Below, one piece after another: positions 1 to 64,000 of a stretch of DNA of 64,000 nt. Positions within the stretch are counted from its first letter, which is position 1; each line of letters starts with the position of its first letter. Source of the stretch: Prorocentrum cordatum (lineage: Eukaryota > Sar > Dinophyceae > Prorocentrales > Prorocentraceae); assembly GCA_963575745.1 (NCBI GenBank), contig CAUYUJ010009469.1, positions 424,008 to 488,007 on the forward strand, in the 5' to 3' direction. The position numbers and the translations under genes are program-made. A model generated the notes under the pieces. It had not been told where the DNA came from. It did no database searches and was given only the letters and a program-made list of their open reading frames with translations.

Positions 1-340
1 CCGCGGCCTCCGGGCCCCCCGGGCCCAGTGCGTCGGCACATGCACACGCGAGTGCGTGGAGGAAGGATGGCAGCCGTGGCTCGGTGGGGCGGGGAGGGGG
101 GGTAGAGTGAAGTTCTTCCTTCCAGGAAGAAGGGAATCTGTCAGTAGGCGGAGGTGCGGGTGGCGTGCGTACACCGACGAACGGAATAGATCGCCGAGCC
201 CATTCGGGACCCGAAGCGACCCTCGTCGCAACGTTCCAGCTCTGCACGGCTGGAGTGCTGGCGGGCGGGCGGACGCAGCCGTGGTGGCCCTCCGGCAACA
301 GTACTGAGCTGGTGCAGTCAGCCCGTATAAAATCAATACT

Positions 341-510
341 CGGGGATGGACAGACCCCCCCTTTAGTAAACCGTGGTTTAGTGAAAACGACCTCGGGCCC
401 GAACCTAGCGGGCGCAAGCCTGGAAAATGACAGCCGCGGCGCCCTCTCGAGAACCGAAAACGGACAATTCACTAATCGACGTGTCAGGGTAGGAGGTCTG
501 TCCACCCCCG
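341..510. mobile_element. R1 short TIR element, copy 1
   Basis: A 170 bp element. The left end CGGGGATGGACAGACC (341-356) and the right end GGTCTGTCCACCCCCG (495-510) are inverted repeats that match at 15 of 16 positions. The inside holds TTTAGTAAA and CACTAATCGACGTGTCAGGG. Four more copies lie at 37348, 41152, 41331 and 41828. It has no coding capacity, so it looks like a non-autonomous, MITE-like element. The superfamily is not known because no target duplication is clear. Confidence 0.75.
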
Positions 511-513
511 AAA

Positions 514-670
514 TACAGTCGGCCTCGACTGGACAGGACACGCGAGAGGACACAAGACCCTTCCGAGGGCCACGTTGCCACAAAAATGCAGGGAACATGG
601 GTCGCAAAACACAGGACACGAACATACCCTTGATCTGGCAGGGTCGACCTACTAATCCGGGCCGACTGTA
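514..670. mobile_element. R3 short TIR element with TA target duplication, copy 1
   Basis: The ends read TA-CAGTCGG and CCGACTG-TA. A CAGT terminus with a TA duplication is typical of Tc1/mariner-type MITEs. Two close copies lie at 14283-14442 and 38077-38232. All share GAGGACACAAGA and GTCGACCTACTAAT-like internal blocks. This copy starts 3 bp after the R1 element ends. Confidence 0.75.
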
Positions 671-1835
671 CGCGCGATAAGGATGCAAGGGCCTTGGAAG
701 GCCGTGTCGACACTTTGCGAGCGGGGTGCGGCAATCGAAAGCGGCCCAGGATGGGCCGAAGGGGAAGGATGCAAGTGTAACCTTGGAGGGTCTCATATCC
801 TTACTATGCGTGTTGACTGTACGACCGCTCCTTGGAAGGTTGCTCATCCTTACTATGCACTTTGACTGTACGAGCGCATGCAACAAGCCAGCAGGAGGGC
901 GCACAATGTACACCAAGCATGCTCGGATCCATGCGGACATGCACCTGCAATAGGCGGAACAACTCGCGAAGCCTTGGCGCGTGCAACCGGAATACAAAGT
1001 GCGCCAATATCCCCCCTGTTCGATGCCAGTGATATCCTGCGGAACGGCAGCGTCGAGAAATGCGGAGGAGCGACCAGCAAGAGGGACGGGAACGGGCGGG
1101 AAACGGGGAAGGTAGAAGCACTGGAGTGCGCGGTTCCCGCGGATTTGTTACCACCCCCCAGATCACGACACAAAAGGCGAAGTGAGAAACATCAACTCGT
1201 TTTATGCCTATCGCGCCAGGGGCGAGAGGATCAGGGATGAAAAGCAAGAGGAAAGGAGGTAAGAGAAGGGCTAGCAAAGCAGCCAGAGCCAGAAGCGTGT
1301 TGCCCAGAATTGCCTACCCAAACAAACAAGTATCGGAAACAACAGGGTGTTGAAAGAACGGCAACACACACCATCTGAAAACGACAAACACATGCACTTG
1401 AATTATGGACTCGGACTTATACGAAACGGAAGACACCTACAGTGACCAGACTGCACAAGCGTTGGAATGGGACATGTGACAACTGCATCACACAAATGGC
1501 AATCCCCCCCTCGGTCAAACAGTAATTTTCGGCGCGCCGAGAATTTCTCAGATCAGCGCGCGCCGGGGCCACCGAAGCCTCACCGTGTCAGCTAAGCTAG
1601 ACAACTTAAGAGAAGGCAGAGAGCGCCACTCTCACTGGGATCAGGAGCGCCGCAACACCTCCCTTAAAGGGGGCCGGTTTCTCATCCCAGATCACTGCTC
1701 GATGGCCCCAGCGCCAAAGGCCCGAAGTGGGGCCCCGTGGGGCAAAGCTGGCCGACGCGAATCTTCCCTGACGCTGGATGAAGGGGAGGAACTCGATGAC
1801 ATGGACGTTGGAACTGGAGAATAGAGTGAAGAACT
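671..1835. other. no gene recognised
   Basis: The open frames here are short and have no motif or repeat conservation that I can see. Two partial repeats ending in TTGACTGTACGA (about 805-870) look like decayed ends of TA-type elements. Confidence 0.5.
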
Positions 1836-1957
1836 CAGGGACACACAAACAAATGGACACAAATCCCAAGATCCTTCATCTTTTTCAGAATGTTTTGGAG
1901 TTTCGTCTCCCCCCCTCCACTTCCAATATTTTCCAATATGTTCTGGAGAGTCGACGA
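1836..1957. repeat. R11 dispersed repeat, diverged copy
   Basis: It contains GGGACACACAAACAAAT followed by TTTCGTCTCCCCCC and CCAATATTTTCC. Better copies are at 3640, 13451 and 30304. No terminal repeats were seen. Confidence 0.5.
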
Positions 1958-2040
1958 TCTTTAGTGTATGTGCTTTTGCTCACTCCGGATGGACGCAGGA
2001 TCTGGAGGATAGAACAAACATTGGCACAATGACAGGCTGC

Positions 2041-2165
2041 CTACGCGCAACCTCCCAGAAGCCCGCGCGGACTTCCTGGATCGGCGCTGGACCCCCCTCT
2101 CTGGCGCGCGGAGCGGCGCCAGAGGCGCCGCGAGGGGCGGGGTCCGGCGCCGGTCCAAAAATGCG
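2041..2165. repeat. R10 fold-back element, degenerate copy
   Basis: The CCGCGCGGACTTCCTGGATC arm and a G/C-rich palindromic centre (GGCGCCAGAGGCGCC) match the better R10 copies at 16124 and 39587. The right arm is decayed. Confidence 0.45.
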
Positions 2166-2187
2166 CGGGGACAACCGATTGATTGCA

Positions 2188-2305
2188 CGAAGGATTGCAA
2201 AAAAACCTAGGATTGCAAAAAAACCTAGGGTTTTTCTGCAATTCTTGCTTTTTTTGCAATCCTTTTTGCAATCCTGTTTTTTTTTGCAATCCTTCGAAAA
2301 ATGGG
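2188..2305. repeat. fold-back repeat of GGATTGCAAAAAAA units
   Basis: The left half holds two copies of GGATTGCAAAAAAACCTAG. The right half holds the complementary TTTTTTTGCAATCC repeated three times and ends at CCTTCG, opposite the initial CGAAGG. The whole 118 bp could fold into one A/T-rich hairpin inside GC-rich DNA. Confidence 0.7.
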
Positions 2306-2309
2306 AGCA

Positions 2310-3285
2310 AAGGCAATGCCAATGACACACACCGCCGTGGGGAATCCATCCGCGTCTCACTGCTGAGGACGCCCCAGGCCTCCTCGGACCGAAACGAACG
2401 AGTAGCACGCTGACAGGTTCCCGACGGCGGCTCGTCGTTAGAGGCCCGTTGGAGGGTGTCCGAGATGGGGTCGGCGGATCGCGCCGCATGGGGGATTCCT
2501 CCAGGCATCTGTGCTATCGGCATGGATAAGTTCTGTCTATTCATCAACTGCGCCATCGATACATCAGCCATTCCGAGCCATCCTTCGACCTCATCTACTC
2601 GGTCCCCATCTGGGAATCATTGATACTCTTTTGTGAACGTTTTCTTCTTCGGCGTTTGGACCTGGACTTCTGCTTACTGCGACTGTTTACAATAGTGCAC
2701 GCTTGAAACAGGCGCCACACAACAGCCAAGATCCACTCCTTGCGGGGGGGGGAAGGGGAGGAGGTGTGCGAGGGCCCGCGCCGATCGGCAAAACAATTAA
2801 TAAGAACACCATCGCCTCTTTCTCGGGGGCGGCCAAGAGGGGGGCGTCAAAGAGGGGGGGGCGCAAATCATGGCCAGCGAAACAAGAAGAGGCGCCATAA
2901 AATCTGGGGAGATATCATGGCACCCGCCATGACATCCCCCCCTGGTCATCACTCCCCTCTTTGCCGCCCCCGAGTTTCCCTCCCGACGAACCTATGCCTG
3001 CGTGAGTCTGTCCTCCCTCGAGGGGTGGGTAAGGAATCGAACTATATACACCGACGCTTCTTCTGGCCCTGCATGCGGATTTGCACCGGAGCGCGGATCC
3101 TGGTGTATACGGGACCCTGGTGTATACATTTTTCGTTGTTTCCCCGGGGCATCGGGGAAAAAAGTGTACACCACACCACCCCCAGCGTCGCCCTCGAGCC
3201 CCAAGAAGACCTGGGATTGGAAAACAGCCCGCCACTGGTAATGTAGATCTTCCAGTTTCCGAGTGGGGTCCTTCCTCGAGGGGTG
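2310..3285. other. no gene recognised
   Basis: There is no reading frame I would defend. At 3098-3172 GGTGTATAC and GTGTACACC motifs recur in inverted orientation around TTTTCGTTGTTTCCCC, which suggests another small fold-back remnant. Confidence 0.4.
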
Positions 3286-3461
3286 GGAGGAGGAGGAGGA
3301 GGAGGAGGAGGAGGAGGAGGAGTAGGAGGAGGAGAAGGAGGAGAAAGAGGAGGAGGAGAGGAGGAGGAGGAGGAGGAGGAGGAGGAGGGGGAGGAGGAGG
3401 AGGAGGAGGAGGAGGAGGAGGAGGAGGAGGAGGAGGAGGAGGAGGAGGAGAAGGAGGAGGG
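3286..3461 (+). repeat. (GGA)n microsatellite
   Basis: About 175 bp of purine-only GGA/GAG triplets with rare A or T interruptions. It makes long artificial poly-Gly, poly-Glu and poly-Arg frames on one strand and poly-Pro, poly-Leu and poly-Ser frames on the other. Confidence 0.95.
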
Positions 3462-3639
3462 GTGGGGGGACGTCGCTCTGCCTGGGGCGACGCGGCGCGG
3501 CCAGCAGAAGCAGAGAAAAGGGGGCACGCGGCGCTCCCGCTCCCCCCGGGCCTGGCGGGAGCGCGCACGGGGAGCTCCGCGAGGAGGCAGGGCAATGGCA
3601 GGGGGGGCACCGGCCGACAGAGCCGAAGGGGGCCCTGGG

Positions 3640-3800
3640 GCGCACAAGTACATCGACACAGAAGACACGATTCTCCATATTTTCGCATATTTTCTGGAAT
3701 TTTGTCTTCCCCCACCACTTCCCATATTTTCCCGCATTCTCTTGGGAATGGACGATTCATTGTGTCTGTGTGTCTTTTTCCCTCCTGAAGAAAGACTGAC
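3640..3800. repeat. R11 dispersed repeat, copy 2
   Basis: It shares GGGGGCCCTGG, the paired CCATATTTTC blocks, TTTTGTCTTCCCCC and TTGTGTCTGTGT with the copies at 13451-13615 and 30304-30460. The function is unknown. I see nothing gene-like between this repeat and 4324. Confidence 0.65.
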
Positions 3801-4324
3801 ATCGAGGAGACGTAAAACTCGGGTTCGGGGGACTCGGGTTGGCCTGACGGGGCCGTCGTGAAAATGACGAGACCAAATCTGAAATTTGACGCGAGCTCCC
3901 ACTGCACACCTCCCACGAGAATTGGACCGCCTGAATCCGGGATGAGCTCGTCAAAAAGCGCCGGCAAACCTGAATTCCGGCGTACTCGAGTCTTACGTTT
4001 CCCCGAAGACAGAAGACACCGCAGTTGCGCGGGAGCGCGTCCCCGTCGGGAATGGCGGCCTCGGCCCTCAGGGTGTCGGTGGTCGGCGTCACGCGCAAAT
4101 GTGTACGTGCCAATCTTCAACGGACACCTTTGCTCAGAGAAAACTAACCATGTCAGGGGGACTGGCAGAAGGGGGGAACATCGACCTTGATGAAGAAAAT
4201 CCTGGAGACCCCGCCCAGCAACTTGGGCCCAATTTGCATCAAATCCGTGTCGGTTTTGCGTCGCGTTTCCGTCGGATCACGTCGGAGCATCGCCGCGCGA
4301 ATGTCTTATGGACTAGAAACTAGA

Positions 4325-4879
4325 TTTAGGTCTGGCATGTCCCCTACAGGCGTATTTTGGACGAAAAATTAATGATACCGGAGAAAAGCCCCAATCAGAA
4401 TTTTTTGGGGGCTATAGGGCTATAGGGCTATAAGGCTACTGTAGGGCTATAGGGCTATAGGGCGATAAGGATATAGCGCTATAAAGCTACCTATAGGGCT
4501 ACAAAACGCCGGGCACCCGGGCACCCGGCACCCGGGCACCCACCCGGGCACCGGGCACCCGTCACCCGGGCACCCGGGCACCCAGGCACCTGGGCCCGGC
4601 CACCGAATCGGCGGCGAACCCGGGCACCCGGGCACCTGGGCACCCGGGCCCGGCCACCGAGGCACCCGGGCACCCGGGCACCCGGGCCCGGCCACCGAAT
4701 CGGCTGCGAACCTCACCTCAGCCTGTAATCCGCCAGGACCCCTACAAAGGCAAGCTCTGATTGGGGAAAAATGCTCAAACAATACCCCCAGATATTTAAA
4801 ACAATAAAAGAAGTCCGTCCCCAGACTATTTTTGACTATGTTTAAATATTCCTCCTGTAGAGGGACACGCTTGACTCAA
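4325..4879. mobile_element. R5 TTAA-type element carrying two minisatellites, diverged
   Basis: The left end TTAGGTCTGGCATGTCCCC and the right end CCTCCTGTAGAGGGACACGC resemble the R5 termini. Inside are a GGGCTATAG minisatellite (about 4408-4500) and a CACCCGGG minisatellite (about 4505-4695). Both arrays lie wholly between the ends, so they may have expanded inside one element. The ends are degraded and the call is tentative. Confidence 0.45.
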
Positions 4880-5040
4880 GACTAGATGATACGACTGTTG
4901 TGCGCCGCCCTCGGCGATGCATCGCCGAGAAGTCGGCGATGCGCCCCTGCTGGCGAGTCCGAGCGGTCCTGGGGCGGGCTGCCGAGAGCCCCATATCGGT
5001 GGTCAATGAGCGATTTGGGGTCGATGCATCCCCCTAAGCC

Positions 5041-5209
5041 TACAGCCGGGCGTGTCCCCAGGGTGATTTTCGATGACAAATTGTACATTTTCGATGAAAA
5101 ATACGCAACAATACTCCAAAATGGTCACAACATACTCAAAAAAATAGTCCCCGACTATTTTTTGACTACTTTTGGATATTTCCCCTGTAGAGGGATGGGC
5201 CCGACTTAA
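5041..5209. mobile_element. R5 TTAA-type element
   Basis: The left end CAGCCGGGCGTGTCCCC and the right end CCCCTGTAG...GGGCCCGACTTAA are imperfect inverted repeats. The inside has the family-typical AT-rich stretch with AATAGTCCCCGACTATTTT. It is related to the copies at 16736 and 26435. Confidence 0.6.
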
Positions 5210-5224
5210 CCCTAAGCCTATCCT

Positions 5225-5410
5225 GAGACGACGCGAGGACAGGGACAACATCGAACAGGAGGAGTAAGTCGAGGATCTCTGAGGTGCAGCGGTTCTGGAA
5301 GATGTATCGAGCACCGCGGCCCTCTCGGAGCGTTCTGGGATGCTCTGAGAGCGTTCTAGAACGCTCTGGATCGACTTATCCCTGTCCTGACCCCGCCCGA
5401 TCTCCCCCCC
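5225..5410. repeat. dispersed repeat rich in GAACGCTCTGG motifs
   Basis: GCACCGCGGCC, repeated GAACGCTCTGG or CTCTGAGAGCG motifs and TATCC(T)CGTCCTG recur at about 28130-28260 and 30240-30305. The internal GAGAGCGTTCTAGAACGCTCT is close to a perfect palindrome. Confidence 0.6.
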
Positions 5411-5679
5411 TATCGTTGCCCCTGAGCAGACACTAAACAACTTGCAGCTCAGTTAGACCGTGGACGGCCCAACATCGCGGGCCGCCCCTGGCAGAAGGTT
5501 GGGTGAGTCCTTATGGGAGCATCTCTGGACCTCTGCGGCCCTACCATAACCGCAGGTTCGTTCAGATTTGGTCCAGCTTTCGCCCGAACGTCGAGCAAAT
5601 CTGGACGAAGCCTCGAAGCCGAAAAGAATGAGGGGGCCTTCCCAGACCCCCGACGTCGTGCCTTTTTCACAACTTCGAC

Positions 5680-5828
5680 CCCCAGAGGTCTGGACCCCTT
5701 CCCCGGGACCGGTTTTTCATGCCGAATCGTTATGTTGACAGTTCTGAGGGCACGGCAAAGGGCCCCCAGAGGCTGAAACAGCACCTTCCGTCGCGACTTG
5801 CTTTCACAACGCGAGGGGGTCTGGGCTA
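5680..5828. repeat. R12 dispersed repeat, copy 1
   Basis: It starts CCAGAGGTCTGGACCCCTTC and ends near TCACAACGCGAGGGGGTCT. Other copies are at about 28250-28390, 28380-28535 and 30668-30815. CCAGAGGTCTGG is itself a palindrome. Confidence 0.7.
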
Positions 5829-5837
5829 CCTTACCGC

Positions 5838-6142
<305 letters not shown>

Positions 6143-6370
6143 ACCACGCCGCGGGCCGCGGGTCGGAGGCTCCCATGATGGACAGCACCACTGGAGCAGT
6201 CGCGGCCGGAGGGCAACACCGCACCGTCGCTGCCTCCACGGCGCGGCGCGGTGCTCCGTGCCCCAGCTGCTGCCGGCCCCGCACGGGAGGCCTGGGCTGG
6301 CGTCGCAGGAGCGCCGTGCAGTCCTCGCCACCTGTCTCCCCTCATCCTCCGCCTCGCCGCCCTCTCCCGC

Positions 6371-6483
6371 CCTCGCCATCCCGGAGATCCTGGCGCTGCG
6401 ATGTTTCCACAACGGGCGTGTTCGCCTCTCGCCATCCCAGAGATCCTGGCGCTGCGATGTTTCCACAATGGGCGTGTTCGCCT
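6371..6483. repeat. 56 bp tandem duplication
   Basis: Two nearly identical units start CTCGCCATCCC(G/A)GAGATCC and each end GGCGTGTTCGCCT. They differ at only a few positions, so the duplication is recent. Confidence 0.8.
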
Positions 6484-7398
6484 GGCTTCGGGCCCCAGGT
6501 TCCTCACAGATCGAACCGGCTCGAAAACTGCCGCCAAGAGTGGGGTCCAGGGCTGCGGTGGTGACTCTTTGCGATGTTGCAATTTTTTGACAACGTCAGA
6601 TCTGAGGGTCATCGGCCACCTGCCCCATCCACCTCCCTCCCTCAGGGGATGCCAGCTGTCCCCACCCCACCGAAGGGCAACGTTCGAGGAAGAACAGGAG
6701 AGAGGGAGAAGTATCGAGCTTGAATCGGCGATGCATCGCCGACAGGCGCCCGATCGCGAAGCCGCACGTTCCTGGGTGGTGTGGGCTATCGGGCTCATAT
6801 CAGCGATGACTGGGCGATTGGGGGTCGATGCACCCCCCCCTGAGCCTATCCTCCCCCTAACGTTGCCCCTGACCCACCCCTCCCCCAGTGGTCCCGAGCG
6901 CGCGGCCTGGGCTGAGCGAGGCGTCTGCACTGCCAGGGCAGTGCAGATTCGCGCAATCCCACCCCCTCCCCCCTGGACTTGCCAGTGGGCTGTGGTGTCG
7001 AAATCAGCGGTAAGGATGGAGTTTGAGGATGCCGGGCCATTGGAGCGACGCGAACGCCAAGGGTGCGCGCGCCCAAACGTGCCAAGGATGACCAGAACCT
7101 TACGGCTTAAGGACGCAGTGTGCCTTTGCGAGAAGGGCCCATCCTTCACGCCAGACTGCAGAACGGCTCACGCTCCGTGACACGTCGGGAACGCACCGAC
7201 CCAGGTAAGCCCAATTCCGGGTCGGCTAGGGCCTTGCCAAAGAAACAAAAAAATCAATCCTGGGGAGACCTCCCCCCCCCCCTCCCCCCGCCCCCAGGAC
7301 TCTTCCCAGGATTGGTTTTATTGTTTTTGTTTCGGTGTTTTTTCCCAGAAAGGATTTGTTTGATTAGATTCCCGTAAGGGGATTCTGATTGGGATGGG
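6484..7398. other. no gene recognised
   Basis: Long open frames run in opposite directions across 6251-7180, but they lack motifs and carry no composition signal that sets them apart. I do not call a gene. Confidence 0.4.
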
Positions 7399-7447
7399 GA
7401 GGAGGAGGAGGAGGAGGAGGAGGAGGAGGAGGAGGAGGAGGAGGAGG
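7399..7447 (+). repeat. (GGA)n microsatellite
   Basis: An uninterrupted run of GGA triplets, ending in a short G run. Confidence 0.95.
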
Positions 7448-7619
7448 GGGAACCGCTTTGAAATGGCACAGAGGCGTCCTCCAAACAAACGAACCACAAC
7501 CCCCCAAACTCACACGCGCACCGTGGTGCGGAGCCCCGCGACCTCCAAAAAGAGTTTCGCAAGGGGGCGATTCGGCCCCTTGGGCCCGGTCAACTGACCC
7601 CCGTTAGCACAGACCCCGT

Positions 7620-7796
7620 TACAGTCAAAAACCCTAATGAGGACGCGCGGTAAGGACGCAAGACCCTTGGAAGCCGACGTTGGGATTTTTGGGGCGGCGG
7701 ACGGCGAAAACCTCAAGGACGCAAGAGCAAGGAAGAGCAAGGACGCAAGGGTACCCGGAGCAAAGTCGCGCGTCCTCATTAGGGTTTTTGACTGTA
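7620..7796. mobile_element. R4 intact MITE: 28 bp perfect TIRs and TA duplication
   Basis: The left TIR occupies 7622-7649 and begins CAGTCAAAAACCCTAATGAG. The right TIR occupies 7767-7794 and is its exact reverse complement. TA flanks both sides (7620-7621 and 7795-7796). The 173 bp element has no coding capacity. The CAGT end and TA duplication point to mobilisation by a Tc1/mariner-type transposase. It is the best preserved element in the window and so probably young. Confidence 0.9.
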
Positions 7797-7949
7797 CCTG
7801 GCCCCCGGGCACGCACCTGGCTCTGCCCCCCAGCGGCTCGCACCCGAAGCTCGTCGTCGGGCTCGGGCTGCTGGCCCGACAGAGTGGTGCGGTCTCTCCG
7901 CGGGCGCCTGCATTCTCCACCGTCCAGGATACGGCGGTCGTGCCACCAT

Positions 7950-8650
7950 GAGGAAGGAGGAGGAGGAGGAGGAGGAGGAGGAGGAGGAGGAGGAGAAGGA
8001 GGAAGAGGAGGTGGAGGAGGAGGAGGAGGAGGGGAGGAGGAGGAGGAGGAGGAGGAGGAGGAGGAGGAGGAGGAGGAGCAGGAAGAGGAGGAGGAGGAGG
8101 AGGGAGGAGGAGGAGGAGGAGGAGGAGGAGGAGGAGGAGGAGGAGGAGGAGAGGAGGAGGAGGAGGAGGAGGAGGAGGAGGAGGAGGAGGAGGAGGAGGA
8201 GGAGGAGCGGAGGAGGAGGAGGGAGGGAGGAGGAGGAGGAGGAGGAGGAGGAGGGAGGAGGAGGAAGGGAGAGACGCATGACGTTTAATGCGGAACGAAG
8301 AGGTTTTGCTGGCCACGGCGGGCCAAGGCCAGAAGCAGGTTCTACGACACACAGCCCAGCGAACGGCCCGAACATGCGAGCCCTTCTCCTCCTCCTCCTC
8401 CTCCTCCTCCTCCTCCTCTCCTCCTCCTCCTCCCTCCTCCCCTCCTCCCTCCTCCCTCCTCCCCCTCCTCCTCCTCCTCTCCTCCTCCCTCCTCCCTCCT
8501 CCCCTCCTCCTCCTCCTCCTCCTCCTCCTCCGCCTCCTCCGCCTCCTCCTCCTCCTCCTCCTCCTCCTCCGCCTCGTCCTCCTCCTCCTCCTCCTCCTCC
8601 TCCTCCTCCTCCTCCTCTCCCTCCTCCTCCTCTCCCTCCTCCTCCACCCC
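7950..8650. repeat. (GAG)n tract facing a (CTC)n tract
   Basis: 7950-8271 is nearly pure GAG/GGA and 8384-8650 nearly pure CTC/CCT on the same strand, with about 110 bp of unique sequence between them. The two tracts are complementary and could form a hairpin with arms of about 260 bp. The long repetitive frames across the region are not genes. Confidence 0.9.
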
Positions 8651-9775
8651 CTTCCGGAGCCCAGAGCGGTCATCACTTCAGCGTCTGGACCGTGCACGGC
8701 TTTCTTTCTGCTGGTCGCCAGACGGCGACCTGCCACATGACGCTCTCAGGACCTCAAAAGGCCCCGGACCTCCAGCGCCCTAGCTTGTTCACGACGCAGG
8801 CCCCTGCAGGAGCTCCCGAGCTCCTGGGAATCCAGAGGCCGCCGTCTCAACAACGACGCGCGCCGTGTTTTTTTCCGCGACGCGGGAGGTTTGGAGCCGC
8901 AGCCACAGCGCCATGGAACATCCCGACTAGGGGTCGCCTCGATCTTTCTGCGACGGGCCTCGTGCCAGATCGCTCTGTGAGGGTCCTGGGGCCAAGGGCT
9001 AGGGCGGAAGCGAGACTCGGGCTGTGCTTCACGATGCCCCTTTGTGAAGGACCAGCGAAGACCCCCGATGAGCTTCCACTGCCACGGCATCGGCTCGATC
9101 CTCTGACAGCCCACCTCGACCCACGAGCCTTGCCCATCAACCCATCGCCCCCCGCAGGGCACCCGTCGGGCGACGTCGGCTTTGACGCAGCGCGGCGCGC
9201 AATCCTCCTCCTCGTCCCCCCGCCGTGCCCCTGCCCCTCTCTTGCGGAACAACATAGAACAGAAAGATATGTAGAGCGGACTCCGGCCAGGGCCACCGAT
9301 CCGGGGCGCTCCCGACGGTGCTCGCGCTTCCTTGCAGGAACATGGGCCGTCTTGGGGCCCTCTTGGGGCCGTCGTAGGAGGAGGCCTCCTGACGCACTTT
9401 GAGCCCCTTGGGGGCCTCTCGCAGGCTTTTGCGGCAGTCTTCTTAGGGCGTTCCTGGCCCGTCGGGCGACGTCGGACATACACACATATATATATATATA
9501 CATATAGGTCCTGGCCTATTCCCCCCTGCGAACACATATATTTTTGGTACCCCCCCCCCCGCAGGGGTCGACCTCATTATGCCTTTTCTTATTCGTCTCG
9601 TCATGGATTCCTTCTTCGTCTCCTCGCCCTAGGCGTCCAGACGGCCAGACGAGAGTCTCTGAGGTTGTGTTGTGATGTGTTCTGTTGCTGTGAGGCCCTG
9701 TGAGGCTCTGTGAAGTTGTGATGTGTTGTGTTCTGTGAGGTTGTGTTGTGTGAGGTTGTGCTGTGTTATGTTGCC
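8651..9775. other. no gene; small AT and GTGTT tracts
   Basis: I recognise nothing coding here. There is an alternating AT/CA tract at about 9481-9507, a run of C at 9549-9561, and a degenerate GTTGTG/TGTGAGG repeat at 9660-9775. Confidence 0.5.
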
Positions 9776-9777
9776 CC

Positions 9778-10175
9778 CGCCTGAGAGGCCACCAACCTAT
9801 TCGCTCAAAAGGAAGCTCCCGCCTGAGAGATCCCCCAACAAATCATCAAAATCAAGCTCCCGCCTGAAAGGCCCCCACAAACCCAAAGAAATCCAAGAAC
9901 CACCACTCTCATCCTTGTAACTGTCCGAGAAGAAAACCAAACAACACAAAGTTCCGGAGGAGAGCTCCTGAGGAAACGACGGGGAGGAGCAGGAGTTCTC
10001 CTCTGGAGATGGCTTTTTTTTTTTTGGGGGGGGGGGGTGGGACAGTTACAAGGATGATGATAGGGGTGGCTATTGGATTTCTTTGGATCGTTTTGGGGCC
10101 TCTCAGGCGGGGGCCTGATTTTGATGATTTTTTGAAACCTCTCAGGCGGGAGCTTCCTTTTGATGTTCTCGAACG
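9778..10175. repeat. long inverted repeat with internal CGCCTGAGAG units
   Basis: The left arm (about 9778-9932) runs through three CCCGCCTGA(G/A)AG units to ATCCTTGTAACTGTCC. The right arm (about 10040-10175) is its reverse complement, GGACAGTTACAAGGAT through CTCAGGCGGGAGC. The arms are imperfect. The roughly 110 bp centre includes a T run and a G run. It could be a fold-back transposon or an inverted duplication. Confidence 0.8.
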
Positions 10176-10650
10176 GGGAGGAGGAGGAAGGGGAGAAGGG
10201 GAAGGAGGAGGAGGAAGGGGAGAAGGGGAGGAGGAGGAGGAGGAGGATGAGGAGAAGGAGGAGGAGAGGGAGGAGGAGGAGAGGGAGGAGGGAGGAGGGA
10301 CAAGGGACGAAGAGGACGAGGATGAGGAGGGAGGAGGGGGTTGTCGTCGCTGCAGCCGCTGCATTTGGTTTAGTTCTCGATTGATTTCTCAGGTGACAAT
10401 AATCCCGAATGCACTCCATTCGACTGCAATCAAGCCGATTGTGATCCAATCGTTCGCCAGCCCAGGGGTTTGCACCGGCTCGATTGAAAGCCGATGGGTT
10501 GCATTCAAATCACTTCCACCCGAAACGACTGCATCATACAGGTTGCAATTGTTTGCGACGCATTGCAATCAAACCGACTGCATTGAAACCGATTGCAGCC
10601 CTATGCTCCTCCTCATACGCCTCAAGTTCCTCCTCCTGCTCCTCATACGC
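10176..10650. repeat. purine-rich tract, then CGATTGCA-type short repeats
   Basis: 10176-10340 is GGA/GAA-rich. 10400-10600 repeats CCGATTG and GACTGCA(A)T motifs that partly read as inverted copies. No gene is seen. Confidence 0.6.
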
Positions 10651-12760
10651 CTCATTCTCCTTCTTGCAAAGGGCTTCACTAAGAATCTTTCTGTGGAGGA
10701 TTTCACTAGGAATCCTTGTTGATGATTGCCTAAAAATCTTTCTGTTCTGTGCGGGATTTCAATCGGAAGCCTTCTGTGGATGATTTCACTCGGAATCTTC
10801 TGTGCGGGATTTCACCAGGAACCCTTCTGTGGAGGATTTCAGAACGAATCCTTGTGTCGAGAATTCTAATAGGAACCCTTTTTATGTACAAGATTTCAAT
10901 AAGAATCCTGGTGTCGAGGATTTCCTCCCTACGCCGCCTTCACCTCATCCGCCTTATCTTCCTCCTCCTCCTCATCCGCCTCATTCGCCTTCGTGAGAAG
11001 GGGTCCACTCAGAACCCTTGCGTGGAGAATTTCAATTGGAATCCTTAGGAACATTTCTTGAGAGGATCTAAATAGGAACTGTTCTTGTGAAGGATTTCAA
11101 GCAGAATCATTATATAAAGGATTTCAATCGAAATCCGTCTTGTGAAAGGTTCTGATAGGAATCCTTTTGGGAAGGATTTCAATAGGAGTCCTTGCATCGA
11201 AGACAACAGGAATCCTTCCACTGAGGCCAATGGAAGCCCTGCGAATGACAGCGAACACGAATTCAAAGATTTCCTTCGGGACTTTTCTGTGTAGGATTTC
11301 AGTCGGAATCCTTGCCTTGAGGATTTCAATAGGAACCCTTCTCTGAAATATGTAGAGGGTTTTACTAGAAATCCTTCCCTCCTCCTCGTCCTCATCCGCC
11401 TCCAATTCGCCCTCATCCTCCTCCTCATCCGCTTCATTCTCCTCGTGAAGGGTTCTAATAGGAATCCTTCCGTGAAGGAGTTCGCTTGAACTTCTTCTTT
11501 TGGAGGGTTTCACTAGGAATCCTTATGTAGAGGTTTTCAATCGTGTTTTCAATAGGAATCTTTCTGTGCAAGGTTCCAATCGGAATCCTTTTGTTGACGA
11601 TTGCACTCGGAATCCTTCAATGCGGGATTTCACTGGGAATCGTTCCGTGGATGATTTCACTCGGAATCGTCTGTGCGGGTTTCACCTGTGGAAGATTCCA
11701 GAACGAATCCTTTTGTCGGGACTTCTAATAAGAACCCTTCTGTACAAGATTCCAATCGGAATCCTTCCGTTAAGGATTTCCTCCCTCTGCCTCCTTCACC
11801 TCATCCGCCTGATCTTCCTCCTCCTCCTCATCCGCCACATTCGCCCTCGTTTGAAGGTTTCACTAGGAACCCTCATGTGGAGAGTTTCCACAGGAATCCT
11901 TCCGTGGAGGATATAAATTGGAAGGTTTTGAGAGGATGTCAATAGGAACCGTTCTTGTGAAGGGTTTCAAGGCAAATCCTTATGTGAAGGATTTCAATAG
12001 GGACCCCTGCGTCGAAGACAGTAGGAATCCTTCCATTGAGGCCAGGGGAGATTGCGAACGACAGCGAAACCATTTTCAAGGATTTCCGTGGAGCTTTTTT
12101 GTGTAAGATTTCAATGCGAGTTCTTTCGATGAGGATTTCAATAGGCTCTTCTGTGAAGGATTCAGCAAGACTCTTCCTGTGGAATGTTTCAATAGGAATC
12201 CGTCTCTCCTCCTCGTCCTCATCCGCCTCCTACTCCTCCTCCTCCTCCACATCCGCCTCATTCTCCTTCTCGTGAGGGGTCCCAATAGGAATCCTTGTAT
12301 GGAGGAGTTCACCAGAAAACCTTCTTGTGGAGGGTTTCACTAGAAATCCTTCTGTAGAGGATTCCAATCGGAATCCTTCTTGTGAAGAGTTTCACTTGGA
12401 ACCCTTGAGTGGAGGATTTCACTAGGAATCTTTCTGTGCAAGATTCCAATCGGAATCCTTCTTTGGGCGATTTCACTCGGAATCGCCCTGTGCGGGATTT
12501 CAATAGGAACCCATTAGTGGAGGAGTTCAAAACAAGTCCGTTTGTCGAGGATTTCAATCGGAACCCTTCTATGGAAGACTTCACTAGAAATCTTTCTGTG
12601 CAAGATATCGTTCGTTCCTCTCTTCTACCTCACCTGCCTCATCTTCCTCCTCCTCATCATCCGCCTCATTCGCCTTCGTTTGAAGGTTTCACTCGGAATC
12701 CTTCTGTGGATAATTCGAATAGGAAACGACAATCGATTTTTAGCAGGGGGGAATCGGCGA
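10650..12760. repeat. 27 bp satellite with a higher-order structure of about 0.85 kb
   Basis: The basic unit is about GGATTTCAATAGGAATCC plus a 9 bp spacer such as TTCTGTGGA, which translates as a nine-residue unit like DFNRNPSVE. GGATTTC and GGAATCC make each unit a near-palindrome. Pyrimidine-rich blocks rich in CTCATCCGCCT interrupt the array: type A near 10923, 11778 and 12620, type B near 10602, 11380 and 12205. They therefore alternate with a combined period of about 0.8-0.85 kb. The peptides implied in several frames are by-products of a 27 bp period. Confidence 0.85.
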
Positions 12761-12769
12761 GCGGCCATA

Positions 12770-12835
12770 TATGTACATATCAAAATATATGTGTTATATA
12801 TGAAATACCTATATATATATATATATAGAGGTATA
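12770..12835. repeat. (AT)n/(ATGT)n tract
   Basis: Alternating A/T with ATGTACATAT and a TATATATATATATATA core. It is one of three such AT islands, with 23700-23757 and 51307-51420. Confidence 0.9.
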
Positions 12836-12978
12836 ATCAGTCGAAGCTCCGTGCGTACAGTCGGGGATTTGGCCTAACGTAAAGAAGGAACGAGGCTCCT
12901 TTCTCCATAACTTCAATTCGCATTCCCATCGAGAACCTCTGGAAAACCGAAAGCACACTGTACAACGGTCAAAGAACT

Positions 12979-13106
12979 GGCCATCGCTCGGACGTTCATC
13001 CCCTGTGCTTTTCTCGGTCTCGGGCGTGGTTTTTCCGCCAGGTGGTCGAGGATTCTCCTCGACGGTCCCCGCCGAGGCCGAACATGCACACGTCCGAGCG
13101 GTGCCA
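12979..13106. mobile_element. R7 TIR element, copy 1
   Basis: The left end TGGCCATCGCTCGGACGT and the right end ACGTCCGAGCGGTGCCA are inverted repeats. The inside contains TTTTCTCGGT and a CGAGGATTCTCCTCGA palindrome. Other copies are at 29422 (interrupted by R6), 39184, 39444 and 40638. Confidence 0.75.
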
Positions 13107-13163
13107 AGAGAGCAGTGAGCTCCTCCCCAACGACAAGAGTTCCCTCTGCAGCGCCCCGACCGT

Positions 13164-13342
13164 ACAGGGCAGTTTTTAATACATAGGATTGTTTTGCAAA
13201 ACCAAAAACACATGGGATGATTAATACATGATCAATGTAATAATCAATTTGTGCATGAACTCATCGTTGTTTTTGAATACTAGATCCGTGCATTTTAGAT
13301 ACATGACCCGCACGCGGAGCACGTATTCAAAACGGCACCGTA
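13164..13342. mobile_element. R8 TIR element with TA flanks, copy 1
   Basis: The ends read TA-CAGGGCAGTTTTTAATACAT and, on the other strand, TA-CGGTGCCGTTTTGAATACGT. It is AT-rich inside, unlike its surroundings, with many TTAATACATG-type repeats. The second copy is at 29136-29298. Confidence 0.75.
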
Positions 13343-13343
13343 G

Positions 13344-13615
13344 GCTTCCAGTCGGCGCCGGCCCCCCCCTTCACACGTGGCGCGCGACGCGCACGGAGCG
13401 CGGCGCTGGCGGCGCCGCCGAGGGAGGGCCCAGCGCCGATCCAAGACTGAATGGGGCCCTGGGACCCACGAATAAACACACACACACACAAAGAATAGCA
13501 GGATTCCCAATATTTTCCCATGTTCTCGGGGTTTTGTCTTCCCCCCCACTTCCCAGATTTTCCCGCATTTTCCTGGGAGTCGGCGATGAATTGTGTCTGT
13601 GTCTCTTGTTGCCTC
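13344..13615. repeat. R10 remnant followed by an R11 copy
   Basis: 13344-13447 has the palindromic GGCGCTGGCGGCGCC centre and CCAGCGCCGATCCAAGA arm of R10. 13451-13615 is a good R11 copy containing CACACACACA, TTTTGTCTTCCCCCCC and TTGTGTCTGTGTCTC. At 2 kb and 13 kb an R10 copy lies close to an R11 copy. Confidence 0.6.
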
Positions 13616-13948
13616 CTGAAAGACATCGGCGCGGACGCACGGGAGCTGCATGGTGATGCAAACTGTTGCTCCTCAGTCCTCGTCCTCCTCGTCGTCGTCT
13701 TCGTCGTCGTCGTCGCCGTCCTCATCGTCGTTGTCGTCCTCCTTCTCAGCGGCGCTACTGGAATATGTTATTCCCATCGTACTTTAAAGACCACACCCCA
13801 GTGTCTGCCCGACACGCTGGCGAAACGTCGAAGGACAATCGCCTCTAAGGGCCCGACACAAGAACATCCTCAATTTTCGGTACTTTCCTGGTGCTCGAAA
13901 TTCCTTCTGGTGGTCAAGGCTGATGCAAGTCGGAACGCCACAACCCCT

Positions 13949-14120
13949 GGGGGGAAGTGAGAAGGAGAAGGCCTTCTCAGAAGGCTCGGACATCACCCGG
14001 CTTTCTGAGAAGTTTTCGACGCCTTCCCCGAAGACACAGACAATTCCTCAGAGGGCACGAGGGCTTCTGAGAAATCCCGCCGCCTTCTCGGAGGGTCTCC
14101 TCCTTCTCGCTTCCCCCCCC
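13949..14120. mobile_element. R9 TIR element, copy 1
   Basis: The left end GGGGGGAAGTGAGAAGGAG and the right end CTCCTTCTCGCTTCCCCCC are inverted repeats. The inside repeats CCTTCTCAGAAGG palindromes. The second copy is at 22788-22961. Confidence 0.75.
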
Positions 14121-14282
14121 TCGCTCGCCGCCGATCGCCGACAAGGACATCATGAACGGGGTGCTGTGGCCCCCGACCCGGCGAACCCAACCCTTCCCGA
14201 TGCGGGCAACGCTGCAACGCGCGAGAGAATGGCCCCAGAGTGGCGACGCCCAGCAACTCTCCAGAGCATACCCGCCAGCGAG

Positions 14283-14442
14283 TACAGTCGGACTCGATTG
14301 GACAGGGCACGCGAGAAGGACACAAGACCCTTCCGAGGGCCACGTTGCCACAGGAATGTGGGGGGAGCATGGGCCGCGAGACACAGGGCACAAGGGTACC
14401 CTTGATTTGGCAGGGACGACCTACTAATCTGGGCCGACTGTA
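14283..14442. mobile_element. R3 element, copy 2
   Basis: TA-CAGTCGGACTCGATTGGAC at the left and GGGCCGACTG-TA at the right. It is very close in sequence to the copies at 514 and 38077. Confidence 0.8.
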
Positions 14443-14890
14443 CCCCTCTCGGCGCCGCTGACCTTCGGGGATCTTCTGACCCGGGTCAATCCAGACCCGG
14501 GTCAACAGGAAACCACAAACTGCAATGCAGAAAAGAAAACTGCAACGCAAGCCTTCGCAAACCCGGGTCAGCCAATGGGCGCGGCCACGTCGCGGCCACG
14601 AGCGGCTCGCTGACCCGGGTCAGCCAGAGAGGGTCTTCGCAGGATGCTGCAGGATCCGGTGCCCTGGCTGACCCCTGTTTGCACAGACCCCCGTCTCTTA
14701 GGCCCCGACTCCCCATCCACGCCCGGCCCCCGGGCAGCACCGTTCTGCACCCGACGGGGCCAGGTCCCTCGCCTGGCGTGGCAGCCCCGGAGCCGCTGGC
14801 GCGCGCCCTGAGCTCGCCGAAAGGGCGGCCGCGGGCGGGGGCCAGGCTCAGATGAAGAGCATCGCCTCGGGAGGGGGGCGCTGGTCGGGA
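14443..14890. other. no gene; repeated GACCCGGGTCA palindromes
   Basis: GACCCGGGTCA or CCCGGGTCAGCCA occurs four to five times in about 150 bp (14478-14630), with no coding signal. CCCGGGTC is palindromic, so this may be a small hairpin array. Confidence 0.5.
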
Positions 14891-14892
14891 GG

Positions 14893-15266
14893 ATGAGGAG
14901 GAGGAAGAGGAGGATGAGGAGGAGGAGGAGAAGGAGAAGGAGGAGGAGGAGGAGGAGGAGGAGGAGGAGGAGGAGGAGGAGGAGGAGGAGGAGGAGGAGG
15001 AGGAGGAGGAGGAGGAGGAGGAGGAGGAGGAGGAGGAGGAGGAGGAGCAGGAGGAGGAGGAGGAGCAGGAGCAGGAGCAGGGGGAGGAGGAGGAGGGGGA
15101 GGGGGGGGAGGGGGAGGAGGAGCAGGAGGAGGAGGAGGAGGAGGAGGAGGAGGGAGGAGGAGGAGGAGGAGGAGGAGGAGGAGGAGGAGGAGGAGGAGGA
15201 GCAGGGGGAGGAGGAGGAGGGGAAGGCGGAGGAGGGGGAGGAGGAGCAGGGGGAGGAGGAGGAGGT
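14893..15266 (+). repeat. (GAG)n microsatellite
   Basis: About 370 bp of GAG/GGA triplets with GCA and GGG interruptions. It creates false poly-Glu, poly-Arg, poly-Ser, poly-Leu and poly-Pro frames. Confidence 0.95.
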
Positions 15267-15477
15267 GGTCCTGGCCCAAAACAGGAGTCTCCAGCGCGTC
15301 GCGCCAGTGTGGAGCGCCCGGGGCCCTCCGAGAGCCTCGCGTGGGGGGGTGCTCGGGAGGCCGCCTGTGCCTCCCCTGGGAGGCCCGGGGGCGCCATGGG
15401 CCAGGGGCAGCTCGGGCAGCTCCTGGGGCGGAGGACGAGGGGTTGGACGCCCGAAATGGGCACGGGACAACATGGGC

Positions 15478-15635
15478 ACAATTCGGGCTGGGCGAAAGGG
15501 GGGGATAACCTCTCGGCGCCGGAGGCGGCTGTGTATCGAGGAATGGGCCCCTCGGTGGGGCCGAAACCAGCTGAATGTAGCAGATTTCGTAACCCCTCCT
15601 TTCCCAATGTCCTCGTTTCGTCCGGCCCGAACAAT
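15478..15635. mobile_element. R6 TIR element with 5 bp target duplication, copy 1
   Basis: ACAAT at 15478-15482 and again at 15631-15635 flanks an element running from TCGGGCTGGGCGAAAGGGGG to CCTCGTTTCGTCCGGCCCGA. The ends are inverted repeats. The second copy (29500-29697) has its own, different 5 bp duplication, so the boundaries are well supported. Confidence 0.85.
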
Positions 15636-16120
15636 GCCCAACAACACATGTTGTCCCAAACGAACAGCGGCCGCTGTTGGGCAGGCGGCTTTCTGTCTCG
15701 AGTAGACACAGGCCGCGGCGGCGCGGACAGCGAGTCCTGTTCAAAATGGACAGGGTCTGCTGTTGGGCATTGTACCCATTCTTTCCGTACCCATTTCGTT
15801 CGTGCCGAGAAGGGGAGGAGGGGCAGGAAGTCGCTCTTGACGGCCCAGGCTCCCAGGAGGGGCCTCGGGAGGCTCAGACAGACTCAAGACCCGATGGCCC
15901 CCCTCCCCCTCGTTGCCTCTCTTCCTCCTGGCGGTCCTCCCTCGCCGTCGTGCTCGCCCGCCCAGCCCTCTCCACGGGGTGCGTCTTTCGAACAGAACCC
16001 GCACGGACATCGGGCGACGACGAGGCGGCTCCTGGACGCCCGAGACGGGCCAGAAGCGTCCCGGGTCTCCGGCGCTGGTCGTTAGCTGGGGCGGAAGATT
16101 TGGATAGCAGAGGAACGAAA
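15636..16120. other. no gene recognised
   Basis: No defensible reading frame. CTGTTGGG...ACAATGCCC and TGTTGGGCATTGTACCC repeat in inverted form on either side of 15680-15760. Confidence 0.4.
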
Positions 16121-16123
16121 GAC

Positions 16124-16285
16124 GGCATAAACATAACATTTTGAAGGTCCGCGTGGACTTTTTGGATCCGGGCTGGACGTTCCATCCCAAGTGCGCTAAG
16201 CGCGCCAGGGGTGGTGCCAAAGGCGCCGCCAGGGGGGTCGGGCGCAGATCCGAGAAATCCGTGCGGAGCTCTGAATGTTTATGCG
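16124..16285. mobile_element. R10 fold-back element
   Basis: The outer arms GGCATAAACAT and (A)TGTTTATGC, then the inner arms AAGGTCCGCGTGGA and TCCGTGCGGAGCTCT, are inverted repeats around a GC-rich palindromic centre. It shares both arms with the better copy at 39587-39755. Confidence 0.7.
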
Positions 16286-16735
16286 TATGCAGTATTTCCC
16301 TTCTTCTATGACCGTGAGCGGAGAAGACCTGGGGGTTGATTTGTAGGAGGGCGATCGATGGGGAGGGAGAAACGTGCACCTCTCGTGCCCCTATTGGCCA
16401 CCTTGTAGGGCCCCTGTAGGGCACGAGAAAGGTACCGATACCACTACTCCCTGGACCTCTCCCAGGGTGCGTTCTGACCAGAATTTCGAGGCGACTTTAG
16501 CGGTAGCGACGAGGGCCTCCTAGGAGGCCCTACAAGGGGAAAGCGAGGGAAGGGTATCGGTAGATGTACCTGGTCCTCCTCTGAAGAGGGGCATCGTCGC
16601 CGGCCGCATCCCCATGCTGTGGAAGGCCGGGCCGCACTGCGACATCGAGCTCATCAGCATCGCCTGCCTCTGAGGCAGCGGCCTGCCAGCGACCGCCACT
16701 GGCGCGGCTGGCGGCGTCGGGGCCTGCTACTTGCG

Positions 16736-16895
16736 TTAGGTCGGGCCTGTCCCCCTACAGGGGAATTTAGGGCGAACAATTAGAAATAGACAAAAAGGTA
16801 CCCTAAAATACTCAAAAATGGTCAAAAAATCGTCCCTAGACTATTTCTTGACTACTTGTGAATATTCCTCCTGTAGAAGGAAAGGCCCGACTTAA
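16736..16895. mobile_element. R5 TTAA-type element
   Basis: The left end TTAG-GTCGGGCCTGTCCCC and the right end AAGGCCCGAC-TTAA are inverted, with TTAA or a one-base variant outside. The AT-rich core has the family motif CTAGACTATTTCTTGACTA. TTAA duplication is typical of piggyBac-like elements, but these termini do not begin with the usual CCC, so the superfamily stays open. Confidence 0.7.
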
Positions 16896-17029
16896 TGCTT
16901 GCGGGGCGGGGGGGTCGGCGGGCGGGCGGCGGGGAGAGGGGGGGAGCGAGGGGAAGGGGAGGCGGACGTGGGAGAGACGAGGAGCAGGGCGAGGAGGACC
17001 GGGGAGGAAGAGGAGGAAGGAGCGCAATC

Positions 17030-17329
17030 GCACACACAAACACACACACACACACACGCACACGCACACGCACACGCACACGCACACGCACACGCACACG
17101 CACACGCACACGCACACGCACACGCACACGCACACGCACACGCACACGCACACGCACACGCACACGCACACGCACACGCACACGCACACGCACACGCACA
17201 CGCACACGCACACGCACACGCACACGCACACGCACACGCACACGCACACGCACACGCACACGCACACGCACACGCACACGCACACGCACACGCACACGCA
17301 CACGCACACGCACACGCACGCGCACGCAC

Positions 17330-17383
<54 letters not shown>

Positions 17384-17384
17384 C

Positions 17385-17419
<35 letters not shown>

Positions 17420-17442
17420 CACACACACAGAAACACACACAG

Positions 17443-17507
<65 letters not shown>

Positions 17508-17820
17508 CACACACACACACAACACACACACACACACACCACACACAAACACACACACAAACCACACACACAAACACACACACACAAACAAACACACACA
17601 AACACACACAAACACACACAACCCACACAAACACACACACAAACACACACAAACACACACAACACACACAAAACACACAACACACAACACACAACATACA
17701 CACACAACAAACACAACACACACACACACCACACAACACACAACACACAACACACAACATACAACACACACAACACACACAACACAACCACACACACAAC
17801 CACACACAACCACACACACA
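17030..17820. repeat. (CACACG)n then (CA)n microsatellite
   Basis: 17050-17320 is a regular 6 bp CACACG repeat. 17320-17820 is CA with AAC and ACC variants. The long reading frames here (Thr-His, Cys-Val, Ala-His or Arg-Thr alternation) are not genes. Confidence 0.97.
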
Positions 17821-18102
17821 GGGGCGAGTTCGTCTGAGTGTCGGCAGCCGTCCGCCCCCTCCCCCCGGGGCCTGGGGGGACGGGGGCTCTCCAGCTCGGG
17901 CCTACCGTTGCGCTCGCGCGGCGGGCTGAAAGGGCGGGGCAGGGGAGGGGGGGAGGGCAAGCTAGGTGCGCTCGCGTCAACATCTGACATCCTACCCCTC
18001 CCTCCCATCCCTTCCCATTGTGCTACTTCATTGTCCTCTCACCGAATCGGGCTTCGCATCTGACCCTGTTACCTAAGAGGGAAAGGAGGAGGACGACGGC
18101 GC

Positions 18103-18200
18103 GATGAAAACGAAGACGACGACGAAGACGACGACGACGACGACAACCACGACGACGACGACGACGGCGGCGACGACGACGACGACGACGATGAGGACAA
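18103..18200 (+). repeat. (GAC)n microsatellite
   Basis: Runs of GAC with AAG, AAC and GGC variants. Confidence 0.9.
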
Positions 18201-18315
18201 CCGGCGACGAAGACGACGACGACGCGACCGCGCCGGAGCGGCACCCGCGCCAGCTGCCCGCTGCCGTTACGCGCGTCCCCCACCCGGATCTCAAATTTCT
18301 GCAGGGGTGAAAGGA

Positions 18316-19700
18316 GAGTAGCATTCATATTGGGTAATGGTAGAGTGGGTCCGATGTCAGAGTTGTGCAAGTGCATTCATATTGAGTAATGGTAGAGGTA
18401 GAAACTGCCAATCGCGAAAACCACTGCAGAGCGTAGCATGTCATAGCGGGTTGTGGCATTGCGTAGTGAGGCATCGAAACAAACACGACAACGTCGAAAA
18501 AAAACGACGACCGCAGGGTGCAGGGCGAACGAAGCCAGATTCCAGGGATACTGAAAACCAACGGGGTCCCTATACTCGCTGTCGGGGTACACGGCTGGCG
18601 AAACAAGAGGAGGCGGAGGAAGAAAAGGATCAGGAGGTTGGGGGGGATCAGGAGGAACAAGAAAGAGGTGGAAAAGGATCAGGGGGGTCGGAAGCGGATT
18701 ATGTGTAAGATAGGCCGCAAAGGGGAAAGGCGCTAAGGCGAGAGCACAATTGAAAGCACCAGCGATGGAGCCCAGAGCGTAGCATGCCATAGCACTGCAG
18801 AGCGTAGCATGTCATAGCATGGCGCAGAAGAGCAATGCTGAGCGTAGTATGTCATAGCATGGGACGCGGGACGCATGCGCTGCAGCGGCAGCACGATCTG
18901 GAACGACCAGAGGCGCAGAAATGGGACCGACGCTGCAGCGGGAGCGACATGTTGAAGAGCCGAAGAGTGCCGTAGTGCCAAGAAAACAATACGGCAGCAC
19001 GATTTGGAATGAGCAGAGGCGCAGACATGGGACCAACGCAGCAGCGGGAGCACCATTGTTGAAGAGCCGAAGAACGCCACTGGAGCGGAGCATATCATAG
19101 CATGGGGCCGGGGACCGTTGCACTGCAGCGGCAGCACGATTCGGAACGACCAGCGGCGCGGAAAATAGGACGAACGCTGCAGCGGGAGCAACATTCTGAA
19201 GGACCGGAAAGACTCGGATTTTCAAAAACATAGATGAAAACCAAACTCCCGGGAATCCTGTGCGGAAAAGAACGCCGCCCAAAAGGGGGGGGGGGCTTTC
19301 TGCGGCCCCAAAAATCAACGAATCGACACCGGATGTGTAATCACCTCCGATGTTTTTGCCGGGGATCATTTTCTAGATTTGGGGCTTCTTAAAAAGGATC
19401 GAAAACGTCGGCGCTGCAGCGGGAGCACGTTTTGGAACAACGAGAGGCGCAGAAATTGGGCCAGCGCTGCAGCGGGAGCACGATTCGGAACGAGCGGGAG
19501 CGCGGAAATGAGGCCAGCGCTGCAGCGGGAACACGATTCGGAAGGAGCGGGAGCCCGAAAATTAGGCCAGCGCCTCAGCGAGAGCAGCATTTTAGAAAAA
19601 AACACAAGCGAAAACCCAACTCCGGGGAATCCTGTGTGTAAAAAAACAGTACGCGGGGGGGTGCCGAATATCTTCCGGACGCCATCAGGGGAAGTGGGAG
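18316..19700. repeat. 53 bp repeats and duplicated blocks
   Basis: GCATTCATATTG(G/A)GTAATG occurs twice near 18320 and 18373, and a variant near 19703. GAGCGTAGCATGTCATAGC recurs about five times between 18425 and 19100. A 53 bp unit starting GCTGCAGCGGGAGCACGATT is tandem at 19411-19590 and dispersed at 18887-19200. Each block ends in a related TCC(G/C)GGGAATCCTGTG segment (19245 and 19620), so a unit of about 370 bp has itself been duplicated. No gene is seen. Confidence 0.7.
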
Positions 19701-20080
19701 AGTAGTATTCATATTGTGTAATTGTGAAGGAGGAGCGGGGGCGGACACGGGGGAGGAGGGACGGGGCAGGGGGGGGGAGACAGGGAGTGAACGGAGAGGA
19801 GTGGCAGGAGAAGCGGAGGCAGGGGGACAGGAGAAGAGGGAGGAGGAGCCCATGATCGTACATGCAGTGCGTTCGACTCTGCAGTGGGGGAGGGGAGAGG
19901 GAGAGAGACAACCCAGATGTGCTCGCGCCATATCTGACATCAGATCCTTTCCAATCGTCGCTTATCACTGCGCTGAAAAAATCATCTATCCACCAACTGG
20001 GGCGTCCTGGACCACTTTAATCCTCAAAATTCCTCCCGTCGTGTGATAGGCAATCAGATGGGGAGCTTTACGTTGGACGA
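19701..20080. other. no gene recognised
   Basis: Purine-rich at 19727-19850, then nondescript sequence. Confidence 0.4.
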
Positions 20081-20084
20081 CAAG

Positions 20085-21195
20085 GAGGTGGTGTGTGGAA
20101 GGGTGTGCCACAATTGGTGAGGGGGGCGCGTGGGGACGTCGCCACTGGGGGCCTTCGGTGGAGCTCCCAATGGGGCCACGAACCGCCTGGGGGGCGCGCC
20201 GAAAATGGGTGGCGGTGGCGCATGGGAACGTCGCCACTGTGGCGTTCGGGGTGGATCTCCCTATAGGGCCACGAACCGCGTGAAAAATGTGCCAGAATAG
20301 GTGGCGGTGCCGCATGGGAACGTCGCCACTGGAGCCTTAGGTGGGGCTCCCTATGGAGCCACGAACCGAGCCCAAATGCGTGGCGGGGACACATTTGAAG
20401 GTCGCCGCTGGAACCTTGGGTGGAACTCCGTATGGGGCCACGAACCGCGTCGAAAATATGCCAAAATCAATGGCGGGGACGCATGGGAACGTCGCGTCTG
20501 GGGCCGTCGGTGGGGCTCCCTGTGGGGCCGCGAACCGTGCGAACGGTGTGCCAAAAAGGGTGGCGGGGACGCATGGGGACGGCGCCGCTGGAGCCTTCGG
20601 TGGGGCTCGCTGTGGGGCCACGAAAAGTGTGATGGGTGTGCCAAATTAGATGGCCGGGTCGCGTGGGAACGTCGCCGCTGGGGCCTTCAGTGGAGCTCCC
20701 TATGGGGTCACGAAGCGTGCGAAGGGTGTGCCAAAATAGGTGGCAGGGACGCATGGGAGGGTCGCCTCTGCGGCCTTAGGTGGAGCTCCTATGGGGCTGC
20801 GGACCGCGTGAGGGGGTGCGCCAAAATGGGCGGCGGAAGCGCATGGGAACGTCGCCGCTGGAGTCTTCGGTGGAGCTCCCCATGGAATCTTGAAGCGTCT
20901 GAAGGGTGTGCCACAATTGGTGGAGGGGACGCGTGGGGACGTCGCCTCTGGGGCCGTCGGTGGGGCTCCCTGTGGGGCCGCGAACCGTGCGACGGCCCCA
21001 GATACAAGGGGTGCGCCAAAACGGGCGGCGGGGACGCGCGGGAACGTCGCCACTAGAACCTTCGGTGGAGCTCCCTATGGGGCCACGAACCGTGCGAGGG
21101 GCGTGCCAAATTGGATGGCGGGGGCGCGTGGAAACGTCACCACTGGAGCCTGAGGTGGAGCTCCCTATGGGGTCGCGAAACGTGTGAAGGATGTG
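20085..21195. repeat. 90 bp tandem repeat, about 12 copies
   Basis: The unit reads roughly CCACGAACCGTG, TGCCAAAATxGGTGGCGGGG, ACGCATGGGAACGTCGCC, then CTTCGGTGGAGCTCCCTATG. Copies diverge at scattered positions. Because 90 is a multiple of 3, several frames stay open across it, for example a 251-codon frame at 20301-21056 with a 30-residue W-rich repeat. There is no start context or unique domain, so I treat it as satellite DNA. A reverse-oriented fragment lies at 21715-21840. Confidence 0.85.
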
Positions 21196-21423
21196 CCAAA
21201 CTGGGTGGTGACGGCGGCAATGCTGTTGATGATGGTGCCTGGGGGAAAGGAGGAGGAGAGGAAGGAAGGAAGGAACGCAGGGCACTGTCTTTTCAAAACG
21301 AGGACCCAACACCGCTGGATGGTTGGGAAATTCATATCAGGAAGCGGTTGTAGCCGAACGATACCTTAGCACCGTCGCTAACAGCAAAAACAACCCCCCT
21401 CCAGGCTTGTTTTCAACATCTAG

Positions 21424-21700
21424 CTCTCACCTTAGCGCCGCGCACCATCGCTATAAAAAGATAAACGAGTTCCACGGAGTGAGAGCGACTCGGTTTCATA
21501 ATGTAACTCTCGCCTTAGCCCCGCGCGCATTGGTTTCTTAAAGCAGCGCGCGAATTTCACGGAGTGAAGGCGGCTCGTTTTTGCAATACAGCTCTCGCTT
21601 TAGCGCCACGCGCAATCGTTATGACAACTTGCGCGAACATCGCAGTTTGAGGGCGGCCCGGTTTCGAAATATAGATCTCGCCTTAGCTCCGCGCGCGTCT
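21424..21700. repeat. 84 bp tandem repeat, about 3.3 copies
   Basis: CTCTCGCCTTAGCGCCGCGC-like starts recur at about 21424, 21508, 21592 and 21677. The same motif appears inverted near 21911 (GCGCGGCGCTAAGGCGAGAG). It directly follows the 90 bp satellite. Confidence 0.75.
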
Positions 21701-22141
21701 CCCCCACCCAGGACAGCGTTTCGTAGGCCCACAGGGAGCTCCACCGAAGGCTCACATGGCGGTGTTCACATGCGTCCGCGCCACCGATTTCGGCGCATCC
21801 CTCACGCGGTTCGTGGCCCTATGGGGAGCTTCACCGAAACCGGTACCCACAATGCGGTACTTGCAACAGCATATGGTTGGGCCTTCGTCAGGCTAATTGA
21901 AACGAGTGCGCGCGGCGCTAAGGCGAGAGCCCTATCACCCTTCCGGTGCAGGAATAATGCTTCCCGGAGCGGGGGCTCCACAGGAGTGCTAAGCAACGGC
22001 TAAGTTCCAGGGTGCCAAGCTAACTCTTGAGCGTGCGTGGTGCGTTATCGTTTCACCGAAGGGGGTGTTGAGGGGGGGCTCTTAATTGCTGGGTGAGGTT
22101 ACGGCTGGCCCCCGATCGGAGCGAGAGCGGGCCTGGCCCTG

Positions 22142-22787
22142 TCAGGCATCCAGGTTAACAAACTTGTAGGGGAAGAAGGCTAGGTAGGCTAGTCGGTCGG
22201 TGCAGCGGGTTGGCCCCGCGGATCCCCAATCTACGCACGGCGCAACTCCACTCGCCCGGCTCAACTCAACGCCCGTATCCGCAACCGTACTGCTGGCACT
22301 GAATGGCGTGTCCTCCAGTCCTTTCGAATTCTCCGTGTTGAGCATTATACACTTACCGTCAGATTCTTGGATGCTCTCGCGCATTTCTCCGTGCTGGAGA
22401 GCCCAGAACCGAATCGATGAATCGGATCGGCGATCGACATGAACCGGATCGGATGGAATCAGTAGCAGTCGGGATGAGTCGAACTGGCAGAAATCGGCAG
22501 GCGAGTCTGCCTCCGTTGAAACATCGGATTCCAAATCGGAACCCGAAACCGAATCGACTCGGAATCGGCAGCAATCGAAATCAAATCGGATCGCCTCGGA
22601 GAAATCGAAATGAGCGCTGTCTTGTCCAAGGATGTCTCGGGAGCGTGATTTGAATGCAGACTCCGGACTTGGCCCGAGATGGTTGCAAGGTCTGTCCTGA
22701 AGCCCTCTTGGGGTCCCCGCCGGCCGTCCGGAAGGCTCCGTGGACCAGCCCAAGACGCCCAAACCATGCATAAACTCGGCGGCGTGA
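22142..22787. other. no gene recognised; GGATCGG-rich stretch
   Basis: A 254-codon minus-strand frame spans 22142-22906, but its C-terminal half runs through degenerate CGGATCGGA/ATCGGCA short repeats (about 22400-22610) and the R9 element. I do not call it coding. Confidence 0.4.
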
Positions 22788-22961
22788 GGGGGGGGGAAAT
22801 GACAAGCAGAAGGCATCCTCAGAAGGCGGCGGGACTTCTCAAAAGCCCTCGCGCCTTCAGAGAAACTTTCTGGGTCTTCGGGGAAATCTTCGCAAGCTTC
22901 CCACAAGGCCCAGGGACTCCCAGGCCTTCTGAGAAGGCATGCTCCTTCTCACTTGCCCCCC
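22788..22961. mobile_element. R9 TIR element, copy 2
   Basis: The ends GGGGGGGGAAATGACAAGCA and CTCCTTCTCACTTGCCCCCC are inverted repeats, with CCTTCTGAGAAGGCA inside. Partner of the copy at 13949. Confidence 0.7.
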
Positions 22962-22989
22962 AGGCTCACGCCGATAAAACATATTTCTT

Positions 22990-24760
22990 TCAACATGATT
23001 TCCGCATACTCGCCTTTTGGCCTAAAAAGCGTCCAAGACGGTCCAAGGCCCTCAAGATCGCTCCAAGACGCCCCCCAAGGTCCCCAAGAGGGCTCACGAT
23101 GTCCCAAAGACCCCAAGACGGCTTCATGAGAAGGGATGCGACGTTCCATCCCCGGCCCTTTCCTCCAAAGTTGCCCCCGCGGCCGCCAGCAGACCCCCAA
23201 GAGCCCCCCAGGGGTCCCCTGAAGAGGCCCCCCGAGGTCCCCAGCAGGCCTCGGATGCCTCCAAGAAGCCCCCGAGACAACCCCAGAAGTCTTCCGAGAG
23301 GTCCCCAAGAGGCATCCCCGATGGCTTCTAAAAGGCCTCGGGTCCACGACTCGGGAACGGCTCCGAGATGTGCCGAAGGTCACCAGGTACTCTTTGGCGG
23401 ACAGCCGGGGTTTCCGAGAATGCCCAACATGGTCCTAAGATGGCCCCAGAAGGGTCGAGACATCTGAAGGAGGCTTCATATCGGCCCAGGACACACTCGA
23501 GATGGTCAAGACGGGCCAAATACGGCCACAGATGACCTCAAGTCGTCCGTATTGGCTCCCAAGACGGCCCGAAGAGGGAGCCCAAACGATCTCCGACAAG
23601 CACAACGAATGGGTCCCGATGTCTTTGTAGAAATGTGGCATGCTCGCCTTGCCGGTCTTCTGTCACAGCGTCCAGGACGGTTCCACGAGGGCCCCAAGAC
23701 AGCCCCAACGATATGTGTATACACACATAGATATACATATATATATATATATATGTACAATGTTGCTGCGAGGTGCCAACACACCCGCGCCTTGGCTGCT
23801 GGCCAAGGCGCCACGCTGATACTCCTCGAGCTATGTATTACCGCCTTCTTGCGGCACGCGCAGCAGGCGCGAGGGCTTTGGCCTCGGTAACCAAAGTGGA
23901 CGCCCGAGGGTCCTGTGTCGGGAGCGCAAGGCACACGAGCAAATCGAAACAACACATCGCTCACATGTTGGCACGAACACGCCTAGCTTGTCGAATCCGT
24001 CACGACTGTGGTGGTGCATTCTGCCAGCACGTGGGGCTCTAGCGCTAGCAACTTGGCACTGAACGCTTGCAGACAATCAGGAAGCCTGTTAAACGGCCTT
24101 CGGAACTGAAGGCCGTTGTCCACCGCCGCCTCGCCTCGAAACCGAAGGCACCCAGCCACGCTGGAGCGGGGAGCACCCAGAGAACGGCGAGGAGAAAGAC
24201 GGCCCAAAACTAGTTACATGCACCCCGAAACCCAAGAGGCCGCAAGAGGGCCCCCCCGGGAGGCGTCATATGGCCCTGGAGGAGTCCTAGACAGCCCAAG
24301 AGTAGGGAGCCCACAAAGGACGTACGCGCCCAACTATGTACATGAACACGGCCCCTTGACCCGCGAGACCTGCCGCGCGATACGAACATTCGCGCAATGC
24401 AAACTCTCGAAGCCAGCGTGGATCCATGTACATGTACGTCCTTCTCTCGCTCCTGAAAGAGAGCGCCAAGACGCCCTTGACGGTCCCAAGATGCGCCAAA
24501 ACAACCTCCAGGCCCCCGACAGAGCCGCGAGTCTTGCCCCGTGGGGCTCCAGCAGAGGCCTCAGGGCACCCAAGATAGCCCCAAGGCGATCCCAAGAGAG
24601 CCCCAACTCTTCAAAGCAAGCCCCAAGACAGCCTCCAAGATAGCCCCAAGACAGCCTCCAAAGACAGCCTCCAGATAGCCCCAAGACAGCCTCCAAGCCA
24701 GCCCCAGAGAGCCCCAAGATAGCCCCAAGACAGCCTCCAAAGGCAGCCCCGACTCTTCAG
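22990..24760. repeat. degenerate CCCAAGACGGCC-type minisatellite
   Basis: Short units around (C)CCCAAGA(C/G)(G/A)(G/C)CC dominate 23020-23560, 23650-23710 and 24480-24755, with nondescript sequence and an AT island (23700-23757) between. The same unit makes up most of 26640-27220 inside an R5 element. The Pro/Arg/Lys-rich frames are repeat artefacts. Confidence 0.7.
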
Positions 24761-25227
24761 GCCACACGCATCATTCAGGTCGTGCCTCATGGGGAGAGCT
24801 GCTATCATGGATTCCCTATCCGCGAAGATCCTGCCAACTATCGCACGCACGACAACGATGATGGCGAATGGTACGCTGAGGATGTTTTCTATTCGGTGCT
24901 CTGGGAAATTGCACACCAATTGCTAAATCATGCAATTATTCGAGCACCTTGATGCGCCCTACCGGTGCCCGCCCGACACCACAATTCCCCGTTGCACAAC
25001 CAGTAGGACAGACTCGTTTCGTTCCGTTTATCCGAAGCTGCATGGTTTGCGTACTGGTTTGCCCATGGTGGCCCGCCGTTACTCTCGTTCTGTCGGCTCA
25101 ACTCAATCCTGCAAGTCTGCGTGGCGCAGTCTTTGGCATCACTGGGAAGCGTAGGTTGTTGCAGCTTGAAGTCGCATGCGCAGAGTTTCCAGATGAGGAT
25201 GAGAAGCAAAGGAAAGCAGCAACATAA
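24761..25227 (+). CDS. possible coding fragment, unknown
   Basis: Sequence character changes sharply here. A frame from about 24761 to the stop at 24950-24952 reads as ordinary mixed protein, including HGESCYHGFPIRED and DGEWYAEDVFYSVLWE. It has no good start, so it would be an exon or a remnant. An overlapping frame (24949-25227) encodes about 90 residues, including GAVFGITGKRRLLQLEV. I recognise no family. Codon use looks more like real protein than the neighbouring minisatellites, but there is no motif or splice evidence beyond that. It may be a fragment carried by a repeat. Confidence 0.3.
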
Positions 25228-25980
25228 CGAGGATCAGGAGGGGGAGGAGAAGCAGGAGGATGACCAAGTGGAATGAGGAATACATGTATTCAAGAGGGCA
25301 AACACAACGAAGAGGCGCAGGAGGATGTGGAGGGATGGGGCGGGATGAGCACCAGGGACCGAGGGCACAGTGGCGCGGACGAGTATACTGATGAGACAGA
25401 TGTGGAGGAAAGAAGAGGAGGCGGCGGAGGCTGACGACGTGGATCAGGACGGGGGGGACGATGGAGAGGCGGAGGCACTGCGAAAACAAGAGGAAGGCGA
25501 AGAGGACGAGGAGGCGATCGAGGACGTGGATGACCAGGAGGGGGAGGAACACAGCGAGGCCGATGCAGAGGGGACAAGGCGCGGGAGGATGGCGACGAGG
25601 ACGACGAGGAAAACGAAGGGAATGAGAAACAGAAAGGCGGAGGAGGACGAAGAGGACAGCGAGGGAGAAGAGACCCAAGACGAGGACGCGGCACGAGACC
25701 CGGCCTGGCAGGGCGGCGCCAGCTCTGCTGGGGGATCCGCATCCTCGGGGCAGACGTCTGTGCAAACAGCCGCCCCCGCCGCCTCGTCCGCCAGGAGGAG
25801 GAGGACCCGCGACTCTAAAGACTCCAGCGAAGAAAACACGAGGGAACCACGACAGACCCGTGGAAAACGCGGCTACCCCGAAGCCGCGTGGGCATCTCCG
25901 CCTCATCAGGGGAATTCCAACTCGCGGGTGACACTTGGCTTCTAAGATTCAGTACGGCCGTGGAGCGTCCCTGAGATCTG
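25228..25980. other. acidic low-complexity frame, doubtful
   Basis: A plus-strand frame (25370-25945) encodes an Asp/Glu/Arg-rich stretch of about 190 residues, and the opposite strand is open as well. The composition follows from GAGGA/GACGA-rich DNA. No start signal or domain is seen, so I do not call a gene. Confidence 0.35.
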
Positions 25981-26107
25981 ATGTTGCGAAACATGGCAAA
26001 ATCGCCACAAATCACGACCGGGACCCTGGACCCCATCTTTCCGCGCCATTCATCGAGCCGGATTGATCCGAGAAGGTCCTGGGCTTACTGGGCCCTGGAA
26101 ACGACAA

Positions 26108-26310
26108 GGCCGTTTTTTTACCGGTTCCGTTCTGCCGTTTTTTTACCGGTTCCGTCGCCGTTTTTTGACCGGTTCCGTCGCCGTTTTTTGACCGGTTCCT
26201 GCTCCGGTTCCCATCCTGGAGCGTTTTTGTTTGCCGTTTCCGGTCGCCGTTTTTTTGCCGTTTCCATTTTGAAAGGATTTTTCTGGAAACGGTGAAAAAA
26301 CGGCCCTGCC
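26108..26310. repeat. CCGTTTTTTxACCGGTTCC tandem repeat
   Basis: Five to six units of about 20-27 bp with CCGTTTTTT plus ACCGGTTCC, then TTTCCGTTTCCGG variants. ACCGGT makes each unit partly palindromic. Confidence 0.75.
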
Positions 26311-26434
26311 GTTTCCGGGACCCACAAAGGAGCTGGGGCCCGAAGCGGGGCGAAAGCGCCCGTTGCGCGACAAAAATTGCGGCACCAGGACCTCCTGGGT
26401 GGCCTACCAGCCTCCCAGGTTACGAGGCCAATGC

Positions 26435-27403
26435 TTAAGTCGGGCGTGTCCCCATACAGGAGGAGCTTCGACGAAAAATTCGCCGGCCCAACGGGCCAGG
26501 GCGTGCTAAGATCTCCGGTACCTGGTTAACAGTATTTCTAGTTCGCGCGCGCGGGGCGGCCCCTGGGGGTCCCCGGACGAAAAGTACCCCGGCAAGGTCG
26601 GCTGGCAAGGTCGGGTCAGAGATGCCGGAGCCCTGTTACAGGGCCCCAGGACGGGCCAAGAGGTCCCCAAGAAGCCTCCAAGACGGTCCAAGAGGGCCCC
26701 GAGACGGCCAAAGATCGCCCGAAGACGCCCAACAGGGCCCCAAGACAGCCCAAGAGGCCTCCAAGACGCCCCAAGGGCCTTCCAAGAGGCCTCCGAAGAG
26801 GGCCCCAAGAGGCCAAAATCGTTGATTTTCATTGTTTTTTTCTATGTTTTTTGCGTTCTGGCTTTTTCGGCTTCCGGACGCTCCAAGACGGCCCAAGAGG
26901 CCCCCAAGACCGCTCCAAGACGGCCCACGAGGCTCCCAAGACGGCCCCGGAACGGCCCAGGAGGGCCCCCAAGACGGCCCAAGTGCCGCCCAAGACGGAC
27001 CAAGAGGCCCCAAGACGGGCCCAAGAGGGGCTCAAGAGGGGAACCGAGAACTGAAAAATCGAGCCCTCCGCCCCAGAAGGCGCCCAGGAGGCCCCAAAAA
27101 GGCCCCAAGAGGCCCCCAAGAGGCCCCCAAGACGCCCCAAGAGGCGCCCAAGAGGCCCAAAAGAGGCCCCAAGAGGCCCCAAAACGGCCCCCAAGAGGCC
27201 CCCAAACTCGGCTAGCCCACAACGGTGCGACAATATGGGCCGGCGGAATGAGCGAAGCGATTAAATAAAAGAAGATGCACCAAAAATGTAAAAACAAAAA
27301 CTAAAAAATAGTCCCCAGACTATTTTTGGACTATTGTTTGACAATTGTGGGGTACTCTTTATATATTTCGAAAATCCCCCTGTAGGGGACCGGCCCGACT
27401 TAA
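26435..27403. mobile_element. R5 TTAA-type element with internal minisatellite
   Basis: Left TTAA-GTCGGGCGTGTCCCC (TTAA at 26435-26438). Right CCCCTGTAGGGG then GGCCCGAC-TTAA (TTAA at 27400-27403). The subterminal AT-rich block with AATAGTCCCCAGACTATTTT matches the other R5 copies. Most of the roughly 950 bp interior is the CCCAAGAGGCC minisatellite. This is the largest member of the family in the window. Confidence 0.7.
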
Positions 27404-27607
27404 GGCCAATGCGCTGGGCCAATTGCGGAGGAACGGAGGAAGACCGGCATGCAGCATGCGAGGCCTGCGAGGGCCCGGGGGGTCGCGCGGAGGGCCCAGG
27501 CCCCCGAGGCCCCGTGACTCTGCCACGGCGCCGAGCCACAGAGGTCTGCACAGGACGGGGCCAAGACGAGGAGACATTCGGGCGAGGACCAATCTCTGGG
27601 CCTGCTG

Positions 27608-27757
27608 GGGGGCCACATGCGAACCCTACCCCTACCCCCCACGATTTCTGAGGGGGAGGGTGGGGTTCACTTCGCTCGAGAGCTCCCCAACGAAGTGAAC
27701 CCCACCCTCCCCCTCAGAAATCGTGGGGGGTAGGGGTAGGGTTCGCATGTGGCCCCC
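27608..27757. repeat. perfect 67 bp inverted repeat, 16 bp loop
   Basis: 27608-27674 and 27691-27757 are exact reverse complements, around a loop that contains CTCGAGAGCTC. One arm holds closely spaced runs of three to six G (GGGGGGTAGGGGTAGGGTT), so besides a cruciform the strand could form a G-quadruplex. No target duplication is obvious. Perfect arms of this length imply recent origin or gene conversion. Confidence 0.92.
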
Positions 27758-27770
27758 TACCTGCTTCGGG

Positions 27771-27955
27771 AGTTGGCAGAGCTGGGTTTAGTGAGACCTG
27801 GCTTAGTGAGGTGTCCTGGGGGACGCCCCCCGCCCCATTCCACTGACCGGAACTGCCGTCAGCCGAAAAACACCAGCTACGGCAGACCTGGCTTGGTGCC
27901 CCTGGCGAATTCAAAGGCTCTGAGGCCCTACCACTAACCGGGCCCCCTTACCTGG
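27771..27955. repeat. R2 dispersed repeat, copy 1
   Basis: It shares GTTGGCAGA(G/A)CTGGGT, CTGGGGGACGCCCCCC, AAACACCAGCT(A/G)CGGCAG and ACTAACCGGG with the copy at 37875-38068. GGTTTAGTGA recurs inside each copy. It lies 13 bp from the perfect palindrome. Confidence 0.7.
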
Positions 27956-28129
27956 GGTCCTGGCCATATCCGACTGCTGCTCCATCGGCAGCCCGGGCCG
28001 CACTCAATGCGCAGATGAAGGCACGGGCCGCTCTGCTCTGAGCGACGACAAAGAAGCGGGCCTTGCGCGAGAAGGCGCAAAAGACGAAGCCAAGAAGAGG
28101 ATACATTCGGGTGAGGACAAGCCGAACAT

Positions 28130-28545
28130 ATCTGAGATCCGGCGGCTCTGGAGCAAGTCTCGGGCGCCGCGGCCTCGACGGAGAGCGCTCCGGAACGCTC
28201 TGAGAGAGCGTTTTAGAACGCTCTGGAATGGATCTATCCTCGTCCTGGCCCCGTCCGACTGGACCCCTTCCCCAGGACCGGTGTTTCGTCCCGAATCCAT
28301 CTGTGACGGCCCCGAGGGCTCGGAAGGGCCCCCAGAGCAATGCAAGGTCTCCCGCCGTGACTTGTCCCACAACGTCGGCCCCCAGAGGTCTGGACCCCTT
28401 CCCCTAGAATGGTTTTTCATCCCGGATAGTTATTTGACGGTCCCGGGGCCTGGGGAGGGTCCCCAGAGGCCGAAAGCAACGACAGCCTCCCGTCGTGATG
28501 TGGTTCACAGCGCGAGGGGGCTGGGGGCGGAGGTGGGCCGCGGGA
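28130..28545. repeat. GAACGCTCTGG repeat and two R12 copies
   Basis: 28130-28260 matches the 5225-5410 repeat. It is followed by a partial and then a full R12 copy (28250-28390 and 28380-28535). The same order, GAACGCTC repeat then R12, occurs at 5.2-5.8 kb and 30.2-30.8 kb, so they probably form one larger composite repeat. Confidence 0.65.
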
Positions 28546-28547
28546 GC

Positions 28548-28622
28548 AAGGAGGAGGAGGAGGAGGAGGAGGAGGAGGGGGAGGGAGAGGGGGAGGGGGA
28601 GGAGGGGGAGGGGGAGGAGGGC
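28548..28622 (+). repeat. (GAG)n/(GGGGGA)n microsatellite
   Basis: Short purine tract. Confidence 0.9.
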
Positions 28623-29133
28623 GCTCTGCCAATCGGGCTTGGGAGACCCCACCTTCCCGCGTCTCCCTCTTCATCATGCCCTCGAGCAGCCTCTGGAGCT
28701 CCCCGTCTGCGCTTGCCTCCGGGGGGGTGGAGCCGCGGCTTGGGGTGTGGGAGCAGGAGTAGGAGTGGGAGCCAGTGGCGATGCCACTACCGATGGTGAG
28801 CTAACTGCAGTCTCGCTGGGCCTTCTTGCCCTTGCCGAGGACTTTCGGATCACAGACAAAGTCTTATCAACACCAACTTATAGTTTAAGTCCTTAGGCTG
28901 AAGGCCCCAACTAGGCCCGTCAAGAATCTACGTTTCTTGGTGAGGGAGGGAGGATATTCCAAACGGAGCCCAAACCCCGAAATCGAGCGGCTTGTGAGGA
29001 CGATGCCGAGGGAGGGGGCCCGCGACTGGGGGGGGGGGGCTTCGTTTCCTGTTTTGTCTTGTCGTTTCTGTTTTCACTCCAGCGAACGGAGGAAGGGAGG
29101 AGATCACCCGGCAGGGCGTGGGGAGGGACCACA
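28623..29133. other. no gene recognised
   Basis: No convincing frame or repeat was seen here. Confidence 0.4.
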
Positions 29134-29300
29134 TACAGGGCAGTTTTTAACACATAGGATTTTAAACCTATAGTATTGTTTCATACATGGTTAATTCATG
29201 AATAAATGTATGCATGAACTCATCGTTGCTTTATGTACTGGATCCCTGCATTCTTAATACATGATCCGCACGCGGAGCATGTATTAAAAACGGCACTGCA
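29134..29300. mobile_element. R8 TIR element, copy 2
   Basis: TA-CAGGGCAGTTTTTAACACAT on the left. The right end, on the other strand, starts CAGTGCCGTTTTTAATACAT, with the outer TA mutated. It is AT-rich and has the same GAACTCATCGTTG(T/C)TTT core as copy 1. Confidence 0.75.
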
Positions 29301-29421
29301 CCCTCCTGGGGACAGACGGCTTTCTTTTTGGGGGGGGGGGGGGGCGACCTCCCACTCCTCCTCCTCCTCCTCCTCCTCCTCCTCCTCCTCGCTGCCCTCC
29401 CCGAGGGGCGGGATGGGGGGC

Positions 29422-29754
29422 TTGCCGTCCCTCGGACGTCCCTTCCCTGTGCGCTGTTCGCTCTCGTGCGTCTTCTTCTTGCTCGATGATCCAGGATGCT
29501 CGGGTCGGGCGAAAGGGGGGGGGATTACAAAGGGGGGGTTTGAGAATCAGCTCACGCAGCTGATTTTCCCGGCGCCTCCCGGCGCCGGAGGCGACTATGC
29601 ATCGAAGAATGGGCCCCCTCGGTGGGGCCGAAACCAGCTGCAGGCAGCAAATTTCGTAACTCCCCCTTTCCCAATGCCCCCCTTTCGTCTGGCCCGAGAT
29701 GCGCTTCGATGGGCCTCGCCGAGAGAAAAATATGCACACGCCCGAGCGGTGCCA
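29422..29754. mobile_element. R7 element split by an R6 insertion
   Basis: Left part TTGCCGTCCCTCGGACGTCC to TCGATGATCCAGGATGC, right part GATGCGCTTCGATGGGCCTC to CCGAGCGGTGCCAA. Together they match the uninterrupted R7 copy at 39444-39573 (GATCCAGGATGGCCTTCGAT), which proves that 29500-29697 was inserted later. Confidence 0.85.
29500..29697. mobile_element. R6 TIR element nested in R7, 5 bp target duplication
   Basis: GATGC at 29495-29499 is repeated at 29698-29702. Between them the ends TCGGGTCGGGCGAAAGGGGG and CCCCCTTTCGTCTGGCCCGA are inverted repeats. The empty site can be inferred from the intact R7 copies. The inside contains AGCTG(C/A)AGGCAGCAAATTTCG, shared with the copy at 15483. 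Confidence 0.9.
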
Positions 29755-29936
29755 ACGGGGGAGCAGCGATGCCAGCGAAGAGCACGGCTGGCGAGCGCGG
29801 ATTGCCCCCCGAGCGGTGCGCGCGGGCACGGCCCGAAACAGTGCCCCGCGACGCGGGCGACGCGCGGCGCCCCTCGGCGAACGGCTTACGCGCATCCCCG
29901 CCGAGGGGCCCGCCGACCAGCACCGCCCGGCGACCT

Positions 29937-30105
29937 CCTCGTCGTCGTCGTCGTCGTCGTCGTCGACGACGGCGTCGTCGTCGGCGTCGTCGTCGGCGTC
30001 GTCGTCGGCGTCGTCGTCGGCGGCGTGGTCGTCATCGGTGTCGTCGTCGGCGGCGTCGTCGTCGGCGTCGTCGGCGTCGTCGTCGTTGGCGTCGGCGTCG
30101 ACTCG
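29937..30105. repeat. (GTC)n/(GGC GTC)n microsatellite
   Basis: GTC triplets with a GGCGTCGTC superstructure. Confidence 0.95.
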
Positions 30106-30159
30106 AATCGACCCGAGCATCGAATCGGCAAGCATCGACAGAAATCGGCCGACACATCG

Positions 30160-30460
30160 AATCGGCAGGAGTCGTAGAACGAAGGCGGAATCGAGACAAC
30201 ATCGGACCGATACAGATCGGAACTCTCTGAGAATCGGCGGGTTGGTGGATGTCTCAGGCACCGCGGCCGTTTCAGAGCGTGCCGGAACGCTCGGAGAGCT
30301 TTCTTGAAGGGGCCCCAGGACACACAAATAAATACACACAAATAAAAATACCCCCCATATTTTCAAACATTTTCTGGGTTTTTGTCTTCCCCCCCACTTC
30401 CCATATTTTCTGGGGAATCGACGAATAATTGTGTCCGTGCGTTTTTTTCCCTCCTGAGCT
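30160..30460. repeat. GAACGCTC-type repeat followed by R11
   Basis: 30240-30305 carries GCACCGCGGCC and CCGGAACGCTCGGAGAG. 30304-30460 is an R11 copy with CACACAAATAAATACACACA and TTTTTGTCTTCCCCCCC. Confidence 0.6.
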
Positions 30461-30667
30461 CTGGAAGGCTCTGGAATGGACTTCTCTCGCTTCCAGGCTC
30501 GTCTGAAGTCGGCAAGGCCAAGCCGGACCGAAATCAACAAGGCCCGCCCGCGTACTGGGCTGGCTGCCAGCGGGCGCGCCGCGCACGAGGCGCCGAGAGA
30601 GCGCACCTGCCTCGCACTGCCACGCTCTCCCCAGACCCCGGGACGTCGTGTTTTTTTTTTTTCTCAC

Positions 30668-30815
30668 AGCGCCGACTCCCAGAGGTCTGGACCCCTTCCC
30701 TGGGACCTGCTCTTCATTCGGAATCATTTTATGACGGCCTCGAGGCCGGGTAAGAGCCCCCCGCGGCTGAAAGTAAAGGAAAACCTGCCGTCGTGATTTT
30801 CACAACGCGAGGGGG
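30668..30815. repeat. R12 dispersed repeat, copy 4
   Basis: CCCAGAGGTCTGGACCCCTT to TTTTCACAACGCGAGGGGGT, matching the copy at 5680. Confidence 0.7.
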
Positions 30816-32695
30816 TCTTGGTCTGGGGATCCCTTCCTCAAAGGATCTCGCAGCCTCGAGCCCTGGCGAAGGCCTCGGCGGCAGTCCAAGATGCGTGCGC
30901 CATGACGTCGCTGAGCCTGCTGCTCCGTCGGCGGCCAGGGCCGCACTCAGTGCAGAGGAATGCACGGGCCACTCTGATCTGAGCGACGAATCAAAACGGA
31001 TTTTACGCGAGAAGGTATACGGCAAATCCGTATGGCGTCGGCGCACGCGAAGGTTTGGGACTCTGGTTGAACCGATCGCGGCAAAACTGCGTCGGGTCCT
31101 GTGGCATTACCGTGTCCCTCAAAGCTTCCACGTCGGTCTACCCCTTAAACACTTTCTTCAACGTCGCCGGCGCACCATCGCCGCACGAACCTACCGTAGC
31201 GACCTTCCGCGGTGGCTTACGCGGGCCGCTGGCACGGCACGCCACGCTGGAGGCGAGGGCGCTCACGCGCGACTTCACGCGGGCAACTTGCGCGCGAAAG
31301 CAGGCACAATCGAACCGTTTTTCTCCATCGCTCAGGTGGCCGAACGCAACGGATCCATCATGATCACGCCCTGAAAATCTGGGCAGGGCCGAATACCACC
31401 GTGTCGATCGCCCCCCCCTTTACTCGGTTGACGCAGTCGCTGGTCCCTGGGGAACGCTCTCGCTCTCCTTTGTCAAGACCTGTTGGCCGCATGACGTCGT
31501 CTTGCAAGTCTTCGTGGCAAGCTCCTGGCGAAGCTGAATCGGCAACTGTTCAGGCAAAATCCGCGGCAATCCCCCTCGGATCGAGTGGGATTGTCGGGAT
31601 CAATCGGGATCTCGGACAGCATCGAGTGGGATCAGTCGGGATCTCTGAGAGCTGGCGGGCGGGAGTACGGCCGGACCTGGGATAGAAGAACATCCTTCAA
31701 GAACATTGGCCCCTCCGCCAGCCAAACCGAAGAACATTCGAGGCTAGCCTCGCCCAGGATGCAAAATAATACCCAATCAACACGAAGAACATTAGCGTAC
31801 CCTCCCCGAACCGACCTCGACATCATACCTCGGTCCGACCGTATGTATCGAGCGCCGCGGCAGTTTCGGAGTTCCAGCGTACTTTTTGAACGCTCTGGAG
31901 ATTTGTACTCCTCTGGGGGCTGCCTGATCCTTTCGCCCTCGTGGTCGCGCCCCCCCACGTCTCTCGAGGCCTCCAGGGGACCGTCGAAGTCCTCAGCGCC
32001 TCCAGCGGCCTCGAGGGGCCCTAAAAATAGAAGCCCTCCTCCACCTCCGCCAGCACCTCTTACTTCCCCCGCCTTCCTACCCCTGCACCTCCACATCACC
32101 ACCCTGATCTGCTGACCACTTTCTGACCACCTCCACATCCCAGGCACCTGTCCACAGACGGTTTCGAGAAGTGGAGGTGCCAACTTTTTAGGTCGCTTGG
32201 GGCCACACACCAGGCTCCGGTTCTACTCCGGAGGAAAAGGAGAATGCCTCCAGAAACCCCACGATGTCCGCTGAGGTTCCCAGAGATCTCTGGAGGCCTC
32301 CAGGGGTCTAAAAAGGCCCAAACCGCTCAAAGTCTGGCTACGGCAACTTCACGCCGTCATGACGTGGGCGTTGGTTCATAAAACCGCATGGGCCGTTCGA
32401 CAGTGAGCAAACGCTGCTTTTCGAGAGCCGGCATCGAGCCGAACTCGGGCAACTGGTGGAGCTAAGCCTGGAACACCCGCGCTGGCGTCGCCGCCGCGCC
32501 AACACGGTTCCAACGCGTGCTGCTGCTGCTGCTGCTCCTCTTCTTTGCCCTCCTCATTCAAGGATGATGATCGGTGGGCACATGCATGTGCATGGTCCCA
32601 CAGTCAGGTCAGCGCTCAAGCACCGCGACAAGCGCGAAGAGATATCTCGCCCTGCTCCCAGACGCCCAGCGCGTTATGTGCTGGCCTGCACGATC
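30816..32695. other. no certain gene
   Basis: A plus-strand frame across 30793-31374 (about 190 codons) has mixed composition, and a short stretch near 30915-31010 is similar in DNA to 27975-28080, so part of it is repeated sequence. I recognise no domain. From 31380 to 32660 I see only short frames and direct repeats such as GATCGAGTGGGAT(T/C). Confidence 0.35.
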
Positions 32696-33093
32696 ACCAC
32701 CCACCACCACCATGACCACCCACCAACACCACCATCACTACGATCATCATCGTCATCATCATCAGCATCATCAGCATCATCAGCATCATCATCATCGTTA
32801 TCGCCATCGTCATCCTCATCGTCATCGTCATCGTCGTCATCGTCATCGACATCGTCGTCATCAGTATCATCACCATCGTCATCGTCGTCGTCATCGTCGT
32901 CGTCATCACAATACGAAGCACCATCATCATAACCACCACCATCACTATTATCATCATCAGTGACAACATCATCAATATTACCATCATGGTCATCACCGTA
33001 CGTATTAGCACCATCGCAATCACCATCACCATCATCAACATCACCGGCACCAGCACCAGCATCGCCATCGCCATCATCGGCATCGTCATCGCT

Positions 33094-33163
<70 letters not shown>

Positions 33164-33332
33164 CCATCACCGTGATCATCACCGCCACCAGCATCACCAT
33201 CTACATAATCATCATCCTTATCATCATCATCACGATCACCATGACGATCACTACCACCATCATCATCATCGTCATGATCCACATCATCACCAACATCATC
33301 AACATCCTCATCATCACTATCATCAGCATCCC

Positions 33333-33381
<49 letters not shown>

Positions 33382-33480
33382 GCCATCAACACCATGTCCA
33401 TCATCATCACCATCATCATCATCATCAACTTCGCAAACCCCATCACCACCTTCACCATCAACATCCTCCGCAATATCATT
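32696..33480. repeat. (CAT)n/(CAC)n/(GTC)n microsatellite
   Basis: About 780 bp of ATC/CAT/CAC triplets, with a pure CAT core near 33090-33170. Runs of Asp, His, Ile, Met or Ser in the frames are artefacts. Confidence 0.97.
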
Positions 33481-33782
33481 GGTCATCGTCCACTTGTTAA
33501 AACTGTATATCCATCTTAACCCCCATCACCGCCATCAATAGCATCATGCATAGTGTACTACATACTCATATGTTGTCCAGTCTGCATCATCTTGCGCATC
33601 GCCATCCATCGTCCACCTCTTACCACCCATGATGACCAACAGCATGTCTGCCTGGTGATATCTCAACATCGCGTATTACCTTCCAAACCATCAGCCTGTC
33701 CGCGAATGGCTTCTGAGCGCGCAAGCCCCGTTCGACTGCGGCGACCGTGGCGGTGGACCCAGGCAAGAAGAATCGGCTATAA

Positions 33783-33948
33783 GCAAGAGTGACCCTGGGT
33801 AAGAGTGACCTTTGGTGCGCGGCTTCTAGGGGGCCGCGGGGGAACCAAACCTGGGCACGCAAGCCGTTGCTCCTGCTCCGTTTTCAACCATCTGGGAGCC
33901 CATCTGTGCCCGCACCAAAGGTCAATCCGGCGAAAGGTCACTCTTACG
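33783..33948. mobile_element. R15 TIR element
   Basis: The left arm GCAAGAGTGACC...TGACCTTTGGTGCG and the right arm CGCACCAAAGGTCA...GGTCACTCTTAC are inverted over about 34 bp, with identical outer and inner thirds. A single copy; no coding capacity. Confidence 0.7.
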
Positions 33949-33949
33949 T

Positions 33950-35691
33950 CTAGTCGAAGGAACACCCCTCAGGAACACGCGACCCCCGGACGTCCCCATG
34001 CAAACACACCCCGGCGCACGAGCCGCAGCCCTAAACCCAGACCCGGGGGGGGAACGAACCTCTGCGGCCGTTCCTGGCCGCCTTCGCCCGGCCGCCCTCG
34101 CGCGCGCAGGGCGGCGGCGCTGCAGCGCAGAGGGGAAAGAAAACGAAAGGGGGGAGGAGGCGGAGGAGGAAACGATCCTTCTGCATTTAGCGAAAGAGGC
34201 CGCGCGCGGAGGGTCCACGATCCTCCTCCCCGACATTTCCTCAATCCTCCTCCTCCTCCACCTCCTCCTCCTCCTCCTCCTCCTTGATTATCCCGATCCT
34301 CAAAGTCGATCCTCAGGCTCCTCCTCCGATATCCTCATCCACCACCTCCTCGATTCTCCTCGAATCTCGCCCTGGCACTCCTCGATCCTTCTCCTCGATC
34401 CTCCTCCTCCGCCCTCTCCTCCTCGATCCTTTTCCTCCTCCTCTTCCTCCTCCTCGACTCTCCCCTAGGCACCCGCTCGATCTCTTTCCTCCTCCCCGAA
34501 AAGGGGGCGACGCGTCCTTGTATAAAGCCTCCGCCGCCTGTTCCCGCAACTTTTCCAGTTCCTGCTGCTCGCGCTCTCTCTCGAGGTCCGCCTAGCCCGC
34601 GCCGCGGGAGGCCTCCTGCTCCGCGAGCAGGAGTTCCCTCCCTTCCTCCTCCCCTCTTTCTCCCCTTCCTCCTTTTCTCAACTCTCCTTTCCTCTCCTCT
34701 TCCTCCTCTTCCTCCTCCTCTCCTCTCCTCTCCTCTCCTCTCCTCTCCTCTCCTCTCCTCTCTCTCTCTCTCTCTTCGCCTCTCCTCTCCGCTCCTCTCC
34801 GCTCCGCTCCTCTCCTCTCCTCCTCTCAGCTCCCCCATCCCTCTACTCCTCCTCCTCCTCCTCTTCCTCCTCCTTCTCTTCCTCATCCTCCTCCCCACCT
34901 CCTCCCCCTCCCAGATCCTCCTCCTCCTCCCCCTCCACCATCCCTCCTCCTCCTCCTCTTCCTCCTCCTCCTCCTCCTCCTCCTCCTCCTCCTCCTCCCA
35001 ATACAACGCGAAGTCGTGAGCAACGCCGCGTGCCAGCGGGGCAGGGCAAGCCCCCGCGCCCCGCGGCCCCCAGGAGCTACAGGGGCCGCCGCCCCCCTGG
35101 CGGGGCGCAAAAAGGGGAAAAGGAGGACGACGAAAACAAGAAACAAGAAGAGGTGCCAAGCTTACCGCGTACCACCAACCCGCCGAAGGCGAGCGGCCCC
35201 CATGCCCCCATGGCTCTGCCAGCGCCAAGAGGCACACAAAAATCCCACGTCGCCGCGCGGGACACACGGCGCGTGTTTCAGCGCATGGGTACGTAACCTG
35301 GCCCGCCCCCACAGGCCCCCTTTGCCCAAGGGGGGGCCAGACCGTTGGCCCGCGATGTCACGGGAAGGCAAATACGGTGGCTGGGGCCTGCCCCCATGCA
35401 ACCAAGCACCACGGGGGCTGACACGGACCGAGATCCACGCCAGCCCAGGGGGGTTACCCTCGCGGCCCCAGAACGCCAGGCCCCCGTGGGACCTGAGACG
35501 GCAGACCCGTACCACAGCGGAATATGGGGGGCAACGCCAGGCCCGTCAAGGCACCGACGCCGCTGGCCCGCCGCGCCGCCCCTTGCCCTCCTCCCTCCTC
35601 CCTACAACTCCTCCAAGCTCTCCTTCCTCCACCTCCTCCTCCGTGTTCCTCCTTGCTCATCCGCCGTCGTCACCGGCTTCGTCGTTCAGTT

Positions 35692-35747
<56 letters not shown>

Positions 35748-36960
35748 TGTTGCCGTTGTTGCCGTCGAAATTGTCATTGTCGTCGTTGTCGTCGTCGTCC
35801 TCCTCCTCCTCATCTCTGTATCCGTTTCCGTACACATAACTCCTCACTCGCTCTCGCACCACCATGTGCGTCTATAGGGTGGACCGGGCGTTTTGACTGT
35901 GATGTCCTCACACCTAACGGTGTTGACGCTTGAACTGTCTATCGGTTTTCCGGATGGATGGAGAAACGTTTTCAAAATGGCGTCTTGGCGCCGCGAAGAA
36001 AATGTCCAGGACACCTCAAAAGGCCTCCTCCTTCCCCGCGGCCTCCGTCTCCTGCTCCTCCTCCTCCTCCTCCGTCTGCTCCTTCTCCTCCTCATCCTCC
36101 TCCTCCTCCCCCTCATTCTTTGCCTCCCGTAAGTGTTCCCACGAAGGCGTCCACGGCGGCTGGGGGAGTACATAGTCCAACAGCTTAGCAAGGCTTTGGC
36201 GTTCTGCTTGGTCTCATTTCCACAAGGCAAAAGGCGGGCGGCGGTGGTTAGTGGTTTTTCCTCTCCCAGATGGAGGAAAACTACCCGAGACGATACCGCC
36301 AATGTTCCCAATTGCAAAAGAGGGTGAAAGGCCGTTTCACTTGTCGCAGGGAAAAACGTCGGCACACCGCAATCACAATCGATAAACTCTTAGTGCCTGC
36401 TATTGAAATCCGGATTCCGTTGAGATTACGCCGCAAGCCGTTAACATATTGCCCACACTATTCGCATCCCTCTTGAAAGCTGGAATACTATAAACTGCCC
36501 ATCGGCCTAAACAACACTGCAACCACATATCGACGAATGCCGTGCCTATTGATCTCCATGTTTCCACGCGATTACCGTAGTCGATGGGAAGGTTCGAACG
36601 TGGACATCGGGCAGAGAGGTGGAGGAGGGGGAGGGGAGGGGGAGGGACGGCGGAAGGAGGGAGGAAAGAGAGGTCGGAGGGAGAGAGGAAGGGAGGGGAT
36701 GAGAGAGGGAGAGGGAGTGAGGGAGGGAAGAGGGAGGAGAAGGGAGGAGGGAAGGAGGGATGATGGAGGGATGAGGCAGAGAGGATGAGGTGGGAGGAAG
36801 GAACAAGAGGAGGGGGGAAGGAGGGAGGGAAGCAGGACGGAGAGATTGGTGGAGCAGAAAGCGGAGAATGAGGGGGAACGATGAGCTGAAGCAGGATCAC
36901 CAGGATAACCAACATGATGAGGGTAATGACGAGGACGAAGATGCTGATCACAATCATGAG
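33950..36960. other. low-complexity region, no gene
   Basis: CTC/TCC tracts at 34225-34290, 34420-34460, 34660-34830 (with a TCTCC pentamer core near 34720-34765) and 34845-35000. A GTC tract at 35690-35812. GA-rich at 36610-36860. The stretches at 35020-35560 and 36130-36560 have short mixed frames but no motif. Frames of up to 325 codons here are driven by the tracts. Confidence 0.6.
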
Positions 36961-36984
36961 GACGAAGGCAATAAAGGATGACGA

Positions 36985-36996
36985 GGAGAAGGAACG

Positions 36997-37031
<35 letters not shown>

Positions 37032-37046
37032 GTGGTGATGATGATC

Positions 37047-37085
<39 letters not shown>

Positions 37086-37088
37086 GTA
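36985..37088 (+). repeat. (GAT)n microsatellite
   Basis: GAT triplets with a GGT and a CAT interruption. Confidence 0.95.
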
Positions 37089-37347
37089 TCAGTAGGAAGA
37101 TATTGATTTCATGATGCGATTGGCTCAAGCTGCATTCCAAGACTTCTGGAGTATTTAGCAACCCTCTTTTCTGGAGCCCGCCTGGAACAACAAGAACAAT
37201 GGGAGCATGTCGTTATCACTGCTTCTTGCTCCCCTGATAAAAAAAAAAAACGTAATCTCCCTCTTCCCTCGTTCCACCCCTCTTCCTGCTCGCGATTGAC
37301 CACGCCACGCAATCTCATTACCTCTGGATGGCGCGATGCTCTGACCT

Positions 37348-37486
37348 CGGCGGTGGACAAACCTCCCTTTAGTAAACCTCCAGCGGACCTGGACCCGCAA
37401 AAATGACGGCCGCGACGCCCTCTCGCGAACCGAAAACTGCCAATTCCTTAATCGACGTGTCAGGGTACGAGGTCTGTCCACCCCCG
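37348..37486. mobile_element. R1 element, shortened copy
   Basis: It begins CGGCGGTGGACAAACC and ends GGTCTGTCCACCCCCG. It lacks about 30 bp relative to the 170 bp copies. Its left end resembles the 41152 copy rather than the 341 copy, so there are two subtypes. Confidence 0.7.
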
Positions 37487-37874
37487 AATTAAGGCCGACT
37501 CTCGAAGCCCCGGGTACGTCAGGCGCGCACCTGCTTGGGGAAGGTCCGTGTTTACACGCCTGTGCTCCCGCCAAGCTTCTGCGGGGCCGCACTGCCGTTG
37601 CGTCGTCGAGGCATCCGAGACGCATCGGCGACGTCGGCGACACATCCGCGATGTCGGCGTGGAGAATATCGGGCTCCACATCGAGCCGCATCGCCGATGA
37701 ATCGGCGATGCGGCGCGATCCTCCGACCCCATCTGTTCCGACCCGAGGCCTAGACCTTGGGGCCCCTCCCTCGAAGCGGACCCGGCACACCTCCACCCTC
37801 AGCAGCAGCAAGTCTCGGCGCCTTTGGGCTCCAGGAGCCGCTCTCCCTCCCCCCCGAAGGGGCCACGATCGGGC

Positions 37875-38068
37875 GTTGGCAGAACTGGGTATAGTGGGAC
37901 CTGGTTTAGTGATATTTAGCTGGGGGACGCCCCCCCCCCTCCGCCCCGTTCCACTAACCGGACTTGCCGTCACCAAAAAAAACACCAGCTGCGGCAGACC
38001 TGGTTTAGTGACACTGGCCAATTTAAGAGCTCCGGGGCCCTACTACTAACCGGGTCCCCTTACCTGGA
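37875..38068. repeat. R2 dispersed repeat, copy 2
   Basis: GTTGGCAGAACTGGGTATAG to TACTACTAACCGGGTCCCCT. It ends about 9 bp before the R3 copy. Confidence 0.7.
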
Positions 38069-38076
38069 GTCCTGGC

Positions 38077-38232
38077 TACAGTCGGACTCGATTGGACAGG
38101 ACACGCGAGAGGACACAAGAGCCTACCGAGGGCCACGTTGCCACAGGAATGTAGGAAGCATGGGTCGCGAGACACAGGACACGAGGGTAGCCTTGACTTG
38201 GCAGGGTCGACCTACTAATCTGGGCCGACTGT
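38077..38232. mobile_element. R3 element, copy 3
   Basis: TA-CAGTCGGACTCGATTGG to GGGCCGACTG-TG. The right TA has mutated to TG. Confidence 0.8.
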
Positions 38233-38424
38233 GCGCTGCGCGTATCCCCGCCGGCCCCTTCGGAAGCCCTGTCCATGAGAGCTGGCGGGAACAGGGGACG
38301 AAGAGACGCACAGAGGCAGACAAAGCGGGCAACCCGGGTGAGCAGAGAGGTCTCTGGAGCAACGGGGTGGCCTTGGAGGGCCTCTTCGGGCCATCCCTGT
38401 TTCCCGCGTGGAGGCGAGGGAAGG

Positions 38425-38815
38425 AGGAGGACGAGGAGGAGGAGGAGGAGGAGGAGGAGAAGGAGAAGGAGGAAGACGACGACGACCACCACGATGACGA
38501 GGAGGAGGAGGAAAAGGAATAGAAAGACGGAAAACTGGGACAAGATGGAAAGACGGAAAGCTGGAGCAAGGCTAGGGAAGAAGGAGGACGAGGAGGAGGA
38601 GGAGGAGAAGGAGGAGGAGGAAGACGACGACGACCACCACGATGACGAGGAAGAGGAGGAGGAGGAGGAGGAGGAGGAGGAGGAGGACGAGGAGGAGGAA
38701 GACGATGACGACCACCACGAGGACGAGGAAGAGGAAGAGGAGGAGGAGGAGGAGGACGAGGAGGACGAGGAGGAGGAGGACGAGGAGGAAGACGACGACG
38801 ACCACCACGAGGACG
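38425..38815 (+). repeat. (GAG)n/(GAC)n microsatellite
   Basis: GAGGA triplets alternating with GACGACGACCACCACGA blocks, three or more times, so a block of about 100 bp has been duplicated inside the tract. Confidence 0.9.
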
Positions 38816-38944
38816 AGGGGCAGCGGAGGGCCACTTTTTCGCGCCGCGGACGTCGAGAGGCCGCGGCCTCCGCACGGGCGCTGCGCCCCCCGGGGGGCGC
38901 GCGGCGCCTCCGTGCCGCCGCGCCGCGCCCGCCGCAGCCCCACG

Positions 38945-39403
38945 CCACTGCTGTTGGGTCGGGCCTGTCCCTCTGCAGGGGGGGATTGTTGGCGGAAAAC
39001 CAAAAAGCACCAGAACAATGCACCCAAAATGCCCAAAGATAATGAAAAAAACATGTCCCCATACTATGTTTTTGACTATTGTGGAATATTCCTCCTGTAG
39101 GGGGACAGGCCACTGCTGCTGGGTCGGGCCTGTCCCTCTGCAAGGGGATTTTTGGCGAAAAAAACACTCGGAAAATGCACCCCTGGCCATCGCTCGGACG
39201 TCCATTCCCTGTGCTTTTCTCGGTTTCGTGCGTGTTTTTTTCGCCAGATGATCAAAAATGCTCTCGCCGAAAGAAAAATGCACACGTCCGAGTGATGCCA
39301 CGACCCCTAAAGCCCAAAAATAGTTAAAAAAAAAAAAATGTCCCCATATTAAGTTTTGACTATTTTGGGATATTCCTCCTGTAGGGGGACAGGCCCGACT
39401 TAA
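38945..39403. mobile_element. two R5 elements, one containing an R7 copy
   Basis: GGGTCGGGCCTGTCCCTCTG occurs at about 38956 and 39121, and CCTCCTGTAGGGGGACAGGC at about 39091 and 39377, giving two R5 units in tandem. The second unit is split by an R7 element (39184-39300: TGGCCATCGCTCGGACGT to ACGTCCGAGTGATGCCA). The final end is CCCGAC-TTAA. Confidence 0.7.
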
Positions 39404-39443
39404 CCCAAGCGATGGTGCGGCGTGCCGGGGAAAACACACTGAC

Positions 39444-39573
39444 TCGCCATCGCTCGGACGTCCATCCCCCGTGCACTGTTCGGCCTCGTGCGTGCTTTTC
39501 TGTCTGCTCGATGATCCAGGATGGCCTTCGATGGTCCTCGCCGAGAAAGAAAACAAACGTCCGAGCAGTGCCA
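39444..39573. mobile_element. R7 TIR element, copy 4 (uninterrupted reference copy)
   Basis: TCGCCATCGCTCGGACGTCC at the left and CGTCCGAGCAGTGCCA at the right. It contains GATCCAGGATGGCCTTCGAT, the empty version of the R6 insertion site at 29.5 kb. Confidence 0.8.
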
Positions 39574-39586
39574 AGCAGATGGCGCG

Positions 39587-39755
39587 GCATAAGCATGAAT
39601 TTTCGGAGGTCCGCGCGGATTTCTCGGATCAGCGCTAGAGACCCCTGGCGGCGCCTCCGGCGCCGCCCCTCGGCGCGCTCCGCGCGCCAGGGAGGGAGGT
39701 CCAGCGTCGATCACAGAAATCCGCGCGGACCTCCGAAGGTGTAGATGTTTATGTC
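39587..39755. mobile_element. R10 fold-back element, best copy
   Basis: The arm TTCGGAGGTCCGCGCGGATT (39602 onward) pairs with AATCCGCGCGGACCTCCGAA (ending 39737). Outer GGCATAAGCAT pairs with ATGTTTATGTC. The centre is a GGCGGCGCCTCCGGCGCCGCC palindrome. It folds on itself almost from end to end. Confidence 0.8.
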
Positions 39756-40023
39756 ATTGGGTGTTCCCCTTTGTGCTCTGTGTAGAAGGCAGGGATCCCG
39801 CATCTGCTGCGCGGCGCGAAAGAGACGACCATGGTGGAGGCCTCGCCCATGCCCTTGTCGCCCCCAGCCCAGGTCGATGGCGTAGACAGGCACCTTTGGG
39901 CCTGTGGCGTCGGACGGCAGACAGCTCGGCGTCCCTCGGGCTGGCATCCTTGCTCGTGAATGCCTCGCTTCGAAGGCCCTTGGCGGACGCGCGCGCCTGG
40001 GATCTTGGCGCGAAGTTCTCAAC

Positions 40024-40171
40024 GAGGACTCTCCGAGACGTGACCCGTCGCGGTTCAAATTGTGGATAGCCCAACAACCCCGGGGGCTCAGCAGATCACG
40101 AGCTCTTGGAGCAGATGCGCCACCGTGACCGACAGGTGAATCGATGTTTGAACAACTATCCAGACGCGACA
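40024..40171. repeat. 148 bp dispersed repeat, copy 1 (copy 2 at 41680-41827)
   Basis: Both copies run from GGACTCTCCGAG to CAGACGCGACAACACT and are nearly identical, including TGACCGACAGGTGAATCGA. Copy 2 ends exactly where an R1 element begins; copy 1 continues into different sequence. Confidence 0.85.
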
Positions 40172-40196
40172 ACACTTGTAGGAACAAACCATCTTC

Positions 40197-40473
40197 GGCG
40201 ACTACAATGGGTGCGGTTTGCGAAGGGTGCGGTTTGCCTCCCGTCATATCTGCCCCTCCCGCCCCCGGGAAACGGATGACACTGACACTCAATGCCCCCG
40301 AATCACATGACACTGTTGCTCCTTCTAGTACAGTGGAGCACACATCGAGGATGACAGTGTCGCTGGAAACGACGACAAAAATGTGACATTGCCTCTCACA
40401 GAGGCCCCGGAAAGGCCGCCACAAAGCAACTCGCAAACCGCACCCCAACATAACCGCACCGATTGTACTCGCC
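40197..40473. mobile_element. R14 TIR element with TA at the ends
   Basis: GGCGACTACAATGGGTGCGG pairs with CCGCACCGATTGTACTCGCC. A second inner repeat, GGGTGCGGTTTGC, pairs with GCAAACCGCACCC. TA occurs at 40203-40204 and 40466-40467, consistent with a TA-type element whose flanks are also complementary. It is about 277 bp with no coding capacity. Confidence 0.7.
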
Positions 40474-40637
40474 GACATCTGCCAACCGTGACGAGTCAGG
40501 GAGCCCATCCCAGACTGCCGGCGGGAGCGGTGACCGACACTGGCTGCGCGCGGCGTGTTCTTCCACGCGGGGCGGCCAGTGAAACTTGCCCGGGAAGACT
40601 TAGGACTCGGGTTCGGGGAGCTCGGGTTGGCCTGACC

Positions 40638-40765
40638 TCGCCATCGCTCGGACGTCCATTCCCTGTTTTTTTGTCGGTTTCGTGCGTGTTTTTTTCGCCA
40701 ACTGATCAAGGATACTCCTCGATAGTCCTCGCCAACAAAAAAAATGCACACGTCCGAGCGATGCC
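40638..40765. mobile_element. R7 TIR element, copy 5
   Basis: TCGCCATCGCTCGGACGTCC to ACGTCCGAGCGATGCCA. It lies between two CTCGGGTT-type flanks, inside otherwise nondescript sequence. Confidence 0.75.
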
Positions 40766-41151
40766 AAGCAACATGACGAGAACTCCCAATCTGAAATTTG
40801 ACGCGAACTCCCATCTGGAATCTGACGCGAACTCCCGTAACAAACGTCCCACGAAAGCTGGATCGGCAAAATTCCGGACGCGCTCGTCAAAAAACGCCGG
40901 CAAACCCGAATTCTGGCGCACTCGAGTCTTACGTTTACCCGACTTCATAGCATGTACCACTGCTACTGAGCAAGTTCTCCAAGACACGTGCAACGGTAAC
41001 ACACGTTCCACTGCAAAGCCTGGCGAAAGAGGAAGCCCACACCAGAAGTTCCAGCAGGGATACATACCAGAGGGCACGGCACTCGCAGCGGTAGCAGTGC
41101 CTCAAGCTCCCTGTAGCTCCCAGCAGTGCTGGCTCGGTGTTGCTCTTTTAT

Positions 41152-41996
41152 CGGCGGTGGACAACCCTCCCTTTAGTAGTAAACCTCCCTTTAGTAAAAC
41201 GGCCTGGGGCCGAAACCGACGGACCTGGACCCGCAAAAATGACGGCCGCGACGCCCTCCCGCGAACCGAAAACGGCCGATTCACTAATCGACGTGTCAGG
41301 GTAGCAGGTCTGTCCACCCCCGATTTTAATCGGGGATGGACAGATCCCCCTTTAGTAAAACGTGGTTTAGTGAAAACGACCTGAGGCCCAAACCTGGCGG
41401 GCGCAAGCCTGGAAAACAACGGCCACGGCGCCCTCTCGAGCATCGAACACGGACAATTCACTAATCGACGTCTCAGGGCAGGAGGTCTGTCCACCCCCGA
41501 TCTTGAAGGGCCTCCCTCGGTGGGCACCGCCTCGGCGCCCTCGTGCTCCGGAAGCCGCGCCGCCCTCTCCGCGGGGGGGAGCGTGCGAGAGGCGGCCTCC
41601 TCCGACGGCTCCAGGGCGCGGCTCCCCTGCGAGAGCTCGGCGCCGGGGGGGCTGGTCCTGAGGGGATGCCGGGGATGGACTCTCCGAGGCGTGACCCGTC
41701 GCGGTTCAAATTGTGGATAGCCCACCAGCCCCGGGGGCTCAGCAGATCACGAGCTCTTGGAGTAGATGCGCCACCATGACCGACAGGTGAATCGACGTTT
41801 GAACAACTATCCAGACGCGACAACACTCGGGGATGGACAGACCCCCCTTTAGGAAAACGTGGTTTAGTGAAGACGACCTGAGGCCCAAACCTAGCGGGCG
41901 CAAGCCTGGAAGATAACGGCCACGGCGCCCTCTCGAGAACCGAAAACGGACAATTCACGAATCGACGTGTCACTGTTGGGGGTTCTGCCCACCCCA
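41152..41996. mobile_element. cluster of three R1 elements
   Basis: Copies at 41152-41322 (subtype starting CGGCGGTGGAC), 41331-41499 and 41828-41996 (both starting CGGGGATGGACAGA), all in the same orientation. Between the second and third lie about 180 bp of nondescript sequence and the 148 bp repeat copy 2. Confidence 0.75.
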
Positions 41997-42374
41997 GAGG
42001 ATAATTAGCAGGGCCCTCCAAATCCAGACCTCCTCGGGTCATGGCAAAACCATGGCGAATGTTGTGCCTGTCTTTTCGGCCTCTGGAGGCCCTGCCTGGC
42101 CTCAAGGCCGTCAAACAACGGCCAGGGACGAACCACCTGTCCCGGGGAGTCCCACCAGTCCTGCGGGCAAGGCTTGGCTGCCGATATCATTCTCTCCTCT
42201 TCCATGAGCCTTCTCCCTTTCGGTGAGGGGTATCCTTCCCCCCCCCTCCCCTCCCTGAGTTTTTTTTTTGGGCGGGCCGCGATCGGTCAGAGCGCCGGGG
42301 GTGGCTCCAAGAGGGCCTCCGATGCTCCAATAATCCAGAAGCCGCATTAAAGTGATCATTTGTTTTTTGGCCCC
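41997..42374. other. no gene recognised
   Basis: No open frame or repeat I would defend in this stretch. Confidence 0.4.
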
Positions 42375-42460
42375 CCCTCTGTCACAGAGGGGGTCTAAGA
42401 TGCCCCCCCTCTGTCACAGAGGGGGTCTAAGATGCCCCCCCCTCTGTCACGGAGGACCTC
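42375..42460. repeat. hairpin array CCCCTCTGT-C-ACAGAGGGG, three units
   Basis: Three units of about 32 bp, each a perfect or near-perfect palindrome CCCCCTCTGTCACAGAGGGG followed by GTCTAAGATG. The same palindrome forms a diverged array at 54165-54425 and occurs singly near 57750. The array lies about 220 bp from the first TGCT hairpin. Confidence 0.85.
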
Positions 42461-42765
42461 GTTCTGGGTGCTCTTCTGCCACGGGAGCACCCGATACGAT
42501 TGGAGACGATAAAATGTGATGGCGGGATGGGGGATTGGAGGGGGAGGGAGAAGAAAACGATGAAGGAGAGGAGGCAACGACAGCACCGATGAAAGCGCCG
42601 TTTTCTTTCTCCGCTCGGGCAGCGGTCGCCGAGCGCGACGGCGCGCGCGAGTCGCCGCCGCTCACGATGCATTGGCAAGGCCTTCGCTGCTGCGGAGGGT
42701 CGACGTTCGGCCGATGAGGCCTCCCTCCGCTGCTGCGGAGGGGCGGCTCCTGTGCGATGGTTCAG

Positions 42766-45364
42766 CTAGGTTCTTCCCAGGGATTGGTCTCGGGGGGGTG
42801 TTCGACCCGCCTCCCAGTGCCCCTGGCCGCTACTCCACCCACTGTGGCTGCTCCACCAGTCACTGGGGCGTTGGTCGCTGCCGAATGCAACTTGCATGTC
42901 GCGCCAGGCGGAGTCGACCCTGCGGTCCTGCAGCGAGGAAGCCTCGCCGCTCGGCTGTTGCCACTCGCGCTCCTCGCCCTTCCTGGTGCGCCACCACTCA
43001 TCCCTGCGCCACTCCCCGTCTGTTGGTTGCTGCCATGGCGTCTGTGGCCTCCGCTGCTGCGGGGGCTCTGGCGGCTCGTGGCCGAGGGCAGCGATCGCGT
43101 CCGAGATGTAGCTGGCGGCGCCGCGCTGCCCTCGCTGCTCCAGCGGCGCAGGCCCTGGAGATGGGCACTGCGGGGTCGGCTGCCACCTTGGGGGTGATAA
43201 GTAACTATTTCTATAATTACCCCCTCCCTGTCAACTCCCGCCCCTTCCCGACACTCATTTCCTTTTGTCATCCCTCGTCCTGCTCAGCCTATTCCTCATT
43301 CCCTCTCCTCCCTCCTGCCCTCCCCGTGCCCCACCCTTCCTCTCCCTCCCTCCCCCTTCCAACCCCCCGCCGCGACCTTCCATCGCCAGCCGCGGGCCAG
43401 TCGCGGCCGTCGTCCGCGTTTTCGCCCGCCCATCTTGGTGGGCGCCACGCCTGTTGGGCGCGCTCGTCTTGCTCGTCCCTCTCGCGGTGCTGCTCTGGTG
43501 CCTGGCGCTCGGGCCCGTGCTGCTCGGGCGCCGCTGCTGCGGCGCCCTGGAGCGCAGCTGCTTGCTGTTTCTGGGCGCGCCTGTCCTTCTTCTCTTTGGC
43601 TCTCTCCTGCTTCCCCCCCTGCGAACGCACGCTGGCCATGCGCATTTGGAACAGGAGAGGGTAGTGGGCGCCGCCGTGCCAGCGCCCCTCCACCTCCACG
43701 GTCTCCGGCGGGAACGTCTTCTGCAACGCGCGGAAGAGGGTCACCTCGCGATTACTAGAGAAGCGGTGGTCCCCTCTAGCCTCAGCCTCGGCGCGCCTCA
43801 GTTTCTCACGCTCCTTCTCTTGGATCTTGCGTTGGCATTCCTCTGACTGGGTCAGTAAATCCTGGAGGTGCTCGCGGGCGTCTTTTTTCGGGTAGTAGCG
43901 ATCGTAAGGCATCCCAGGGCCTCCGTTCTGGCTGTGGTGCCAGTACGTCGGCTCCGATGATGGGCTGGTGGAGGCCCCCGCTGCTGCGGGGGCCTCTGCC
44001 TTGCTTCTGTTACGGTGCCCGATCTCACCGATCACCGACTTGCGTGCGAAGAGCAACCCCGTCTCGTCTCTGTCGTGCACGGCGCCCAGCGGCCAGCACA
44101 GGGTGTACTCGCCAGGCCTGTTGAGAACGAAGATGCCGCAGCTGTCCAAGCACGGAGTGCCGTCCAATCCGCGCCAGAAGTACGCTGCTGCCGTCTCCAA
44201 TCGCATGCCTAGACCCCGGAGACTCGGCAGCGTCTGTGTGAGCGCCATGTTGGAATCCCCACAGAGGATGTCAACGTTGTTGTCCTGCAAGATGGTCGCC
44301 AGCCTCCGCCACCACGTCTTGTGAGCCTCGTTAAAGCCTTTGGATTTTTTCGCCGTGTCGCGGTGGAGGTGCACCGCGCGCGCCCGCACTTTCGAGCCGA
44401 AGTGGGCGTCGGTTTGATCGAAGTAGACCTCAACCACCATGATCCCCGAGAACGCTTCCATCTTGTGCCCATTTGCAGTTTTGTAGTGGCCGTCGACGCT
44501 CCATTCCCAGTGGAGCAGCCGCATTGCGCAACGCAGATTTGCGCGCGCAGCGATGCACAAGGACTTGTCCTCACGCCCGCGCAGGGTCAAGTATTCGTAC
44601 TCTGGTCGATTCTGGAGGTGTTGGCAATCGCCAACACTCGCAGCACGACTTCCTCTTGCTGTCGCCATCGCTGCTGCGGGGGCGACAAAAGGCCCACCGC
44701 TGCTGCTGCTTTGGCCCTCCGCTGCTGACGCCCCCGCTGCTGCGGGGGCGTCCGCCTGCAGCGGCGGTGGTTTCCCTGGCCGCTGTAGGATTGCCTCCAT
44801 CTGCTCCTCACATTCCGCAAAGCACGCCACGAGAGCAGGGTAATGCCGCAGCTGCAACTCAAGTCTCCGCCGCTGGTCCGCGTGGTTGGTCTCGCTCGGC
44901 ATGGGGCCCCAGTTCCCGAACAGGACGGAAAGGTTGCCCACGTTGTCGTTCCGCTGCCTGTTCACGTCAGCCGCTCTTCTTTCGCAGCAGAACTCGCGCG
45001 GGACGGTGTCGCGAAGAACGCAGTTGCGCCGCTCGACGTCGTCGGGCGGCGCGCAGCCCCCAAATTCCTGAGGCTCTTCGTCATCGCTCGGATCCACCAC
45101 CGAGTCGCCTGGGCGGGTGCGTATTGTAGAAACTTCTGATCGCGCCGCCGCTGCTGAGCTTGAAACGCCAGGCGGCGCAGCCCCCGCTGCTGCGGGGGCG
45201 CCCTCTGGCACAAGGGCCCAAGGGCCCTTCCGGGGTTCTGCCTGACCACCCACAGGTCGCCAAACCTTCCCAGATTTCGCTGTAAACACTGCCGACAGTC
45301 GGCCCCGAGGCCCCGCTGCTGCGAGGCCCAATGGGCTGCTGCTGCTGCTGCTGGCCGCGGCCAT
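42766..45364 (-). CDS. EEP (endonuclease/exonuclease/phosphatase)-like protein, two exons
   Basis: Exon 1 is 45364-43377 and exon 2 is 43186-42766. The intron (43187-43376, GT-AG, AAG|GTCGCG donor, CCAAG|G acceptor) restores one frame of about 802 residues. Exon 2 is Trp/Gln/Arg-rich (REWQQPSGEASSLQDR). The middle of the protein contains DILCGDSNMA (D near residue 370), like the GD(F/S)N motif of EEP nucleases, with YFDQTDAHFGS and DSCGIFVLNRPG around it. The family assignment is moderate: the usual C-terminal SDH motif is not clear. The chosen ATG begins MAAASSSSS. The frame is open upstream through a GA/CT repeat, so a further 5' exon is possible. Several TGCT hairpins lie inside and encode APAAAGA-like inserts. 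It follows the OTU/DDE gene on the same strand, so both could belong to one element or transcript. No reverse transcriptase is seen, which argues against a LINE. Confidence 0.6.
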
Positions 45365-45479
45365 CACTCCCTGCCCCCGCGTTGCAGGGGGGGCGGCCGT
45401 CAGAGCCGGGCTCCTGGGGCCGAAACGGCGGTGGAAGGAGGGGGACGGGGCGAAGAGGAGGAAGACGGGGCGGATAGGG

Positions 45480-45563
45480 AAGGAACGGGCGGGCAGAGAG
45501 AGAGGGAGAGAGAGAGGGAGGGACAGGGAGATAGTGACAGAGGGATAGAGAGAGAGAGAGAGA

Positions 45564-45620
<57 letters not shown>

Positions 45621-45660
45621 GGACGACGACAACGAGAGAGAGAGAGAGAGAGAGGGATAG
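45480..45660 (-). repeat. (GA)n tract, pyrimidine-rich on the coding strand
   Basis: GAGAGA with GGGAGG ends on the plus strand, hence CT-rich on the gene strand, 120-300 bp upstream of the EEP start. A similar tract (57620-57665) lies 200 bp upstream of the 57422 start. It could act as a polypyrimidine tract for cis- or trans-splicing, or may only be a microsatellite. Confidence 0.8.
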
Positions 45661-45932
45661 AGAGAGGAATGATATAATGACCAGGAGAGATCAGGGAGAA
45701 GGAGGGGGGAGAGCAGGAGGAGGGGCGGAGTGATCGACACCCGCGTGGTTTTCTCCCCCTGCCTGCTCTCCCCCTCCTCTCACCTCCTCCCTCCTCCCTG
45801 TTTCTTCTGCACAGGGCCTGCGCTACGTCCGCGCGCGCACGCGGCGCCTCAGTCGCAGCCAGGTGGAAGAGCAGTGGCTGCTGCCCGAACTCACACCCCG
45901 CGCCTCGCCGCTGCTGCGGCGGGCCGCGCCTC

Positions 45933-48900
45933 TCAGAGGCCCCCAGCTGCAGGGAGCGCAAGCGCCAGGGAGCCAGACAGACGGCGTCGCGTCTCACTGT
46001 GCATAAACATGCTGAAAGCTCTCGGGTTGCCTCCCAAGTACTCGTCTATGACGTTCTGCAACCATGTGGCAAACGTCTCCGGCCACTTTCCACCGAAGTC
46101 CTCCATGCCAGCGGCGTCCCATTCCCGCCGAAACCACTCAAAATCTGACCGCTGAGCTGCAGAAAGCCCAGAACCCAAAATCGCAAGGCGATTCAGCGCG
46201 TCGCACCTCGACGTTCGACCCGCCGCGCCTCCGCAGCTGCGAAGGCCCGCGCCCAGCTCGGATAACCCGACATGCTTCATCCTGTGTTTGATATCTATGG
46301 CTGCCTCTGCGTCTAAGAGTTTGGCTTGCTGTGTCCTCAGCAGCTTGCGCGCTTTCTTTACGTCGCCCCCCAGGCGGGTTAGCTCTTCTCTGCGCCGCGC
46401 CTCGACATCCCGCTGTCGTTTCTCGTTTCTGAGCGTCGCCTCGCGGGCGTCCTCGTATGCTGCGAGGGCCCGCTGAACCCCGGGATCTTCCTTCGACACT
46501 TCACGCACTCGCCTCCGTTCTTTCCGTAATTGCGTCCCCATGAACGTGGCCCCCGCGATGTCGCCCCAGCTGCGCAACTCCTCAGCGATCGACGAATACG
46601 TTCTCATCAATTCAGACGTCTGCTCCGCAGTTTCCATACGAGACGTCGACAGGCCAGGCGGTGCCTCCAGCGCGCTCTCCCCCGCCGCTGCTGCGGTGAG
46701 ACTTTGATTGGCCCATTCGTAGTCAAACTCGCCAGCGGCGCTCCACCCGTCGTCGTCCTCGCCCCCATCATCTTCATCTCCTTCGAGGGCGTCGACGGAA
46801 TTGCCACCCTCAGTGCCCCCGCTGCTGCGGAGACCCTCGGCTGCGTCTTCCGCCCCCTCCATGCCATGCCAAATCTTGTCGCCCTCGTCCAGAGCCGCGT
46901 CGTCTCCAAGGTTTGCGAACACGTCGTCGCAGTGGCCGCGTCGAGGGCGCGGGAGGACCAATCGCATGATGTCTTTGTAAGTCCATCTCAAGCGCCCCGC
47001 CTGCACCTCTTCTTCGACCTCCGCTACTGCGGCGGCGACCTTCTCACGCATCCTCAAATTCCTCCAGAAATTGCCTGCCTCCCTGCATATGCGCGCGTCC
47101 AAGTCCGCATCCCACAGATTTGCCTTGAAACCAGTTTCCCAGTACCCCTCTGCCGCAGCCAAGTGAAGACCCATTTGGGACATCACTTCCACCATCAAGT
47201 CAATGCATTCTAACTTGTCCAGCTGTGGGACGCACTGGCCCAGCCTCATGGCTCTCAGCAGCGCGGCTCCTTCTCTCTTCATGTACTCGCGCTTGGCGCG
47301 TTGATTCAGATGTGTGTCCACAGTTTGGAGGATTGGGGTTACGCCGCCCCCGCGCGGGATGAACGCGCACCCTCGAGACCAACATAGCTTACTCACAAGC
47401 GGGGACAAGTGAGGGCCATGATCATCCGCCATCATAATTCTCCACTCCCGCTGCTGCGGAGGCTCTGGCAGATGAGGGAGGTGGCGGTCCAGGTACGCGA
47501 GCACGCACGGTGTCCGGTAAGACCCCTTGGTGCTGGTGGTCGCCGACACCCATCTGCCGAACCCTCGGCGCCGAAGGTGTTCGAGCAGGCGCGGCCTCAA
47601 CTTCTCTCCTCCCCCCTCCGCCTTGAACATGCACTCCATCGGTGGGGGGCCTTCTCTCCGCAGTCGATCCTTGTCGCTCATTGTCATGAAATTGGCCGCC
47701 CACCGCTCCCGCACCGCGCCGTGGCACTCCACCAGTGGCACTTCGACCCCCGCTACTGCGAGGGTCCTCACGCCAGCTGATCCTGTTTCATTGTGGTGGA
47801 AAGGCGACTGGTCGAAGTTCTCCATCTCGGGATCCTGCTCGTTGAGTAGCACGCACGCGGCGCGTGCCCTAAACACGTTCAGCCAGCCTCGCTCGAGGCG
47901 CTCTTCCAAGACGGGCAGCGGGCACTTGTACTTCCTGTTCGGGCACCGCATGCTGAGGCCGTATTCCTTGCGCCAGGAGGCCCACCAGCGCGACCTCAAC
48001 TCCACGGCGGCGGGTCGCTGCCCGATCCGCAGCTGCTGCGTGACGTACTCGCCCATGAGCTCCAACGCTTTGGTCTGGAGCATGCTTTGCGTGAACCTTG
48101 CTATCTTCGCTGGCTCTCTTTGGGTACTTCGCATTCCACTTTTGATCATTTTCCAATCTACACTGTGCCGAATGGAACTCCACCATTCAAACAGAGCTCG
48201 CCGCAGCCAAGGGCATTTTCGAGCTGGCCCCTGCCCCTGTTGTGGTATCCTTTTCCGCCCTTTCCACTTCAGGAGGCGCCCCTGCCCGCGCTGCGTCTCG
48301 TGCCCCCGCGGACGCCGAACAGCCTCCGCTACTGCGGAGGCGTATTTCGACGACAGAAAAGCCTTGTGCCAGCGCCGCACAACGTGCGTGCGCTTCCTGA
48401 GGGAGAGACGGGACATGGAACCCCAGTCCCACGCATCCATGAATGAACGCGCCCCTCCATACGGAAAGCGGTCTCCAGGCGTCCAGCCTAAAGAGCGCAT
48501 GTGCTCGTCGAAAGCACCCGCTATCTCCATCCTCGAGCACAGGAGCGACGGGACCACCACGCGCTTCTTGTTCTGGGCGGGGGCTTTGCGCTCGCAGCCG
48601 CGGTTCCTGTACCTCAAGAGCTGCTCCTCCCGCTCTGCGGGCATCAACTCCCGAGCTACGTCCAGGGCGCACGCAGCGTCTTTCAGTCCTGTCCACCATT
48701 GGATGGCTTGCACGAGCTCCTGACAGACTGCCTCGGCGTCGACTTCCACCACTGCCAAGTCCTCCGGTGGCGCCGCCGCTGCTGCGGCGGCAACGCCCTG
48801 TGCTCTCGGGGGGGCGGCGTGGCCAGGCTGCGGGACAAGTTCTTCGTCGTCTAAGGCGCTCTGCAGGCGACGAAGCTCCTGGATGTCATCCTGCGTGACT

Positions 48901-50573
48901 TCTTGTGTCAGGACCATCACGTCGAGGAACCACGCCTGACGCACCCTTTGCACAATGTAGTCCGCGATGTCCTGGCAGGCGGGCATGGAGGAGGGGCAAG
49001 GAGACTCGGTGGGGGGGGCGCGAGGGGAGAGGGGGGCGCGATGGGAGAGGCATGAAGGCAAAATGGGGAGAGAAGGAGGGGGGGAGCATGTGGGGGCAGC
49101 AGAGATGGAAGCGAAGGATCAGGGTGGTCGGAGAGAGCAACTGTCCTGGCGGAGCTCCCTGCGAGACTCTCGCGTGGAAACCTCCTGGGTCATCCGCAAC
49201 ATGCAATCCAAACCGCAGTCCCCGTCTGCGACTGTGGACACGACGAGCACACCGAGAGCCGAATAGAAACCGTCCACCGTCCAAGCATCTCCCGTGATGT
49301 CCACAAAGTCGGTAGAGACGCCTGCGATAAAATGATTGCATAGAATCAAAGGATACTCCTCCGACACGGGGGCCCAGTCCGGTGGCCCCGATTCTCGGGG
49401 GACGGCGCAACGCGCGATCGCGTCCGCCGCAGGCTCGCGGGTTAACTCCTCCAGTTTCCACGGCGGCAAGACAGCTGTGCAACCGTCGACTCTGTTCCGT
49501 CCTCCCCACACGTAGACGCGCGCCTTCCGCAGAAGTGCAAAGATTACGAAAGCAGAATACCCTATCCACTCTCGGCCTCCCCCCGGCCTTCCGCGAACAC
49601 TGCGCGACAACTTCATCAATTTCGCGAAGCACCTCTGGCCTTGTTCTGAAAGTGCCCCTGCCGGCGCGGGCGGGGCAACCGCAGCGCCTGCGTTCGCGGC
49701 TGTCTTTTCAAAGGCGGCCACTGCGGCAATCTCCGCCCCTGGAAGCACGGGTTCCGCTATGTCGCGAACAGCAAGCGGGGCGGGTTGGGGGAAAGCGACA
49801 GGGGCAACCCCCTTTGCTGAGAGAGCTGCTGTTGCCGCGGAGTCCTTCAGGGCAGCCTCCACTGCGGAAGCGGCCTCGGCGATAGCGTCGGCGCCATGCG
49901 CGCCAGCAGGACCTACGCACGCCTCCGCTGTTGCGGGGCCTGCAGAAGGGCACGCGCACGGTGCCGCCGCCACTTCAGGAGGGGCCACGCACGCTTCCGC
50001 TGACGCACCCGCTGCTGCGGGGCCGTCAGAAGAGCCCACGTGCGGCTCCGCTGCCACTTCAGCAGGGGCCACGCACGCCTCCGCTGACGGCCCCGCTGCT
50101 GCGGGGCCTTCAGCAGGGCCCACCCGCGGCTCCGCTGCCGCTTCAGCAGGGACCTCGCACGCCTCGGCCGGCGCCTCCGCTGCTGCGGGGGCTCCAGCTC
50201 CTGCGGGCCACCCGCCCGCGCAATGCGCTAAATGCCAAGGCGCTTGCAAGTCTGACCATTTATTGCAGTCCACAGAACCGTCCGCCAGACGATGGTCGCT
50301 GGGACACGGCCACTGCGAGCAGAAATGAATCTTCTTACATATGCGTCTGCCAGATTCATAATGGCAAGCCGCGCCGCTGCTGCGGCGCATAACGTACCCG
50401 AATCCGAATATTGTCCCCTTTAGTTTCCGCGGGTTCATGAGCACTCTGTCGGGGTCTTTCTTTTTGTCTTCTTGGTACCAAAACTCCACAAATTCGTTGG
50501 CCTCGCGGTCGTGCCCGACCCGCAGAGGCGCGTTTGCAGGGCGAGCGTCTCCTGGGTCTGATGCCGAAGCCAT
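45933..50573 (-). CDS. OTU-like protease plus DDE transposase-like protein, two exons
   Basis: Exon 1 is 50573-49146 and exon 2 is 48971-45933, giving about 1,488 residues. Order: a Cys/His cluster (CHYESGRRICKK, HFCSQWPC; probable zinc site); Ala-rich repeats of about 28 residues; an OTU-like segment with ADGDCGLDCM (C near 453) and an upstream CNHFIAG (H near 414); then a DDE domain with ENFDQSPFHHNE (D near 863), MADDHGPHLSP (D near 993) and LQTVDTHLNQ (D near 1028), a DD34D-like spacing as in pogo/DDE_1 transposases; an acidic linker; and a charged coiled-coil-like tail. The intron 48972-49145 is best read as GA-AG: CAG|GACAGT...TGCCAG|GACATC, with the 8 bp direct repeat CCAGGACA at both borders. 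After the junction DIADYIVQRVRQAWFLDVMV looks like the rest of the OTU fold. The C-terminus may continue, as a GTGAGA donor lies near 45990. The His before the Cys may mean a permuted OTU fold. It could be a transposon polyprotein or a domesticated gene. Confidence 0.6.
49910..50225 (-). repeat. 84 bp coding repeats, each with one TGCT hairpin
   Basis: Four units of about 84 bp encode Ala-rich 28-residue repeats (GPAAAGxSAEACVAPAEVAA-like). Each unit carries one hairpin at nearly the same place (49921, 50008, 50088, 50173). The hairpins have been amplified together with the coding repeat. Confidence 0.75.
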
Positions 50574-50639
50574 GCGCGCGCACACGCGGCCGCCCTCTTG
50601 TCTCGAGCCCAGCGCCGCAGGGCAAGCAAACGGCCGCAC

Positions 50640-51332
50640 CCCCCCACAAGGAGGATGTACAAGGGGGCGGGAGGAACGAGGAACAAGGGAGATATGCGGG
50701 GCCCAGCGGACACGCGCCTGAAAAAAAACACGACCGTCGGCATGCTTCGCGAGGGTTGCTGCTGTGAGATGGGCTGGTGAGGAGGGGCCCGAACGACTCG
50801 CACCAGGACGAGCGGCCCGAACGACGCGCAGAAAACTTAGAAGCATGCACGCACGAACGAACGGCCCGAACGACTCCGAGAACACCCCCCCAGAAAACAA
50901 GGCCAGAATGTGGGAAGTCGTCGACATCGTGGTCGAGGGAAGGCGAACGCGGCACGGGAGATGATGATGGTCTCCTCTTCCACCGTGAACCAACAGCCCC
51001 CCCAAAAAAAAGCGGGCAGCTCGGGCGTTTGTACAAGACGCCAAAAGTGCAACATTCCTGCAGGCCGCCTCTGCAGGAATTGAGGCGCAGCCCCTCCCGC
51101 AGCCGCACTGCGGGTGCGCCAGCGGGCGCGGGGGAGCGGCGGCGGCGCCAACGCGCAGCTGGTAGCTGTCCCCTCCTCCCCCACCATCATAGCGATGATG
51201 AGAATGATGAGCATCCTACGATGATGAGGCCCTGTGTCCTGTCCCAGAGTCTCGGGCCCCGCCCTGGGCCGCGGGCCACGCCCCCTCCCCCCATCGACTC
51301 TCAACTGCGTCCGTGTTATATATATACACATA

Positions 51333-51368
<36 letters not shown>

Positions 51369-51480
51369 CATATACGTCGACACACCATACATACACAATA
51401 TATACATATATGCATCATGTAATCGGTCAGCGGAGGCCCGACGCCGCCCAGCGCCGCCCAGCTGCCAGCAGCCAAGACGA
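50640..51480. other. spacer between duplicated blocks, no gene
   Basis: It contains CCCGAACGAC/GCCCGAACGA short repeats (50790-50880), an A run at 51004, GA/CA-rich stretches and an AT island. No coding signal is seen. Confidence 0.5.
51307..51420. repeat. (AT)n/(ATAC)n tract
   Basis: TATATATA core with ATACACAT borders. Confidence 0.9.
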
Positions 51481-51497
51481 CCGCACGGAGCGAGAGG

Positions 51498-52032
51498 CAG
51501 AGCGTGCCTCGAGAAAATATTTTCTGTTTCTCAGGGTTTTCTCCGGTTGGCGACGCGCCGCCACCTTCTTCGCTTTCGATGCGCCCTTCACGGTTCCGAG
51601 GAGATCCGCCATGGGATCCCGACCTTTTTCTCCCGCTGCTGCGGAAGCTCCTGCTGCAACCCCCGCTGCTGCGGGGGCATTTTTCACAGGAGTCGCCGCT
51701 TCATCCACGTTGTCTCCTTCTCCGGCGCGAAGCTTCCCAAGCACTTGCTCTAACATTGTCGTTTCGTTCAAGGCGCCCTTCACGGCACTGAGACCACCGA
51801 CCACCTTGAGCATGCACAGGCGGTGCTTTCCGACGGGCACGAAGGCTTCTAGGCTTTCCTCGCCGCCAAAGGAAACATAGCGCTCCTCCCATTCCAGAGC
51901 AAATCCCGCTGCTCCCTCGTGACTTCGGCACAGCCCGCCCGTCGCGCAGAGCACCCCCATGCTCGTGCCATCTTGGCGCGCTGCTTTCCCGACAACGACA
52001 TCCCGCTATGTTTCCTCTGCCTTGCGTCTCAT
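51498..52032 (-). pseudogene. decayed copy of the 53.9 kb acidic-protein gene
   Basis: Aligned with 53917-53408, this copy has the same start (ATG at 52032) and the same two internal hairpins. Codon 9 is TAG (52006-52008) where the intact copy has TGG (Trp). About 26 bp are inserted near 51530-51560 in a stretch that is continuous in the intact copy and change the frame, and the C-terminal half is missing. A frame can restart at the next Met (MGVLCATGG), so a truncated product is possible but unlikely to be functional. Confidence 0.8.
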
Positions 52033-52188
52033 GCCGCCGCGCGCAAGCCCTCGCTGCTGCGATGGCGCCCGCGTTCTAGGTGTCAGCTCCCCTCGCTGGT
52101 GATCCGCTTGAAAACGGCAATGGAAAGCGGACTCCTCGTCTCGAACAAATCCTCCTACTCCTCATCGGACTCCAAAACCTAACCACTT

Positions 52189-52593
52189 CTTGCGGTCCAC
52201 GGAACCGTCCGCCAGGCGGTGGTCGCTGGGACACGGCCACTGCGAGCAGAAATGAATATTCTTACATATGCGTCTGCCAGATTCACAATGGCAAGCCGCG
52301 CCGCTGCTGCGGCGCATAACGAAATTACCCGAATCCGAATATTGGCCTCTTTAGTTTCCGTGGATTCATGAGCACTCTGTCGGGGTCTTTCGTTTTGTCT
52401 TCTTGGTATAAAAACTCCAAATTCGTTGACCTCGCGGTCGTGCCCGACCCGCAGAGGCGCGTTTGCAGGGCGAGCGTCGCCTGGGTCTGGGGGCGGAGCG
52501 GCTGCGGCGGCCATGGTGCCGAAGCCATGCGCGCGCGCGCGCGGCCGCCCTCTTGTCTCGAGCCCAGCGCCGCAGGGCAAGCAAACGGCCGCA
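52189..52593 (-). pseudogene. decayed copy of the OTU/DDE gene 5' end
   Basis: It matches the first exon start of the OTU/DDE gene (PGDARPANAPLRVGHDRE and the zinc-cluster region). It has lost 2 bp after AACGAATTT and gained 4 bp beside the hairpin at 52298, so the frame breaks twice. It ends before the Ala-rich repeats. An extra GCC-rich insertion follows the ATG. Confidence 0.8.
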
Positions 52594-52960
52594 TCCTCGC
52601 AATGATCCTCCTGTCGGTGCTGCTGCGGGTGCTGCTGCTGCTGCTGTTGCTCCTCCTTCCTCCTCCTCCTCCTCCTCCCCCTCCCCCTCCTACTGGTCCC
52701 AACCCCTCCGCCCCGTCCTCGCCAGATTCCGCGAGTTCCTTTTGTCCTCTAGCGCGCGAGCGCTGGAGAGCCGCAGGCTCGCGATCCCCCGCGCGCGCCC
52801 TAACCCCTGTCCAGTCGACAGGAACCCGCAGGCATCCACCTCAGCGGTCAGCGCGCCGCTGCTGCGGTGCAAACACCGAGTCTGTCTGCATAAAACAAGC
52901 CGTTGTAGCGGTCAGCGCGCCGCTGCTGCGGCGCGCGCCAGCGAGCGGATAACGAGGACA
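52594..52960. other. spacer, no gene
   Basis: CTG/CTC-rich to 52690, then two TGCT hairpins (52849, 52912). These two share a GTCAGCGCGCCGCTGCTGCG context, so they are a local duplication. Confidence 0.5.
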
Positions 52961-53917
52961 TCACTTCTCTGTTTCCTGCCTGATGGCTTTCTGGACCACG
53001 TCCTCCAAGAACGCTAGAAGAACCTGCTTCAGCTGCGCACGGGTGGACTGTTTCAAGGGCGTCGTCACTTCCGTCAACGCCACGCCTGTGGACCATTTCT
53101 CCTCGTTCAGATCCTGAATCCTGGAGGCCCATCTTCGGCCTGCCATTGGCCCTCCTTTGACCTCCAGTGTCCACATCCCAGAGGGGCACCACCTGGTGGT
53201 CCACGGGCGCTTCTCGTCCAAAGCGTCGTCCTCGTCGTCGTCGTTGGGTTCGGGAACGCTTTTGCCCTGGCTCTCCTCGTACAGGTAATGCAGAAGCCAA
53301 GGCAGGTCCTGACTCTGAACGAGTAGTTGCCCATACTTGTTCTCATACACACTAACCTCTTTCGTGTCGGCCTCATCTGGCTTAGGAGACATCGGCATGG
53401 TTACTCTGCAGAGCGTGCCTCGAGAAAATCCTTTCTGTTTCTCAGGGGTTTTCTTCGCTTTCGATGCGACCTTGACGGTGCCGAGGAGATCCGCCATGGG
53501 ATCCCGACCTTTTTCTCCCGCTGCTGCGGGAGACCCTGCTGCAACCCCCGCTGCTGCGGGGGCCTCTTTCACAGGAGTCGCCGCTTCATCCACGTTGTAT
53601 CCTTCTCCGGCGCGAAGCTTCCCAACCAATTGCTCTAACATGTTTGTTTCGTTCAAGGCGCCCTTCACGGCACTGTGACCACCGACCACCTTGAGCATCC
53701 ACAGGCGGTGCTTTCCGACGGGCACGAAGGCTTCTAGGCTTTCCTCGCCGCCCAAGAAAACACAGCGCTCCTCGCATTCCAGAGCAAATCCCGCTGCTCC
53801 CTCGCGACTTCGGCACAGCCCGCCCGTCGCGCAGAGCACCCCCATGCTCGTGCCATCTTGGCGCGCTGCTTTCCCGACAACGACCTCCCGCCATGTTTCC
53901 TCTGCCTTGCGTTTCAT
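52961..53917 (-). CDS. unknown acidic/Lys-rich protein, intact copy
   Basis: A 318-residue frame from ATG 53917 (MKRKAEETWREVVVGKAA). The N-terminal half is Gly/Ala/Glu-rich and contains two hairpin-encoded inserts (APAAAGVAAGSPAAAGEKG). The C-terminal half is ordinary globular-looking sequence: VSVYENKYGQLLVQSQDLPW, YLYEES, an acidic patch (NDDDEDD) and MWTLEVKGGPMAGRRW. I do not recognise the family. The early KRK could help nuclear targeting, but that is a guess. A paralogue (51498-52032) is broken, which suggests this copy is the one under constraint. A TGCT hairpin sits just upstream of the ATG in both copies. An upstream exon cannot be excluded, because the frame is open 5' of the ATG. 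Confidence 0.6.
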   Translation of the reverse strand: MKRKAEETWREVVVGKAARQDGTSMGVLCATGGLCRSREGAAGFALECEERCVFLGGEESLEAFVPVGKHRLWMLKVVGGHSAVKGALNETNMLEQLVGKLRAGEGYNVDEAATPVKEAPAAAGVAAGSPAAAGEKGRDPMADLLGTVKVASKAKKTPEKQKGFSRGTLCRVTMPMSPKPDEADTKEVSVYENKYGQLLVQSQDLPWLLHYLYEESQGKSVPEPNDDDEDDALDEKRPWTTRWCPSGMWTLEVKGGPMAGRRWASRIQDLNEEKWSTGVALTEVTTPLKQSTRAQLKQVLLAFLEDVVQKAIRQETEK

Positions 53918-54050
53918 GCCGCCGCGCGCAAGCCCTCGCTGCTGCGAAGGCGCCCGCGTCCTAGGTGTCTGCTCCCCTCACAGGTGATCCGCCTGAAAAC
54001 GGCTATGGAAAGCGGACTCCTCGTCTCGAACAGATCCTCCTACTCCTCAT

Positions 54051-54164
54051 CAGCATCGTGCTCCCTCCACGAGCTTCTTTCCATCTCATCCAACCCCTCC
54101 CCCTCCTTCTCTCCGAACGAGCACAGCTGCCTTCCCTGTCCCTTGACCGCTCCTCTGCCCCTTG
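54051..54164. other. short spacer
   Basis: CT-rich, no feature seen. Confidence 0.4.
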
Positions 54165-54425
54165 AGGGGGGGCCTTGTGTGCTCTGACCGACCCTCTGTC
54201 CCGCAGGGGGGGGCGTCCTGATCGAACGACCACCCCTGTTTCACAGAGGGGGGCGCGCGGAAAAGCACGACCCCCCCCCTCTGTCGCAGAGGGGGGGGGG
54301 GTGCGTGGAAAAACGCGCCCCCCCTCTGTCACAGAGGGGGCGGGGCGGAAAAGCGCGACCCCCCTCTGTCACAGAGGGGTTCGGCCTTGCGTGCTTCGAC
54401 CGCCCCTCTGTCCCACAGAGCGTCC
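54165..54425. repeat. hairpin array CCCCTCTGT-C-ACAGAGGGG, about seven units
   Basis: Seven units of about 40-46 bp, each with a CCCCTCTGT(C)ACAGAGGGG palindrome of varying quality, then a spacer such as CGCGCGGAAAAGC. Loop and spacer vary more than the arms. Related to the array at 42375. Confidence 0.85.
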
Positions 54426-54978
54426 CGCGAACAGGACGGCAGGACGATGAGCAGGACGATGAGCACGGAGAGAGGAAAACAGGACACGGGAGGGAGGCAG
54501 GAACGGACGAGGGGGGGCGGAGACGGAGGCGAGGCGCGAGGGGAGGGCAGGACGAACACAGAGGGAGAGGAGCAGGACGAGACCTGGCAGGGGATATGCA
54601 CCAGGAGAGAGATCTCATGGAGGAAGAGGAGGGGAGGGGACGAGAGGCACTCACATTTAAGCGCATTTGCAGGCCCTCGCACTTGCTCCATTTCTCAGCG
54701 ACCGCCGCGCCGCCATGAGAACTGACGTACCACCGCCACTACTGCGGCGGATGCGTGACCTCTCCCATCCCTGTCTTGTGCTGTTTCTGCTGCCCCCCTC
54801 CCCCCTCCCTCTTCGACCTCCTCTCCCCGCCCTTTTCCTCCTCCCCTCCAGCTGACGGCTGCGGGCTGCGACGGGTGGATCATCGGCCGCTGTCATCTGC
54901 CGCCCCGTTTCGCGCACCCTCCGCTGCTGCGGCGGGATCGCACGAAGTGGGCCCCCTGGCCAGGGATTGTCATCTTAC
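54426..54978. other. GA/GGA-rich stretch, no certain exon
   Basis: Purine-rich to about 54640. Then TGCT hairpins at 54733 and 54917, both within what would be the intron or 3' flank of the broken gene (donor CG|GTAAGA at 54978). Confidence 0.5.
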
Positions 54979-57422
54979 CGCTCTTGGGGGCTTTCCGTCC
55001 CTCCTCGGCGTCCTCCTTCCGTTTCTTCTCCTGCTCTTTCTGCTCCGTTTGCCATGCCTGCTTCTCCTTTTGGGTGTCGGTGGCCCTCTTCTCCTTTGTG
55101 ATCTGCAGCATCAGCCGATCTCCGCGCACCAACGGCACCGTGTTGCGCATGCACGGGACAAGCACGCTGCAGACGCGGAGGGGGGCGGCTGGTTAGCACT
55201 TTGTCATTGTCTGGAACTCGTGTGGTCGAAGTGCAACGTTGAACTTCCAGTGCTCCTGTCCCTGCACTAGCTGGGCTCGGGCAAGTTCTTCTGGTGTCAT
55301 CCTCTCAACTCCCCAAAAGAAGTGCAAGGACTCGGTACCTCCGAACTTAAACTGGTACGGATTCTCTGCCTGGTCGGCCTCGCCCTGTGCAGGCGCCGCT
55401 GCTGCGGGGGCCGCCCCGTCGAGCTGCGGACCTACGGGCGCCTCGCCCTGCGCAGCCTCCGCTGCTGCGGAGGCCGCTTCCAGCGGCGCGGGCTTGAGCT
55501 CCAGCTCTGGTAATTTGAATTCAGGTTGTGCCCAATATTTTCCATTTGCTCGACAGGAGTCGGACGTTTCTCACCGACTAGGACCTCCACTGCCCGCGGG
55601 TTGCTCGAGACTTTCGGGAAAATCTTCGCGGTGGGGCAGCAAGGGAAGAGCATCAGTTTCCCCTCGGCGATGTCCTCAGTAGCCACCACATGGACACTCT
55701 TGGCTTGAACGTCATATTGCATCTGGACGGGTTGGGCGCATGTGTCCGCGTGGCGATGGAAGCCAGTCATGACTTCCGCGACGCTTGCTTGGTGCCACCT
55801 GTCTGTGTCGAGATTGGCAGACGGAGCCGAAGCGTGCCACGATTTCACTGGGACCACCATCAGGCTGTTCACGGGCTTTGACACTTCAGACACCTGCCTG
55901 TTCAGAGGCTTGTCTTCTTCGTTGAACTCTATCAATACTGGCTGCGGGCGAGGGCCCTCGGGGGTTCTCGGGGGCCAGCGGGGTTCTCGGGGGCCGCGGG
56001 CAACTTGTCGGTCCACGGCGCAGGAGGGAGCGGGAACTCTTTCTGTGCGTTCTTGTCCATGTTCTGCCAGGCCTCGCGTACTTCAGCATAGTGCGGACGC
56101 ACTGCCTCGCACGCGGCCTCCACAACTGCCTCCAGACGAGGTTTGCCAGCCTTCACCCTTACGTACGCCTGGTAGAAGGTCTCCGTCGCAGTCAGAACCG
56201 CCCCCGCGGTCAAAATCGCGCTCTTCTCCTCCCCGTGGGCCTCCGCTGCTGCGGGGGGCAATATGCGACGGACATACCCCAACAAAGAATTGAGCTCCTT
56301 TACCCGACTGCTGCCCTCGCTGTGTCCCCAAGCCGTTTCCGGCGCGGGGCATTGTCCGCACCTCGGCTCTTGCGAGTACGCCCTCATGACAAGGGCTACC
56401 TTCACATGGGGACAATATATGGGGAATTGGTTGAGAACGCCCCATGTGGCTGGTGCCAGGGAGCGTATTTTGTGATCCACCCAACGTCTATCATAATCCA
56501 GAATTTGCGGCATGAGCTGCCCTGATGCGGCCCCTACGTTGATGACGAAAGTGAACATGTCCTCGAACCATTTGGCCTTGGCGTGCTCGGGATGTCGTTG
56601 CGCGCAAGCCTTGAGAAAAGTGTCGTACGAGATATTCACGGGCTGTGCTGTCTCAGATCCCCACGATGCTTTCTTGCCCGCCGCTGCTGCGGTGGCGACG
56701 AAATCAGCGACGGACGTCGGGACCTCGATTTCGTGAGAGGTCACACCTTTTCCCTGTGGGTCGTTCAGGGCCGCGGAAATGATCGCGGGGCCTTGCGCGA
56801 AGACGGCATCGAAGTGAATTTCCCACGAGAGCACCTCGCAAAGCAAACCGTTATCGAGCACGTCCATGAGTTCTGTGAACTTCGGTGCGCGACGCATTTT
56901 TGGGATATCCCAGGAACCACCTGTACCTGTCTGGAACTCCTCCAAACCACATCCTTTGTGGTCTTCGGGAATGACCCACACTGCGCCGTGCTTGAGGCTC
57001 AGCAGACCAAGGGTTAGCGCGCAGTGGCTCAGCGCCCCGTAGTTGAACGTTGACAAGCTTGTGTGCGCCGAGCGTAGAGCCTCCACGGACTCCGTTTTCT
57101 GCAAGTTGTGGTCCGCGTGCGCCGTGCACGGCCTGCCATGGAGGCGCTCGTAATCGGCCTTCTTCCCCGCAGGGAGTTCCTGAACAACCACTGCTTCGTG
57201 CTGCGCCTCGTTCAAGAGGAACCTGTCTTTCAGAATCCCACACAGGAGATTAACCACTCTGGCAGCGGAGGGGCACGTTCCACCTCTGTTCTGCGGGTGG
57301 ACGCAGATATCCTCCAAGGAGATCTTGGCCTTCAACCGCTGCCCCTCGGAGTCCTTCAAGGCATAGCGGCTGCGCAACGTGGCGGCATCATTCAGGGGGC
57401 CTGACTTGATGTCCTCGGACAT
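54979..57422 (-). pseudogene. unknown large protein gene with two frame breaks
   Basis: Four coding segments follow in order on the minus strand: 57422-55932 (MSEDIKSGPLNDAATLRSRY onward, about 496 codons); 56016-55432 in the next frame (VLIEFNEEDKPLNRQ); about 55570-55200 in a third frame (YWAQPEFKLPELELKP, QFKFGGTESLHFFWGVER); and 55166-54979 (VLVPCMRNTVPLVRGDRLML, Lys/Glu-rich end). The last two share a frame and are separated by a TAA that a 33 bp GT-AG segment (55167-55199) would remove. The first break lies at a 19 bp tandem repeat (55961-55995), the second near 55535-55565. An in-frame TAG directly precedes the first ATG. After 54979 a canonical GTAAGA donor follows. Family unknown. 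The C-terminal part resembles that of the gene at 59115-61529 (VP...N...GD.L..Q pattern). The breaks could be pseudogenisation, unrecognised introns, -1 frameshifting or sequence errors. Confidence 0.55.
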
Positions 57423-57615
57423 CTATCCAGGCGCCCCCGCTGCTGCGGGGGCAGCTTCCAAAACAGATGCTCCGCGACGGTTGCCCCCGCTGCTGCGGAG
57501 CCCCGCTTGAAGCGCGAGTGCCTGTCGCGCGCGCGGACAGAAGGAGGGGCCTCACGGATCCGCGGCCTGCCCGCACTTGAGCAACAGGAGAAGGAGAGGA
57601 AAGGCAGATAGAGGA

Positions 57616-57668
<53 letters not shown>

Positions 57669-58156
57669 GAACGGCGGGTCGACGCGGCCTTCTCAGTTTT
57701 TCGATGCGCGCACATCCGCCTGAACAGGAGAATCATTGATACATCGGCCCCCCCTCTGTGAGAGAAAGATTTCCCACCCCGAAACCATCTGTGAGGGAAG
57801 GGGGCGCTGTGTGAGTTGCGTGCATGGAAGCGACGATCAGAACAAAGACATACTGGCGGGCGGGGGATTGCAGGAGGGAGCGCAAGGGGAAGCGAAGCAA
57901 AGGAGAGAGAGCAGGACACAGATGACAGCACAGATGTCGTTTTTTTTTCTCACACCGCATGCGATGCCGCACGCGACGCGGGAAACCGCGCTCCCCCGCG
58001 CGCGCGCGAGTGCGCCCCTCCGCCGAGGTCACCCCCCCTCGGCGAAATTCGTGCGACATCCCTCCGCTGCTGCGGAGGGGCGCTCCCCTTGTGCGCTCGG
58101 GATGTCGCGGTCGTCCTGAGGACCGTGCAGTCAACCATCTGGGGGCACTGTCGTGT
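57423..58156. other. intergenic or 5' region, no gene recognised
   Basis: It holds TGCT hairpins at 57428, 57481 and 58061, a GA tract (57620-57665) and a single CCCCCCCTCTGTGAGAG remnant of the second hairpin family at 57750. A minus-strand open frame across 57392-57931 is mostly CT repeat. Confidence 0.5.
57620..57665 (-). repeat. (GA)n tract
   Basis: Uninterrupted GA dinucleotides, CT on the gene strand, about 200-240 bp upstream of the 57422 start. Confidence 0.9.
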
Positions 58157-58630
58157 TCATCCGCCCCGTGATGACATCCGAAGGGGGTCGACGCCTTCTT
58201 GCCAGGAGCTGCCGACTGGCGGCATCTTGGACCCTAGTTTGTACCAGTTGCCCCAATGGTCGCGGTACCAAAGTGCCTTATCGAATGGATCGTCATCTTC
58301 CACGCCTGTCCTCCGAGCAGTCTTCTCATCCCACAACCCACCACGCTCCAAGACAGCAGCCCCCGCTGCTGCGAGGGCTACAGCAGCCCCCGCTGCTGCG
58401 AGGGCTTGTTTCTTGGAGCTCGCCTTGCGCCGAGCTAGCGGCCCCGCGGCCGCCTTCGCCGACGCTGCCGTGGGTCGAGCCGCCGCCCCAGCGCGCTTGC
58501 TCGAATGAGGTCTGTGGTCCGGTTTCCGAGAAGCCCTCTTCTCGCCGACGCGGCATCGCCCCGTCCTTGTGTCGGGTTTCCTATTTCTCGCCGATGCGGC
58601 ATCGCCCGGTCCTTGTGTCGGGCTTCCTAC
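58157..58630 (-). CDS. Ala/Lys/Arg-rich exon of an unknown protein
   Basis: An open frame that a CTTCAG|G acceptor at 58631 could begin. It encodes a basic, Ala-rich segment (ASRKPDHRPHSSKRAGAAAR, ASAKAAAGPLARRKASSKK) like a histone-H1-type tail. Two tandem 27 bp units follow, each with a TGCT hairpin (QALAAAGAAVALAAAGAAV), then a distinct end (DKALWYRDHWGNWYKLGSKM). A 46 bp tandem duplication at the 5' end (58540-58630) is read in two different frames, because 46 is not a multiple of 3. The frame stays open up to 58900, but that part lies in AT-rich sequence with inverted repeats and is probably not coding. Function unknown; nuclear or DNA-associated by composition only. Confidence 0.45.
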   Translation of the reverse strand, partial: VGSPTQGPGDAASARNRKPDTRTGRCRVGEKRASRKPDHRPHSSKRAGAAARPTAASAKAAAGPLARRKASSKKQALAAAGAAVALAAAGAAVLERGGLWDEKTARRTGVEDDDPFDKALWYRDHWGNWYKLGSKMPPVGSSWQEGVDPLRMSSRGG

Positions 58631-58675
58631 CTGAAGGCCCTCGGCCTTACTAATTGTTAGCAGCACATGTAAGTA

Positions 58676-58718
58676 GGTTATAAGTAAGTTGCAACTAGGT
58701 TGCAAGTAAGTTATAACC
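58676..58718. repeat. imperfect palindrome with GTAAGTT repeats
   Basis: GGTTATAAGTAAGTTGCAAC pairs imperfectly with GTTGCAAGTAAGTTATAACC, and GTAAGTT also occurs as a direct repeat. Confidence 0.7.
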
Positions 58719-58777
58719 ATTAGTAATGTTACTAAGTCGGCTAACTCGGGCGGTGCATTTGGAGGTAGAGAGCTTGA

Positions 58778-58804
58778 GTTAGCGAAGTTGCTAACTTCGC
58801 TAAC
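58778..58804. repeat. 12 bp perfect hairpin GTTAGCGAAGTT-GCT-AACTTCGCTAAC
   Basis: Perfect 12 bp arms with a 3 bp loop in the divergent region. Transcribed leftward or rightward it would make a stable stem, and as DNA it could be a protein-binding palindrome. Confidence 0.85.
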
Positions 58805-59114
58805 TTTTACATGCTTACGTGAAAACAGAGCTGCTGCATCGGGTTTTCCTTGGATGTTGCCTCCAGAAACGCATGCATGTGTTTGGATTTTCGGGATCAC
58901 GCATATCGGAAATCATGATCCAGACTTGCGTGCGAACGCATTCAGAATATTGTATCGAGCGTTGCAAGAATGTTGTGCGTTGCAAATGCAACATATCATT
59001 TCGAATTCGCAACCCTCTGTTGCACATGTTTTTGAATGTCACTAGAGTTTGGGCTCCAGCCGTTTGGGCGAGGATTGCTGCTGGCGATTGTGGCGTCCTC
59101 CTGCACGCGGCGTG

Positions 59115-61529
59115 ATGAACGCCTCCCGTGAACAGCAGATCGCGGAGGTCCGCCCCAAGATGATGGCCATCAAGGACATGTACTTGCATCCTGATGCAGC
59201 GGTGGTCTCATTACATGAAGACGTATGCAGCATTGCAAGAGGCATAGACTGCCTGAGGGTAGAAAAAATACACTCGAAGTATATGATGGTGTGCACAGAG
59301 AATCGTTACGGAGATGGTATCATTCCGAGCGAGGTTATGGATTTGATTTCCAAGATCTTCAAAAATGGATTCAAGAACTCAGCCCTCCAGAATCCAGCTT
59401 GCATGGAACTTCCACCAGTGGGCACGCCTGAGTACAATTCAATCAAGAACTTCAATTTCAAAATAATGGAGGACTCAGCGGGCCAGCTGCCGCAGTATGA
59501 TTGCGATGCAAAGTTCGCATCCTATACGTGCGGCCACGCATCCATGGGTTTGCGTTGCATCAACGCAGGGGTTCCAGTACCCACGGTCATGCCAGAGCGT
59601 TTCGACAGAATCTCGCACCAAGGGAAATTGTCACTGACGAGGTTACGGGAGGTTCAACCAGACAACGCTAAGGCGTGTGACGAAGGAATTGAGTGGAAGG
59701 TCTTTCGGTACGAGTTCGTGAAGGAGTTCCCGTGGATTAGTAATCTTGCTCAGGAGGCTGGCAAAGCAGGCCAACAAATTGCCAGATGCGAATCTCGCAT
59801 GAGTCTCATGTACAAGATCGCAGCAATTGCCAACCGACACCACACGGGTGGCACCATGATCGATTGGGATAGTGCGATCCGCGAGGCGACTCGCGCAGGC
59901 TCTCTCTTTCCTGGGGAGATCGATGGCTTAGTAAAATATGTGAAGGAGTTGTCTGGCGGCCTCGGCAACCCGATCTTTCTGAACGAGCTTCGCGACTTCT
60001 CGCGGCAGCTGACCTCCCAGTGCGTGGCCACGGGTTCAATGGCGAAGTCTCTCGCCGAGGTGCAGATCAAGCATGAGGGGTCCGCTGCGACATTCAAGCT
60101 CGCATGCATGAAGGCGATGACATGTGCGACGGGTAAGTTCGCGAGGGATGGCCATCAGATGCTTTTGAAGCCAGGCGACGTGACCGCCTTGTCGAGCGAT
60201 AAGAAGCCTACGATTGTAATGGTGGCCGATGAATTTCTTCAGAAAGTGCGACAGATCGCATGCGGTGAGGGCATCACGGCAGACACGGTCGCCTACGGCA
60301 CCATCGTGGGATTGACTGACGTCGCGTAGTTCATTTCGTGTTCAACAAGCCCGATGAGCGCTTAGGCACTTGCAAGACGCTGAATGACATCGGGGTCAGC
60401 TTCACCACTGCGTTGGCAACGCACGTTGGCAAAGCAGTTGCTAGCCCATGGAAGCAGATCGGTCGCGAGGGCGCATCCAAAGCCGTGACAGGGCAGGCGC
60501 GTAGCTCAGATGTGAAAGAGTACACCGCTTCGGGCAAGTGGTCGAACCAAGTGGACAAGCTCAGTGACAAGGGGTTTGAGGTTGGCGCCAAAGTCGCCTT
60601 GGCGAGCGACACCTTGGGTGAGAACATTTACGAGCTGATCTCCATCGACGCTGCGACTGGCGTGAAGTTGAAGCTTCAGGCCACGGGCAGTGCGACATGC
60701 CACCCCATCGACGACTTCTTACGTGGCAAGTTCGTCGTGTCCACGATTATGAAGGACAGTCTTGCGACCTCGTCGCAATGCATGTGGAATGCATATACAC
60801 CCCCACACCTTTGAATTCTCGTTCGTCGTTCCCTCATCTCATTTGGCTCTGCGTCGTCATGTCTCATCTTTTTTTTCCCGCTGCTCCCCCATAGAGGAAA
60901 CGATCGACAAGTTCGCTGATCATGGCCCCCTCAAGTCTGTCGATTACCAGTGGGGTACCGAGGAGGCCAAAATCAGGCAGGCCTTGGATGATGTATACAG
61001 CCAGAACGGCAACTGTCTCAAGTACTTGAGTGGCGTGATTACGCCTGTTAAGCTTCGTGCTCTCACCGTATTGCGTTCGTTTGGGGCTGAAGAGCTGGTG
61101 CTTGTCCCACTCTCTTCGGCAATCTACTTGAAGAAGCAGACTGATATAGTTCAGTGTGGGCATGTGTTCATGAAGACATACAAAGACCCCAAGGGATTGA
61201 CGTTCAATATCGTGTTGGCCCCCAGTGGTGGCATCGAGATGCCTAAGGCTGAGACGAACACTGGCGTTGGAGGGCTGAAGCAGGCACCGTCTTCGCTCGT
61301 CATCCCCTTCTGGCTCGTACAGGATTCAGGTGAGCACGGCACCCCCAACATGAAGCTCAAGACCGTCAAGTCTACAGCTGTCCCATCAGTGCATGTACCA
61401 ATTTTGACAAACAAGTGCGCCATCAACAAGGGCGATGTCCTTAGCGCCCAGCTGGCATCGCTCATGCCCAAGCGCAAGGTAGACGATGTGCCTGCTGCGC
61501 CCGCGGCTAAGAAGGCCAGGAAGCGATGA
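59115..61529 (+). CDS. unknown nuclear-type protein, three exons
   Basis: Exon 1 is 59115-60264 (MNASREQQIAEVRPKMMAIK), exon 2 from 60330 to about 60758, exon 3 from about 60895 to 61529; together about 737 residues. Intron 1 (60265-60329, 65 bp) is canonical: GCG|GTGAGG...GCGTAG|TTC, and splicing joins the two frames without loss (IAC-VHFVFNKPDE). Intron 2 has a clear polypyrimidine tract and acceptor (CTCCCCCATAG|AG); the donor is less certain (ACA|GTCTTG preferred, GTC|GTGTCC possible). The protein is mixed, not low-complexity, and ends in basic nuclear-localisation-like motifs (PKRKVDD, KKARKR). Family not recognised. The segment LVIPFWLVQ...VHVPILTNK...NKGDVLSAQ resembles the end of the broken 55-57 kb gene. 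No TGCT hairpin is present. The frame is open 5' of ATG 59115 only to a TTG. Confidence 0.7.
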
Positions 61530-63243
61530 GGCTCGCGTGTTGGCAGCATCGGTTACACATACCATGTGTCGTGGGGGGTGTTTATGAAATGTATGAAAGC
61601 ATCGTCGGTATCGTTCCTCTGCAATCGTTGCATCATTGCGTCAACACGCATCGGACTCGTCTGCAATTGTCCATTGCATCGGCCCGCAGGCGTTTGGCTG
61701 TGTCCAAGCGAGTGCACGCTGCATCTGCGCGCGCACTGCAGCTGCAGATGGCAGCGAGCGTGCAGCTCCGCACGGTCATCGAGGGGGGCGGCCTTAAGGA
61801 TCGCGAGCCATGGGTCCCGAGGGCGGTGATGCATACGGCAGGGGGGCTCTTCGTGGAGCTGTCGAGAGCGGATAGGCAGCTGCAAAAATTTATATCTGTG
61901 CCCAACCCCACCAAGAGCCAATCGCCTCTGGCGACAAATTCGTTTTTCGATCAGATCTTGAAGATGCGCAACGCCGCTTGCACCGAGGCCATTTGGGACC
62001 ACTTGAAGCAGGCCGACCCATTGCTTCAGCAAGATTGCGACAGGGCCAGCGTCATTAAGAACAATAGGAGTTCTCTGGATATGTCGCAATCGTGGACGCT
62101 TCGCGCATTCCCACCAGGGGAGGAGGAAGGAGAGGAGGAGGATGATACATTGGATGATGAGGTGGAGTGGCGGGGGAGGGGGGCGAGGATGAGGGGCTGA
62201 AACAGAGGGGGATGGTGGAGGAGAAATGGGGGGAGGGAAAGGGGGAGGAGGACGGAGCATAAGGATGACAAAAAATGATGAGGAGGAGGAATAGGAGATG
62301 CCTTAATTCGCTTGCGTGAATAGGCCGCTCTTGGACCACTCTTGGATCGATCTCTTGACCCTGAGACTTCTTGGGCAATCTTGGATCGCGTGATATCTTG
62401 GACAAGCTTGGGCAATCTTGGGTCGCGTGATATCCATGCCTGCATGTTGAGGCATCGCGTGATATTGGGACATATCCGTGGACATCTTGAAGTATATATG
62501 AGCCCTTCTTGGGGCCACCGTCCAGGCAAACCACTCCCCCAAGGGGGTGAAGGGCGTAGAAGAGAACGCATTCTAGACATGTGCCCTAACGGGATGGTGG
62601 TCTACCAGAAACTGTCTCGATATTTATGCCCGCAGTCCAGTGCGACCATGGTGATGAGCATTTGCATCACGATGCAGTTGCCTTGAAGCTCCTGTTTGAG
62701 CTGAATGCTACTAAGAAGGTGTGGGTCGAATGTACGCCAACGGGACTTGAGTACATACGGGTTGCATCTATCGCAGCAGCGGTTTCACATCGCTTGCGGT
62801 CAGCACCAGCAGGGGTGGAAGGTGTGAAATGCGACAAACGTCGCAGGACGGTGTTCATGGTGGTCGACGGCAAGCGCCTGCAGGAGCGAGTGGACGATTG
62901 GACTCCCACGTACACCAACAACGCAGCCCAATCCCTTCGTGATCGCTTAGATAACGAGGCACGTGATGAGGCTGAAGCTGATGGGTCCGAGGAGTACTAT
63001 GACCCGCCAGTCGCAGCAGGCGATGGCTCGCCACCAGGCGATGGCCCGCCACCAGGCGATGGCTCGCCACCAGGCGATGGCTCGCCACCAGGCGATGGCT
63101 CGCCACCAGGCGATGGTTCGCCAGGCGATGGTTCGCCGCCAGGTGATGGTTCGCCAGGCGATGGTTCGCCACCAGGTGATGGGCCGCCCTCTGTTTTCAC
63201 TCGCCGATGGGAGATGCGCCAGACGACGCTTGGCTTCCAGTAG
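61526..63243 (+). CDS. unknown protein with acidic linker and GDGSPP repeats, two exons
   Basis: Exon 1 is 61526-62161 and exon 2 is 62641-63243, about 412 residues. The 479 bp intron is GT-AG (GATGAG|GTGGAG...AGTCCAG|TGCGAC), and joining gives EEEDDTLDDE-CDHGDEHLHH in frame. The N-terminal half is helical and basic (ASARRRLAVSKRVHAASA), then acidic. The second exon has a globular part (KVWVECTPTGLEYIRV, RRTVFMVVDGKRLQERVDDW), Pro/Gly/Asp repeats, and ends RQTTLGFQ, which loosely resembles a PCNA-binding tail. The ATG overlaps the stop of the preceding gene as ATGA. A later Met near 61586 is an alternative start. A sequence like the TGCT hairpin in reverse orientation occurs at 62771-62781 (CGCAGCAGCGG), with a poor stem. 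Function unknown. Confidence 0.6.
63020..63185 (+). repeat. 18 bp coding repeat (GGCGATGGCTCGCCACCA)
   Basis: About ten units, some shortened to 15 bp, encode GDGSPP or GDGSP. The changes are in multiples of three, which supports this exon being translated. Confidence 0.85.
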
Positions 63244-63317
63244 CTCCACTCCATCTTCGCCTTCCCACCTCCCCTTCCCTCTCCCTCCAATCTCTATTCT
63301 ATTTTTGCCTCGCGTGC
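63244..63317. other. short convergent intergenic gap
   Basis: Only about 74 bp separate the two stop codons. It is CT-rich on the plus strand. No polyadenylation signal is evident. Confidence 0.6.
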
Positions 63318-64000
63318 TCAGTCCGAATCTGGCCCCGCTGGCGGCGGGGACTCAGTAACAGAACTCAGTTCAAGATGCGGAGGGCCATCGTCGCGCATGC
63401 CGCTGTTCGGCACATCGGCGTCCCTGCCCATGCTCATGCCCTTGCCCTCGTCGGGGCCCTTGCCGTCATCGTAGCCCCCGCCGCTGTCGAGGGCCGTCGC
63501 CTTGCCCTTACCACCGGCGTTAATGCTCTTGCCACCGTTGTAGCCCTCGCCATCGTCGTAGCCCTGGCCACCGTCGTAGACCTTGTCACCGTCGGTGCTG
63601 CCCTTGCTACCATCGTAGCCCTTGCCACCGTCGTAGTAGCCCATGGCCTCGTCGTCGATGCCCGTGCCACCGTCGTAGCGTGTACAGCCGCGACCGATGC
63701 CATCAGCACCCTTGCCATCGTCGTAGCCCTTTTCGTAGCCCTTGTCGTAGCCCTTGTCGTAGCCATTGACGTAGCCCGTGTTATAGACCGCGTCGTAGCC
63801 CTTGCTCGAGCTGCCGTGCGGGTCGCAGCCTTTGTCGCTGCCCTTGCCGCCGTCGTAGCCTTTGTCGAAGCCCTTGCTGCCGTCGTAGCCTTTGCCGCCG
63901 TCGCTGCCCTTGCCGCCGTCGTAGCCTTTGCCGCTGTCCGACATCATGTCCTGCAGCCCGTCACGCTGCTCTTTCGCCAGCCTGATGTGGCCCTTGCCGC
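63318..64000 (-). CDS. Gly-Lys-Tyr-Asp repeat protein, 5' end beyond the window
   Basis: The frame is open to the right edge. Reading inward it begins GKGHIRLAKEQRDGLQDMM, then GKGYDGGKGSDGGKGYDG-type repeats of 5-8 residues for about 150 residues, ending in an acidic/Pro tail (SSVTESPPPAGPDSD). GKG-rich repeats of this kind are common in dinoflagellate proteins, often beside RNA-binding or zinc-finger domains, but no such domain lies inside the window. The full N-terminal domain must lie to the right. It is convergent with the 61.5-63.2 kb gene. Confidence 0.65.
   Translation of the reverse strand, partial: GKGHIRLAKEQRDGLQDMMSDSGKGYDGGKGSDGGKGYDGSKGFDKGYDGGKGSDKGCDPHGSSSKGYDAVYNTGYVNGYDKGYDKGYEKGYDDGKGADGIGRGCTRYDGGTGIDDEAMGYYDGGKGYDGSKGSTDGDKVYDGGQGYDDGEGYNGGKSINAGGKGKATALDSGGGYDDGKGPDEGKGMSMGRDADVPNSGMRDDGPPHLELSSVTESPPPAGPDSD

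What the first reader, a model, noticed from the sequence alone, without database searches (positions are those of the whole stretch)
42681..58406. A dense family of frame-tolerant hairpin elements inside coding sequence
About 43 copies of CCNCCGC-TGCT-GCGGNGG lie within 16 kb, none in the 42 kb to the left. The stem bases differ from copy to copy while pairing is mostly kept, and the loop is nearly constant. Many copies lie within long open frames and add Ala-Ala-Ala, Gln-Gln-Arg or Ser-Ser-Gly without breaking them. The core has no stop codon in any of the six frames. This recalls the Rickettsia palindromic elements that insert into genes, but here in a eukaryote-like genome. It could be a selfish element that survives by being harmless to translation, or a conserved RNA structure or recombination signal.
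Basis: partly seen in the sequence, partly recalled or inferred. Interest (0 to 1): 0.9.

Follow-up and report, generated by a model that had tools for sequence, protein, structure and literature searches.

The report
Hairpin-studded giant transposon of an alga
The hairpins are a 20-letter motif scattered about 68 times, facing the same way, through a 24,000-letter jumping element present in hundreds of copies in this very large algal-type genome, and one hairpin can be seen to have been newly added inside a gene without breaking its reading frame.

Summary
In the window element part the loop-bearing core occurs 37 times exactly on + and never on -. The hairpins lie inside one repeat: a ~24.2-kb element with ~31-bp terminal inverted repeats ending in TA, present in hundreds of copies of a 4.13-Gb genome (size and GC fit the dinoflagellate Prorocentrum cordatum; inferred). 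The window copy runs 42331-58632 and lacks the right ~8 kb. One long frame has a mariner-like DD34D motif read by eye; no Pfam model supports it.

The unit is a sharply bounded 20-mer, GCCNCCGC-TGCT-GCGGNGGC, at about 68 sites per element, in coding (three frames) and non-coding parts. Nearly all sites compared are shared between copies. One (window 49668) is polymorphic: 245 matches to a hairpin allele, about 100 to a short one. A rooted-by-midpoint tree nests the hairpin copies within short-allele copies: a gain. It is in frame (+21 bp), keeps polarity, carries the family core, and its right arm inverts the left flank. Two losses were also seen.

Best reading: hairpins spread slowly in cis by fold-back template switching, so stem covariation need not mean selection. 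A bound RNA or DNA site remains possible.

The parts
42331..58632 (.). Window copy of the ~24.2-kb terminal-inverted-repeat element; left end intact, right ~8 kb missing
   Evidence: Common left end at 42330/42331 in four other copies; in three of the four contigs the match stops at 58632, in C114 at 58432; those copies continue to a second, inverted end
42331..42361 (+). Left terminal inverted repeat TAATCCAGAAGCCGCATTAAAGTGATCATTT
   Evidence: Left ends of five copies and right ends of four copies read; a 26-mer of it occurs 179+181 times exactly in the genome, control 0
42374..42457 (.). Subterminal array of a second hairpin, CCCCTCTGTCACAGAGGGG
42681..58404 (+). Forty-seven <=1-mismatch hairpin cores (37 exact) of the dispersed 20-mer family GCCNCCGC-TGCT-GCGGNGGC; a few of the 47 are probably background
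43289..45997 (-). Open frame P0002 (902 aa); GDSN (window) / GDFN (C146) motif like endonuclease/exonuclease/phosphatase proteins, read by eye only
   Evidence: no supported Pfam match
43526..43547 (+). Site B: hairpin present here and in C13608, disrupted in the four copies of the C146 group
45933..49061 (-). Open frame P0001 (1042 aa), candidate DD34D transposase by motif spacing; carries hairpins in three frames
   Evidence: no Pfam match
49119..51044 (-). Open frame P0003 (641 aa) containing site A
49652..49676 (+). Site A, short allele (no hairpin) in the window copy; the hairpin allele elsewhere adds 21 bp in frame
54233..54379 (.). Central array of the second hairpin; in the full C146 copy it lies at 12.02-12.23 kb of 24.19 kb
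55932..57422 (-). Open frame P0004 (496 aa here, 1033 aa in the C146 copy)
55955..55985 (+). Site C (approximate limits): hairpin present in the seven other copies aligned, absent with a length change of -7 in the window copy

Best explanation
The hairpins are a short palindromic repeat family that appears confined to a giant (24-kb) TA-flanked, mariner-like DNA transposon. SHOWN: 20-bp unit, one polarity of the exact core, ~68 sites in a full copy, coding and non-coding, three frames; nearly all compared sites shared between copies; one gain that is in frame, keeps polarity, brings the family core and makes its right arm an inverted copy of the left flank. INFERRED: new hairpins arise when DNA synthesis inside the element stalls at a small imperfect palindrome, copies the core of another hairpin in the same orientation, snaps back at the TGCT loop and copies its own flank before rejoining the template. 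Same-strand copying keeps polarity and keeps the family inside the element; snap-back makes the stem differ from site to site yet pair; later mutation frays it. In genes only in-frame, protein-tolerated events survive (Ala-Ala-Ala preferred). No function is needed, though none is excluded.
For: Confinement: 5322 exact 18-mer matches against 282 for the reversed control; 99 of the first 100 listed are clustered in elements. Unit edges: information falls to background outside 20 bp. Polarity of the exact core 52:0 and 37:0 in two copies. Gain: 22-sequence tree of the 600-bp flank with the site masked; the 9 hairpin sequences form one clade (98/99), nested in a 99.1/100 clade with two short-allele copies; midpoint root among short-allele copies. 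Those two short-allele copies share flanking variants with the hairpin copies. +7 codons in frame. Relic pairing beyond the 20-mer at pairs 6-12 in the 61 other non-redundant sites (146 paired v 116.5, p about 0.001), none at pairs 13-18 (96 v 95.7): expected if stems began longer and frayed. Template switching is described as able to create perfect stems in a single event (PMC8794818, abstract and start of introduction).
Against: Only one gain was found, against two losses (sites B, C). The donor of the core is not identified. The gain needs a core copy plus a snap-back. Excess pairing at pairs 6-12 is modest. Hairpin 20-mers vary less between copies than the rest (40 of 1358 v 1200 of 22293 positions), which could mean selection, although part of this is base composition and ascertainment. 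The five largest frames hold hairpins in proportion to their length (35 of 68 in about 51%), unlike a purely filtered insertion process. Polarity of site A rests on a midpoint root, not on an outgroup.
Confidence: 0.5

Rival explanations
1. Functional dispersed sites: an element-encoded or host protein binds the hairpin in the sense transcript (loop AGCA) or in the DNA, as dispersed packaging, export, protection or synapsis signals, and selection keeps loop and pairing.
For: Constant loop with covarying stem; fixed polarity relative to the large frames, which run on the - strand; hairpins spread in proportion to length through large frames and the rest; lower variation inside hairpins.
Against: Arm positions outside the core vary at 24 of 680 (3.5%), close to C and G positions elsewhere (3.1-4.4%); no double change at a pair between C146 and four other copies; pairs formed in C146 but not in another copy (16) are not fewer than the reverse (10) (all). 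Copies with a lost hairpin persist. Spacing is random.
Confidence: 0.28
2. A true mobile mini-element moved by a dedicated enzyme, as for miniature transposable elements.
For: Discrete 20-mer with sharp edges, in-frame gain.
Against: The exact core is never in the opposite orientation in two copies; confined to one transposon as far as listed; no clear target-site duplication at the gain, and the new arm copies the flank.
Confidence: 0.1
3. Site A is a loss, not a gain: the hairpin is ancestral and was deleted in the short-allele copies.
For: The unrooted tree needs one change either way; losses do occur (sites B, C).
Against: Short-allele copies are more diverse (mean distance 0.054 v 0.020, maximum 0.123 v 0.035) and the midpoint root lies among them; by the alignment a loss would take deletions of 14 and 7 bp.
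Confidence: 0.1
4. Codon-biased polyalanine and CTG/CAG slippage in GC-rich genes.
For: 24 of 35 hairpins in the five largest frames read Ala-Ala-Ala.
Against: Six read Arg-Ser-Ser and five Gln-Gln-Arg; 33 of 68 lie outside these five frames; sharp 20-bp palindromic edges; exact core 52:0 in polarity over 24 kb.
Confidence: 0.02

Closest known systems
Rickettsia palindromic elements (RPE)
   Same: Palindromic repeats inserted in frame inside protein-coding genes
   Different: RPEs are given as ~150 bp, in bacterial genes (PMC10969869, passages); this unit is 20 bp, of one polarity, inside one transposon
Template-switch mutations that create hairpins (Monttinen and Loytynoja 2022, PMC8794818, abstract and start of introduction)
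   Same: One event can make a reverse-complement repeat and a perfect stem
   Different: Here the new hairpin also carries a fixed family core, so it is also a copy of an existing hairpin
Coding palindromes of nematomorph mitochondria (PMC6649704, abstract)
   Same: Perfect inverted repeats inside translated genes
   Different: Those are up to 284 bp and mitochondrial, with arms that encode conserved protein regions
GC clusters, double-hairpin elements and repetitive hairpin-forming elements of mitochondria (titles and abstract starts only)
   Same: Short hairpin repeats treated as mobile
   Different: Organellar; here inside a transposon of a nuclear-size genome, partly in coding frames
IS630-Tc1-mariner transposons
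   Same: Terminal inverted repeats flanked by TA; three acidic residues with 34 residues between the last two (by eye; spacing rule recalled)
   Different: 24 kb with many frames of unknown kind; no Pfam match to the candidate transposase

Membership tests
Rickettsia palindromic elements | Palindromic unit inserted in frame in coding sequence | tested here: met
   Gain of 21 bp, 7 codons, at one site
Rickettsia palindromic elements | Unit of ~150 bp, in rickettsial genomes | tested here: not met
   20-bp unit; RPE size from PMC10969869 (passages)
Rickettsia palindromic elements | Scattered in unrelated host genes | tested here: not met
   99 of the first 100 listed places lie in element clusters (capped list)
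Tc1/mariner-type DNA transposon | Terminal inverted repeats | tested here: met
Tc1/mariner-type DNA transposon | TA target site duplication | tested here: inconclusive
   TAAT at the left end in 9 of 9 end pairs, ATTA intact at the right end in 7 of 9; no empty site seen
Tc1/mariner-type DNA transposon | DDE/D transposase domain | tested here: inconclusive
   DD34D spacing by motif; no Pfam match; single-sequence fold uninformative, pLDDT 35
Template-switch product | New arm is a reverse complement of adjacent pre-existing sequence | tested here: met
   Site A right arm GCGCCTGCAGGGG is the inverted left flank CCCCTGCAGGCGC
Template-switch product | No sequence from outside the site needed | tested here: not met
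   The family core is absent from the short allele
Introner | Spliced out of transcripts | not testable with these tools
   No transcripts held; the large frames stay open through the hairpins

The most novel reading that the evidence does not exclude
A minimal cis-replicator: a 20-bp hairpin that multiplies inside a giant transposon purely by polymerase template switching, with its loop and inner stem inherited from a parent hairpin and its outer stem rewritten from each new flank. It would give RNA-like covariation and fixed polarity with no function, no enzyme of its own and no target duplication.
Probability: 0.35. Interest if true: 0.85.

Novelty: new variant of a known kind. Interest (0 to 1): 0.62.

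Why it matters
If right, it shows covarying, loop-conserved hairpins arising in one step without selection on structure, a caution for inferring RNA structure from covariation. It also gives a system with hundreds of similar copies in which gains and losses of coding hairpins can be dated and counted. The carrier, a 24-kb mariner-like element whose frames match no Pfam family, is itself unusual. In my nine paper searches of the open library I saw no title or abstract start that describes it; subscription papers and preprints are not covered.

Tried and rejected
Chance: rejected. Host-wide selfish element: not supported by the listed places (first 100 of 5322). Viral origin: 36 IMG/VR contigs hold the 20-mer pattern, one match each, read as chance; no relative of P0001 in IMG/VR or phage records. 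Regular spacing: not seen, CV 0.85, random mean 0.98. Translational bypass: not needed, since the large frames stay open. Selection among present copies: codon-position and omega tests near neutral (omega 0.72-1.18 in eight frames; the overlapping frame O8 gave 7.04 on 40 changes, unexplained), yet stops are fewer than expected (13 v 37.0 over nine frames chosen as open in C146). Relatives of the transposase with other codons: 2 matches, both one letter from the family sequence. A single-sequence structure model of P0001 was useless, so no fold search was made. One search counted six - strand cores at <=1 mismatch in the C146 copy; one search shows that one coincides with a + site, five do not, and none is exact. 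Rows set aside: a fourth differing site, C146:38647, a <=1-mismatch core without palindromic arms; one such core of C13608 (78189); six cores with too few homologous stretches, outside the element or at duplication edges; two of five fetched stretches (C13608, C9691) that did not match site C; two low-complexity ranges; contigs without a facing pair of ends.
Full report
OBSERVATION. The hairpins are there and far beyond chance: 60 matches on both strands to the 18-mer with up to two mismatches, 0.2 expected. With the loop-bearing core CGCTGCTGCG, which tells the strands apart, the window element part holds 47 + sites at <=1 mismatch; the exact core is 37 on + and 0 on -. Among perfect >=7-bp stems with 4-base loops there, TGCT is the commonest loop (16 of 34; 12 others belong to an AT run); it is not among the ten loops listed for the 22 such stems in the 42 kb to the left.

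WHERE IT SITS. The window is 64 kb at the end of a contig of a 4.13-Gb assembly. Size and GC resemble Prorocentrum cordatum (4.15 Gbp, 59.7% GC, 22,724 scaffolds; PMC10666404, passages); that name is my inference. Genome-wide the exact pattern occurs 2591+2731 times against 128+154 for the reversed pattern, and 99 of the first 100 listed places fall in clusters. Four full or nearly full copies (C114, C146, C217, C225) were read piece by piece. They share sharp ends: left TAATCCAGAAGCCGCATTAAAGTGATCATTT, right its inverted copy. A 26-mer of it occurs 179+181 times, control 0. Of 31 facing pairs that I took from the first 100 listed ends, 19 span 23.5-25.5 kb (median 24.1 kb); short ones include one of 217 bp made of the two ends. 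Flanking sequences differ. TAAT stands at the left end in 9 of 9 pairs read and ATTA at the right in 7 of 9. The window copy has the left end (42331) but stops at 58632.

GENES. Long frames run on the - strand: 701, 1041, 697, 1033 and 628 aa in the C146 copy (the 697-aa one is cut at a piece edge). No Pfam model gives a supported match. By eye the 1041-aa frame has FDQSPFH, MADDHGPH and QTVDTHLN, with 34 residues between the last two acidic residues, the mariner spacing as I recall it; with the TA flanks this suggests a mariner-like transposase. Its window form is open without stops in 39 of 44 copies scored, but those were the best of 8683 candidates. Stops between copies are fewer than expected (13 v 37.0), which supports coding; otherwise the copies look near-neutral.

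THE UNIT. In the C146 copy 68 sites align to a 20-mer, GCCNCCGC-TGCT-GCGGNGGC, with background flanks. Pairing exceeds shuffles at pairs 2-5. In the alanine frame the variable pair falls on a first and a second codon position, so synonymous codon choice cannot make it covary. Of 35 sites in the five largest frames 24 read AAA, 6 RSS and 5 QQR; a few of these <=1-mismatch sites are probably background. Those frames hold about 51% of both sites and length. Spacing is random.

GAINS AND LOSSES. Sites in five copies were compared; right of window 58632 only four closely related copies could be compared. Three hairpin sites differ. Site A (window 49668): 245 matches to the hairpin allele at <=3 mismatches, control 0; 112 to the short allele at <=2, control 6, of which 97 of the 100 listed have <=1 mismatch. 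Sixteen further copies were fetched. With the site masked, a 22-sequence tree (13 short, 9 hairpin, two of these from contig C225) puts the hairpin sequences in one clade (98/99), joined at 99.1/100 with two short-allele copies that already share flanking variants. Short-allele copies are more diverse, and the midpoint root lies among them. So I read a gain. It adds seven codons (VAPPAPAGAL to VAPAGAPAAAGAPAGAL; readable in 19 of 22 sequences). The new right arm inverts the left flank, giving a stem of 19-21 bp. The core is absent from the short allele, so it came from another hairpin (inference). Site B is present in the window and in the most distant copy read, C13608, and disrupted in the C146 group. 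Site C is present in the seven other copies aligned and absent, with a frame change, in the window. In 7 kb of C13608 every other compared hairpin site lies within two mismatches of the core; at one further site 100 of the first 100 listed copies (of 224) have the hairpin. Hairpins are thus mostly old, and gain is rare.

MECHANISM. One polarity, confinement to the element, an inherited core and self-copied arms point to template switching on one strand with snap-back. Relic pairing at pairs 6-12 beyond the unit (146 v 116.5; none at 13-18) fits frayed longer stems. Template switching is described as able to create stems in one event (PMC8794818, abstract). A selected RNA or DNA site is the main rival: hairpin positions vary less than the rest (40 of 1358 v 1200 of 22293), but arm positions outside the core (24 of 680) vary about like C and G elsewhere, and no double change at a pair was seen between C146 and four other copies.

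PRIOR WORK. Papers were seen as listings, passages (PMC10666404, PMC9860276, PMC10969869) or abstracts with outline (PMC6649704, PMC8794818, the latter with the start of its introduction); none in full. In those nine searches I saw no description of this element or hairpin; that is not proof of absence.

Noticed in passing
window 42374-42457 and 54233-54379; C146 copy at about +45..+94, 12018-12230 and 24076-24160 of 24190: A second hairpin, CCCCTCTGT(C/G)ACAGAGGGG, forms arrays at both ends and close to the midpoint of the element, recalling from memory the end and centre sites of phage Mu, or an old fusion of two ~12-kb units.
   Followed up: partly
G000:C3538:56662-56878 (L086): A 217-bp miniature derivative made of the two element ends, with four clear second-type hairpins and one degenerate one.
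   Followed up: partly
window 58633-64000: Unrelated sequence follows the broken right side of the element up to the contig end, with + strand frames 59049-60329 and 60762-61529 without Pfam matches.
   Followed up: no
G000:C146:59945-70044; G000:C225:447230 and 457120: Partial second copies and internal duplications of the element, so copies recombine.
   Followed up: no
C146:45003-46052, frame O8: Frame O8 shows 2 synonymous against 37 non-synonymous changes between copies, as if another frame or constraint acts there.
   Followed up: no
window 63006-63180; 45540-45690; 57610-57665: Minisatellite of GATGGCTCGCCACCAGGC-like units, and (AG)n tracts.
   Followed up: no
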